64,000 nt of DNA. Origin: Sipunculus nudus (Eukaryota; Annelida; Sipuncula; Golfingiida; Sipunculidae). The translations under genes and the position numbers were made by a program. Numbering within the stretch: position 1 is the stretch's first letter; each line of letters begins with the position of its first letter. Shown here piece after piece: positions 1 through 64,000 of this stretch. The stretch covers positions 69,855,453 to 69,919,452 of the forward strand of contig CM049311.1 of the NCBI GenBank assembly GCA_026874595.1, given 5' to 3'. Under the pieces are notes generated by a model, which saw only the letters and a program-made list of their open reading frames with translations, had not been told where the DNA came from and did not search any database.

Positions 1-465
1 TATATATGGTTATTAGTCAGTTGTTTCACAGGATTAAAAACTCTGAACTGGAACTAAACGTAAGTAGCACTGATCACATTAGTATCAAATATTGACCGAT
101 TATTTATAATAAATAATGATAAATATCAAATTCACACATCTTTGCTATTTGTTCTGCTGTGTAGATGACGTGTATAGGTTGTATATCGTTACATTTATTA
201 TCTATCATACCCTGTGTTGGCAAGTACATTGGTAAAGTATATTTATGTAAAATATGGCTGGGTTACATAAAATAAGACCTATGTTCAGTTGAACCCAATG
301 AGTTTTTAGTAATTCTATATTTCGTGTGACTAGATTATAAATAAGCTGTCATTGCATAATTGAGAAATATTGGACCCCTAGAAAAAAATTAAACATATTT
401 TTCAAAATTTTAGGAATTGTTATGTTAATTATATTGCTTATAGCCTACCATTAGAAACATTTGTA
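1..465. other. AT-rich non-coding flank
   Basis: No gene, RNA or clear repeat is recognised here. The sequence is AT-rich with stops in all frames and leads into the tandem array that follows. Confidence 0.4.
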
Positions 466-469
466 TGCG

Positions 470-1950
470 GTGTCAGAACGTCGTTATGTTTGGTCATCAT
501 TGGGAAATACTCAATAGTTTTAGTTATTTAGGTGACTGGATTGTTTCCTTTTTACTACGTCCTAATAACCTTGAAAACACGTTTCAGCAATATACAACAA
601 TCTTTCGGGTCCTGAATGTACCATGGTTAGAACGTTCTAGAAATGTCGTTCATTGTTGTGTAAACGTTGATTCAACATTTTTTATTGGGAAAACGTTATT
701 ACACTTTCTAAAAATCTTTCCACTTTGCCGTTGCAATAACGTAATTTCCGAAACTAATATAAATCGTTGTATAAATGTTTCTTGTAGGTGAATGAATCAT
801 TTCCCTTTAAATACGTCCTAATAACCTTAATAATACGTTTCAGCAATATCCAATAACCTTTCTTGTCCCAAAAGTACCATGGTGAGGACGTTCTAGAAAC
901 GTCTTCATTGTTGTGTAAACGTTGTTTTAACGTTTTTTATTGGGAAAACGTTATAACACCGTCTAAAAATCTGTCCACCTTGCCGTTCAAGAAACGTTAT
1001 GTTAGGAACTAATGTAAAATGTTGTATAAATGTTTCCTGTAGGTGAATGGATCGTTCCCCTTTAAATACGTCCTAATAACCTTAATAACACGTTTCAGCA
1101 ATATCCAATAACCTTTCTTGTCCCAAAAGTACCATGGTGAGAACGTTCTAGAAACGTCTTCATTGTTGTGTAAACGTTGAGTCAACGTTTTCTATTGGAA
1201 AAACGTTATTACAACGTCTAAAAAACTTTCCACTTTGCCATTACAATAACGTAATTTCTAACACTAATATAAAACGTTGTTTAAATGTTTCCTGTTGGTG
1301 AATGGATCGTTTCCCTTTAAATACGTCCTAATAACCTTAATAACACGTTTCAGCAATATCCAACCACCTTTCTGGTTCCGGAGGTACCATGGTGAGAACG
1401 TTCTAGAAACGTCTTCATTGTTGTGTAAACGTTTATTCAACGTTTTTTATCGGGAAAACGTTATAACACCGTCCAAAAAACTTTCCACTTTGCCGTTGCA
1501 ATAACGTAATTTCGAAAACTAATATAAAACGTTGTATAAATGTTATCTGTTGGTGACTGCCTCGTTTTTCTTTTGATACGTTCTTATAACCTTAATACAA
1601 CGTTTAAATATATCCAAATATCCTTCTCAGTCCCGATAAAGCCATTGAGGTAACGCTGCTGAAACGTCTTTGGGACATAACTGCATGTTATTTTCCGAGC
1701 ATGACATGTCCGGAACGTTGCCAGTTGGTTACTTTAACGTTCAGCGCAACAGAAAACGTTTTGTCAATGTTTTGCCAACATTTCACTGTATCCTTGAATT
1801 TGTTGTGTAAACGTTCATTTAATGTTTTTTAATGGAAAAACGTTAATACGCCGTCGAAAAAACTTTCCACTTTGCCGTGAGCATAACATTATTGAAAAAC
1901 GTTATCGTTACGAAAGCGCAATGTTTTTATAATGTTCAGGTAACCTTTTT
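470..1950. repeat. Tandem array of ~255-bp units (about 5.5 copies)
   Basis: A block starting TTGTGTAAACGTT recurs near 656, 911, 1167 and 1422, a spacing of 255-256 bp, and appears degenerate near 1801. A second landmark, (T)AGGTGAATGGATCGTTTCC, recurs near 527, 785, 1040, 1296 and 1550. Each unit also carries ACGTCCTAATAACCTT and GAACGTTCTAGAAACGTC. AACGTT and ACGT motifs are very dense. Short open frames across it are chance frames, since they are not conserved between units. This is a satellite-like array, possibly the tandem core of a larger element; its homology is unknown. Confidence 0.85.
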
Positions 1951-2883
1951 TGGCTAGCTGGGCATATACATTGCTGCGTCTGGGTGAACATTTTTTTTTG
2001 GCCGCCAAAATACGTTTTTCATAGCAGTTTCCAGTTAATAAATGTTAACCATGCATGTTGTAACATTTGATTACTACAAAGTAAGGAAACTATTAAACAT
2101 AATCTGAATCCAAAGAGCTTAAAAAATAAAAATGATAATAATGAGAATGATGATATTGTTTATGATAAAAAAAATGGCATAGTAACATTTTAAACAGTAA
2201 AATTTAAAATGTCAACTGCAATAAGAGTTTTTCTTATTATTAGGACAAACTAATAAATGAATAACAAACCATGATATCTACTTTAAAAATAATATTTATG
2301 GTTACTTTTTGTGTTATAAACAACTTTTATTTAACAAATTCTCGGGCAGCACTGCAAACCATTTTACCTCAATATAGGGCATGTAGTTGTTGTATATTAC
2401 ATGTAGACTTTCTTAAAATGTTAAAACTACTACGAGGTTTTTGAATAATTTGATAACTAGTATTATTTCAGGTATTACTATTCTGAGGTTCACCAGTAAT
2501 TATTTAACCTGATCTTATATTGAGCGAGAAATCTCGCTTTTACCTGATCATTACTTGATCAGTTGTCGTACGTATTCCACCCAAGTGAGAGGGTATGTGT
2601 CCGCGGTAATACCGCCTATATTGTGAGGCCACACAGTGCACAGATAAATACTGTAGAGCCAGTACGGATGGCTTGCACATTGCGAGTCCGAGGCTCGCCC
2701 TGGGGAACTTATAGAAGATTTAAATAGCTATTTAAGTTAATACAGGTGTATTTTTGCAGTTGCTCTTGTCAGAGCGGTAACGTCGGACAGTTCATGACCC
2801 AGTGGCTATTTGAGTCAGTGTTCCAGGATTGGTAGTCCCGCAATATATAGTAATTACCCTAGTCTCGACTGAATGCTGTTCTG
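1951..2883. other. Intergenic, no gene recognised
   Basis: AT-rich to about 2500, then a more balanced segment. There is a short hairpin (GCGAGA/TCTCGC) near 2524. No coding or RNA feature is supported. Confidence 0.4.
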
Positions 2884-3621
2884 TAGGGCTGTGTGATATT
2901 ATCGATATATCGGTATATCGCGAAACGGCATATTGCGTATCACGAAACGGTTTTCGAATATCAATATTTTCCGATATTTTATTATTGTGCCTGAGCCTGA
3001 TATCGTTTAGGAAACACAATGTTATAATTTTAGACATTTAAATAGGTTGGGATTAATGACAGGCTTAAATTTAAAAGCTTCTACTGTGCAATTAGACGTT
3101 GAGTATTGAATTTTCAAGTAGCCCTGATATACCAAGAAAACTGCATGTCAGCTCGATGACTTATTGGTATACGATAAATATTTTGATACGTTAAAAGAAA
3201 GAATTGCTCAACATGGTCATAATAATAAATAATTCATTAATATATACTCCTAACATCTTATGATAGCTGCAGGAAGATCAAGTGTCAACTTATCAGTATT
3301 ATTGTTTAAGAACAGCAATTAAGCGATGTCGAATACACGGCTGTAATTGTGCGCACCATTTATCCCTCTTTGCGCTAAACCACATGTAGTCCAGGATTCT
3401 TTAATCGGCAAGTTTTTTTGCACATGTAAGGCCTAAAGAAGACTTTGATTTAAATGTTTCTTTCGGCACTGTCAACAGTACATTAGTAAGTAATGTTGCC
3501 CTATTTCGTGTTTGAAATCAACTTTTATTGTGTCATTTATAAAATATGATAAAGAATTTATTATTCAATCAATAATATAATACTAGTATCAATGATAATA
3601 TAGATGCATGTATATATATAC

Positions 3622-3652
<31 letters not shown>

Positions 3653-3773
3653 CAGAAAATACACTTATTTCCTATCAATTTAATAAAATGAAAATAACCC
3701 AACAGTGTCGCAATACTCTATCAAGTATCGAAATATATTGCGATACGAAATAGGTAAGCGATACCCAGCCCTA
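2884..3773. mobile_element. Non-autonomous hAT-type MITE with 8-bp TSD
   Basis: The left end reads TAGGGCTGTG and the right end CCCAGCCCTA, imperfect terminal inverted repeats of the common TAGGGCTGGG...CGATA type. The flanks carry a perfect 8-bp direct duplication, CTGTTCTG at 2876-2883 and 3774-3781, the target-site size of the hAT superfamily. Subterminal DNA on both sides is rich in TATCG/CGATA motifs. The 890 bp interior contains no transposase and includes an AT dinucleotide tract around 3610-3652. It therefore looks like an internally deleted element mobilised in trans by an unseen transposase. Confidence 0.9.
3610..3652. repeat. (TA)n microsatellite inside the hAT MITE
   Basis: An alternating TA run interrupted by C and G, forming near-palindromic blocks. 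Confidence 0.85.
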
Positions 3774-3781
3774 CTGTTCTG

Positions 3782-5600
3782 CATTTATGAAAATAAATAT
3801 TAGATTTTTTTTGGAGGAAAAAGGCCTTCGAGAGGCTCTACTGGGATTGGAGTATCTGCAGGTGTACATGCACATTGTACATGACTTCCAGCTGCCGGAA
3901 GATAATATAATAATGATAATATCTAAAATAATAATAATAAAAATAATACTTCATTTAGCCAAGTACCCGGAGGGCACAGCATATAAAACAACAGACATAT
4001 ATTTATGAACTCCCATCAGAGTCCAAATATATCAGGACTGTTATATTACTAAAGTTTGCTGACAATTTGAGAATTTGATCATTTGAACATGAACTTAACG
4101 TTTATGATTCTTGGAATCTGGTACCACGTACCCTCCCCATTCAATACACATGCAGTACGTGAGACAGAGCGGGATGCTGGAGATGTGCAAGCCAGTGGCG
4201 CTATCCCTTTAAGGGCCCCCACCCAGATGCAGTCTTGGGAGACTGTGCGCAACTGTCGTGTTTCACTCACACACGAGTGCACCTGTCGGGGGTTCCTTGG
4301 TGTTATGACCCAGGAAAGGGGATGACACACACCCAGGACCCGCAGGAGTGGTACACCGAGCCAGAATTATCGCATGTAAGCCCCTGTCACGTAGTCCGAA
4401 ACCGGAATGGAATTCTACAGATGTACATTATACATGTACTTATAGTTAAGCAAACATTAAAAAAATGGAGGCTGTTTCCTCCTTTAAAAAATCTTTAAAT
4501 TTAAAAAAGAATATTTTATTTTATCATTTTCTGTACTTCAGATATATATTTTATTCCTTTGCAATGAAAATATGAAGTTAATGCATAGCTTATTACTTCA
4601 TAATTCATGATTTGAGAATATTAATGAATAGCGGAGTGATTTATAGTATTAAGATAACATTCAAATATTTCTATACTGAGGTAGGTAATCTTTCCGTTAT
4701 TGCCCTCTGCTGGGTAATAACAGGGAGACCCCGTGTTAACCCCCTCCCCCCCCCCGGCCCTCACACACACACACCCTCACACACACACAATTATGTTTAA
4801 CTACATTATGCACAGACATTCAAATAGATAAGTAAAGTTAAGGAGCATAAGATCCTCATAATTTCTGTGAAAGTTTCTCAAAGTCCTCTTCACGTTGTAA
4901 ATATATCATTAGCTGAAATAAAATCAAATCAACAGCTGAATATTTTACGTAGTAATAATACCTAGGGCAATATGATGTATATCATTAGAATTTCAAAAGA
5001 TGAATAGCACAATATAAGAACTTAATTTTATAATGTCCATCATCCGCCAACCTAGTATGAGTCTTTAATTTGCTAGCAAAAAAAGGACTACCCAGTGCCG
5101 TAGGTGTGTTATATTTCTTACTTTTGTTACAGTCAGATTTAAGTCTTTGAAGATGCCTTAATTACCTCCGCCAACGAAGACGACACGGGGTCATGTGATT
5201 GACAGTGTTTGTGTTTGTGCCCGCGCCATATGTTCGAAATGAATTTCGATGATGTCTGGTCAAAGAGAGGCCATTGGGGAAAGAAGAAAAAAAATATTTT
5301 TTACGGACGGATCGATCGAATGAAAATGCCACACTTTATTCTGATTCATCTAATTTACCCCCTTTCGCAGGCTCTTGTTTTTCCCTGCATCTCCATATAT
5401 TAGTCGATCCGCCCCAAAGTTTAAACACTCCTTCCCTGCTCTTATAAGGCACGCAAAACCTTCACACAAAATGTTATAGAATAAACTGAGAACTTTTAGA
5501 GATATTCTGCTGACAAAGTAGGATATCTTAATTGCCCTATCCACCAAGGCCAAAATGCTCCGTCTTTTTAACCTAATCGTTATAACCCCAAAACGCTCTT
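3782..5600. other. Intergenic, no gene recognised
   Basis: A moderately GC-rich stretch at 4140-4400 has open frames on both strands but no recognisable protein, which suggests repeat-derived DNA. A C/CA-rich tract lies near 4740-4790. Nothing else is supported. Confidence 0.35.
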
Positions 5601-5639
5601 ATACAGAAAGTCTTCCATGCCAAGAGTAGCGAGAGCTGT

Positions 5640-5808
5640 TTACAACATAATAATAACGTCACAAAGGTCGATGACGCATGACGTCGCATTGACTGACGTC
5701 ATTAACTGGTATCGCTGTTTTCCATTGTTGAATATATCGCAGTCATTGTCAACTGTCTTGCAATATTTCGGATTATTTGTCTCATACGAATTACGTGCCA
5801 GGTAAGAC
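5640..5808 (+). promoter_or_regulatory. CRE-like cluster upstream of a splice-donor-like site
   Basis: Within about 60 bp lie AACGTCAC (near 5653), ATGACGTCG (near 5679) and TGACGTCAT (near 5694). The last is a perfect palindromic cAMP-response element. About 100 bp downstream, GCCAG|GTAAGA near 5800 matches a 5' splice site. This could be a promoter with a short first exon on the plus strand, but no downstream coding exon was found. The motifs are seen; promoter function is inferred. Confidence 0.3.
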
Positions 5809-5942
5809 ATTATTATTTACTCGGAGGAATGGCTCCTACAATCTTTAGCCTAGAACTTTTTATACTGTCTCTTTTGTATAAGAAAAATAAAGCGGAAACA
5901 TTCCGACATGGGAACTGGTACAGACAACACGTGTTCTGTACG

Positions 5943-5962
5943 TTTGACAGAGCTCTGTCAAA
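5943..5962. repeat. Perfect 20-bp palindrome
   Basis: TTTGACAGAGCTCTGTCAAA is its own reverse complement with no spacer. It lies in otherwise single-copy-looking DNA about 150 bp beyond the CRE-like cluster. Confidence 0.85.
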
Positions 5963-7200
5963 TTTTGTCTCATCCCAAGACGTGTGATTCCGATCCGCTC
6001 TGCTCCTCTCTGGTCGTATCACAGTTGTTGATTCCGCAACAATGTCAAATTATGCAATTTTTGTTTTTGTAAGATGATTGACGCTTTACCATGTTTACGG
6101 TCACCAATCGGTTGCTCGTTAGTCCAATGTTTATGATTGAATGAATATGCGATTAAGGTCACATAGAGTTCACGGATAAGTCAATTGTATGGTCAATAAC
6201 TGACGAGTTCTTTTCGTCATGGCGACGTCAACATCATTTAATTTGTTGTGTGCTGGCCGCATTGGCCTTGGGTGTATTATATAGATCGTGTGTCAATCGC
6301 CTGATCTAACCGCCGATCACAATGCAGTACCTTTTTCATTTTTTATGGTATCATATGAAGCAGCTGAAGGGTCAATTCTTGAGTTAGGCTTTCCTTTTGC
6401 GGGTGGATGCATGGCGTGTCTGCTTTCCGGGTGACCTCGCACAACTCAAGCTTTTTACAAAATTTCAAGTCATGGGCGCTGGCCAGGGGCGATAAGAAAA
6501 AAACAAACCCCAAGTCACATGAATTAATCGATATTTAAATTCAGTATTAGTCAGTCAGAGCCAGTAGACAGACACTATATATTAACCACAACACAAAGTC
6601 TTCAAACGTTCTTTATGGTTTTCCATGGTTTCCATGGAAGTTTTATGGAAAGGTTGGTTAATTTAAAATATAAATGATATCATATGAAAACAAAAAATTG
6701 AGACTTAGCTGAAGTGATAACCAAGATATTTGGGCCTACAAATAAATGTATATAGAAAATTAGAATTCCGTATCTGCATATTTAAGAGAACAGGAGCCTA
6801 TACTGGATTTGTTAAATTCCGAATCGATCTTATCTTGTTGCTCCCTTTTTGGTAAATTTAAGAATTGTTTCCAATCAAGTTAAAGTCATCCAACTTATGT
6901 TTTCAATTAATTTCAGTGAATTATTGTGGAATGCCGGGATATGTGTTGATAACATTTTCAGGCTGGACTTGATACAGGTGTATGCGAAAATATAAATGGG
7001 TAACTAACAGTACTTAAACGTAATATATATAAGCTACGGTGATCATGCCAAAGCAATGATAGTTTAGGCTTTAAGTTATAAGAAATAAAAAAGGCAAGAG
7101 GTCATGTGGGCAATTTTTTAAAGAAGGGACGGGGGGGTACCATGTTATATCCCCCACACACGCATTTTGCAAATTTAAATTAATTAAACTTTGAATAGAG
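5963..7200. other. Intergenic, no gene recognised
   Basis: Mixed-composition DNA without a supportable coding region. A Trp/His-poor AT-rich stretch runs toward the repeat block at 7.2 kb. Confidence 0.35.
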
Positions 7201-8362
7201 GATATTATGAGTTCCGGATTGTTAAAAATCATGCTTTTGCCTGTAGACCGTAGAAAATAGGTTACAATGACCCTTTTGGTTTTACAATCAGATTTTATCT
7301 GGAATCTCTGGATGCTAAGTTAGAAATTTATACGTCCAACTGCTACGATTTCTACCTGTCTGACTTATTCGGTGCCGAATTCATGTTCTGTCACATAGCT
7401 CAGAGAATACAGGTCATATTGACTAGATTTATTTAGGCTTTCCCAGAGGATTCCTTCCCCCCCCCCCCCCCCCCTTTGATCTTTATTCAATTAGAAGTTT
7501 CCAATTTCCCACTGCTACGATGTATGTAGGTCTGACTTTTAGGGTGGTGAGATCATGATCGCAAAGTAACTAGCACAATATAGGCCACAGTGACGTTATT
7601 TTCAGGTTTCCAAAGAGAATTCGTAATGACCTCCCTTTACATATTGTAAGGGTTTCAGTATGTTCAGTTGAAATTGTGCCCTATCTGACTTTCTTGTTGT
7701 TCAAAATTAGGTGTTTGGCTTGTATCTAACAGACTACAGGTCATCATGATCTAATCTCAGGTGCCTGCTAGGAATTTTATGTAGGAAGGTTCTAGATTTA
7801 ACCATTATGATTTGTGCCCATATGACATTTTTAATTCTTAAAAGATGCATGTGTTTTCCCCCATAGCTCACAGAATATGGGTCATAGTGACCTAAATTCA
7901 GGTTTCTGAGGAAATTTAAACAGGACTTCCCTGGATCCTACGTTAGAAGGTTGTAATGATAAAAGATGCTAGGCCTGAAGGATACAATTCGGGTCTATCT
8001 GATGTTCGAGGTACCCATATCATGGTTTCCCAATAGCTCGCAGAATAAAAGTCACAATGACCTTATTTCAAGTTTCCAAGAAAAATTTACATTGACCTCC
8101 CTTTAGATTAAGTGAAAGGTTATTGGGTCTAAATGTTAAATAATTTTGCCCTGTCTGACTGTCTTGGTGGGCAAAATATAAGTCACCTATGACCTAATAT
8201 CAGGTTTCCAAGGAGTTCTGCTTAGAACCTCTCAGGATGTATAGAGTTACATGTTTCTAAGTCGAATGGTTACGATTTGTGCCGAGTAAACGGAAGAACG
8301 GATGGACGACGGCCAAAGGGATTTCGCAATGATCAGATGATTTACAGTCAGCTGAGCTAAAA
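7200..8362 (+). repeat. Module-repeat element, degenerate copy
   Basis: Modules of roughly 200-250 bp repeat the order 'CATAGCTC(A/G)CAGAATA..GGTCA..TGACCT', 'TTCAGGTTTCC', 'GGACCTCCCT..' and 'GGTTACGATTTGTGCC'. The block ends near 8346-8362 with CAGTCAGCTGAGCTAA, the same right terminus seen at 34.83, 58.74 (reversed) and 60.30 kb. Just before the end is a GGACG-type stretch. No coding capacity is seen. It is probably an old member of the family best preserved at 32.5-34.8 kb. Confidence 0.65.
7457..7474. repeat. Poly-C tract (18 C)
   Basis: An uninterrupted homopolymer, one of about twelve G/C runs of at least 12 bp in the window. Confidence 0.9.
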
Positions 8363-8366
8363 TCAT

Positions 8367-9109
8367 ACAGGTTTTATAAGTATTTAATGCAATGATTTTC
8401 ACTTCTTGTTGGTTTCTGAAGTAATACTGTGCCCTGTTATTTTATACTCAAATTGCTTCAATATTGCTTACATTTTGAATATGTTTTATTCTAATTCACA
8501 CCGCGCGAAGGGGACACCCTTTTCCACACCCAACCCCCTCAGCCGATGCACCTCATCAGCAGTCGCGCTTCCCTGAATATACTTCCCCCCCCCCCATATA
8601 ATTACGTTCTGGACCCAACAGATTAATTATTGATGATAACACTACGGAATGGTATATAAAAGATGATGGGATTGTTAAATATAGTATACCCCGTTTCACG
8701 GGTTATAATACTTCACTCATTCATATTAAAACCACATGTCAGTTAAGAGTTTACAACCAATTATAAATAGAGTTCAAGAAATTTCGGGTAAACCTCCTTT
8801 AACAGACATCATATATGCCTAATATACCCCCATTTTTTATTACTTCTAAGGAAATATATTTTTACCAGCCACATGTTTTGGGGTTTAGCTCCATGACCAG
8901 AGATCAACATATGGGTTTAGAGAACCCAAAAAAGAACAAATAATTTTATCTCCTGAATGTTAATGCTGATGAAAGACCTATTCAAAACTGGGTCATGACC
9001 TTAACCGACCAGACCTGATATTGTTCTATATGGGTCTTGTTCACGGTCTGTGGCACCACTTATTAATTCATCAGAGGCTGAGACTATGAGACTAGCAACT
9101 TCTTAAGTA
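8367..9109. other. Intergenic, no gene recognised
   Basis: No coding or repeat structure is recognised apart from an 11-C run near 8585. Confidence 0.35.
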
Positions 9110-9300
9110 CTGCAGAAGGGGGGTCCAGGGGGTCCGGACCGCCCTTTTTTCTTTCGCCATAACTTTTTTTTAGGGATTTCAGACCATATTGACCCCCTTC
9201 TTTCCGGACGTGGGGACCCCTGTTTTTTATGAGTCATATTGGGTTGGACCGCCACCAAACCAACTACCCCCTTTCCTAAATCGTGGATCCGCCCCTGATC
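9110..9300 (-). mobile_element. GGATCCGCC-type MITE copy
   Basis: Read on the minus strand, this copy starts GATCAGGGGCGGATCC. It contains TGGTCTGAAATCCC and an AAAGTTATGGCG-like block, and ends near CCCCCTTCTGCAG. The same blocks recur at 18.5-18.7, 32.27-32.42 and 50.77-50.94 kb, with fragments at 21.76 and 54.87 kb. The ends look like short inverted repeats (CAGRAGCGGATYC). It has no coding capacity. Confidence 0.6.
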
Positions 9301-9676
9301 ACTGTGTAGCCTCATCTGGCAAAAACATACACAACATAATGTGTAAACTGACCAAGCACTGCTCAATTATATACTTATCAGACCTAAGCTGTATAAGAGA
9401 GTACCCATTTTGTATAGTAACGAAAATTTAGCTATTTCTTTGTCATTAAGGCTATGTCAGCTTTAATTCTTTAGTTCACTTAAGTTTCCACAGCGGCTGA
9501 TTTAAATAACTTTTCCAGCGATCGGGGATTGACTTTCTAAACTTTTCTTTGAATAGGATGCTTATGCAACCTAAGTTACAGTTAGTACACAAATATAATA
9601 TAGACCTCTGTAGGTTTTGTACTGGCTTTGTTTCACACTGAGGACTAGGTCTGAGCTGTCGGGTCGATGAAAGGAT

Positions 9677-10283
9677 TCAGCTTCTGGCCGGGTCGTTAGG
9701 TGGCTCGGATGTGTGTACCTGATTATTAGCTGGCCGACAGGTAAAGATGCGGACAAATACAGTACGAAATTGATGGCTTCTCCAGGCGTATATGAATGGG
9801 TTAACGCAGGAGTTAAAGAATATCAAATGTGATGCCATACGCTGAAGACTATCAGGCACACGGTATTTCATGTCGATCACCGCAATGAAACTAGAGGGCA
9901 GGCAGCAAGCCAAGAACGCCACAAAGATTATGATCAAACTGACAGTAACGCGCAGTTCACGTTTATCCTGCGCCAATGAACTAGCCACTTTAACCTTCTG
10001 ACGCAAAAACCTAACCAACCGCACATACAGGAATCCGGACGTCGTAACAGGTATTGTTATCGATATGGTGGTGGCAATCACCGCGTACAACAGTGTCCCT
10101 GGATGGTCGTAGTCCACGTTACACACGTTAGCGCGTGCATTGTATCCAAGGCGACCTAGTCCCAAGAAAGTAGGGATTTGCAGAATAAATGTCAGACTCC
10201 AAATCGAGGCTATTATCAGCGCCATGTTTCTTCTGGTATACCAATGTCGGTATACACTGGTTGCTTTTGTAACCAATATGTAC
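9677..10283 (-). CDS. Class A GPCR, exon 2 (TM4-TM7 and C-tail)
   Basis: This is the C-terminal two thirds of a rhodopsin-like seven-transmembrane receptor, acting at the plasma membrane. The exon opens after ..TTTTGCGCAG (3' splice site) at 10283, and its first base completes the Arg codon left by exon 1. Visible features are TM4 with the family Trp (ALIIASIWSL), an extracellular-loop Cys (ANVCNV) able to pair with the TM3 Cys, TM5 with its Pro, a basic third loop (DKRELR), TM6 with CCLP instead of the usual CWxP, TM7 with the NPFIY form of NPxxY, and a helix-8-like RSHQFRTVF. With exon 1 the receptor is 309 aa, complete but short-tailed. The closest feel is the melatonin-receptor/Moody/Tre1/GPR84 grouping. 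The ligand cannot be named. Confidence 0.9.
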
Positions 10284-10726
10284 CTGCGCAAAAGAAAAAG
10301 AAGTATTATGAGTAAAATTATTGTTTCCTCCGACATTTAAATCCATTCGTGTATTCCTGTTAAAAGTGAAGTGGTATTGACTTGTGTCAGAAAAAAATAA
10401 AGGGCTTCTATAACCACATGCATATTACCCATACTTGCGTTGGGATAAGTTCGCTTCGAAACGCGCTTCCCGATATAATGTTTATTGGAAAACATGGAAT
10501 ATGATCCCCTTAGGACACACTTGGCCTCTATCTCAAAATCTCAAGACCATAAACGAGCACTGAGTTTGAAAAAAAGGAGTCTAGTCGAAAATGAGCAATT
10601 TTCAAATCTATATATACATTTTGTTGTAGTTATGTTTTGTAGTTTTATAGTGTCCGACGAATTTATTGATTATAGATTTCTAATAAGGGGTTGTGTTTAT
10701 ACTATCATGCCACAATATAAATTGTA

Positions 10727-10738
10727 GATATATATATA

Positions 10739-10776
<38 letters not shown>
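10727..10776. repeat. (TA)n microsatellite
   Basis: A long TA dinucleotide run followed by ATT triplets. Confidence 0.95.
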
Positions 10777-10780
<4 letters not shown>

Positions 10781-12180
10781 TTATTATTATTATTTTACGT
10801 AAAACAGGTTTTTATCTATTAGCTATGGTCCTGGGCCAGGCTTAAAATGAACACTGATGAGTTATTTCAATAAATATTACGTGATCTAGACCGAGGATAA
10901 CATCAATGAAAATAAAAATTTTCCCCAATGTGTTCTTGCCATAACCTGGGCCACCTATGATTGTATGTTGAAAATAGTCACCGAGCCTGAAGAAACGGAC
11001 TGGTTTTGTGATCATCTTATCGGCAGAGATTTTCTGGACTTGTTTTATGTTTTTTTACCTTAATTATCTACACGACAGGGACTCGAGGAAACAGTGATAT
11101 ATAATTAGGATGGTCTAGCTTCAGTCCCAAGATTAAAAAGGAAGTGCGGGGCAAACGCTTTTGATCTGACGGTCTTCATAATATCATTCTTCCGAGTTCT
11201 TCCAGTTTATTTAAGTCACTAATGAGTATTCAGCTTTTTATGTATAACCACACTATCATGTGTAGCGGAGATGGGGAAGTGTTTACAAATTGACACTGGT
11301 GTACTCGTCATAACCGAACATATTATTGAATATCAGTATGTGTGTCCTTTAAGTAAAATAAGGATTTCTTATTGCGCAGACTATAAAGGCATGCAGTGAG
11401 TTTGAAGTCAAGTATTGACTTTATAAAGAAAACATGTTTGTTGTAATTTTTCAAAAAGTATACAATTATTAATATACTATATAACGATCTTTGCTATACT
11501 ATATAACGATCGACAAGTCAATGTCAAGCTGTTTTTATCGCTCTACAGTCTACACAGATGTAAGATTCACTGTGTTGTGTTCTTTGTTTCACTACAGGTG
11601 TTGACCTGTTTACAGTGACACATTCAATAATTTTGATACAATTGAGAAGAAATAGGGTTATGACATTACAGTCGCAAATGGCATGACAGATGTGATTATT
11701 AACTTCCAAAGATTAAATTTTACATTAGACACATAGCCTTTTATTTTGTGATGCATATCATCATCCAATCAGGAGCCTGTTTTGACCAGCTTCCTGTGAT
11801 AATTAATTAAATCAATGTCTAAGACATTTTTGGGGAGAATAATTTTTCCCATTATTGCCAAATAAGGGACTTTAACGTACCAAAAAACCCTTAAAAGTTA
11901 CTTTCGAAGAATATTCTAACTAGAATAACAATAATGTATGTCGGCAATCGCCGAGCGATCGCAAGAGAAGCCTCCTAAGGTCAGGATGTGAAAATTGGCC
12001 ATATCAGAGATGTAGTGCAAATAGAATTGAGCGATAATGGAGAAAGGGCTATGAAGTGTAAGGCCTTTGGATAAAGCCAAGATAAAAAATAATTATCAGG
12101 CGTAAATCTTTTAACTTGTACTAAAATAATTATCGAAGGTTATCTTTTGAAAAAGAAGTAATTAATGGATTTCACCCACT

Positions 12181-12197
12181 GGGGGGGGGGGGGGGGG
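12181..12197. repeat. Poly-G tract (17 G)
   Basis: An uninterrupted G homopolymer in the GPCR intron. Confidence 0.95.
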
Positions 12198-12771
12198 CAT
12201 AAGAAAGTGAACCCACCATATTTTTTTTTACCCAAATATGGATGCAGATATAAATTCATCAGTCCCTATATATAAGCCTCCCTTTCCAAGAGTCTTAATG
12301 AAAAGGACATGTTAATGGTATTAGAAAAACAAAATGTGTGTTTTTAAGTTTCCAAATCGAAGTTGAAGCTTCATTTAAATTCCATATTCCCGCATTTTCC
12401 CCCATTCAACCGTTAAATTTGACCCGGCCACTTCGGGACCCTGAGTGGACTACTTATTCTTCTTTTTATAAGTGTTAAATACATAAAATATAAATACTTT
12501 ATAGAATTGTATAGAACAAGTGGGAAAATACGCTCCCGAGGCAGCGGAAATCTTGCGCTTCTAAAGAAGCAACTGATTTTCACGCTGCCAGCTTTGACCG
12601 TTTATGATATATTTAGACACCAGATGGCGGTTCGTTGTCCACTGAAATAAACGTGCGTATGATGTGACAAGCAGCCAATCAGATGCCAATAAACAAACAC
12701 TCGACAGGCATCCTGGCTCCGCCCATTGCTGCGCTTGAAGCGGCGCTTGATGAGTTTCTGGTCGAATTTAA

Positions 12772-13220
12772 GGCCGTGTCCGCACTAGCAAATAATGCGG
12801 ATCGTGAACCGGTTTACTCTGTCCGCACTAGGCTACTAATCCGCATCAGTTCGGTTTACTGTAGTCCGCTTGAAAGGCGGTCTACAGTAGTCCGGTTTAC
12901 TTTAGTCCGGTTTACAGTAAACCGGTTTCTAGTGCGTACAGGCAAACCCGCTTCTAGTCCGAATGAGTCCCGTTTCAGCGAACGGTCTTGGCCGCTACCT
13001 ATGATGTTGCCCATGATGCGTTGCGAGAAGAGCGCTCAGTTGCAGGACTGATTCGGATAACAAACTAAGTGCGGACAGGAATCTCAAGTTGTGTTGTATA
13101 AACCGGTTTAGGCATTTGTAAAGCGAACTACAGTGCGGACGCAAAGCGGACTACTTCGAGGCTAAAGTAAACCGGTTTAGTATAAACCGGTTTAAATGCG
13201 TACCAAGTGCGGATACGGCC
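12772..13220. mobile_element. Harbinger-like MITE packed with AACCGGTT boxes
   Basis: Terminal inverted repeats GGCCGTGTCCGCACTAG (left) and, read inward from the right, GGCCGTATCCGCACTTG are flanked by TAA on both sides (12769-12771 and 13221-13223). A 3-bp TWA duplication is characteristic of PIF/Harbinger. The 449-bp interior is GC-richer than its surroundings. It carries repeated GTAAACCGGTTTA-type palindromes, several CGGTTTAC half sites, and GTGCGGAC/GTCCGCAC copies of the terminus. No transposase is present. An open frame crossing the left end has no recognisable protein and is treated as chance. Confidence 0.8.
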
Positions 13221-14520
13221 TAAATTGCTCCCTTTGCATTCTCGCATCATCGACCGATTCGATTATGACATTATGACTGTGTTAGCGTAGCCATGTATCT
13301 GTTGTCTGCAGAACTGAAACCAGCCAGCGAGATGTGCACGCAGCCTTTGTTGTTACGTTTCGTTTGAATTACAGCTCACCGGTCGAGCATCCTATGTGCC
13401 CAAGGTTCTAAGCAAACCACGTCAGGGGCAATTCTCTCTGAGCCTGTGCCCTGTTCAGACGGTTACGCTGGGGGATGAGCTGTCACTCAAAAAGAAATGA
13501 ATATGATTGGCTCCGTGTATTCCTCGCTTGGCTTTGTCTTCCAGCACAAAGTCTCATCTGATTGGACAAAAATACAGTGCTCCCCTCTGGTGTTGTAATT
13601 CAGGATACGAGGTCATAACAAACAGCGCCTTACGATACAGGTGGTAGCCCTATAGGTAAAGCGCTGTGTAAAGAGCGTAGTGGCAAAAATAAACAACAAA
13701 AGATAACTACAACCATGGGAGTCTGGATCATGCCCAGAGGGTTTGATCTGGAAGGTTTTGATTATATCATACTGTTACCTTCACCTTCGTCCAAATCATA
13801 TAGCGCCCCCTGTTCCGGAATCTATTTTCCCACTGACGTATCAACAGAGTCCTAGACCTTCCACTTTCATTTAATGATTATAACAATTTCTTTTAACAAA
13901 ATAAGTTTAATGTTCCTATCCACTTTCAAATAAGTTCAGATTTTAATTCTTTGAAGAATCCTGTATTTTAAAAGATTAAAACATAAGTTTCATTCGTCTC
14001 ATCTTATAATGTTCATAATATTTGACAAGTGTAAAAGGAAGTGAAAAATTGAGGGATTAAAATTTCCAACAATACTACATGAAATATCAAGAAAAAAGTG
14101 AATGAAAGTTTTGGCAACTTTTTTGGTGTCTGTCTTGATCAGAATATAATTTCCGTTTGTAACATCAGTAAGCAAAACTAGGTAATAACAAGCTTATAAC
14201 AGTTTTCTACGTAAATTTTAAAGATTTAATATTCTGCTATTCAAATTGCTAAACAGATTAGGAAAACCGATATTCGAAGAGCAAAAAAATACTCATACGC
14301 ACATTTTGAGCGACTGTCTTCGTTATAAAAAAAAGAAGAATTTCCGGATTCATTTGTTTGAGCGATTGCCCGTTTAAAACTTGGTTTCATGTGCTTTGAA
14401 AAAAAAAACCAACAGGCCTACAGGCCTAATGCGAACCTGTGCAGTGGAATATTATTATTATATAATTACAAAAACATCACTGCTGAAATCGTGCCATATG
14501 TGCACACAACATAAAAATGA

Positions 14521-14820
14521 CTGTTAGTGGCACCACCAGTCTTGGATATGATGAAGCTAACAAAGATGTATACATATGCAGTAACAAAGATGTATACATA
14601 TGCCGTATTTAAGGCTGATATATCAACCCCTCCTGAGCAATAAGCAGGGACATAAACTGTGCAAAATTATTGTAGGTGGCGCCACCAGTCTTGTATACGA
14701 CTAAGCTATCCAATATGTATAAATCTGCGCAATTTCAGGCTTATATATCAAATACCTCCCGAAAATAAGCAGACACATTCACTGTGCAAAAGTCATTGTA
14801 GGCGGCGCCACCAGTCTTGT
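14521..14820 (+). repeat. Module-repeat family, three ~130-bp modules with GGTGGCGCCACC
   Basis: Each module carries the palindrome or a near copy (AGTGGCACCACC near 14527, exact at 14675-14686, GGCGGCGCCACC at 14801-14812). It is followed by AGTCTTG and a stretch on the theme 'GATGCATxxxCATATGC..TTTCAGGC..TATATCAA..CCTCCTGAG'. The same short module occurs at 32.8-33.5 and 57.85-58.3 kb. A further palindrome copy stands at 15661-15672. Confidence 0.7.
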
Positions 14821-14970
14821 GATCGAGAAACCCATAAAAGATGCATGGACAGGTCAAAATATCAGACCGATGTATCAAACTTCTCTTGAGTAAGGGGCAC
14901 TGGGCTGACCAGGCTAATGTGAGGAAAGCAGTTGCCCGAGTGAACTGAAACGAATTGCTCTCTGCAACCA

Positions 14971-15062
14971 CTGCACTTAGTGAACATTTGACCTGCACCT
15001 GGCTGCACTGAGTGAACTCTTGACCTGTACCTGGCTGCACTGAATGAACCCTTGACCTGTTG
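14971..15062. repeat. 32-bp minisatellite, three copies
   Basis: CTGCACTGAGTGAACTCTTG followed by ACCTGTACCTGG repeats three times with a few substitutions, the last copy truncated. It lies immediately downstream of the short-module cluster. Confidence 0.8.
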
Positions 15063-16265
15063 CATAATCTGACACCGTTGGCAGTCTGTCAAAGAGATAC
15101 ATATAAATCCAGATTAACCTTCGGCCTGTTGCCAAATCTGAAATAGTTGGCAGTTTGCCAAACTATTTATAGATTCAGACACAAACCTTGCCTGTTGTAA
15201 ATCTGTTTACGTTTACCAAAAGACATTTGCAACAAAGCTTTTTTTAGCTGACATATCCATAAGATTGTTTTATCAAAAATAATAAAAGACGTAGTCCTTT
15301 AATTGTTAAAGGTCAAATAACTGCCATCAATCATTTGAGTAAACTTGAGCAAAGCCTCCTAAGTATAAATTTTGTGCAATATTATAGAAGTTGAAAGAAC
15401 AGTTTTGCAGAAAAAGACTATTGCAGTCCTCAGTTTGATAAAGGCTTACTAATGGCTACAAAACCAATTTTATTCAGCTTTCTATGTCTCCACCAAAAAT
15501 AAATAAACCTAATCTATTCTTATGCAATGGAAAGTGCCCTACCTTAAGATAAGTCTTGTGAAAAATTAAATGATTCTGCTTGATAGTTTCATATAAACCA
15601 TTTTTTAACTGAAAGAGGCAAAAATTATGACATTTTTGTCCTTAAAAACAGAATGATGTAGGTGGCGCCACCAATACCTTAAATTCATATATGAGTCATG
15701 TGACCAACATTTCGGTAAAATTTGGTGAAGATAGCTTCAGCCGTTTCTGATATTGTAATTTCAGTATGATTTTCTTGGCAAAATGATGAAAGTTCAGCTT
15801 CCGGCCAAAATTCACCAAACTGAAACCAAATTTAAGTTTGATTGTTTCAGAGAATATTACTATTAAATATTGACCGATTTGGCTGTACAGTTTCAGAATA
15901 GAAAATTTTAAAGTTTTTTTTTGCTTTTTCCCATAAAATCTAAGTAAATGCATATAGCAAAAAAAAAAGCTAAATCTGATATAATTATTTAGATGACTTG
16001 ATTTTTGCATAAAATTTGAAGATGAGAGCTCCTGCCAAATTTGAGATAGTATGGTTTAACGTACAGACGATCGACGACGCTACACCATCGCATAAGCTTA
16101 CAGGTTGTGCCTATGTCTAACCCTAATGTAAAATTCACATTCATTATGTATGAAAATCCCAAAAAAAAAAACAAATGATAAACTAATAGAATGAAAACTC
16201 TTAAAAATGCAAGGAACCCATTGATGTACAATATTAGTGGATTTCTACGATCAGTTAACGCTTAC

Positions 16266-16588
16266 CTGTGTATAGCTATCGCACCTAGAGTTAAGACTGA
16301 AGCCTGCACGGACATCACCTGTAGATAACCCAGGGCTTGGCACCCGGGCGGCTCCCTTTCCATAAACACCGACCAGAAGTAAAACGGTTCCAAAACAGCA
16401 CAAACCAAGAGGTCAGCAACGGCCAGGTTAAATACGAAAACGTTGGACTTGGTCCGGAGGGCTTTATCGGTCAGAATACTTGTCAGAACCAGAAGGTTTC
16501 CAGCGGTACCGCTTGTCCCGATCAGGACAATCACACCAAGTTCCAAGGCGCGGCCCCACATACTTGCGTCAATAATAAAACTAGGCAT
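16266..16588 (-). CDS. Class A GPCR, exon 1 (N-terminus to end of TM3)
   Basis: The exon starts at the ATG at 16588-16586; an in-frame TGA lies 18 nt upstream with no other Met between, so this start is secure. The first 107 residues give a very short N-tail with no signal peptide. Then come TM1 with the GN motif (GTAGNLLVL), TM2 with NLAVADLL (the conserved Asp), a loop Cys (PPGCQALGY) for the disulphide to loop 2, and TM3 ending AIAIHRY. The usual DRY is therefore HRY, the Arg being completed across the intron. The donor is CACAG|GTAAGC. Frame continuity (CAC AG + G TAC) gives the expected TM3-ICL2 sequence HRYILVTKA. The family is well supported, the subtype is not. Confidence 0.9.
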
Positions 16589-17588
16589 ATGGTGTCGGCG
16601 ATGTCAGTTGCAGAGTCTTTTGAATGCCGCTGACTTTTCTTTCGTTTGTTACAAGCGGCTTGTGTTGATTTACGCTGTATTCTTCTGTACGAAATAAATA
16701 TTGATCCTTTGTGGCAGAAAACTTACAGTTGAAGTAGATTTGTATCGCGTTTCTTCTCTCATGTGCAGGTGTAGTGGATGAATTACATAAAACGTTCTCC
16801 CTGTTAGTTTTTGAATATATCAGATTTCGACAACGTGCAACGGAAGAGCTACCACTTCATGTTCTTCCGGTCTTGTCCTGGTATCCTCATTAGATATAAG
16901 ATTCACAGAAAATTCATAGAAGGTGCACGTCTGTTATCTCCAAAGGGTAAACACGATCAGATATAAATTTATAGACTGGAGAATCAACAAATTTCGTCAT
17001 GAACTAATATAATTTACTCATCTGCACCTATAACCTGTTTATAACAATACAGTCTAACCTCTTTCATTCGCCAACCTTGGGGCCGGGGAATTTTCTGACG
17101 GTAAGTATAAAAACGTTCACAACCTAGGCTAGGTTCCTTCGCACAAGTTGACAGTTAATTAAACTGTACCCTCCCCCAAGATTGATACGTCTCTTACTAT
17201 TCTACGTTAACCAGAGGGAGTACGGCTTTCCCAAGTCTAAGGATAAAAGTCATCTGTGTGCCCTTTTAAAAAAAATCTTTAATAAGATGACCTGTTTCAG
17301 TTTCCTGCAGTTTATGGTCTCTTCTTTATAAATACTTTATAATTATTGCAGACATTGTACTTGATATGAGTACGCTGATATAAGTTTTATATTTCTTGCT
17401 CTCAAAACAGCTGGGATATGACAAATTTAATTCCCTCACTATAAATCCTATAAGCAAGCACATATACACAGGGCATATAACAGAAATGTAACTTTCCCTC
17501 CAAAAGTGTGACCATGCTTACAAATTCCAAGCCTTTTGAAACATCTTCATACAAGATATCAATTATAAAACGTGACTTAAAAACTTAC

Positions 17589-18010
17589 CTGTGAATTACA
17601 GTGTTCTGAACATGCTTAATGTTTGCAGATGTTCTAACAAGTATTATAACAACTATGACAGGTACATTCCTTGCGCAGAGGCTTTACACTGAAGTCGTAC
17701 CGGGTCTCCTTCGCTTTAACCGCTGTTCGGTTAAGCATGTTTTTTCAGGGTTAATATACACCAGGGATGGCACTTGTCCAGGAATTGTAGTCAGACCGTT
17801 TGGAGTATGCCATCGCATTGTGCATCAAATCAATGAGAGCATGGCGTCTTGATTTGGAGACTCTGAGCTGGATTCACAATGCTATACCACGCCCTGTGCC
17901 AGCCCTGGTGGTGAAACACGGAGAATATCGGTGTACAAAGCAGCGGCTAAGGCGAAGGAGATATAGAACCAGTGAACAGTGTAATTTGAGGACTGAATGG
18001 GACTGGTAAA
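17589..18010 (-). other. Possible 5' non-coding exon of the GPCR
   Basis: On the minus strand TTCACAG|GTAAGTTT at 17589/17588 is a near-consensus splice donor about 1 kb upstream of the GPCR start codon. A plausible acceptor (TATTTCGTACAG) lies near 16692. The DNA between 17.6 and 18.0 kb has stops in every minus frame, so any such exon would be untranslated. This is inference from splice motifs only. Confidence 0.2.
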
Positions 18011-18237
18011 TGGCAGAACCTTATATATGGTGAGAATGGAGTAAATGACCTCTATTCCAACTAGTGGTGAACGTTTACCAAGAAAATTATGAGAAAAATA
18101 TTAAATAGATTTAAGCCATAAGCATTGCCTCCGAATTCACGTATGTGAAAGAGCGACATGTCAAGTCTGCTTTCCATATGCCATGGGAACGTGAACATAT
18201 CTCTTTTAATGGAGGTCCAAGCGCATATAGTGTTAAT

Positions 18238-18240
<3 letters not shown>

Positions 18241-18299
<59 letters not shown>

Positions 18300-18320
18300 C
18301 TAGACAGACAGACAGACAGA
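18241..18320. repeat. (GA)n/(GACA)n compound microsatellite
   Basis: A pure GA run followed by GACA tetramers with one TAGA interruption. Confidence 0.95.
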
Positions 18321-18508
18321 GCTGCGCCATTATCAATTCTTTCACATAAACTTGATGCAGACTTTTCTTATTTCTCGTATAAACCTCCCCGTCTGTAAGC
18401 CAGTGGCATGGCATTCAAATATATGTCGTCCAAAGCGTTGCTACCGAGTTGTTATCATTTAATTTTCAACGAACCTTTATATGGATCAGTGCGCATATAG
18501 CACAAGGG

Positions 18509-18701
18509 CTGATCAAGGATTTAAGAATAGAAGGGGTGCAACTCAGGAAGATTTATGGCAAATCATATAAATTAAGGGTGATCCAGGCCGCAAAATTCGT
18601 CTGAAATCCTTTTAAAGGTTACGGCGGCTGATCCGGGGGGGGGGGGGGGGGGGGGGGGGATCAGGCCACCTTGGCACCTCCCCTGCATGAATCCGCTTCT
18701 G
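18509..18701 (+). mobile_element. GGATCCGCC-type MITE copy with 25-G tract
   Basis: This copy contains the family blocks AAAATTCGTCTGAAATCC and AAAGGTTACGGCGGCTGA and ends CTGCATGAATCCGCTTCTG. A pure G run (18635-18659) sits between the two halves, as in the 32.3 kb copy. Confidence 0.65.
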
Positions 18702-19274
18702 TAGCAACACAAAGGGTTACCATCGCCCATCGATAATCGTCCGTCTTACTTTTAGCTTTCACCTTCACATAAATAGTAGGTTTTCTTTTTCTTTAAATTG
18801 GGGAAAATCCATGAAATGACCAAACCATGCATGCATTTGTTCCGTGCAGTTATGAAATTCGGCCGCTGGAGGATCGACAGTGCCGCCACCTGGTCTGCTC
18901 TACAGCTAGCTCTTCATTCACTTGAAGGCGTTGCTCTAAACCTACAATTACATTCGATTACATTTTCATGACCGGTAATTCATCATTCATACTCAAACAT
19001 TTTACCCCATACATTGGATAGATTGGGTAAGTATGGATATGATGATTTAAAAAAATATAAGGTCTTTCACAAGCATAGCCTGGATTTCAATGATGAGCAA
19101 TGGTACTCACTGAGGGATAAGAAATGATTATGACGACAGAGTAGGCTCAGTAGGAGACGACCTACTGTCCCTCCATTAAAAAGAAACCAGTGTACCATGA
19201 TGGGCTTGTAAGATTTGACATGATGACCTGTATATTCTTTTATTTCAAATCACACTGAATACGTCCAAGAGGCT

Positions 19275-19296
19275 TCTCTCTTTCTTTCTTTCTATT

Positions 19297-19341
<45 letters not shown>
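19275..19341. repeat. (CT)n microsatellite
   Basis: TTTCTTTC tetramers followed by a CT run with one TCC interruption. Confidence 0.9.
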
Positions 19342-19345
<4 letters not shown>

Positions 19346-20882
19346 TTATAACCTTTCTCAGTTATTTAAATTAAGTATGAAAATTTTATAGTTATTACTA
19401 ATTTACTGTTCTTTTATATTCAAACTTGTACCACTAAAGAATTGCATAACGGTACATGACATCACCCTCTTTGACTTGTGGACCTCATGAATTAGTAATT
19501 CCCTTTATCTGAAATGTCGGATTTACTATTGTCTCAGTCGCTGAGCTAATACTGAATGACGGTCAAGCTCTGCACCTGGAAGGGGTTATATTTGATCAGA
19601 TTCATGCCCATGCATGTGGAAATTTACTATAATAATATTTGGATCACTATATGGAAAATGTATAATTGCACTGTATGTGAACTTTAACCTTACATTTTTC
19701 AGGAGTATAACCAACAAACTGTCCAATCGTTGCCTTGGATTGGCCTGTATACGGGTTGGAGTTCACCTAATCCCTCTGGCCAATATAGTATAAAAAAAAG
19801 CCTTGATTTGATTATATGGGGATTCATTTTGGCAACTCTGCAACCTAGATGATTTCTCTGTATTGACACTTTTACTTTACTGGATACATATATACAAGTG
19901 AAATATAAAAATATTCAGAGGCTCTGTGCCACAAACATGTGTGAGTGGGAGAGTGGGCTGAGTGGCAAAATCTGGCTAAATTAACAGAACTTTACAGGCT
20001 GACCTACTAATTGAAATGTATGTAAAATCGATCTTTCGTGTATGGGAAACGAAAAGTAATGTTCGCAAAAATTAAATATGCAGATAATGCCTACATGTCT
20101 GTACGTATGCGCTCATTCCGAACTTATTTTTTCAGTTTCATAAAATAGATAATTAATCTGACATTTTTAGGCGACCGGAACGACGTTAAGGGGGGTTTAT
20201 GCCATCTGTATAGTCGTTGATACACTTCTCAGAAAGCATTCACATTATACTGCCGAGGGGGAACCAGTTGTCACTCTGTTTTAATAAACTGTATAAACCA
20301 CAGAGCTAAAACTGGGTCTAACTGCATAGTCTCTTACACAGACACACGGTGGCGCTCCGCAAGCCCCCAGTGGGTCTGTAAACGGAGACCATTTTGGGCC
20401 TGGGATTCCGCCCGAATCTATTCAGATGAGTTCAAGCTGCGCATGCGTGGTACGCGATTCCGTTCAGGTACAGCTGCAAGCGAGTCATGGGCAGGAAACA
20501 CATTTTCGCTATCAAAGGTCACTCAAATTAGGATAACTGACGCTGTGTCATTGACGTACGGCATATACTCAGGTTATTGCAGCTTCTAAGTATCACTCAT
20601 AAGGGTACCATATGTGCATTCATGATGACATACTGTATTAAACGTTGCACTTCCTGATATCGCTCAAGTCCATGTGTGTACGTTTTGCCTGCATGCTTCG
20701 TGTGCCAGACTGTTATCAATTAAGAAATAAAATATCAAAGTACGACCATAATTTGCTTTTTATAAATAAAACTGTTTAAATAGTACCATATAATCAGTGG
20801 GCTAGCATTAAACCTGTACTGCCAAAGTTTTTCTTCCAAGAAAGTTTTCTTAGTGCCACGCCCCCTTTTCTTTGGTTGGTGT

Positions 20883-20921
20883 GTGCGCGCGTGTGTGTGT
20901 GTGGGGGGGGGGGGGGGGGGG
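20883..20921. repeat. (GT)n plus poly-G tract
   Basis: Alternating GT/GC leads directly into 19 uninterrupted G. Confidence 0.9.
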
Positions 20922-21603
20922 CGGAGTTTTTACACAAATGTAGGCATGTGAGAAAATGCCAAAGTTTTGAGCCGAATGAACATATATTATTATGTGATAT
21001 TTAGATACAACAAAATATTAATTATGATTTTCATTTTGTTTTTATTTTTGCACTGGATTAAATTTTTATGTATTTTAACAACAAATTATTATTCAAATGT
21101 GGTTCCTTTACTGCTAAATGTGACATGTGTAACATCCTGATTACCTTAAATGTTTAAAGACAAATTCATTAAAACAATACATTAACTGAAAATATAAAAA
21201 TAATGCAGTTCAATCATAGATAGTATATATGCTTTTCCACCTTCTGATATAAAGATACATGCAATCAGCAATAATCAGTATGACCCAATATATAAGCATT
21301 GTGTTCAACAAATAGCATGAGTTTATTAAAAAAACCCATTAAATCAGAGAAAACCCTGTTATGTTATAGTCATGCTGAGTTCATAAATTAACTTTCCCAG
21401 ATTTATTTCATTGTTTTATCATTGCAAGCATTTCATGAATACATTCTATTGATATCCCTATTTTTAACAAGACATGATAATCATACAATATAACCATATC
21501 CTATTTATGTTCTGTAATGCATTTGAACTTTAATATCATCTCTTACAGAATGAAAGGTCTTAAACTCTGAATGAGTTTTAATAAATCTGCTGGCAGAACA
21601 TGG

Positions 21604-22256
21604 CAGTGTTGTAGAATTCCAGTCTGGACTTGGACTCTAGTTCAGACTCAAGTTCACTTTTTAAGGACTCTGACTTTGACGCTAGGGTCCTGAACTTGGA
21701 CATCTACTTAGACTCGCAGGTATAAGGACTCAAGAAATCAGCCAGAGTCCATCTCAAGCAGAAGCGGATTGAGGGGGGTCCTGAGGTCATATGCTGCAAC
21801 CTTTTTTCAGGGTTTCAGACAACATTTTGTGGTCTGGATCCCCCTTTTATCAGGCCTCGGGACCTTATTTTGACTGTTGAGTCCAATAAAAAAGAAAACT
21901 CACATATTATGTTCAGATTGTGCACATGGGTTACCTACTAATTGAATATTATAAAAAAATAAGACAAAACATACCAAGATTTAGCTCTGTATCAGGAGTT
22001 AAATCTAATTAAACATTTAAATAAAGCACACTTGAAAATTAATAAATTTGCATGATTATCTCAAATATCCTTTTCCAAGTTCTTTTAATAAGAAAATTTG
22101 TGTCAAACTTGGACTCTGCATGTACCAAATGACTCAGACTTGAAGAAGATGGACTTGGACGTAAACCTTAAGGACTCAGATTTGGAATTGGACTCGAGTG
22201 ACCTGGAATCTGACTTGCACTTGGACTTGGATGGGGTGGACTCAACTACATCACTG
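21604..22256. mobile_element. hAT-like MITE built of GACTTGGACTC arrays
   Basis: The left end CAGTGTTGTAG and right end CTACATCACTG form an inverted pair with one mismatch. The flanking octamers GAACATGG (21596-21603) and GACCATGA (22257-22264) match at 6 of 8 positions, consistent with an aged 8-bp hAT duplication. Inside each end are degenerate arrays of GACTTGGACTC/GGACTCTGACTT units (21620-21745 and 22110-22245), running in opposite senses relative to the ends. A fragment of the GGATCCGCC family (about 21757-21880) lies in the middle. Open frames here merely read the hexamer-like array. Confidence 0.7.
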
Positions 22257-24900
22257 GACCATGAACCCTCATGGTAGGAAATGCAAATCATCTTTCCTTT
22301 CAGATCAACTTTTCAGTATATATCAAAAGAATACAGAATTACACAAGACTGAAGCAGTCAGATCTAAGGCAACAGCCTGGCATGTGTCAGCTTATCTACT
22401 TATTACTTTATATCAGGTGCTTGATTTGAGAAAAAAAACTTATGTTTTTATGGTTAAAGCACAAACTTGTGTGAAATATAATGTAAAGTTACATAGACCT
22501 GGTATGGACTCTTTGTTTTTAAGCAAGTCTGGTCTTTATTATTGGTATCTCCTTTACTTTGATTTCCTATATTTGAATTAGTATTTTTGTTGGACCTTGT
22601 GGACTTTCATAAGTATATATTTTACCATAGAAGAAGATCTGTGCTTGTATCCATGTTTTATTAAGGATTTGTTATATGTATTAACATTATATAGATATCT
22701 AAATACAATGTAGTTATTCACATGACATGAATAGAATGATCATATGTCTATGTGTCTGCATGCATAGTATTTGACCACGGTCTCGTTCAAATTTACAGTC
22801 ATATACACGTAATTGGCACCATGTAAATGCTGTCCTTAAACACTTTTCTCCTTTATGTAAAGTGATCTTAATTGCTTTTTTCCTACAAAAATACAGGACT
22901 TTTTATTTCCACATGTTGTGGGTGAAGTAGGAATTTGATTTTTTTTTCACATGAAATCCACATTGAAAATTTATTAGTGTGCAAATCAAGGTTTATAGGT
23001 TTCTGCTTGACCTTTCACCTCCAAAAATGCAAGTAATTTATTAATGCAGCAGACCTATACCTTAATATATGAATCACATAGACTAACACGGAGCATGTAT
23101 TCACCTATTTTTCATCCAATCTACCCCTAAGCATACACCCCTATAGAGACAGTGGGCTTTATTTTGTCATGGACATAAGGGTGCTTCTTCAGTATCTTAC
23201 TGGATCTAAAACTTTAAATTTTAGAACTGCACCAGTCCCAGAATTACTAGTAGTACAACAGCATGTTCTTTATTTACAGCTGAACATAATATAGTGATCA
23301 GCTGTTGAGATGTACCCTGCTATATATGGGAGCATGCCAGTTGCAAAATAAAACCCAGTTTGAGTTAAACAGTTTTAACAAGGTATTCCTCAGAATTGGT
23401 TTTACCACTAATTTCTATTATTCAGAGTGATGTGCTTTGTACATGCAACCCAACATTAGTTAAAGTGCAAGTTGCAAATGGGTGTAAATAGCTTCCTTTA
23501 GACAGGGATGATGTGGTCAGAGCCACTTGGCTTAGCTACCTATGTTCACAAAATGTGTGCTTAACTTCTTTTGACCAATTCAAAAGAAGTTAATCTTTAA
23601 AAAAATATTTTAATATGCTGGGCAAAACTCTGGAGTACATAATGGTTAATCCTGGATAAAATACTTTTAACCCAGGTTTTACCCACTGGATTGGGTAAAA
23701 TAGGATTTACCTTGGTCAAATAGCAACCCTGAATGTACTACTGCTTATTGTCCATAAATCAAATATGGAGTGTCAGGTGACTTTCCTTTTCAAACAATAA
23801 TCCCCACTACACCATGTATATGTATATTTTATATCCTTAGGTATCACCTAGAGATCAAAACTATCAAAAAGACATGGATATTACTGTGAATGCAATAAAT
23901 TAAATTAAGTGAGCCTTTCAATGCTGGTTGACTGGCTTTGATTCAGTGAATTATTTGATGCATTGTTACATGCAGCCCTTATATATACTGATAGTCATAT
24001 GTGAGAGAGAACATGTATACAAATGTTAATGGAAGCAATGAAAGGTACTGACACTAGGTTGAACCTCAACTGATCTTTAATACTGAACATATATCATAAA
24101 CATTGCTAATATATTGCATTTCCCATCAAGAAACATATCTGACCAAAAATAATAAACAGAAATGATGCAACAGTGAATGCAATTTTATCAAGCACATGCT
24201 AATAAATCTTTAGCATTATAGCCTTTAATCGATGACATTATGCCTATACATGTTAAACTGCAGTGCAACATTCCATATCTGAGCACACCTCTATATCCAA
24301 CTGGAGATGATCAAATACACACAAGCTATTAATACACAGGGTAGCTGGTATTTTTTACAAAGATGTAACTGAACTGCGAGCATTAATGCCATATCTTTTC
24401 ACATTAAAATTTAAGACAGATTATCCTCAGACTTGTCCCTGAGTTAAAATGTTATTCATAGTGGACCAGTCACAACTGGCATCTGTTTGACTTTTTTTAA
24501 CCACTGAAAATCCAATTTAACCTTAAACAAAGGTCTCCCCCTTCATAAAACACAGTTGGGCAAACTCAAACTTTGTCAATTTTATTTGCTGCAAACAAGT
24601 TCCATCATTTGTCTTTTAAAGTAATATGTCTTCATTTTTATTCAAGTATATTTATCTATCAAACGCCCTCTTTTCATTGATAAATCAGAAGTACTGCACA
24701 TATTTATATGACAAATATATATTTTAATTTTGAATAATTTGTTATAAGGTTATGGCATGATACTTGGAATGTATATTACACAATGTATGACATATTAGTT
24801 AAAATATATGAATCTTTGTGCTGAATGTGCACCAGGTCATATAATGAAATTATACATTCATCCTGTTGCAGCATGACACTTTTTAACCAACAGAATATAT
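22257..24900. other. Intergenic, no gene recognised
   Basis: AT-rich DNA with no supported exon. The only structure picked out is the hairpin at 23561-23593. Confidence 0.4.
23561..23593. other. Perfect 14-bp hairpin
   Basis: TTAACTTCTTTTGA, a 5-nt loop CCAAT, then TCAAAAGAAGTTAA: a mismatch-free stem. It is not GC-rich and no gene end is nearby, so a terminator or UTR role is not implied. Confidence 0.85.
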
Positions 24901-24929
24901 ACTGGGATACATACATACATGCCTATAGA

Positions 24930-24930
24930 T

Positions 24931-25013
<83 letters not shown>
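24930..25013. repeat. (TA)n microsatellite
   Basis: About 80 bp of TA repeats with one ATAAATA interruption. Confidence 0.95.
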
Positions 25014-25017
<4 letters not shown>

Positions 25018-25249
25018 CTAAGGCCCAGTAAAGTAACAACCGTTGAATATATTTATAAAGAACATGACACTATAAAAAATATATACAGGTATAATATAAA
25101 AAAAGGATTATGCTTGAAATCTAATATGATTTGGGGTAAAATATGATAAATTTTGCTCTTTCTAAGTGCTTGGTTTTGGGAGAATGTTGTCCCACAAATT
25201 TTTGACAAACCTCCGGCAATGGGCAGCTTTCAGAAAAAAAAAACACATC

Positions 25250-25345
25250 AAGACTTACCCTGACGACAAGCTTTGAGCTGAGGGGCACATCGACCTTCTG
25301 TATAGCCTTAGGTTTGACATGTATGCATATCCCACTTCGTGTCCT
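25250..25345 (-). other. Possible first exon beside a CCAAT-rich region
   Basis: On the minus strand an open stretch ends in TCGTCAGG|GTAAGTC, a near-perfect splice donor near 25256. It follows, in transcription order, a GC-richer region (25440-25600) with GATTGGCCAATGAG and GGCCAATCAGCG, which read as CCAAT boxes. No matching downstream exon was recognised, so this is only a candidate promoter/first-exon pair. Confidence 0.2.
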
Positions 25346-25527
25346 TTGCCCATAAAACTGACATTATGCTTCCGTAATAATTAGCAGTTGTATTTACAAT
25401 AAGTGTCTATTGTTCCTTCATCATGAAGCCCGATAGTAAAAAGATCCCGATGAAGTACTCGTCAGCTGACAGCCAGCACCATGTGCGCTTGTTTATTGAC
25501 AGAGCCAAGCAGGGGCTTTCCCGGGAT

Positions 25528-25575
25528 TGGCCAATGAGAAAATTGAGTAAATCTGGCCAATCAGCGCAAGCCTTT
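25528..25575. promoter_or_regulatory. Paired CCAAT boxes
   Basis: GATTGGCCAATGAG near 25525-25540 overlaps CCAAT on both strands, and GGCCAATCAGCG follows about 20 bp later. Closely spaced CCAAT boxes are typical of NF-Y-bound promoters; function here is inferred. Confidence 0.3.
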
Positions 25576-25890
25576 TATTCCCCATCCACAGGCTCAATCG
25601 GAGCCTGTAGGAGAGGCTACTAACTGCATAGCCTGCTTTATCGATAGACTCTCTCATGTCAGAGGGACAAATTGGCTCAGGGCACTCGTAGACATTCACC
25701 TTATTTTTGTTAAATTTTGATTAGTGTGTATTATTAGGGTGAGGAGTTTTCCATGTGATTTTGTAGTCAAAAGGTCTAATTTGAAGTGCCAAGGTTGTTT
25801 GTGAAGAAGTCAGGTTAAAGTTTTCTGTGACGGTTCACTGTTCCCTTGCTAGACTAGTAGTGGAAATGTTGAAGTGAAACTTACAGACTA

Positions 25891-26326
25891 AAGCCTAAAA
25901 CACACACGCGCATAACGCGTGCGTCAAGCTTCAAGCGTGCGCAACGCGTGCGGCTCGCGACAAATTCAAAACACACCAACGCGGCTACAACGCGCACTAC
26001 ACGCGTCAGATTGGATGGTATTAACAAAGCACCTCTTGCATTTTTTTTATATCTATGTAAAAATAGTTATTTTGATAATCAGCATTGGATTTATTGTATA
26101 CAAATATGTATCTTTTTGTGACCGAACATGTTCTAAATATGACAAAAGTCAGACACTATTCTTAACGATATTTATATATATTTGTGTTGCTTTGTTGCAC
26201 GTTTTCAATCCAGATACATATCAATAATTATAGTTCAATGAATTATAACAAACGTTTTCACCGAAGTTTAACATAGAAAGCAATGCTTGACGCGCGCCAC
26301 CGCGCACTTTATAGTGTTTTGGGCTT
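25891..26326. mobile_element. TIR element with ACGCGT-rich ends (MITE)
   Basis: The left end AAGCCTAAAACACACACGCG and the right end, read inward, AAGCCCAAAACACTATAAAG continue into matching CGCG..GCGTCAAGC blocks, giving about 45 bp of imperfect inverted repeat. The ends are GC-rich (ACGCGT, GCGTGCG) while the ~250-bp middle is AT-rich with no protein. No target duplication is clear, so the superfamily is left open. Confidence 0.6.
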
Positions 26327-28130
26327 TGCAGATATAAAAAATGACGGAGCCCATGCATACTAATAAAGGGTTTTCTCATTCTCTATTTTTTTTTATTGCA
26401 ATTATCACTTAATTAATCTTTTGTATTGATATTTCAGATGTGTATCATAAGGACATATGAGAAATAATCCCTATAAAATCTCAGGTCTAAATGTCAGAGG
26501 TTCCTTTAAGTTTAAAGAGTAAAATTCCTATTCAGGCTCATTGCTCTAGTATCGGTGAAGATATCTCAGTGAAAATTAATTTACTGATTTTCTTTGTCAT
26601 TACTTGAGCGGGAAAAATAAATGTTCTCATTTTTAAATTCACAAGGTTGTATTTGACACTTCATGGACATAACTCGTTTAACTTACAGCTTAGTTTACTA
26701 GTAAGGATATAACATTGAAATGTTTTATATTTCATTATTGTGGTATCCCGAGATCTAAATTTCCAGACTGTACTCATTGTTAATTGTACTCCGCATTAAA
26801 TAGCAACTTTACTCCTCATGCTCTTTTCTCCCTTACGGGTGAAGATATTTCAATGAAACTATAGGTCTACCTATATTCATTTTTTTTTCTCACGAAAGAC
26901 ATAAATATATATGAAAGTATGCTTAGTTTCTTTGAGATCTTTCTATCTCTCATCATTTGTTTTCTGAACGCCCCGACCGGCGAGCATTCAGGTATAGACA
27001 GAGTATGCCTCTGAAACTATACAGAGACTGCAACACATGCAACTATACACACAACTCACACACACAGATACTTACAGGGAGCAGGTATGTTTTTCATGTG
27101 CATGGCACAAAAAAATGGTGGCTTTTCGTGGAATTTAAATGACAGATCTTGTGCATGTCGGTCTATATATTTTTGAATTTATCTTAGAAATTATCAGGAA
27201 TATTTAATGTTATAATTAAGTAAATCACACAGCCTGGGTCCATAATTTAAAGCTAGCTATTCACTTACCCTTTAAATGTGATTTCTGTCTTACTCTGCAT
27301 ACATATCAATGAAGTTTAGGTATTTCTGAAATTACCTAAACATACATTACCGAAATATAACCGATACATGAGCTTTTCTTTATCTAGCTCTCAGTAAACA
27401 GAGTAATGTTGACAAACAAAAAAAAAACTGTGTAACCTAAGGTGGAAAATAAAAGATGGATATAATTTTGGAGGGGTAGAAGACGTTTACCACAATACAG
27501 TAGTCTAACATAGGAAAACAATAGTAAAGTTAGACGATAGGAGCTCTCCGAACCCCCCCCCCCCCCCCCCCCCCCGCAGTGTCGCCGCTGACGTTATCAG
27601 TGTCTTACATAACTACTGTATAAGTTTTTGCTAACGTTGCGTCCCTTTTCATTCAGTGCAAATATGTTTAAGGCAATAAGCAATAATTATAAGCCGCCAA
27701 TGCCAGAGCAAATGTGAAAAGATGTCTCAGGCTTCTTAATTTGTCATTTTAATCATTATGAATTCCACAGTTAGCAGGTTGGGACCAAAAATCAGAAGCA
27801 GGAACTTATATTTACCTCGACTTGCACAGCACCACATATTAAAAATAAACACAGACAACGAATCCAGCAAACTACATTTTTATTTCATGATTCTGATATC
27901 TATTGTTACATACAAGCAAACAGTATCCCCCCTTTATACTTGACTATCATCTGGAATAAATACCTTATATACTTATGTTGTCTGTTTAAGCAAAAACGTA
28001 GCTTAAAATAATACAAATCTTATTATATATACTACATATGCAGGATCTTAGCTTTCTTTGTATATACCAACAAACCATTTGATAACCAAACGGCATCCGA
28101 ATATGTCATAGCACATACACATTTTCATCA
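26327..28130. other. Intergenic, no gene recognised
   Basis: AT-rich DNA with a 23-C homopolymer at 27553-27575. No exon, RNA or transposon end was recognised. Confidence 0.4.
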
Positions 28131-28615
28131 CACATCTTATTTGTGATTCTTAGAAGATCGTACCAGAGCACCACCCAACGTAAATTTTTATACTTCTTAG
28201 GTTTAACTGTTACAATTTGTGCTCTTTATAAAGGTCAGACTGAAAGGTGTAATCCAGTATAATGTAAAACAACATACAAAAAAAGAAAAACAAATAGGTC
28301 AGAGTGACTGTATTTTGGAGTTCAAAGATTTTTTTTTTTAGAATCTGTCTGCATATCAAGGTTTGTTTTGTCAAAGGATAGGTGCTTAGTCTGCATACGG
28401 CACTTGTTTCTAATCATAACCTCTTTGTCTTATCCAATAACTTCGGGAATATAGTTTATCCTGGCCTAGTTTTGGATTGGAAAAGATCACCTGTGGTATC
28501 TTGTATGTTTAGTTTGAACTTCATTGCGTTCTACCGTTACGATTTGAGTAGTTGATGGACCGACAGAAAGGCAGACAGACGAACAGATATAGAGTCCGTC
28601 GGCCGGCAGGACAAT
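28130..28615 (+). repeat. Very degenerate module-repeat copy
   Basis: Phrases of the family recur ('TTCTTAGGTTTAACTGTTACAATTTGTG', 'GGTCAGAGTGACTGTATTTT', 'ACCGTTACGATTTG', then a GGACCGACAG..GACAGACG tail). The order matches the 7.2-8.4 kb and 61.5-62.4 kb copies. The terminus is not preserved. Confidence 0.4.
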
Positions 28616-28967
28616 GGCTCATCAATATTTCGACTTTCATATATTCAACTGTACTAAAATACAAGGTTTACAGCTTAAATTATCGCTATACATGCAGTTT
28701 TATCCTAGGATATTTTAATTACACATGTTATCTACTAATAAAGAACTATTTCCTATCTTAAAACAAAGTCAATATCATTCAATACGATTCAATGATTAAA
28801 TATTCTGTATATTAATTATGGTTTGTTCTAAAAACATTAGTAGTAACAAGTTAATTTGATCATAAATATATTAGTCCATCCATTTAACAGGTTCCTATGT
28901 GAAAATGAATGACAACACACTCACCGTAAATCATGTAATACATAATATATACATACATGCACTGATA

Positions 28968-29010
28968 TATATATATATGTATATATATATATGTATATAT
29001 ATATATATAC
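28968..29010. repeat. (TA)n/(TATG) microsatellite
   Basis: TA runs interrupted at regular spacing by G. Confidence 0.85.
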
Positions 29011-30255
29011 ATCTGTTAATTCTATCAGGCATAGTTGCAGCCTTTTATTTGTACGTGTGATAATCGCTTTCCACCAAAGTGCTCTCTTTTTTCACTTATA
29101 GTTTAATCTTGATACAATTCTTCCATAATTCTATCCATATATGTAAAGGTTTCAGGAGTCAATAAAAGCCTGTTCCAAGATAAACCGGATAAATCAAACA
29201 AGATATGTGTCAATTCACTTATATTTTAGTTATTCTTCCGCATGCCCGGTTTTGTGTGTGAATTTATGCAAACAAATCCCTGGTTACACTTATATTAATT
29301 GCATGAATTACTCCCACACCTTGATCATCCATGAAAAGATTTCAATGAAACAATTTCCACTTGTATTGGTAATGTTTGTAGTGCTTCCTTCATAATTTAT
29401 CTAGAACTTGTGTTTATGTAAACAGTATTGCTGTTATGTCTATGTCCATGCATGGGGAATGCGGTACAATTGGGTATCGTTTTTTGCTCTCAGCGCCATC
29501 TAGTATAAAAACATTGAACGTTTCAGAAGTTTAAAATTATTTTTTTTTATTATTAACCATTTACTGTAATCATATTTTAGCTCAAAGCAGTGAAGCTTAA
29601 TGTAAATTCGTTAGCAATCCACTCAAATTTATAAGAATACGTAAAAGAATTATTTCAGATTGAATACTTTACTCAAACGTTATTTGTTTCAATGACTATA
29701 AATTGGCGCTTAGATGCAAGAGCGGGTTTACTGTAATTAATGATGAAGACATATTTTTTACCCCATTTTTAACTTATATAAAAAAGTATGAATGAAATCT
29801 ATTTTGTTTCATGATTATTGACTAAAGCCAGAATTAACAAAATAACCATTAGACTGGCCTAGCGGATGCAGTGGTTTAGACTTTATAATTCTTCATCTGA
29901 CAGACCGATCAAACGTGCTCGTGCTGTGGCGCAACGCTCAGAGCACATACTGCCACCTCACGTCAAATCATACAACTAATTTACGACATCGACCGACTTT
30001 TTTGAGTGTCAATAGTTGGCACACAGTTACAGCTTTCGGTGCATGGAATGACTTTTTTGTTTACTTATTTTGGTAGCAAAATAAATGCTAAAGCCCTGGC
30101 AGGGCTAATTAACATCAAGCTGAATCCAAGTATGGCACTAAAAATCTAAAAATTCAATTGTACACCAAGCATATACTCATTTTGCATAAACTTTACCAAC
30201 AAAAACCTCTGTATCTTATCACCAAACATGCGATGTTAGCATTCAGACATTCAAT

Positions 30256-30257
<2 letters not shown>

Positions 30258-30314
<57 letters not shown>
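30258..30314. repeat. (TA)n microsatellite
   Basis: An uninterrupted TA dinucleotide run. Confidence 0.95.
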
Positions 30315-30315
<1 letters not shown>

Positions 30316-30427
30316 GCACACGATAAATACAGAAGTAAATCGTAAGACCAACAACTTAAATTAGTATGCCCGGCAACTACTAAGACATAAAATAAGTATG
30401 AGGTTGATATCCGGGGTTATTTAATCC

Positions 30428-30471
30428 TTACTCTAAGCCTAACCCTTAACTCTAACCCTAACCCCGGTACC
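30428..30471. repeat. Short interstitial telomere-like repeat
   Basis: A degenerate series of CTAACCC/CTCTAACCC units ending ACCCTAACCCC, the C-rich strand of the (TTAGGG)n animal telomere motif. It is only a few units long, so it is an interstitial relic and not a chromosome end. Confidence 0.6.
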
Positions 30472-30818
30472 TTACAAGACGTTCCCAAGACATAGTGACG
30501 AGTTACAGGTTTGGCATGTACGTTTAAATCTTGGTCCAAAGCAGAGAACTTTATCAACAAGATTCGTCATATATTCTAACACTGACGATAAGAATACATA
30601 CATACAAATTTACGTTAGGTAAAGCCTCTGACTAAGAGGTATTTCCATCGGATATGTACACACAAGAGAAGTCCTTTGGAAATGAGGGCTTTTGTTATAC
30701 ATAATATATATGTGGTTGATGGATGTAGAAGGAGTATCATCTTAAAAATCTACACATAAGAAAACCGACTGAATATCATAGTGCACCGGTACTTATGTTC
30801 TTCCATTCTTATGTTCTT

Positions 30819-30973
30819 CCCCCCCCCCCCCCCCCCAGCGAGATTTCATCGGGGTGCCCACAAATTCGCCGCCTATGTATATATCAATATCGAATACAAA
30901 TCAACATCAAAATAGAATATAAATCACATAGAGAATATAAAGGATGTCTAGTTACGCCTATATACATGCACTA

Positions 30974-31037
<64 letters not shown>
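30819..31037. repeat. 18-C homopolymer and downstream (TA)n microsatellite
   Basis: A poly-C run at 30819-30836 is followed 140 bp later by a ~60-bp TA run (30977-31037). No gene lies between. Confidence 0.9.
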
Positions 31038-31039
<2 letters not shown>

Positions 31040-31334
31040 TATTTATCTTTGTATATATACAATTAAAGCACAATGTATGGGCTTGAAGTTCGTAGTCTCG
31101 GTTAATTAAATGATTCAGCTCCCGAAAAACGCAACTCCTCTTACATTAACAGTTACTATTCTTCTAATGTAATAGGGTAAATACATATATAGCAAACGAC
31201 TGTGTACTTTTTAAAACAAAGCATTACATAAGCAATACAATGGATAAACAAAGTTCTAAACATTTCAAATACAATTAAGCCTCAGTGACACAACTGCTTC
31301 CTCCAATAAAATTTCAGCAAACAGCCGAATGTTA

Positions 31335-31371
31335 TCTATCTATCTGTTTATTTATCTGTCTATCTATCTAT
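31335..31371. repeat. (TATC)n microsatellite
   Basis: TATC tetramers with two interruptions. Confidence 0.85.
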
Positions 31372-32264
31372 GTTACGTTGTGAATAAAAGACGGGGTTTC
31401 ACAGTAGTGTGTACATCCATTATACACAAAGTAGCGGTTCAGTCAGTTGGGGTAGCTACCCAGAACTCTCGGTGATCACCTCCCTCATGAGTTTACAGCC
31501 TTCCGCGGTGAGAGAACCTGTAAATTATATAAATATAAAAATGTTGATCGAATAAAAAGGTCAAAGTCCTCATCTCCCCATTATGAGGAAATATTATTTA
31601 ACCGTCATATTCAAAAGATGCTGTATTTAATGAAAAATGGTCGATTGCTCATGGCACTGATATCGTTTATCAAGGATTCTGTAAATATCCACGAGATATA
31701 AAATTACTGTGTTGCTTCAATTGACCATGTGTCAATTCTGAATTGAACTGGAATTGATGAACATGAAAATATAATGGTTTTGTGATCAATATCATTCAGT
31801 GATCAGCATCATTCTACAATAGACCACTGCATGCTGTGTCAGCTTCCCTTCAATCAACAGTTAACAGAACAAACAGGAATAATAGTGTATTCTTTTGTTT
31901 CTATTAAATTTTTTTTCGTTTCTCCCATTCAACTTTTTAGGTGACAGCAAGACCTTTGAGCTTTCATGGCGAATATAAACGACACCAGTTCTGATTTTTC
32001 CAAGGTCTTTTAGCAATTTAATGTGTTCTATATGGACTGTTGATTAACTTGATAGAAAATGTCAAACAATTATTGTTGCTATTTTTTTTGTAAAGGCTTG
32101 CGTAATTAATTTGGGGCAGGTTGCTAATTATGGGGAAATCTTGTGCTGAAAAAAGACTCTCTAGTAATATATATATAAGAATATATATGTAACAGTCAAT
32201 CTGTGAAATCTGTCATTTCAAGAAATGCCTAAACATTTCGGTCATTTGGCGTAATGACAAAACC

Positions 32265-32417
32265 TAACAAAAAGTCCCCAGGTCCGGAATATGGAGGGGG
32301 GGGGGGGGGGGGGGGGGGGTCCAGCCCGCAAACATTGGTCTGAAACCCTTTGAGAAAGGTTTCGGTGGCTGAAAATGCCTTGTCCCCCTGAACCCTTCCC
32401 CTGAATCCGCTCCTGAT
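32265..32417 (+). mobile_element. GGATCCGCC-type MITE copy with 24-G tract
   Basis: It carries GGTCTGAAACCCTTTGAGAA and AGGTTTCGGTGGCTGAAAAT in the family order and ends CCCTGAATCCGCTCCTGATC. The G run is at 32296-32319. The blocks match the 18.5 kb copy closely. Confidence 0.7.
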
Positions 32418-32552
32418 CATATATTTGTAAAAGTATCAGTACTTCAAATTTGTGACTGTGATATGCATGTAAAATACCATCAGGGAATGTATGACACCCT
32501 TTAAATTATAAAATAAGGAAGACATTTGAGCTGATGTATAATAACTGATATA

Positions 32553-34846
32553 ACTAGTGGCCCATGGGCCATGACGCTCAGCTGAATTCAAGGAATGTTG
32601 AACAATGAGCAAAATGACTGCCAGAGTGCCAACAAATCATGAATTTTGTGATGAGTCTTTAGAAATTGGTTTCAGTAGGCTTTTGGACAGATGACTTCTT
32701 CATTTGAAGGTTTCATAAATAGAATTAAAAATGCATAAAAGTTTGAAAAAAAAATCAGGTAGTGCCACCAGTCTGCAGGAACTGATGAAACACACCACGA
32801 TCAAAATATATCCAAATAATCATGGCTATTAAGGCATTAGTTATTCAGATACTTGAGCATTTGTATTAACCCAAAGCCCATGTATGGACAGACGCCATGG
32901 GAAAATGATTGCAGATGGCACCACCAGTCTTGAATACAAGAAGGAGGAGTCCAAGATCTATGGGTATGCACCATTTCAGGCCACTATGGCAAATCATTCC
33001 TGAGGAAAGGGCATCAATTTATTCTACTAAACCAGAAGGCAGGTGGCGCCACCAGTCTGGTTTATGAGAAAAAAAATTCCAAGATGGACGGACATGCCAA
33101 ATTTCAGACCAATATCTTGAACCATTCCTGAGATATGAGCAATTTTCATAAAAAGAAACTATAACGATGGACACCACAAAAAACGACTCCAGATGGCGCC
33201 ACGAGTCTTGTTTATGAGATGTAGCTGTTGATGATCAACCCAATACATTGAAGAACCACTCAGACGAACAGATGGCAAATGCACAGATGAACACTTCGCA
33301 AAAAGTATTGTTGGTGGCACCACCAGTCGTTATAACAAGATGGAGAGATCCAAGATCTATGGACATGCACACTTTTAGCTTAATACATAAAGCCACTCCT
33401 GAGATATGGGCTGTTATCTAAAAGACACCCAGATTCGTACTGCACAGAAAAGATTGCTTGTGGTGCCACCTGTCTTTGTTTGGGATAACTACATATATGA
33501 GGGAACAACTAAGTTGGGTTTTGTAAAAAGATAGGTCCAAGGGTCTCAGAGGAGCTCTCTTGAGACGAAGCAGAGTTTTGGTATCACATTTTAAATTATT
33601 GTAGGGGGTACTTACAAGCCCCATAGCGCAGAGAATATGCGTAACGGAAACCTTATTTCAAATTTCCATGAAGACTATTCATGGACCTCCCTAGATGTCA
33701 ATGATGAAGATTCTAGGTCCAGCAGTTATAATTAAATGTGTGCCCTGTTACAAGATGAGGCTTTATTTAAAGGTCTCAAAAATAGAGAAAAAATGCGTAA
33801 AAATTCGAAAAAATACAGGTGGCACCACCAGTCTGCAGGAACTGATGAAACAATCCATGATCAATTGGTATGCAATAAATCATGGCCATCATTTCATTAG
33901 TTATTCAGATACTGGAGCTTTTATATCAAAATTTTAATTTATACTGAGGGGTACTTACGAGCCCCATAGCTCGGAGGATATAGGTAACAGGGACCTAATT
34001 TCATGTTTCCACAGAGACATTTTATCGACCTCCCTGGATGTAAAGTTAGAAGATTCTATGTCCAGTGGTTACAATTTGTGCCCCGTTAACATATGACAGC
34101 TTCCTTGAAGGTATGAAAAATAGAGAAAAATATTTTTAAAGATTAGAAAAAATCCAGGTGGCCCCAACAGTTTGCAGGAACTGATAAAACATTCCATGAC
34201 CAATATTCATGCAAAGAATCATGGTGATCAATGCATTAGTTATTCAGATACTCGAGCATTTGTATCAAATTTTTAATTATTCTTAGGGGTATTTAAGAGC
34301 CCCATAGTTTGGAGGATACGGGTAACAGAGACCTAATTACATGTTTCCATAAAGACTTTTCATGGACCTCTCTAGATGTCAAGTTCAAAGATTCCAGGTC
34401 TAGCAGTTACGATTTGTGCCCTGTTAACAGATGACAGCTTCTTTGAAGGTTTCAAAAACAGAGAAATAATTTGTAACAATTAGAAAAAAATTCAGGTGGC
34501 GCCACCAGTTTGCAAGAAATGATGGAACACTCCATGATCAATAGGCATGCAAAAAATTATGGCCAAAAGTGCATTAGTTATTCAGATACTTGAGCTTTTG
34601 TATAAATTTTTTTTATTATTCTGGGGGTTACTTTCAAGACCCATAGCTCGTAGAATATGGGTAACAGAGACCTAATTTCAGGAGATTTTTCATGGACCTC
34701 CTTGGATGTCAAGTAAGAAGATTGTAGGTCCAGCGGTTACGACTTGTGCCCTGTTAACGGACGGCCGGACAGCTGGACAGACAGACGCCGGACGAAGAGT
34801 GATCGCTATAGCTCAGATGATTTTCAGTCAGCTCAGCTTAAAACTG
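32553..34846 (+). mobile_element. Pearl/Helitron-like composite of tandem modules, near full length
   Basis: The left end is ACTAGTGGCCCATGGGCC (containing the 14-bp palindrome TGGCCCATGGGCCA) and the right end CAGTCAGCTCAGCTTAA. The same left end occurs at 60.19 kb (reversed), and related right ends at 8.36, 58.74 and 60.31 kb. Inside are about five short modules of 120-150 bp (32.76-33.47 kb) followed by about 3.7 long modules of 340 bp; the AGCCCCATAG landmark falls at 33616, 33958, 34297 and 34638. Each module has one GGTGGCGCCACC or a near copy. No protein is encoded. A left arm, tandem core and right arm, with a hairpin-forming CTAA-type end, resemble non-autonomous Helitron-related 'pearl' elements. 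That assignment is inference. Confidence 0.7.
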
Positions 34847-35084
34847 CAAAAAATAAAACTGTTTCCTGAAACCATTTCATTTGATATATGGATAATAGTG
34901 ATAATTATAAGAGTATTATGGAAGGATACATTTGATTGACAAAACAAACTGTTTTGTTCCTGTGGAACAATAATGGAAAAGATTGCGTTTTGCATGTGAT
35001 GCCCTGTGGCGTTCGCAGTCGCAACAAAAACCAACAGTGAAACTTAAGGCAGGATTCTAAATGTACCGTGTTAGCTTTCCAATG

Positions 35085-35590
35085 GAGCGAGTATACCCTG
35101 CCAAGAAAAATAATGCAGTCAAGAACCCAGATTGCAGATCTTGCCGAGCGAATGACATGGATATACCAAGAAGTGCCCCAGCGTTTGACAGCAACACTCT
35201 AACACCAAAAGAGGACCATTGATCGTCGTTTGAATGCCTATAGCCCTGGTGACCTGGTGTATGTAATGTAAAAGTCAACTAGGAAGGGCCAGAGTCCCAA
35301 GCTACAACCCGTTTGGGCCATTCCTGGTGGTTGCCAGTAAGCAACCCATATACTGGATCCATACAAGAAAGTTACAAATCACGTTCCTTCATAATAACCT
35401 CAAGGCCTGCAGAGATCGGGAAGTTCCCCTTTTGTTGTACTTACAGTGGGCCAGGAATGAATTCTGTAAGGGGGACCTTGAAGAAAATGTAGAGTCAGAT
35501 CAGCAAGCGGAATTGGTTGACGGTGATAACCCTCCGGGCCGATATAGAAGCCTTGGCAGGCACCAGGGCACAGCCACAGGCTAGGGAAGT
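35085..35590 (+). pseudogene. Ty3/gypsy integrase C-terminal remnant
   Basis: Around 35130-35310 one frame gives a helix-rich run ending QRLTATL, a stop, then KRTIDRRLNAYSPGDLVYVM, a second stop and KGQSPKLQPVW. A shifted frame then continues QPIYWIHTRK and LHNNLKACRDREVPLLL. This is the familiar end of a metazoan gypsy integrase: the basic DRR segment, PGDLVYV, SPKL-PVW and the LKACRDR tail. At least two stops and one frameshift show it is dead. The upstream pol domains are absent. It may be a solo fragment or the 3' remnant of a larger insertion. Confidence 0.8.
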
Positions 35591-36209
35591 AGAACAAAAT
35601 GTTACTAGTATATTTAGTAAACGTCCGTTTAGAGATTCTTCTGTTAGATCGACCCTCTCTCATATTCCTTTTGACTAGATGCTACTCGAGCCTGCTGCTC
35701 CATGCCTCTCTCGAACACCCTGGGATATCGGCCAAGTCTGGAGTGAATATAATCATGCTGGAATTTCCCAGAGAGAACCGAGTTTCATCAGGCCAACCAC
35801 AAGGCAGCAACACTATATGGTTCATTCTGTTGAGGAGTATTATAAGTTGACCAGGGAGAACGGCTGCGCTCTTCTCACTGGTACCTCTAACATGTCTATG
35901 TCATTAGCGGACTGGACAGAGAAGCGGCTCCGCTCTCTCCTCTGCACTTTAAGCATTTGAATTATCTGCATCCATAATGGTGTAAACCTGTTCCTCGAAA
36001 GGGGGAAGGGTTTAGAAGGGACAGATTTTATAAAGTGTTTGACTTTGACATGAGAAATTACTTCACTTGACACCCGGTGTCATGGCACCACTCGATAAGC
36101 CAATCAAGAGACAGCCTTACGCAGATGATCAAGACATATGGATCCAAGACGGACAACTGATATATTTCGCAGCCTGGACAAGGTAAGGACGAAATCCTTT
36201 TCCCCTGCG

Positions 36210-36249
<40 letters not shown>

Positions 36250-36700
36250 TGATATATTACCCCCCCCCCCCCCTTGTGCTCGCCCCAGAAGTAATCAGTT
36301 ATATGTGAATTAACGGTTACTGTAGCAACTACACACAGGTGACGCTTCATCACTATCGGATTAAAGCTGCGATATGACTTTCTGTGTACTCAGGATCTCT
36401 ACGCTTCTCACACTGCACTCGCCCCAGACTCGTTTCGTGTAACCGGGATTACACCGGGATACAAATGCAATATCAGTGGTCTGATAACAATTCTTTGCTC
36501 TGTGCGCACCCTGGTGTTCCTGCCCAAGGAAAATTGCCATTCCAAGCAGCGGTTACACAACACGATCTATGGGACGAATGCAGTGTGAAAGCAGTGCGTG
36601 AGGAGAGTAAGAAACTCAGGAAGACACTGATTTACATCTCCGCCAGGATTTTTGTTCACCTGTTAGCAACTTTATTCGAAAAGCCATGAATGAATTTTCT
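35591..36700. other. Unrecognised stretch with chance open frames
   Basis: Several 70-100-residue open frames lie on both strands (for example 35679-35960 and 36384-36689, plus strand), but none resembles a known protein. The first may be downstream gypsy-derived sequence. A TA run (36213-36246) and a 14-C run (36260-36273) interrupt it. Confidence 0.3.
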
Positions 36701-36743
36701 CTAAATTTAATATGGTTATTGGCTATTTAAATTATCAAGTAAT

Positions 36744-36749
36744 TTTATT
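36744..36749 (-). terminator. Candidate polyadenylation signal of the SAMD9-like gene
   Basis: AATAAA on the minus strand about 335 bp past the stop codon, in an A/T-rich 3' region. It is the first canonical hexamer noticed, and no downstream element was tested. Confidence 0.3.
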
Positions 36750-37083
36750 TTTATATTATTTTTTTTATGTAAGGATTTTTTTATCGTTTTGAGGTAAGCC
36801 AATTTTTTTTATCCAGGCGAGACGCATTTACTCGTATGAAAGGCTGTCCTTTGACTCAAACTTGGCATTGGTATACCCTGACACATGTAGCAGACAAAAA
36901 CTTTGATTACGATCCTGGAGGAGGTAATTATGTATTTAATATAGTGCTGGTTAAAAGAACAGGCTACTAGATGCAGAAAGGCAATTTGCAGTTCACAAAC
37001 ACATTTCTTAGCTGAAGGTCAAATTCTTTTAGTGCTTCAGGAACTTATCTTTTTTTGTTTTAATTCATAAAAAAATTCTCACC

Positions 37084-40000
37084 TTACTTTTTCTTCTTCC
37101 TGTTGTAACGCTTAGGTTGCCCTGGAGCTGCACATGCAGAATGCATTTTGTCAGGATTGTTCTCAATCGCAGATTTGTCTTCCTTTTCAGAAGGATTTCT
37201 CACAGTACAGCTTGGAGAGGGCAATTCAGAAACTTCAAAGCGTTGCGTGTCTGCTGCAGATTCATCATTTCTGGGATCCGTCCGGTCAACGTCATACGCT
37301 TTTGGACCAGACCAAGAAAAACCAATGACAAAGTAAACCGTTTTATTAAACCAACTGGTTTTTCTTTGAGGTATAGCAGTCTGAATCTCTATTTTTTGAC
37401 TGTTGTTTCTGAATTCTACTTCCACTTCCACGACCTTTCCACCCTCTGCTAGTTTCCCCCTGAAACGCTCCAGTCTTCCGAGTGTCTCTGTGCATCTCCA
37501 AAACCCTGATCTTTTAATGTCTTCGTCGCTTATTTTAATTTGCCGCCTGTTTGTAATCGAATTGATTCCTTGTCCTCTTGAGAAAAAGAACATTACGGTT
37601 TCTTTGTATCGATGAACATCATCTCCTCTTTGATATGGAAATCGGTCGAAGTATGAGTTCCGCCACTGTTTGAGTGCTTCTTTTATTTCGGTTGGGGAAA
37701 CCTCTTTTTGGTGTTTGCGACCCGGCCAGTTAAGCATGGTATAAAACAGAAAAGGTTCTTGACCTTGGAATTCTAATTTACTTCTTTTACTGTAGAGGAT
37801 AGTACTCCAGTCTGCAAGTGTGTTGAAAGAGCAATCCGACGGGAGGTCATGGCCTAGAGACGACATTGTGAAGATGATATTTATAAGCATGCGATAATCA
37901 TCAGCCTTCGCCCATTCCGAATCAGCATTTTGCTTCAGGTACGAGTAGGTTGTACGAAGCTTTGTGTCTCCCTGCTCGTGGTTCAGAAGTCTATAAATCG
38001 ATTCTAAGGAATTTCCCACCTCTTTGAATACAATTTGTCTACGATAAGCACATGCTTGCTGTTTTGATAGTTCGCCGAGGTTCTTTTCCCGAGTATCTCC
38101 AAAATATTGATCTAGTTCAGCTTTGAGAGAATACAAACTACTTGCCTCTTTCTTCTTCTGAGTGTAGCCAAAATCATCTTGGTAACTCTCACGAAGTTGT
38201 ATATTCTTATCCCACAGAAAGTTAATAGCTGAAAGCACATTTCTGCCAAGCACTTGCAAATCGTCTGCGTAATTCTTTTCGGTCGTATTACCCCATGATT
38301 TCAGTTCCTCTTCCATGTTTTCATCGCCCCTGAACAGTAAGCGTAACTTCTCATCGGCTTTGGTTTTTGACAATCCAATAAAAGGTTCTGAGAATTTCAA
38401 ACAATCAATCAATGTCAGGAAAATTCTTATTTCTGCGTAATACCCCGAGTCGTTTGTCCGTCGTTGCAATCCCTCTGCTTTGCTAAGCGTTTGCTCCTTG
38501 TGACACAATTCCATACCTGATTGTGCGATCTTGAAGAGTTCTAATTCTTCTTCCTCTGACATATGCTTTGTTTCCAACTGTTCCCTTTTCTTTTCCAGTC
38601 TGGTCAGATATATTCTTGCATAAGTGTCAAGAAAATATGAATTTCCTGGATATTTCACAATAGAGACTTTGATGAATTCTTCAGCTTTAGACCAGTTCTG
38701 TAGAGAAATGTAAAACCGCGAGATTTGTTGTGCAACAAATGGATCATCAGTGATCTTGAATCCCATCTCATATACCTCAAGTGCTCTTTCTATACTTTCA
38801 TTTTCTTTTATATTTTCTATCAGTGGTGAAAATTTATCAAGAACACCTTCTACACCCCGTCGTCTTTTGGTTAAGATGTCTTTGAGATACCGCCGGAGAA
38901 GATTCTCTGCATGGGTGCCTGTGGAAAAAATGTCCCTCCTTTTCATGAGTTCCATTGCAATTTCACTACCCGTCTGATTATAACTTTCTTTGAGTTGTTT
39001 CAGGATTTCTGCTGAGAGCAATGGATGAACAATTTCAATTGCCTTTGTGTAACTCAGCTCGGGAGCAGTTGTATGGCTCAACAAGATAGTCATTGGATGA
39101 CTGAGGCTAAGTTCCCAAAACTGTTCACGGGAAACCATCCCTCCATAGCCCCAAGGTCTTCGACCAAGCTTCCGCTTATTTGGTTTGTAGTGCATCATCA
39201 TATGGAAAGCTCCTGTGGGGACAGGACTGTGATTGAGGTCATAAGTGTTTAAGAATGAAATGAATTTCAACAAAAGTCTTTCCTCTGGAATGTCAATTGA
39301 ACTGACGAGATGGGAAACCGTGGCTTCAATCTGTTCTGTGCTGAAGCCCGATTTCATTATGTTGAAAGCTATCAAACTACTTGGATCTGGACCATCAAAC
39401 TTTTCATGTTGGTCCTCCAACCGACGATATGTCTCTTGAAACTCTTTTATTTCATTTTCAGCTAGTTCCAATTTGAGTTCAACTTTTGGATGCAAATGGT
39501 GGCGAGGGGATTCTGTAGCACGGACACATACAATAAAAACACAGGCAATATATGTTTTCTTCATGTAGCCTTCATTTTCTCTTTCTTCTAGCCTGGCTTT
39601 CTGTTCAACTTGCAGGGTGAGACTTGCTAGTTTTTCTTCGTCAGGATTATCAAGTAATACAATCACCGGTTTCGGTGCTTTTTCTTCAAACGCACGGAAG
39701 TCAAGGATCTGTTTGGCGATACTTTCTTCGTCCTGTATAACTGAATTGACAACTGCACATCTTTGCTTTTTTCGTAGCTTCCATAAAACATGCTTCGCTA
39801 AGGTTGTACCACCAGCACCAGGTTCATGATACAACGTTACCCGTGCAACTCTGTCTTCATTTGTTGCCAGATGTTTTCCAGAAATCCCATCTTCAACTTT
39901 ATTTTGAAGTTCTTTTAGCTTATTCCGCGTCTGGACGTGATTTTCGAAATAAAAGTTCCACCATGATACTTCTTTGCCGCGGTAAAAGTCTTCTTCTACC

Positions 40001-41804
40001 TGATTTTTCAGCAAATTCAAGGACCCGGATTCTTTTCTTGACTTGGCTTCGGGCTCACATTCGTTCATACCAACAATTTCCAAATCCCTCCATTTGTTTC
40101 TTTGGACAAAATCCAAATTACATTGTTTGTCAGTGGAAGAGGGAATTTTAGATGGAAAACCTCGGAGTGGTTCACACACTTTCCGCATAATCAAACTGGC
40201 AGTGCTCCAGGGAATCCCAGCTGCAACTGAACTAAGAAATTCCTTCTCCTCCTTCCCAAGCTTTTCAACAAGTTTGCGCTTTACGCTATCCGCTGCCTTG
40301 ACACTATCAGAGAGTATTGCGAAATGATGTGGAAACTTCACCAGGAGTTCATAAGCAGCTTCAGTCACAAAACTTGTATCTTCCGATGGCAAAATCAGAG
40401 TAATAGCAGCTCTTTCTTTTGGAATAATCCAAGACAGAAATTGGATCACTTCATGAAAAGCTTCACCCTTTTCCTGCTTCCACTGGAAGAAATGTTTTGC
40501 TGGCTCATTATTTTCGCTAGTTTGAGTGTTTGACAGGACCCATGGTAGTAGTTGTGTTGTCTTTAATTCTTCTTTGATGTCCTTTTGTCTCTGGGGGTTG
40601 TCAGAGTGAAATTCATCCAATAAGAATACCCTGATATGTTGGTCCTCTAATTGATCTAAATAATCCAGTAGTCTCCCAGAAGGATCGAAGTCAAAAACAG
40701 CCTTCCATTTCAAATCTTTTAGAAATGCCATGTTCTTGAAAAAGGCTTCGTCTGCATCAAGGGGTGTGGGTCCCAAAATCAAAACGGGGTACTGGTCGCT
40801 CATACTTGTTGTGTCGCCTCTGTACAAGAGTTGCGTGTACCTGTCAACCCAATAGGGGAGGTCCGGTTCGCCGCTTAGTTCTAATTCTTGCATCTGTCGA
40901 AGGTCATAGAGTCCAGCAACATCAAAGTAAAAGTCATCAGTAATCTCTGGTGAGGCTACAGAAGGTACGCCATTCATCAATCGTAACAAGGTTCGGGAAT
41001 TGTCCTTTTCTTTCATGAAAAATATTTCCTTCCTGCAGATTTTTGCTGAGGGTATAACGTCTACTTCATACACATATCGTGTTACTGATTGGGCCAATGA
41101 TGAAACAGCGATTTCACGCAATGGTTTGACGCAATAGAGTACCATTTCATAGAGGTCTGTTGAATACTGTTCTTTCACTGTTTGTTGAAAACGCTTATCA
41201 AACTCTTTTATTCCAGCCTTTATGCCAATGACTTGCCCATCTTTACTCACTCCAAAGTGAATAGTTCCGTTTTGGCGATCATTTAAGCATGCAACGGCAA
41301 ACCTCAGGGTGATATTTACCATTTCATCAATACCAAAGTCAGGTTCTTCACTGTGTATGAAGTAATGCGTTGGCAGAAGCAGTTCTCCTCTATTTCTGCC
41401 TGGAGACAGATCAAATATTGCATTTTCCTTATATGGAAATGATTTGTCTGCACCGAATTTTCTGAAGGACTGTATGCTGTCTTGACCCTGCAGAATTCGT
41501 GACGCAGTTGCAGAATTAGCCTCTGTAGTTCTGGACGATGGATTACTTCCTACGTGTTCATCCCGTTTGGTTAAAATCGTATTGAGGGTACCATATGGCA
41601 AATGGTGAAAACTTTTGGGGAGATTTTTAAGTTCCATGTTTTTCAGCCTAAGACCATTTACATTTCCTGTGACAAACGCATCTATCACTTGCGCTGTGTC
41701 TGCAGGTCCCAGGTTCAGCTCATTTAGCCATGCACAAACTTTACCAATAGTCCAGTCCTCCATTCCACCCACGGTTCTCTCTGTTTCACCGATGCATCTT
41801 TCTT
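37084..41804 (-). CDS. SAMD9-like protein, large 3' exon (SAM to OB-fold)
   Basis: This exon encodes about 1573 residues of a SAMD9/SAMD9L-family protein, cytosolic factors that in vertebrates restrict virus replication and translation. It opens after the acceptor TTTTTGTTCTAG. In order come a SAM domain (WTIGKVCAWLNEL.., about residues 16-80 of the exon), an AlbA_2/Schlafen-like fold (FAVACLND..GTIHFGVSKDGQVIGI, about 165-200), a Sir2-like region (about 320-450), then the STAND-type P-loop YHEPGAGGTTLAKHVLW near 660. Its GGTT replaces the usual GK(S/T), as in vertebrate SAMD9. The Walker-B-like strand VIVLLDNPDEE follows near 715. Helical TPR-like repeats lie about 1015-1140 and a C-terminal OB-like region about 1430-1520, ending in a Lys-rich tail. 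No frame break occurs over 4.7 kb, so it is under coding constraint. The length is close to human SAMD9. Confidence 0.92.
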
Positions 41805-42068
41805 CTAGAACAAAAATATAAGTGAATTGTAACATAGTCAATGGACACAGAAAATATCATCACTCGACAAGTGTAAGAAGCCTGCCAACCTTTATTCGGA
41901 AAAGAGCAAGGTGGTAAAAATTCAAGAAAGCACAAAGCCAAGTATACGTTTTATCAGGAAGTAAAAACGACGAAATATTATGAATTCTTTCATCCATGCC
42001 TGAAAGAGACTTTAAATCATTTAAACTTAATTATTTTACATGGATTGTACAACTAGCTATTACAGTTA

Positions 42069-42226
42069 TACAAGGCACTCCATGGCTCGGATTGTTGGAG
42101 GAAACCGAAGAAAACCGCCGACCATGGACGGGTCACTACAACCCACTCTCATGGCAACTTAGGGGATCGAATCCCGGTCGCCAGCGGAGGGAGCCGAGCG
42201 TCTTACCACTCGAAACATGAAGTGTA
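42069..42226 (-). repeat. tRNA-derived SINE fragment
   Basis: Read on the minus strand, an A-box-like GTGGTAAGACGCTCGGCT is followed at tRNA-like spacing by the B-box GGGATTCGATCCC, then GGTTTTCTTCGGTTTCCTCC. This is the general layout of tRNA-headed SINEs in invertebrates. It lies in the last intron of the SAMD9-like gene, same strand. It cannot fold as a functional tRNA that I can see. Confidence 0.55.
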
Positions 42227-42296
42227 TATAACGAACATTCATGATTTTTCTGTGAAGCCATCGCATAACCATTTTTCTTGTTATAGGTAAAGTTAC

Positions 42297-42409
42297 CTTG
42301 TTTTGTTCCCTGATGTTGAGTATTTGCCTGATATTCAATCTTTTTGTTGATAGCATCAAGGCCGTCTGGGTCCTCTTCACGAAACGCAAGACCTCGAACA
42401 ATAGCACTA
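42297..42409 (-). CDS. SAMD9-like gene, small exon 3
   Basis: On the minus strand the open stretch SAIVRGLAFREEDPDG..INKKIEYQ..HQGTKQ ends at AAACAAG|GTAACT, a good donor. Its final G joins AA of the large exon to encode Glu, keeping frame into EERCIGETERTVGG before the SAM domain. The 5' limit is less certain. An acceptor at 42410 (GCAAG|T) keeps phase with exon 2; one at 42414 (CTTAG|CA) would need exon 2 to end elsewhere. The 113 bp are codon-like and acidic/basic mixed, a likely linker. A longer open frame in another phase here is a shadow. Confidence 0.7.
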
Positions 42410-43338
42410 CTTGCTAAGGTTATATTCTCTTCAAGTTGTCAAAAACATTACAAATATAGATTTCGAAGAAACGTATTTTCATTTAAATTTAATTCAAGCC
42501 GTTGCACGTATACATGAGTGTACACATGCCGTAACACAAAGCTAGTTATTAAGGTAACAGGCTTCGTATACGTTTAGTAAGATCAAGCATGATAAAGAAG
42601 GGTTAAAGGATTATGCTAAACTTAAGTTAATTATTTAACTGTGACAACAACATATTCAGAGTACATATGTATTAATGTAAATATTATACAGATTCTTTCC
42701 AGGAATTTATTAATTTTGAATTTTTATGAGCGCAGTAAAGCCCTGCACCATGCATAACAAAAAAGAGAGAAAATAATTACCTTTCATGCAGCAGCAATGC
42801 TTAACTGGTAATATTGCACAGCTTAATTGCATTAACTAAAAATAGCAACAGTACCTTCAGTGGCGACATATTTTATCATGAGGGGAAATGTAGACTGAGT
42901 AGGAGTTTGTGAGTAGGAGTTTCTAAGGATTAATTGACAGTCTAACCTATGTTGTCTAACAAAGAAAATTGCCGAAATTCTGAACAAAGAAGTCGGTATG
43001 CAATTTTAACGGTTCATTATTATCTGAATGGAAGCAGGATTTCGTGTTCAAACCTTAGACTGAAAACTTATGCTTACCTCCGGTAATTTTTCTTTTTAAT
43101 TATAAATAAAACTATAAATTCACAGTTTATCATGTCATATATGCTAAAAGAGTCAATTTAACTTAAATATAGCCCCCCTTTAAATCCTTTGTCAAAGTCG
43201 TCATATAAAAACATTACCGAATAAAACCCGTTTGTGTAAAAACCTCGAAGGTACATCCGTAGATGACACAAAGGGGTCTACGGACGTAAACGCCCAGTCT
43301 GCTAAAGAATAAACGGATAAATGTATTTAAAAGGATAC

Positions 43339-43534
43339 TCCTCGTTGCTTCCTTCAATTTTTGTTTTCGGGAATGCTTTCGGAATCACACGGAAAAGGCG
43401 ATGGTAGTCTTCGCCTAGAAGACATTGATGAAGTGCTGCTGTTCTCCAGATCTTGAAGAATTCTATAGATGATCTGGCCTGGGCCATATAGGTATCTTTC
43501 AGATATTTCATAAGCTTGTTTTCTGCCTTTTCCT
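43339..43534 (-). CDS. SAMD9-like gene, exon 2
   Basis: The exon starts after a strong acceptor (ACTTATTTTTCAG) on the minus strand. Its first two bases complete the Glu codon begun by the G left by the CARD exon. It encodes about 65 residues (EKAENKLMKYLKD.. to ..KTKIEGSNE), predominantly charged and probably helical, with the segment SSIEFFKIWRTAALHQCLL most helix-like. The proposed donor GAGGA|GTATCC is weak but is the one that keeps frame with exon 3. Reading through would hit a stop at 43302. It could be a second, divergent death-fold or simply a linker; I see no clear domain. Confidence 0.65.
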
Positions 43535-44100
43535 CTGAAAAATAAGTAGTTTTGTATTATATACTTTGGTATGGTTATTGTCATGGAAAGTATAAAAGAT
43601 GCATTTTTGATATCCTTGTTGCTGTTATTATTGTCATTGTAATTATTATAATTGTAAAACCCCCGCCATAAGACTAGGGACCACTAAACTCGTAGCTTTT
43701 GTCCGTCTGGTCGTCAAACCCCTAACAAATGTTGCCCTATTAACTGTGACTTAATAACCTTCATGGATCATCACCATTTTTAGACACATAGTTCAGATGA
43801 GAGATTTATTGATCAGAGTCATTCAAAGGTGGTGTTACATTACTTGCGTGATCAATAATGGTCTTTCCACTTCCCCCTAATAAGTGAGTAAATGTGAACA
43901 CGGTTAATTAAATGATCAACTTGTTTTATGCCTTACTCCCTGAAAATGTATATTTCTCTCAAACGTCTTTTGACTGATTTCAGATTTATTCTTAACATAT
44001 TAGTGTAGGCTCATTTGTCATGAAAAAAATAAACTTTGTGTATTTTTTTTGGTAAAAGCAAAAATTCAATTGATTTTGTTAGATGATAGTATAAACATTA

Positions 44101-44150
44101 AAAAATTAGGGTGGCATTTTTTAGCATTCTAACGGCCTGAAATCCAAGAT
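44101..44150 (+). repeat. Left terminal inverted repeat of the Academ-like element
   Basis: It pairs with the reverse complement of 49815-49867, with the first 22 bases identical (AAAAATTAGGGTGGCATTTT plus TT). Confidence 0.85.
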
Positions 44151-44496
44151 GGCCGCCACAATAGCAAAAAGGCATAAATTTGAAGCTAAATTTTTTTTCA
44201 GCATATATACTGTTTGGAAAATTAAACATAAAGGTGACCATGGTAACAATTTTCATCTGACTACTTATCTTTTATTTTGTACACTTTCAGACAAAGGCTG
44301 CCATTTTAATATGGCTGCCAGGAACTTGATTTTCGAATTCAGTCATCGGCAGTGATTGTTCGCATTAGGTTAAAATTCCTTTTGTCAATTTTATGGTGTT
44401 TATACAAATATATTCTTTTCTTATTTGCAGTCTACAAGTACCCACAGCAACCATAACCCATGATAACATAGCTTAGAGGCCTCAAATTAAGCAAAA

Positions 44497-47400
44497 ATGG
44501 CAGAGTCAGCATTAACAAGAAGTCAAAAAGGGTGGATTTTGCGCTATGCTTTATTTGTCAGTTGAGCAGCAAGCAAACAGATTATACAAACTGTGCTTCA
44601 TCCTTCTTTGCCTTCAGTAGAGAAACTAATTACAACCACTAATGTTCGATGTTTATATGGGGAAACAGAGTTCTCTGTATTGAAGTGTCGCATTAAAGGT
44701 TTGTCCGCCGATGAACTGTTACAGAATGGTATTTCCTACCACAAGACATGTTATAAGGATCTCACGCATAAAACATGCATTGAACGAGCTAGGATCATAT
44801 ACGAGAAAGGAAAAGCGACAGGCCGTGCCAGTTATGTAAAACAAAAGACAAAAGGACGGCCGCCAAAATCTGACTCTGCATCTGAAAGTGCTTTCACGTC
44901 ACAGCGATCTACCAGAAGTCAGACATTTGACAAGGAAATGTGTGTCATTTGTCAGGAAGATAAAGCAGACAAATTGCACGATGTTGCAACTGAAAATATG
45001 GGAGCTCAACTCAAAGCCATTGGCCAACAGACAAACAATGCACTTCTGAAAGTTAGATTGAGCAATGTTGTAGGCTCATCCGATCTCCTTACAGCAGTTG
45101 CTGAGGACATGAAATATCATCTTCTGTGCTTAAGCCATGCAAAGCGAGACATAGAAAAAGCTAACAGACTCCCAAAACAACAGATTCAATTTTCTCGGTT
45201 AGTGTCTGACCTGGAGCTACTTGACATGGTGGAAACTGGAATAAATGACCCAGCCAACAGTTCTGCTTTGAATATGACGACATTGAACAATCATATCTTG
45301 GTTTGCTAGAAACCAATGGGTTCGCCTTACCCAACAATCCACGATACAAACCATACTTAAAGCAACTGATTCTGGACAACATCCCTGATGTGCACTTCAC
45401 CAGGCCTCCAGACAAAACCAAACCTGAACAAGTACTTTCTACCAAAGCCAAAGTACCCTGTTAGCTGGTGCTATGGCCACAGATACAAAAAGCCTAAAAG
45501 AAGATGTGAAAATCCTTTTGAAAGCAGCTAAAATGTTGAGAAGAGACATTGCAAGTGCAACACTGTGGAAGTTCGAAGGAACATTTGATAATTATGAACC
45601 ACCTACTTTGCTTCAACTCTTCTGCAAGTATGCTACCTAAGGTTTACATCAGGTTAAAACGACCATCAGGGCCAAATCTCTGAACCAGAGTGCATTTGTG
45701 GTGGCACAACATTTTGTGTGTGCATACAAATCTGATCGGCAGGTCTCATATGAAACTAAACATGAAGATGTCGCTTTCAAACACCGAACTGAAACTCCCC
45801 TTAGCGTCGGCTTGGGGTCTACATTTGCACAAAAACACCAGGTCATAGTCCCTTGTAGAGAGGCTAAGCCAACTAGATCTCACCGTTCCGTACAAAAAGG
45901 TTATAGAAAGAGACTGCCATCGCAAATACTGTTCTTGAGAAGATTAAATCCATTGGAGTTGTTTATCGACCACCTTGGTTGGTGAATGACTTGAAAGTTT
46001 GTTTGGTTTGCGCTGGACAACATAGATTTTCTCGAATCAACACCTTGTGGCATGAATACACTCCATGGCACTGCCACTGCTATATACCAGAGTGAATCTG
46101 ACAAATCCCCAAGAACACCACTTGACATCGATCGGTCATCAAGGTCTCAAACATTGGAGGCTGCTATTCCATGTGAAATCTTATCATGTGACAAACCAGT
46201 ACCAACGAACAAAAACTGTGTTTGCACACTGAATTCCTGCAAGTCCAGCACAGAGCCAAATAAGGAGAAGGATATGGCATGGATTATTGGCTGTTTGGAC
46301 CTCAACGAAAGCGAAGTAGAAGTAAAACCAAGTTCAACTCTCTATTGTCTCCGTCCGGCCTCAAGACAAACATTGCCTTAGTACCACCTTTAATACGCTT
46401 GCAACCAACAGGTTATGACATCCTGTTCACAGGTCTGATGAGAGCACGTGATATCGCTACTCATGCCATGGGACCAGAAGCTATCACAGTTGTGACTCTT
46501 GATCTTCAGCTATACGACATGGCCATGAAGTTGTGGGTGAAGAGAGAGGACATCCAGAAACAGTTTTTATTTCGCCCTGGTGAGCTGCACATCGTGTTCT
46601 GGGCACTGGCTGCCTTGGGAAAATATGTGGAAGGCATTGGTATTGACCAGGCATGGGTCGAAGCTGGACTTTACTCACCTACAACAGTAACACAAATACT
46701 CAACGGGAAACACATGTATCGAGCACTAGAAGCTCATACAATTACCTTGCTCGCTTTGTACAGTTTGTACTTCCGAAAATTCCTGGAACTTCAACCTGAT
46801 GAAAAAGCTTTCTCGAAGGAAACATCCACTCTTTTGGGAGAAGCGTATCAGCAAGACATCAATACTGACTCAGGAAGCAGACACAATCTCAGTGATGCCG
46901 TTACGAAAACAATCGAAATGTTCGAATCAAGGGACATCTTCCGAAAGATCAAACAATCTGAAGGTACTGAAAACAAAATTCAGCGTTTCATCGGAAACTA
47001 CATGAAGCAGTTCGAGACCATCCTCCAATTTGTTCGAGCCACCAGACAACGCGACCTATTGCTACACATGTAGAGTCTGGAATCACTAACGAAGTACTTC
47101 TTTGCCCATGATCATTTAAACTATGCGCGCCTTCTACCACTGTACATTTCCACAATGCAACAGACAGAACAGCAGCATCCTGAGATCTGGGCAGAGTTCA
47201 TGAATGGGAATTTTAGTGTCACCAAAGGTGTTGCTGGATTCACATCAATAAGCCAGGACCATGGGATTGAACAAGAGAATCGTGAACTCAAGGTTATTGG
47301 AGGCATTGTTGGAATCACGCAGAATGAAAAATCACTGGACAAATGCTTTCTCATCGCACCTGAACTTTCGAATGTACAACAAGAATTTGGCAACAAAGAG

Positions 47401-49329
47401 AAGAGAACACAGCACCATGAGCTTACAGGGGCAAAACTCATCCGATTAACACAAAAACGCAGTCAAACTCGCCACAGTATTTCATGAGCACGGTAACCCA
47501 TTTGAATCCTCTGATGAGGATGAGGTATACAACCTGCTCACCAAAGCAGTTATGACTGAAACTGCTACCAACGGTATCATTCAGCGTGATGAGATTGAAC
47601 AACCGATGTTTGAAAGTTTTGTCAAAGAACGCCTTACAGGAGGAAAACTCTCAGTGTGGGACAAAATGTCCGAAAAGAAAATGAGAACTTTCAAAAGTGC
47701 TAATGCAATGTCTGAAATTAGAATTGGAGACAAGGTGGTCAAAATCAAAGAAGAGCGAGGACTTTTGCAACGCTTTATATTATTTCCAGAAGTCGACCAG
47801 AGCTGGACCTCAAGGAATGCATTGGTACTTATGAGTTTGGTGTGGTGCCTCGATCTCTGTTTGCTTCAGATGGATCCCTCCTGCTAGCATATGATAAGGT
47901 TTCAGTACACCATCATCTTGAGAAGCTGGATACAATACAACAGGTCCAAGATGACAGTAACGGGGCAACTAGGGGTGAACTATCTGATAACCAAGCAACG
48001 CAAGAACCCTTACAAGGGGCAGACACAACAGTGGAACATGCACATGTGGATCCAGCAGGTGAATCATCATCACATAATCATCATTGATGGAATGGCTGTA
48101 GTTAATTCAGTTACCAAAAAGAACAAATGAAAACATGCCAAAACTTTGCAGATGCCTTTCTGCAGATAATCTGTAACATGACAGCACAGTATGATGAGGT
48201 CAGATTGGTCTTCGACCGGTACATAAGAACATCCCTCAAGGAACAGATGAGGACAAAGAGGACCAAGGGAAAGTCAACATATTACCACGTGAAAGACACC
48301 ACTTTGATCCAGAATATTTCCCTGAAGGACTTTCTATCAGATATCCGGACCAAAGGAAAACTGACCGAGTATTTGGCTGACAAGGTTGTACGTCACAGCA
48401 AGAGCCCCAACAACAGATTGAAAAACTAATGGTTACATCAGGAACACAAACCAAGGGCAATGTTGATATTCCATGTTCACTCCTCACTCACAGCCAAGAA
48501 GAAGCAGTCACTTTGCTTGTACTGCATGCTCTTAATATTCCCAATGATGCAGAGCTTGTTGTCAGTTCGCCAGACACGGACGTCTTGTTGTTGCTTGTCT
48601 ACATGTATCCAAGCTTACCAATATGTACAACCTTTTCTCGCAGGAAAGGACAGGCTGAAGAGGAATATCTCTGTGCAGAGCATATACAACAACTTGGGAC
48701 CAAAGCGTGCTTCTGCACTGTTGGTTTTTCATGCTCTGACAGGTTTCGATATGTCTTTGAAATTTGCTGGCAGAACTAAAGACTCATGCTTCAAAGCATT
48801 CGTGTCCTGTGATGATGAGATCCTGGATGCACTAGCAATGCTCGGGAGTGACAACGATCTCCCCACTGATGCATGCTCTCAGTTAGAACACTTTGTCTGT
48901 ATTTTGTATCGATCCAAAATCTACACAAACGTAAATGAGCTCCGTTGGTTCCTCTACTCCAATCGTGCAGCTGAAGCAGAAAACCTCCCACCAACTTCTG
49001 GTTCGCTGGACTTACACATTCGACGGGCACACTACGTATCCATGATTTGGAGAAAGGCTACTGTAAATCACCCACGTCTCCCAGGACCAGCTGCATTTGG
49101 TTGGACATTTGATGCAGGTTCAAGTCACTTCTCTCCTGATCGCTGTTTGAATCCACCAGCTCCTGAAGTAGTATTGCACCTCATAAAGTGTGGGTGCAAA
49201 CATGGATGCGAAGGAAGATGCAGCTGTTGCAAGAACAATATCCCATGTACGGAAGTTTGCGGATGCTGGCTTTTCAGTTGCAACAACAAAGCTATTCAGC
49301 CAGGCATAGATGAGGACTGTGAAGATTGA
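44497..49329 (+). pseudogene. Academ-like transposase/XPG-nuclease gene, multiply disrupted
   Basis: Homologous-looking protein runs in one order across three frames. An N-terminal zinc-binding part comes first (CFICQ near 44540, YHKTCYKD, CVICQEDK, CLSHAKRD). The core follows with TPLSVGLG (45795), DNIDFLE (46015) and NTLHGTAT (46053), then RPGELHIVFWALAALGK (46575) and LNGKHMYRALEAHTIT, the DDE/RNase-H-like transposase signature of this family. Next are VFDRYI..SLKEQMR, SQEEAVTLLVLHAL and SSPDTDVLLLL, an XPG/FEN1-like nuclease (48.2-48.6 kb). The C-terminus has a cluster of about ten Cys (CGCKHGCEGRCSCCKNN, 49190-49290). Decay is shown by an in-frame TAG at 47071 and at least six frame changes (near 44570, 45270, 45640, 46370, 47490 and 48640). 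It has no introns. The family name is my recognition, not a search result. Confidence 0.8.
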
Positions 49330-49814
49330 GGTGTTGTCTTCTATGACTTTCATGAATTCAATTAACTCAACTGATGTCCCTTGGTAAAAACTACTGATTA
49401 AAACACATGCATTTATCCAGTACGACTTACTGTATTTTCGTGTTTAAATGACTTTAACAAGATTGAACAATAATTAGATTGCTTCATTTTATTTGGATAA
49501 GTTTGTTGACTTGTTAATTATGTATTCTTTGAGGTAAATTCATGATTTAATGTGATATTTGGTTTCGTAATTACAACATCGTATTGACTCAGTAATGTTT
49601 GCAAAGGTATAGCCAACAATTATGGGTTTTGGCGATCATTTCTGAGGTCATCTTGGAATTTGGCAGGTAGATCATGCATATTATCTTAATTTGATGATTC
49701 CATTAGTTTCCTTGTCTGAAAAAAACATATATTTGGACACCTTACTTGTAATTGTATCATATGTACTTGCAACGATATCGCATTATTCGTGTGCGGCTGC
49801 CATTATGGACGCCA

Positions 49815-49867
49815 TCAGGGATTCCATACCCTTAGAATGTTAAGAAAAAATGCCACCCTAATTTTTC
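49815..49867 (-). repeat. Right terminal inverted repeat of the Academ-like element
   Basis: It ends GCCACCCTAATTTTT, complementary to the left terminus. The element length between outer ends is about 5.77 kb. Confidence 0.85.
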
Positions 49868-49916
49868 TTGAAGCTTGTGATACCTTCTTTCAAGATCAAG
49901 GGAGATTTTGCTTTTA

Positions 49917-49945
49917 CCCCCCCCCCCCCCAAAAAAAAAAAAAAA
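49917..49945. repeat. 14-C then poly-A homopolymers
   Basis: C(14) is followed directly by A(15), about 50 bp outside the transposon end. Confidence 0.9.
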
Positions 49946-50764
49946 TACACGAAATTACAAATAAGCCTACACTATATGTTACCATACGTCACAGAAACAG
50001 CTTTGGCTATAAGTTTCAGATTTTGTAGACCCATCTACCATTCTATGATTTTTTTACTGTCGCCTAACGACGTTTTAATATTTTTTTTACTGATATCTAC
50101 ATTATATTTATTATCTTTTCATTATCATAACATATATTTTTAATTATCCCAGGAGCCATTCAAGTGCTATGTTCGGGTTCTGTTGATCATGTGCAGTATA
50201 GAGTTTCAAACTGGTGAGAAATCAAATATGGTGATTTTTGTCATTCCTGTAATGCGCGTTATCTCAAGTATATTTTGCATTTGAAGCAGTTGAGACGTTG
50301 TAGTTTCCCTTAACTGTTATGGTACTTTTTGTTAAATTTAATTATGTCACAATGTATACATTTATTTATAAATTCGTATGCTCCATCTAATACTTATAAA
50401 AGGAATTCAGTTCACGTTTGTGCGCAATGTTCTCTAAAACCGCGCTGTGTACAATATTGTGCCATACATCATTTTAAAGGTTATTATCCCCGCAGTGACA
50501 TAGGCGATATGAAAATAAATAATTTAATATACATATAATTTTGAGTGATTTTTCCATTTTTTTACCGAGCACAGCCGAACTGTCTTCGGCAATTACCGGA
50601 ATGCGTGCATCTTGGTCACTTAACCCCTAACACTAAGGACTATTGTTCATATGAATAACGCTTGCTTTCAATGAGGGATTTGACCCACGTGCGTGGTCAG
50701 TAAAAGAGAAAAACACATGTTTCTCGCTTTATGAAATGGAGAGTTCATACCTGGAGGATTAATG

Positions 50765-50940
50765 ACAAAACCTAATTCAAGGTCCAAATTTCAGGAACAT
50801 GCGTGGGGTGGGGTGGGATGGAGTGGTGTCTGGGGTTTCAGGCCTCAAAATTTGTCTGATACGATGAAAAAAAAAAACATTGCGGCGGTTGAAAATGAGT
50901 ACGGACCCTCTGCATGGAATTCCGTTGGGTCCGCTTCTGT
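50765..50940 (+). mobile_element. GGATCCGCC-type MITE copy
   Basis: It contains GGCCTCAAAATTTGTCTGA and ATTGCGGCGGTTGAAAATGA in the family order and ends GTTGGGTCCGCTTCTG. The homopolymer of the other copies is replaced by GGGGTGGGGTGGG. Confidence 0.6.
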
Positions 50941-51850
50941 TACTTACGAGTTATGCATATTTCTGTTTCTTTCTTCAGGAACAGTTTCCTTGCAACGTAC
51001 ATTTAATAAATCTTTCATGTGTTCCTCACATCAACCTTATCTTTATACGTCCACCGATAGAATCCAGTCAAATATCATCGAAAACCTGAATGCCCCCGCG
51101 TCTCATTCCGGTTCGCAATGTCATCACCATCACTGGCCAGGTCATCAAGGTAAACATACCGGGGTATAAATTTCTTGCCATGAGGACAGAACCACAAAAT
51201 GAATGTTAAAAATATTGAAGCGACTGCAGGATCACTCACGCACTGTCTCCACCAGATTATGAGTTTATACGGACGGACGGTATGATGTTAAGGATTCATG
51301 TGATTTAAAAGTAAGTGGCAAAATTAAGATACAAGCAGCTGTACATAGAAACGTTTTCTGTTCACAGAAGTGTTGTGCCTCAGAGAGGTGCGTGAGTTAT
51401 TCTGCAGTCGTGCCAAAATGTTTATACATATCTTATGGAGACAGTTTCCCACTGAAAACCAATATTTTCTGTTAACTTTTGGATAAAAAAAAATGAGCCA
51501 ACATTTCACATCTCAGTTAATAAATCTCTCCAACCCCGGCAATAAGCCCGGTATACCGGGTCTATCAGCTAGTATTGTTTAAATTGAATCGTCTCATTTT
51601 TAAGTTTATTTGGGGGGAAAATGGTAATGGTGTAGAAAGGGTAAAATGAAAAGTCTTGACACACAAATTAAAATATGGCGGTGTCATTATGGTGGGGAAA
51701 AAAAATAAAATTGCAAACAAGGCTGTCATTGGTGATTGGGTAATGCGATTTGAAAATACACGGTCTATGGTCTACAAAGGTTGGTAATTATACCATTGTG
51801 GGTATTTAATTAAAGTGGTGATACTTTGCTGATATTTAAACAAAATTGTA

Positions 51851-51851
<1 letters not shown>

Positions 51852-51903
<52 letters not shown>
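51852..51903. repeat. (TA)n microsatellite
   Basis: An uninterrupted TA run immediately before the gypsy remnant. Confidence 0.95.
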
Positions 51904-51904
<1 letters not shown>

Positions 51905-51906
<2 letters not shown>

Positions 51907-53275
51907 CACCAAAGCGTGTACGTGAAGTAACAGAGCGTGAGGGAGTAGGACGTGAAGCCCAGAGAGCTCACGAAATAGAAATTCTGAAATTGAAATCAAC
52001 ATTCAGCGGTAATGAGGGCGAAAGTAAACAGATGAGGACTAGTGAATCGATCCTGAAAATCAAGCTCCCTCCTTTTACTGAGCAGCACGATAAATTAGAC
52101 GTGTTTGGAGCGTTTGGAGCGTTTATAGCTGTGTCAAAAATACGATCATGATAGCTAGGCTTTGTAGTCAAGTACTTTGTTGCGTGGTAAAGCGCTTGAT
52201 ACTTACGCGCAATTAGCAGTTAGCGAAGCCATTGACTACAATAAGCTAAAGTTAGCTCTTTTAAAGCGTTACCATGATGACTGAGAAGGTTTATCGTAAC
52301 AAGGTTCGTACTTGTAGGCCAGAGCGTGGCGAAACTCCCAGTGAGTTAACGGAACGGCATAGTCACACGGTGGATACCTTGACCATTGGATCGAGATGGC
52401 TGATATAGGCGATGACTTCAACCTGTTTGTTGACTTGCTGATGCGGAACAGTATTTAAACTGTTGCAGCAAAGATCCCTCTGTGTGTTTGAAAGAGAGAC
52501 ACAGAGTCGCGATACAGACAGCATGACGGGGGACGGCCGAGTGGTATACGGAGGCCCAGGGCTAACGCAGTTTTACGGCGAGTTCCCTTAGTAGTGCTCC
52601 CCGAGCTTGGCATCAAGTAACTCAGCCGAGAAACGTGATGTAGATCGCGTATCACGTGAACAGTCAGTTTTGCCATCGGGAGGCTTACGTTGCTTCATTT
52701 GTAACGGTTTGGGGCATTGGCACAAGAATGTAAACAGACCAGTGACAGGTCTGGGCCAAGGATTACCAGCGTTGCACTTAGCTGTTAAACAGCGTAGTAG
52801 TCAGGTGGCTAAACCGAAGCGAAAGCCCGAGTCGGTGTTAAAGGTTTCTACGGAATCCGAGTCAGAAATCGTCAGTCCCGTTAATCCGGATTCGGACTTA
52901 TACTGGAACGGGATGTACGGGCGGTATAGCCGCATTCTGCAGGTCGTGTTCGATAGGTCACCACACCGGAAAGGCAGAGTCTCAGTGCCTTGGGCCACGT
53001 TAGACAAGATGCCCCTAATTGACGAACCTTGGCGTAGGATCGCCATGAATTTAGTCGGACCGATCCATCCTGCGTCCGACAAGGGTCATCGGTACATACT
53101 GACCATCATGGACTACGCTTCGCGATACCTGGAGGCAGTGGCCTTAAAGAACATACACCGCGACCGTAGCTGACGCGTTAGTCGACGTCTATGCACGGGT
53201 AGGAGTACCGGCGGAAGTATTCACTGATATGGGGAGTCAGTTCACATCTGACCTCATGAGAGAAAATAACCGGAT
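51905..53275 (+). pseudogene. Ty3/gypsy remnant: gag, zinc knuckle and integrase core
   Basis: Gag is recognised from KLPPFTEQHDKLDVF (52065) and, in shifted frames, DTYAQLAVSEAIDYNKLKLA and WIEMADIGDDFNLFVDLLMR (52200-52450). A CCHC knuckle follows, CFICNGLGHW near 52690, whose last Cys is lost. Then, without reverse transcriptase or RNase H, the integrase core appears as MPLIDEPWRRIAMNLVGPIHP..RYILTIMDYASRYLEAVALKN (53010-53150, first catalytic Asp in MDYAS), and after a frameshift EVFTDMGSQFTSDLM (53210-53260, second Asp). It breaks off there. Missing pol middle, frameshifts and stops mark a dead, internally deleted copy. The tail at 35.1 kb is from a similar element. Confidence 0.85.
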
Positions 53276-53289
53276 CAGTATCATCCTAT

Positions 53290-53570
53290 CAGCAGCCGTC
53301 AATTGAGGTTTTTTATTGCTTGTGACCAATGACTTTAAAAGCCATAAGTGAGTCTGATATGTTGTAAAATGTAGACTGATTTCTCATATTATCAGATAAT
53401 TTTGAATTTTAAATAAGGTGTAAGGTAGGTATTTATTTACCTTGTTAAAAATAAGGTCCTTTATTCCTATGCTCTACACTATAACTGTTTCCCCCGAAAT
53501 GTAACTAATAAAAATTTTCATAGCAAACATCAAATGGACATGAGGGGATGAAACAGAATATAATATGACA
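53290..53570 (+). repeat. ~280-bp direct repeat, copy 1
   Basis: The segment from CAATTGAGG through GTCTGATATGTTGTAAAATG, TAGACTGATTTCTCATATTA and GGACATGAGGGGATGAAACA recurs at 55.99-56.26 kb with high identity and small indels. It has no coding capacity and no clear inverted ends. Confidence 0.8.
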
Positions 53571-53677
53571 TTTTATAGGGATATTGATCAATAGATTGGT
53601 ATATTAATATAACCAGTAAATGGATCATATTATGTTGACATTTCTTTGAGTAAAAACGACATTTTCGATTAAAAACT

Positions 53678-53690
53678 CCCCCCCCCCCCC
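53678..53690. repeat. Poly-C tract (13 C)
   Basis: A short uninterrupted C homopolymer. Confidence 0.9.
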
Positions 53691-54440
53691 ATTATCCCCA
53701 CTTAACTGTTATATCTAGCCATTACTTTATAGCTAGGGGAATAAAGTAAGTTTAAATCGAGTTGAATTATTTACAACAAGAGGCTCTTCAGAAACTATAA
53801 ATTTTACTTATCATCAAAAGTTTGGCATAATAATTAGAAGGTATGTTCCAAATATCCCAGGAATTACTGCAGAGTATAATACAAATGTTTTGCCTTTGTC
53901 TTGTTATGTAAGATTTTGGTGGAATCACTGCTGTGGACACCAATCACTTTGCCCGGTATGTATAGCTCCCAGTGGCTAAGATTGATTGAGATCTAGTTAA
54001 ACTCTATTACTCCTACAGGAATTCTTGACTGTAAGCATGAGATAACCCCATACTGGATAAAAAGCTTGAACATTTATTTTCAAATTCCCCTTTATGGTTC
54101 ATTATTACAAACTGTCATGCAATACTGCACACATTGTAAAACCCCTTGGTCCCTTGTTCAGATGTGCGCTGTTTATATTCCCGTCGCTCACAGTTGGAAA
54201 TAATGTCTGCACAATCATTTAAAAGCTGACAAATTTATTTTATAGGCTTATGTTTTGCATTAAAACAGGGTTCGGGTAGAGCTACAGGGATATTATAAAC
54301 ATCACTGTTGCTACATGTTTCGAGCTATACGTGAACTTTAATAGCCTCGGGATCATGATCATTATTATTATTTAAGAATAAACGTATAAAATAAGAAAAT
54401 CTGAGATAAGTTAGAATAAGACAAAATATTTAATACATAC

Positions 54441-54738
54441 CTGTCCATTCACTCGTTTTATTAACGATCATGTCTTTGATGTGTGTGAATCCGGAGTTTT
54501 CTAGGCAGGTAAGAAACTTTTTAAAATCCTCTTCATCTGTTTTTTTCTTTATAATATTCAATAGCTCTTCTGTTTGTCTAATGGGGTTAGATCCAAGACA
54601 ATCTATGATTTCTCTTTGGTATTCGCTTATTACATCTTCTTCGAATAAACAGCCTAAAAGATCACAGTACCGCAACCGAATTGACTGGATGATTTTGTTG
54701 TAACAAACCTGTAGGCTGTATTTATATCTTTCCGCCAT
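54441..54738 (-). CDS. SAMD9-like gene, CARD-domain exon 1
   Basis: The start is the ATG at 54738-54736. The same frame has a TGA at 54774-54772 and no other ATG between, so this is the first usable Met. An acceptor-like TGATGTTTCAG just upstream allows a 5' UTR exon. The 99 residues form a six-helix death-fold of CARD type: hydrophobic spacing YSLQVCYNKIIQSIRL, DLLGCLFEEDVISEYQREII, RQTEELLNIIKKK, DEEDFKKFLTCLENSG, FTHIKDMI. CARDs mediate homotypic assembly in apoptotic and inflammatory signalling. The exon ends GGACAG|GTATGT in phase 1, which matches exon 2 exactly, so the predicted protein is CARD-linker-SAM-SAMD9 body. The domain call is strong; linkage to exons 11-17 kb away rests on phase and splice sites. 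Confidence 0.75.
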
Positions 54739-54866
54739 AGTTAGTGTAATCCACAACCACTGGTCCCCCACTCATCCCTGAAACATCAATCAGAGCCGCA
54801 TTGTAAGTAAAGATAAGTCTTAATGGCAGGGGCGTAGCCAGGACTGAGGGAGGGGAGGGGGCCATG

Positions 54867-54915
54867 ATCAGTGGCGGATCCCGAAATTCGAAAACGGGGG
54901 GGGGGGGGGATAGGG
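54867..54915 (+). mobile_element. GGATCCGCC-type MITE, left-end fragment with 14-G tract
   Basis: ATCAGTGGCGGATCCCGAAATTCG runs into G(14) (54896-54909) and stops. Only the end and homopolymer of the family remain. Confidence 0.45.
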
Positions 54916-55418
54916 AAGCAAATGTGCATGTAATGGTACTATGAAAACTGTTATATATACAAGTATATATATATATTATTATTATTATTATTACACGTTA
55001 TATATTTTAGTGTATGAAAATATATATTTTTTGTTTATTTTCAGTCATGAACCATGCTTTTATTAAGGTTAGTTACAGGTACATGGGGAGGGTATCCCAC
55101 TCCCATATTGGGAAATTTTTTGAATATACAATGTAAAGAGGACATTTTGAAGCAATTTTCACAAAAAAATGAGGATTTTCTGTTCCCTTATGTCTTTGCG
55201 TTAAGTAGTCAAACTGTAGAGAGGTTCAATATTTAATATTTATATTTCTTCAAAATTAGGATATAAAATTTCAGTCGTTTAAAAAAAATGGCACAAAGGC
55301 GCAATTTGTAACTTGTAAATTTGTAACCTTTGTAACTTGCAAAATATTATCTTTTAAATTTAATGCTCGTAGTGAAATAACTGATCAGTTGAAATCTTAT
55401 GTTAAACTTTGCATTTTA

Positions 55419-55560
55419 CCGAGTTCCGTGGTCTCGACAGCACACTGGACTCCTAAGAGCACAGATCGCGAGTTCGAGTACCGGTATCACCAGAGGAGCC
55501 GTAAGATTGTTCCCGGTCGACCCTAACCAGGGCCTGGTGCTCGACCGATCTGCAGCTGTT
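55419..55560 (+). repeat. tRNA-derived SINE head
   Basis: TGGTCTCGACAGCACACTGG (A-box region) and CGAGTTCGAGTACC (B-box GGTTCGANTCC-like) lie at tRNA spacing, followed by CCCTAACCAGGGCCTGGTG-type body. The acceptor stem and CCA context are not those of a working tRNA. A short open frame over it is not coding. Confidence 0.6.
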
Positions 55561-55772
55561 CATAAATATCCTTATACTCAACTAATAAATTTGAAAGTAA
55601 TAAACTGCAGATAACTTAAATAAATTCTAATTGTGTAATAATAATACGAAATATGAAAAACGAAAATTAATCACGAAAATGGGGAATTAGATGAAATGAG
55701 AAATATTACAGCTCAACGGGGGGCCGCGCGCCAAAGGCGCCACCTCGAGATCCTCAACTGATAGCAAAAGCA

Positions 55773-55778
<6 letters not shown>

Positions 55779-55838
<60 letters not shown>
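55779..55838. repeat. (TA)n microsatellite
   Basis: An uninterrupted 60-bp TA run. Confidence 0.95.
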
Positions 55839-55843
<5 letters not shown>

Positions 55844-55984
55844 ATTAAGAATTTTCCAATAAATCCCCATTTATGTTTCACAACTCTTTAGTCTCTTAAC
55901 AATGATCTGGCAGATATGAGGTTTCCCTGAATGAATAGCCTTTGTTTTAGCTGGTGATATTTTTTAGAGTGTTCACATGACATC

Positions 55985-56265
55985 CAATCAGAAGCTATCA
56001 ACTGAGGCTGATTTTCATGTGACCAGTGACCTTGCCCGCCATAAGTGGGTCTGATATGTTGTAAAATGTAGACTGATTTCTCATATTATCAAATAATTCT
56101 GTTTCTTAATGAAAGTGTAAGGCTGGAAATTAATAACATGTACATTGTTGAAAATTAGGTCCTTAAATCCTCTACACTATAATTGTTTCCCTTGAAATGT
56201 AAATTATAAAAATTTTCATAGCAAAAAACAGGTGGACATGAGGGGATGAAACAGACTATAATCAT
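55985..56265 (+). repeat. ~280-bp direct repeat, copy 2
   Basis: It is the partner of the 53.29-53.57 kb copy in the same orientation. The two lie either side of the CARD exon, about 2.7 kb apart. Confidence 0.8.
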
Positions 56266-56560
56266 CGGAACCATTAATCAGTTGTTTGATAACGTTACAG
56301 GTGGTAGTTAATACGTCTATGAATAAAATTGTACTTCAATCTACAACCGATAATATGTTCAATTACATATGAAGAAGGCTTGTGTAGTACTCCTTAACAC
56401 TCAGAAATTTCTAATGTTTGGATATATTCATTTAAAATATAATAAAAAGTAATGGATTTATTGTATTTCATTGTAACATAACTTCTAACCGTGGATCGTT
56501 TTTGCGAGTCATCTTTCGGGTAATAAACGACTTCATATTTTATAAAAAAAATTGTAGAAC

Positions 56561-56563
<3 letters not shown>

Positions 56564-56612
<49 letters not shown>

Positions 56613-56620
56613 TATATATT
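56564..56620. repeat. (TA)n microsatellite
   Basis: A TA run with a single ATAATA break. Confidence 0.95.
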
Positions 56621-56651
56621 GTATTCTTATGCATGATTGTATTATTTTCAT

Positions 56652-56735
56652 TAGGGCTGGTATCGCAATTAAGGTATTTCAATATATTTCGATATGTGGA
56701 AGTGTATTGCGATACGTATCGCCATATTATCCATT
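56652..56735 (+). mobile_element. Truncated hAT MITE end (TAGGGCTGGTATCGC)
   Basis: It begins TAGGGCTGGTATCGC, then carries ATATTTCGATA and TTGCGATACGTATCGCC, the subterminal style of the complete 2.88-3.77 kb element. No right end was found, so it is a fragment. Confidence 0.5.
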
Positions 56736-57049
56736 GGATCAATTTACAGGATATCAGTTTATTTTCTGTGATCTGTCTTTGTTTTTCGCCTGATAGTGCA
56801 ACCTCTGTTCAATGGCCGCAATGTTTTTACGCGGGACAAATGTTACTCCAAGTTCAATTTAATGAGTGTAATATGTTAGCAATTCACCGTTGACTACTGT
56901 CTCTGATTGCTGTTAAAACCATGCTGGTATGATTCCTTTGAATGTATCCTGACCCCGTTCATTGTAAAAAGGATCTACTCCGAACCTGACGTCTATCATT
57001 AAAGATAATACCTTGAACCATTTAATAATACTAGGGTCGCAAGGGTCTC

Positions 57050-58736
57050 GTTGCTCAGATGAATTTGTCTAAAAGGATATCATTTTTATGAGCTTTTTCA
57101 AAGTGTGGGTACTGTGACATTGACCCTTGAGCTTGTGACCTAAATATCAAAGATGAAAGGGTTGGTATGAAAGGTTGGCTTTAATCGTATCCAGAAGCTT
57201 CTTAAAGAAAGGCCATGGAAGGTGAACATACGTAGCAGATGGAAGATTTTGGAATGAAAACTTTGGCATTAAATGCATTTAAATATCTTTCTAAAGAAAC
57301 GGACCCTGTACCCTTCACCTCTGACCTTGTGAACTCAAAATCTACAGTTTAGTTCCCTATTATCGGGTAGGAGTTCCTGAGAGATGGAAGGGGTGACAAT
57401 GAAAGTTTTGCCAGTACTTCAAAACATATCAGTTCAAAAATATCTTTTGGATTTGGGATGGGACACATCATAAACACACTAGGATTCAGGACACTAGATG
57501 AAATCACAGTGCAGAATCTGATAAGATCAATGTAAGTTTGCAGTCTAAAATTAAAGGAAAAAATGGATCAACAATGAAAAATTCAGGTGGCGCCACAAAT
57601 CTTCAGGAACTGATGGAACTAGTCATGATCAATAAACACACCAGTTTTCTGGACACTTGATAAAACCACAGTTAAGAAACAGTTACTATTAATGTGAATT
57701 TGTAGAGGGGAAAATGTGTTAAAAATAGGAAACAACTAGAATACGGGTAGCTGACAAGCGACTACGTGTATCCGCCGAAATCAGAGTGGGACGGGTGAAG
57801 TGAGGCATGGATGAGTGGCAAGGGGAAATAGAGTGAGGTGTGTTGCATATTAGCAAAGATGTCCGCAGCCGAAATGTGTGTGTAGGTGGCGCCACCTACA
57901 ACAAAATCCAGAAAGCTACCCAAGTTGTATACATATGCAACATTTTAGGCAGATAAGTCAAACCATATGAGTGTATATGAGTGATTTTAATTCTAATTTT
58001 GCGTGCGATAAAGAGCTATGTGAGATCTATAAACATGCTTAATTTCAAAGGATATGTCAAACCAGTCTTGAGATATAAGCATGTATGTCTGCAGCCGGAA
58101 GTGAATGTAGGTGGCGCCACCTGTCATAAAATCAAGAAAGCTATCTAGGATGCAAAATTTCAGGTGGATAGGCCCAACCAATGCAAAGATAAGAGTGATT
58201 TTATCCCAAGGCATATGAACAGATGGACGCTGTGCAGAAATAGTTGCAGGTGGCCCCACCATTTCAGTGTAGGTTATAATGCTATCCTAGGGCTACATTT
58301 GTGAAAATTATTTAGCCTGATCGGTCAAACGGTTCCCGAGATATGTGAGAAAGGCCAGAGGTCAAACGAAAAATGAGGTTCACATGTGCACATGGCGCAG
58401 CAGTTCACATGTGACCCGATCATAATTCCGAAATTTTAAAAATTCTGCCCAATGGTTACGGAGGAGTTCTCCGGAAACCTATGCGGCGGCGTCCAACTGA
58501 AAACATAGTATTCGCAAAACTCTGATTTGGCGTATACAATAAGGATTGCGGTACCAGCCTTTAGAAACTGATAAATGAAACCAAAGCTGAGAAACTGACA
58601 CAATTTCTGTCATTAGAAAATAGAAAAAAATCGTAAACATTTGAAAAAAAGTACAAATGACGCCACTAGTTTTCGGAAACTTACAAAAGTTGTCATGATC
58701 CATATGACCTTATTTCAGGTCTCCAAAGTGATTTTT
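57050..58736 (+). repeat. Module-repeat element, left part, interrupted at 58736
   Basis: Plus-strand modules include AGGTGGCGCCACAAATCTTCAG (57587), the 20-bp palindrome at 57881-57900, GTAGGTGGCGCCACCTGTC (58107) and AGGTGGCCCCACC (58249). They alternate with 'ATATGCAACATTTTAGGC' and 'TGAGATATAAGC' phrases. The last module breaks off in mid-phrase at GGTCTCCAAAGTGATTTTTT and resumes at about 60197. Confidence 0.65.
57881..57900. repeat. Perfect 20-bp palindrome around GGTGGCGCCACC
   Basis: TGTAGGTGGCGCCACCTACA is self-complementary end to end, the longest perfect version of the family palindrome in the window. Confidence 0.9.
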
Positions 58737-58737
58737 T

Positions 58738-60195
58738 ATTAGCTCAGCTTACTGAAAGTCATCTGAGGTATAGCGATCACCGGCCGTCCGGCCGTTAACA
58801 GGGCGCAAATCGTAACCGTTGGCCCAGGAATCTTCTAACATGACATCAAGGGAGATCAATAAAAAATCTTCTTGGAAACCTGAAATTAAGTCTCTTTTAC
58901 CCATATTCTCCGAGCTATGGGTCTCGTAAGTACCCCCCAGAATAATAAAAAAATTGATACAAAAGCTAAAGTGAATAACTACTGCATTGATCACCAGATT
59001 AATTCTTTGCATGAATATTGATCATGGAGTGTTCTATCAGTTCCTGTAACCAGGTGGCGCCACCTGTATTTTCTTCCAATGTTTACGAATTTTTTTTCTC
59101 TATTTTTGAGACCTTCAAGGAAGCTGTCATCTGTTAACAGGAAACAACTCATAACCACTGGACCTGTGATCTTCTAACTTTACAGCAATGGAGGTCCATA
59201 AAGGGTCTCTGTAGAATCCTAAAATTAGGTCTCTGTTATCCATATTCTCCGAGCTATGGGTCTTGTAAGTACCCCCCAGAATAATAAAAAATTTGATACA
59301 AAAGCTAAAGTGAATAACTACTGCATTGATGACCATGATTCTTTGCATGAATATTGATCATGGAGTGTTCCATCAGTTCCTTTAACCTGGTGGCGCCACC
59401 TGTATTTTTTCCAATTTTTACGATTTTTTTTCTCTGTTTATGAGAGCTTCAAAATAGCTGTCAACTGTTAACAGGAAACAAATCGTAACCGCTGGACCTT
59501 GGATCTTCTTATTTCACAGCAAGGGAGGTCCATGGAAAGTCTCTGTAGAAACCTGAAATTAGGTTTCTGTAACCCATATTCTTCGAGCTTTGGGTCTCGT
59601 AAGTACCCCCCAGGATAACTGAATAACTACTGCATTGATTTCCATGATTCTTTGCATGAATATTAAAGTGTGTTCAATCAGTTCCTATAACCTGGTGGCG
59701 CATCCTGTTTTTTTTTCTAATTTTTACGAATTTTTTTTTCTCTATTTTTGACACCTTCAAATTAAGCCTCATCTTGTTACAGGGCACATATCGTAACCCC
59801 TTGACCTAGAATCTTCATACTTGACATCTAGGGAGGTCCATGAAAAGTCTTTTTGGAAATCTGAAATAAGGTTTCGGTTACTCTTATCCTCCGAGCTGTT
59901 CGGCTCATAACGAATGAATTGATAGCTATGATTCTTTGAATATATATTGATCATGGAGTGTTCATCAGTTCCTGCAGACTGGAGGCACTACCTGTATTTT
60001 TTCAAATTTTTACACATTTTTTTTTCTATTTTTGAGACCTTCAAATGAAGTGGTCATCTGTCAAAAGCCAACTGAAACCCATTTCCAAGGATTCTTCACC
60101 AAATTCATGATTTTTTTCATTCTGGCGGTCATTTTGCTTATCGTTCAACATTCCTTGTATTCAGCTGAGAGTCATAGCCCATGGGCCACTAGTTA
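58738..60195 (-). mobile_element. Pearl/Helitron-like module element, inserted in reverse
   Basis: Read on the minus strand it begins ACTAGTGGCCCATGGGC near 60192 and ends GTAAGCTGAGCTAAT near 58738, the same two ends as the 32.55-34.85 kb copy. It holds about four modules (CGAGCTATGG landmark at 58911, 59250, 59584 and 59892; period about 335, the last shorter). Exact GGTGGCGCCACC palindromes lie at 59053 and 59389, with decayed ones near 59695 and 59982. It splits a plus-strand copy of the same family, which gives both junctions directly. Confidence 0.75.
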
Positions 60196-60196
60196 A

Positions 60197-60306
60197 CCAC
60201 CCTGTATGTTCAGTTAGATGTTTCTAGGTCCAGCGGTTACGATTTGTGGACGAGAGACATAGCGTCATAGCTATACCTCGGTTGACTTTCAGTCAGCTGA
60301 GCTAAA
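60197..60306 (+). repeat. Right end of the interrupted module element
   Basis: It resumes the broken module (CCTGTATGTTCAGTTAGATG, then GGTCCAGCGGTTACGATTTG) and finishes with ACTTTCAGTCAGCTGAGCTAA, the family's right terminus. Confidence 0.7.
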
Positions 60307-61350
60307 AAGCCAGAGAACGCCAATCCCACAGAATGTTCGTTTTATATTGATGTTTATTCGACGCGGGGGGGGGGCAAAATAATTCAAACACATTCAACGA
60401 TGACAATCTCACGTGTGACAGAGAAACAAGAGTTTTGCAAAGGGCGTTTTGTGACTAGTAACTTTTAAACTTCCGTACATAAGGAACCAACATTCTATGT
60501 GTCACTGTTAGTCACCATTGCTAAGATATTGTAGATACACAAACTTTTTATCCATCAAAACGATGTTATCTGAACTTTTCTTAACAGGAAGTACCTACAT
60601 TTCATTATGTACGCAACGTGAGCCGGAAATCACCTATCACATAAACTCGATAGAGTAGGTAGGTGAATAACTGGCTTTTTTACAACTGCCGGTGGTTTGC
60701 TTATTGGCCTTAAGATGGTTATGTTGATCTGTTGTTAGAAAAGGTAGTTGAATACTTGCAGGGCGTTTACTTCCTATTTTTCCCTATTTTATTTTTCCTA
60801 TTTTCAGCAAAAAAATCCTATTTTTTTCAATTTTTATGGGCTAAAGTGTATCAACACATTTAATTTGATCAGGCATAGCATACATTTTCTCACACCAGGG
60901 AGATCTTACCATCATTATAAATCTATACTTTTCAAATCTTTAATTGTTCAAACATTCCATTGTACAAAATGAGGCTTAGTTACTTATGGCATCTACAACA
61001 GGAATTGGATTAATGGACATGCTTTGCATCTTGACTCCAATCCTTATAGTAAACTGATGTTTAGTTCTTTCATATTTAACTTTACTCATTCTGTGCGATT
61101 ATTTTTTATTCACCACTGTGGTGTTAGTACCTAGCTATATAGTTGTGGACAATGACTGAAAAAAATCTGATGTTACTCCTGAAAAGAAAGCAAAAAAATC
61201 TTGAGCATGATAAAACGTACTATTTGGTGCAGTTCTTTGTTTTATATTTTCTTAACAAATGAGAGATTTTAGTCTTTTTGAAATAAAATAGGGACATAAA
61301 ATGAATGAAATGAATTGAAATGAATTTTTTTCATTGACAGGCTATACATA
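60307..61350. other. Intergenic, no gene recognised
   Basis: AT-rich DNA with T-rich tracts and a short G(10) run. No exon or element end is recognised. Confidence 0.4.
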
Positions 61351-63030
61351 TAAAAAGTGACTCATGGAGCATGACACTATGCTGAATTTTTAAATGTGAA
61401 GCATGTATTGATTATTGATGTTATGATTTGAAGAAAAAGGTTAATAAACTTGAACAATGGGAAAAATGACTCCCAGAGTGCTCAAAATCATGTCTTTTTG
61501 TCTATAATCCGTTGAAATATTAACAGCAACCTTATTTAAGGTTTACAAGATTTTACTAGGAACTCCCTAGATGCTTAGTTAGAAGGTTCTACGTCAAACT
61601 GCTATGACTTGTGTCAATCTGACTTATAGGGTACTTATAGCTCACAGAATATAGATCTCAATGACCCTACCTTTGATGTTAACATCACAATGGCCTCTCT
61701 TTACATTAAGAAACAGATTTCTAGAATCAACAGTTTAGGATTGCGACCTCTCTGACTTTCTGGATGCTAAAAATTAGGTTTTCTGCTTACAGCTCACAGA
61801 ATATTGGTTATAGTGACCTAATTTCAAGATTTGAAGGAGACTTGCCAAGGACTCGTTGGATGTCACAGTAGAAGGTTCTCGGTCTAACAATTAAGATTTG
61901 TGCCCTACCTGACTGTCTAGGTGCTTTAAATCATATTTCTTGCAATTGCAGAATATAGGTGACCATGACCAAGTTTCAGGTTTCTAAGAAAATCTGGCCA
62001 GAACCTCCTTGGAGTTTGTACGTTCTAGCTCTCAGAATATAGGTCACCCTTACCTTATTCAGGTTTCTGAACATATTTGCCTAGAACCTTCCTGCCTGTA
62101 TAGTTCGAAGTTTCTAGGGCTAAGGGATATAGAATCTGTGCCCTTTCTGACTATCGGGGTGTTTATTTTGGCTAGTCAATCGCAAAATATAGGTTACGGT
62201 GACCTAATTTCAAGTTACTACGAATATTTATCAAGGACCTCCCCGAATGTCACATTATAAGATTCTAGACCAAATGGATACAATTTGTACCCCGTCTAAC
62301 TCTATGGCTGCTCAAAATCATGTTTCGGCCAGTAGCTCGCAGAATGTAGGTCACCATGACCTAATTTCAGGTCTCCAAGGAGAATTGCCTATGCCCTAGC
62401 TCCCTGCTCTAAAATGGAGGTTTATAAATCTGTTTGTGGCAACAGCCCGAACACAAGTGAAGTCTGCAAGGTTTCTATATCTATCCACAAGGGACCGTAC
62501 CTCGAATGTATTACGATGGTTACGGCACAGTTTCTAAACCTGGTCATAGGGGCTGTGCAATAAATATAAAACGATTCTATGGGCTATATTTAACTCAACA
62601 TTATCTATATAATTTCACTAAATGAACAGTTGGAAGTTTCCAGGTATAACGGTTATAGTTTGTTCCATGTACACGTCCGTACATCTTTGTTTGAAGGTCT
62701 GAAAATAGAGAAACAAATGCCTACAAAATATACAAATACAGGTTGCGCCCCCAGTCTTCAGAAACTGATGAAACACTCCATGATCATTGAATTGGAAGAA
62801 TCATGGCAATCAGTGGATTAGTTTTTTTTCGGATAATGGAGCTTTTGTATCAAACTGTTTATGATTCGGGGGGGGGGGGCTACTTGTGAGCCCCATAGCT
62901 CGGAGAATATGGGTCGCAGTGACCTCATTCCAGGTTTCAATGGAGATTTTTATGGACCTCGATGGAAATTCAGTGAGAAGTTTCCGGGTTCCGCGGTAAG
63001 GATTTGCGCCCTGTTAACGGACAGCCAGAC
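61351..63030 (+). repeat. Module-repeat element, degenerate copy
   Basis: It starts with a decayed left end (GTGACTCATGGAGCATGACACTATGCTGAA) followed by GGAAAAATGACTCCCAGAGTG, matching 32.56-32.63 kb. About five ~200-bp modules follow ('CTCACAGAATATAGGTCA', 'TGACCTAATTTCAGGTTTC', 'GGTTCTAGGTCTAACAATTA'), then one long module with AGGTTGCGCCCCCAGTCTTC. The end at CTGTTAACGGACAGCCAGAC GGACAGG lacks the CAGCTGAGCTAA terminus. G(12) lies at 62868-62879. Confidence 0.6.
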
Positions 63031-63114
63031 GGACAGGAAGTTTTTATACGCCCATCTATAAACACAGTCTATCCGTTCGTTAACTTTTAGTGTCGCCATG
63101 ATAATTTACCTGGG

Positions 63115-63490
63115 CTTTGATGTATTTTCAGGAAACTCACCACAACTACTGAACAATATATTATCTCGCCCTAATTCGATTTTTGGCAAAATCCATGAAT
63201 ATTTAATAAGGTCACTAGGCTACTTTGTGATGTCGCCGCCATAACTTACAAGGAATATGATGGATTTTCAGGAATTCAATAGAAATATTAATCAAAATAA
63301 TATCTGGCTTAAGTTTTATTTCCAGCAAAATCCATGCTTATTCATTGTGGTCCGAGGTCACCAAAAATTCTGATGGATTTTCATAAAACTCATCATGAAT
63401 ATTTACCAATGCAGTTTTTCATTTGAATTACAATCTCAGCAAAATTCACCCACATTTAATGAGGTCAGAGGTACCAAGATATGTGACGGG
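63115..63490 (+). repeat. Tandem degenerate modules, ~115-140 bp, three copies
   Basis: The phrase TGATGGATTTTCA(GG/TAA) with a following CTCATCATGAATATT recurs near 63119, 63258 and 63371. Each is trailed by GCAAAATCCATG..TATTTAATGAGGTCAGAGGT. No protein is encoded. Confidence 0.65.
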
Positions 63491-64000
63491 CGTATTTTGA
63501 ACAATTTGCGGTGCTATTGTTTTTCTGCTTGTTCTATGCAGTGCTGTCTCAAAATCAGTGGTCATTTGATATAAATCGAGGCCTTAAATTGGTTTTCATT
63601 TAATTACATATATTTAAATGTCATCTTGTTGGTCTTAACATTGCGTGATTTGACAACTAGAACACAATTGTCTGCAGGAAGTAGATCTGTGGAGGGATTG
63701 ATAAAGTAACAATACATGGACATTTATTCTAAATCAAAGACTCTAATGCACAAGCATGCAGTTATCATTAGTATGGTATTTCACCATCAATTCTAGAAGC
63801 AGTACTGGTGCTAGTTGTAACTATTGAACATGTGCCTTAGGGAATGGGTCGGTGATGGGGTTATATACACCCCTGTTTCATGCAATTAATAATGCATTTA
63901 TTGCTTGCCGATTATCTTCGGGGCATGTTGGTCAGTTGCGTATGTCTAAGTGTTTTTTGATGTTATGTTTGTTGCTTGCAGGACATCTTCGGCTCAATTT
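63491..64000. other. Intergenic to window edge
   Basis: No feature is recognised. Confidence 0.35.

Follow-up and report, generated by a model that had tools for sequence, protein, structure and literature searches.

The locus examined here lies within a window of 64,000 nucleotides of contig CM049311.1 from Sipunculus nudus, to which all positions below refer, and it raises the question of whether a CARD-coding exon on the minus strand belongs to the SAMD9-like gene lying downstream of it and, if it does, how such a protein might signal. With a probability of about 0.55, the gene would code for a STAND sensor of the SAMD9 family that carries a CARD at its N terminus, no longer has a working tRNase of its own and uses the CARD for signalling. 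This reading starts from exons, an open frame, a CARD match, SAMD9 homology and unmatched nuclease residues that are present in the sequence itself. The exons are as follows:

54441..54738, minus strand: exon 1, start codon and CARD, model residues 1-99 (Pfam CARD; donor CAG/GTATGT)
43339..43534, minus strand: exon 2, helical-looking linker (open frame, top codon-usage candidate, good acceptor, weak donor)
42297..42409, minus strand: exon 3, linker (in the second-ranked codon-usage candidate)
37084..41804, minus strand: exon 4, SAM, AlbA_2, Sir2-like, STAND NTPase, TPR and OB regions and the stop codon

The four exons of the original prediction, with their coordinates and phases, were all reproduced: they join to 5328 nt, or 1776 codons of which the last is the stop (1775 aa), with no internal stop and with GT/AG borders on all three introns. 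The start codon at 54738 has A at -3 and G at +4 and is preceded by an in-frame TGA 36 nt upstream, the exon 1 reading frame being open from 54771. Exon 4 sits inside a stop-to-stop frame of 1590 codons (37084-41856), a stop-free length that rules out a chance frame, and a pseudogene is ruled out by the openness of this exon together with its SAMD9-like character across model residues 324-1709. A donor-like sequence overlaps the stop codon of exon 4 and continues past it, which leaves room for a different splicing pattern at the 3′ end.

The splice sites are of uneven quality. The donors of exons 1 and 3 match eight of the nine consensus letters each, and the acceptors of exons 2 and 4 are rich in pyrimidine. 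The exon 2 donor GGA/GTATCC is poor (3/9 letters), as is the exon 3 acceptor (...GCAAG), and of the 80 pairs tested for the junction between these two exons, 15 keep the frame without introducing a stop, the chosen pair scoring near the bottom of these 15. The 5′ edge of exon 3 is thus uncertain, with 42409, 42413 and other positions possible. Both linker exons were recovered when the minus strand between 54440 and 41857 was scanned for the codon usage of exon 4, with the surrounding intron minus exons 2 and 3 as background: the segments holding them rank first and second (15.9 and 15.8 bits) among 25 non-overlapping candidates listed, the next scoring 10.4, and they are the only minus-strand segments above 14 bits between exons 1 and 4. 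The exon 2 linker has no Pfam match above cut-off, and the Lipoprotein_3 hit in the linker (19.1 bits against a cut-off of 22.7, E 0.001) was dismissed as implausible. Taken on these signals, the four exons would be spliced into one CARD-SAMD9 transcript, a reading also favoured by the existence of more than one frame-keeping route from the CARD exon to exon 4.

Intron 1 spans 10.9 kb between the CARD exon and exon 2 and contains a transposon with inverted ends:

about 43993-49981, frames on the strand opposite to the gene: transposon in intron 1

A transposon origin of the CARD exon is ruled out, as the element lies outside the exon and its frames run on the opposite strand. At gathering scores, Rfam gave no match anywhere in the window.

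The same distance and transposon speak for two separate genes, namely a short CARD-only protein and a SAM-first SAMD9 starting from Met217, as do the passage of the CARD exon frame through its donor to a stop at 54430, giving 102 aa ending in SEWTGMY, and the position of Met217 of exon 4 directly before the SAM. Such an arrangement is nevertheless unlikely given the strong donor of the CARD exon (8/9 consensus letters), its phase match with exon 4 and the coding appearance of the two linker exons that separate them; CARD-bearing SAMD9-family proteins have, moreover, been published (PMC5445408). A second arrangement, which overlaps the preferred one and of the rival readings is the least improbable, has the locus making both the full CARD-SAMD9 protein and either SAM-first forms from an alternative start or linker-skipping forms, so that the CARD would be an optional signalling head. 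Met217 is available as such a start, and the frame is kept when exon 1 is joined directly to exon 4 or through exon 3 with the acceptor at 42413; it is lost in the 1-2-4 and 1-3(42409)-4 joins, and chance also yields frame-keeping joins, as the 15 of 80 junction pairs indicate.

For the single spliced product, the claimed CARD was borne out on exon 1 alone, where the Pfam CARD profile scores 29.7 bits (E 6.8e-7, cut-off 23.9), the score in the whole model being 23.8, just below the cut-off. None of the 11 matches listed by phmmer for the CARD exon against PDB is a CARD, which counts against the assignment, this single-sequence search being weak. A single-sequence structural model has six helices but poor confidence (pLDDT 52.4), and CARDs head the Foldseek list obtained with it, yet at E 0.96 or worse, with none of the 54 matches reaching E 0.001 or better.

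The regions encoded by exon 4 are:

41554..41763, minus strand: probable SAM, about residues 217-286, starting at an internal Met (SAM_2)
41002..41442, minus strand: AlbA_2 / tRNase-type domain, about residues 324-470 (SLFN_AlbA_2; 7ksp_A)
40102..40914, minus strand: Sir2-like region (approximate), colinear with SAMD9, name from PMC5445408
39382..39999, minus strand: STAND-like P-loop NTPase region (approximate), colinear with SAMD9
39796..39834, minus strand: P-loop LYHEPGAGGTTLA, GGT replacing GKT, aligned to LYHHPGCGGTTLA of SAMD9
38422..38814, minus strand: TPR-like region (approximate), by position, colinear with SAMD9
37276..37494, minus strand: C-terminal OB-like region (approximate), the SAMD9 alignment extending to model residue 1709

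Membership of the SAMD9 family, as originally proposed, was confirmed by alignment of the SAMD9 chain 9zjr_A (E 1.8e-69) to model residues 324-1709, from the nuclease domain almost to the C terminus, and all eight PDB sequences listed are SAMD9. The AlbA_2-like domain likewise held, with SLFN_AlbA_2 just above its cut-off of 25.3 when run on the segment (25.6 bits) and at 22.2 bits in the whole model, and 7ksp_A matching at E 7.3e-14. The STAND NTPase stood in part: it is colinear with SAMD9 and its P-loop LYHEPGAGGTTLA agrees with the published signature of the family, GGT/S for GKT/S with an upstream His (PMC5445408), but the nSTAND matches of the region are all below cut-off. The whole-model scan gave no Pfam match for the Sir2-like region, and none was obtained for the segments covering the TPR-like (1020-1330) and OB-like (1550-1775) regions. 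The SAM can be called probable only, since a SAM_2 match is present on the segment (18.9 bits, E 0.0018; 13.4 bits in the whole model) but falls below the cut-off of 20.5. PDB matches of this segment are weak, its pairwise score against the human SAM was equalled or exceeded by 44 of 2000 shuffles, and the single-sequence model of SAM and AlbA_2 (pLDDT 35.8) is, like that of the CARD, too poor to count as evidence.

Mammalian SAMD9 and SAMD9L deplete tRNA-Phe by means of the AlbA_2 tRNase domain, which in human SAMD9 requires E184, E196, E218 and D241, the three glutamates being strictly conserved across the mammals examined; K198, K214 and R221 are the essential basic residues of the SAMD9/9L tRNase (PMC12331169). 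When these residues were mapped onto the Sipunculus model in three MAFFT alignments, E184 corresponded to G and E218 to I in all three, E196 to Y in two with a gap in the third, and D241 to K in all three with Asp as the adjoining next residue, leaving all four acidic positions unmatched. K198 corresponded to I in two alignments and to a gap in one, K214 to E in one and to gaps in two, and R221 was kept in all three, so that one of the three basic residues is retained. The list is that of mammalian SAMD9/9L, and an invertebrate nuclease could rely on other residues. From these alignments we infer that the nuclease activity of the domain is lost and that its role is probably limited to binding or scaffolding. 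This mismatch was absent from the original prediction.

One step away from this reading is a protein whose AlbA_2 remains an active nuclease with altered residues, giving it RNA cutting as a second output beside CARD signalling. It is the least probable of the alternatives considered, as the three glutamates strictly conserved among the mammals examined are unmatched together with all but one of the three essential basic residues, even though the AlbA_2 match to 7ksp_A is good (E 7.3e-14), R221 is retained, the D241 position has an Asp as its neighbour and rabbit SAMD9 is active despite carrying the opposite charge at one of the essential basic sites (PMC12331169).

A scan of genome contigs returned three bacterial relatives from 127 stretches, which are informative for the core only. 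The SAMD9-like STAND protein of Nostoc (L002) resembles the Sipunculus gene in its AlbA_2 (31.9 bits, cut-off 25.3) and P-loop HEPGAGGTT, the likeness of the latter being partly a matter of selection, as one of the search patterns was this P-loop; its nSTAND_NTPase5 match is below cut-off (29.4 vs 34). It differs in having no CARD or SAM match, and its AlbA_2 has acidic-Phe-Lys (IDFK) as compared, by eye, with YFI in the Sipunculus gene, a motif that was not lined up in the two alignments holding Nostoc. Among viral contigs no relatives were found, either with exon 4 minus its first 19 whole codons (one stretch fitting a pattern) or with an 87-residue NTPase stretch (40 stretches) as query.

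The predicted fusion was proposed as novel, but its kind had already been reported: Mekhedov, Makarova and Koonin in 2017 described SAMD9 proteins of fish and of invertebrates that carry CARD, Death, Pyrin and FIIND, and proposed an apoptosome/inflammasome role for them (PMC5445408), and the novelty is therefore weaker than claimed. Those proteins with DEATH-superfamily heads share with the present one the SAMD9 core, the GGT P-loop and a CARD on the N-terminal side. According to the available part of that paper, SAM is restricted to vertebrates, other animals carry DEATH-type domains instead, and one fish subfamily combines SAM with Pyrin; nuclease residues are not a topic of that part. Human and rabbit SAMD9/SAMD9L have the same order of AlbA_2 (tRNase), Sir2-like, NTPase, TPR and OB regions over aligned residues 324-1709; they differ in needing E184, E196, E218 and D241, unmatched in the Sipunculus gene, and their published domain scheme, as far as available, has SAM and no CARD (PMC12331169). 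What is new in the predicted protein is the combination of a CARD with a probable SAM, and a SAMD9-family nuclease domain with the three strictly conserved mammalian glutamates unmatched; the available parts of open-licence PubMed Central text were not found to mention loss of the nuclease in SAMD9 proteins that bear a CARD.

Going by domain logic, inflammasome- or apoptosome-like action is plausible. Apaf-1 and CARD-bearing NLRs likewise combine a CARD, a STAND-type NTPase and sensor repeats, with an NTPase of a different subfamily, whereas the Sipunculus gene has AlbA_2/Sir2 and OB regions and lacks WD40 or LRR. The C-terminal TPR/OB parts would detect a stimulus, probably a nucleic acid or protein that is foreign or abnormal, upon which the GGT-type nucleotide-binding core would open and then oligomerise, possibly aided by SAM polymerisation; the clustered CARDs would bring in a caspase or adaptor that itself bears a CARD, leading to cell death or inflammatory signalling. 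AlbA_2, the tRNA-cutting effector of mammalian SAMD9, would serve here, in a form lacking the matched glutamates, in binding or scaffolding only. Both oligomerisation and partner recruitment are extrapolated from the domain composition. The apparent ruin of the nuclease site would then imply signalling possibly via partner proteins and not RNA cutting.

Characterised eukaryotic STAND proteins recruit adaptors, SAMD9/9L being unusual among them because they use their own tRNase instead (PMC13245274). If AlbA_2 catalysis is lost and the CARD is present, the output would thus have moved from an intrinsic tRNase to CARD adaptor signalling. More tentatively, and with odds somewhat below even, this would amount to an effector swap in one family, in which the ancestral tRNase was disabled and a CARD added, turning a self-acting antiviral STAND of bacterial style into an animal one that recruits adaptors, its two polymerising heads being SAM and CARD. 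If true, the step from direct effector to adaptor signalling would become testable in a family member that has gained a CARD and whose nuclease site is ruined, and the CARD partners of SAMD9-type sensors in invertebrates would be worth seeking.

The gene model, recovered at the predicted coordinates with GT and AG at every intron, adds up to 5328 nt coding for 1775 residues and a stop codon, and consists of the following exons:

54738-54441, minus strand, exon 1, coding for the putative CARD
43534-43339, minus strand, exon 2
42409-42297, minus strand, exon 3
41804-37084, minus strand, exon 4, coding for the SAMD9-like part

Exon 1 begins with ATG, preceded by an in-frame TGA 36 nt upstream, and exon 4 is enclosed in a stop-free frame of 1590 codons. 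Exon 4 served to train a codon-usage model, with the intron surrounding exons 2 and 3 as background. Under this model exon 1 scored positive solely in its own frame, and the minus-strand segments holding exons 2 and 3 ranked first and second of the 25 non-overlapping candidates listed for the 12.6 kb from exon 1 to exon 4. A model of the same kind was used to scan the whole window, with segments above 14 bits reported; being trained on a single exon, it can miss genes. Beyond the four exons, it returned only these minus-strand segments:

9093-9206, minus strand, coding-like segment (14.0 bits)
about 19.3 kb, minus strand, low-complexity stretch scored in two frames
60053-60157, minus strand, candidate coding-like segment (15.2 bits) beside a satellite-like array, 5.3 kb upstream of exon 1

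The last of these may be an upstream exon or a chance hit. On the plus strand, scores went to low-complexity runs, a transposon lying in an intron and several short segments. The C-terminal part of a rhodopsin-family GPCR lies at 9677-10336 on the minus strand (Pfam 7tm_1 at E 2.6e-21, covering positions 82-260 of the 260-position profile); this GPCR and the intron-bearing SAMD9 and CARD sequences point to animal DNA. A unit of about 338 bp is repeated in tandem on one side of the gene (33573-34758), and an array related to it, in inverted orientation, lies on the other side (58794-60050).

Intron 1 owes its length of 10.9 kb in part to a DNA transposon of about 6 kb (about 43993-49981, ends placed by eye) with long terminal inverted repeats, whose plus-strand open frames span 44566-49329; a Pfam scan of five of its frames or segments found nothing at E 0.01 or better. 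The plus-strand frame 52595-53173 resembles by eye a piece of a retroelement integrase (DEPWRRIAMNLVGPI...), and its Pfam scan gave no match at 0.01 and a zinc-knuckle hint at E 0.26.

The donor of exon 2 and the acceptor of exon 3 are both poor. Of 80 pairs compared for this junction, 15 keep the frame and stay free of stops; the modelled pair is among them, and most of the 15 beat it in a simple consensus score. The frame is broken when exon 1-2 is joined to exon 4 or when exon 3 is used alone from 42409. It is kept when exon 1 is joined directly to exon 4, or through exon 3 alone if that exon is entered at the 42413 acceptor, so linking the CARD to SAMD9 does not hinge on the exon 2/3 junction. 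Exons 2 and 3 total 309 nt, and the donor of the CARD exon and the acceptor of exon 4 are both in phase 1, which would fit a history in which upstream exons were added to a long SAMD9 exon. At the other end, a donor-like sequence at 37060-37100 on the minus strand, AAAAAGTAAGGTGAG, overlaps the stop codon and continues past it; the last exon may therefore be spliced further, giving a different C terminus.

All eight sequences listed in the PDB search with exon 4 were SAMD9, aligned over model residues 324-1709 (SAMD9 chain 9zjr_A, E 1.8e-69). The exon also contains the GGT P-loop, which a passage of Mekhedov et al. (PMC5445408) gives as a trait of the SAMD9 family. The AlbA_2 segment narrowly passed the Pfam cut-off (25.6 bits versus 25.3; 22.2 in the whole model) and had sequence matches to structures of the SAMD9 nuclease domain (7ksp_A, E 7.3e-14; 9o0d_A, "rSAMD9", E 5.7e-13). 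The candidate SAM placed before it is under the cut-off of 20.5 (18.9 as a segment, 13.4 in the whole model), and its pairwise score against the human SAM was equalled or beaten by 44 of 2000 shuffles; its opening letters, MEDWT, resemble the DDWT of human SAMD9. The Sir2-like, TPR and OB labels denote positions in the SAMD9 alignment rather than profile matches: the TPR and OB segments, each scanned separately, had no Pfam matches, and the Sir2 region was scanned as part of the whole model only.

As to the head, exon 1 alone matched Pfam CARD with 29.7 bits (E 6.8e-7, cut-off 23.9), and the full model scored 23.8, just below the cut-off. Counting against a CARD, none was found among the 11 PDB matches listed by phmmer for exon 1. 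A single-sequence structure model has six helices at low confidence (pLDDT 52.4), and the fold search with it placed Apaf-1 and caspase-9 CARDs at the top of the list, non-significantly (E 0.96 or worse). The original prediction of a CARD-SAMD9 fusion stands as a probable CARD head on a genuine SAMD9-family gene. Its central idea is already in print: Mekhedov et al. 2017 (PMC5445408) describe CARD in SAMD9-family proteins of fish and invertebrates. Since SAM is stated there to be confined to vertebrates, an invertebrate protein combining CARD with the candidate SAM would extend that picture, if the SAM is real.

For the mammalian SAMD9 nuclease, acidic E184, E196, E218 and D241 and basic K198, K214 and R221 are reported as essential in the relevant passage of PMC12331169, with E184, E196 and E218 strictly conserved across about 370 mammalian proteins. 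These residues were mapped with three MAFFT alignments, two of which included a poorly aligned Nostoc row. In the fragment 7ksp, presumably human SAMD9, numbering from residue 156 puts all seven on the expected letters. In our protein, E184, E218 and D241 correspond to G, I and K in all three alignments (the residue next to this K is Asp), E196 and K198 to Y and I in two and to a gap in one, K214 to E in one and to a gap in two, and R221 to R in all three. The simplest reading of these replacements is that the AlbA_2 domain here no longer cuts tRNA, although the list of essential residues is derived from mammals alone and the site may instead carry lineage-specific replacement residues. The Nostoc sequence, L002, encodes at 4675-8476 a SAMD9-like STAND protein split over two overlapping frames and possessing AlbA_2; many bacterial members are described in PMC5445408 as being without it.

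In the STAND-type mode of action that is most likely here, the C-terminal half would sense a trigger, nucleotide-dependent opening and oligomerisation would follow, and the N-terminal head would give the output, in this case CARD-CARD recruitment of a caspase or an adaptor. According to a review, SAMD9 and SAMD9L differ from the eukaryotic STAND proteins characterised before them in having an intrinsic tRNase instead of recruiting adaptors. With the tRNase site apparently lost and a CARD added, the Sipunculus protein probably works as is usual in animals, through CARD-CARD recruitment. The loss of the nuclease site is the most interesting observation here and is open to direct test.
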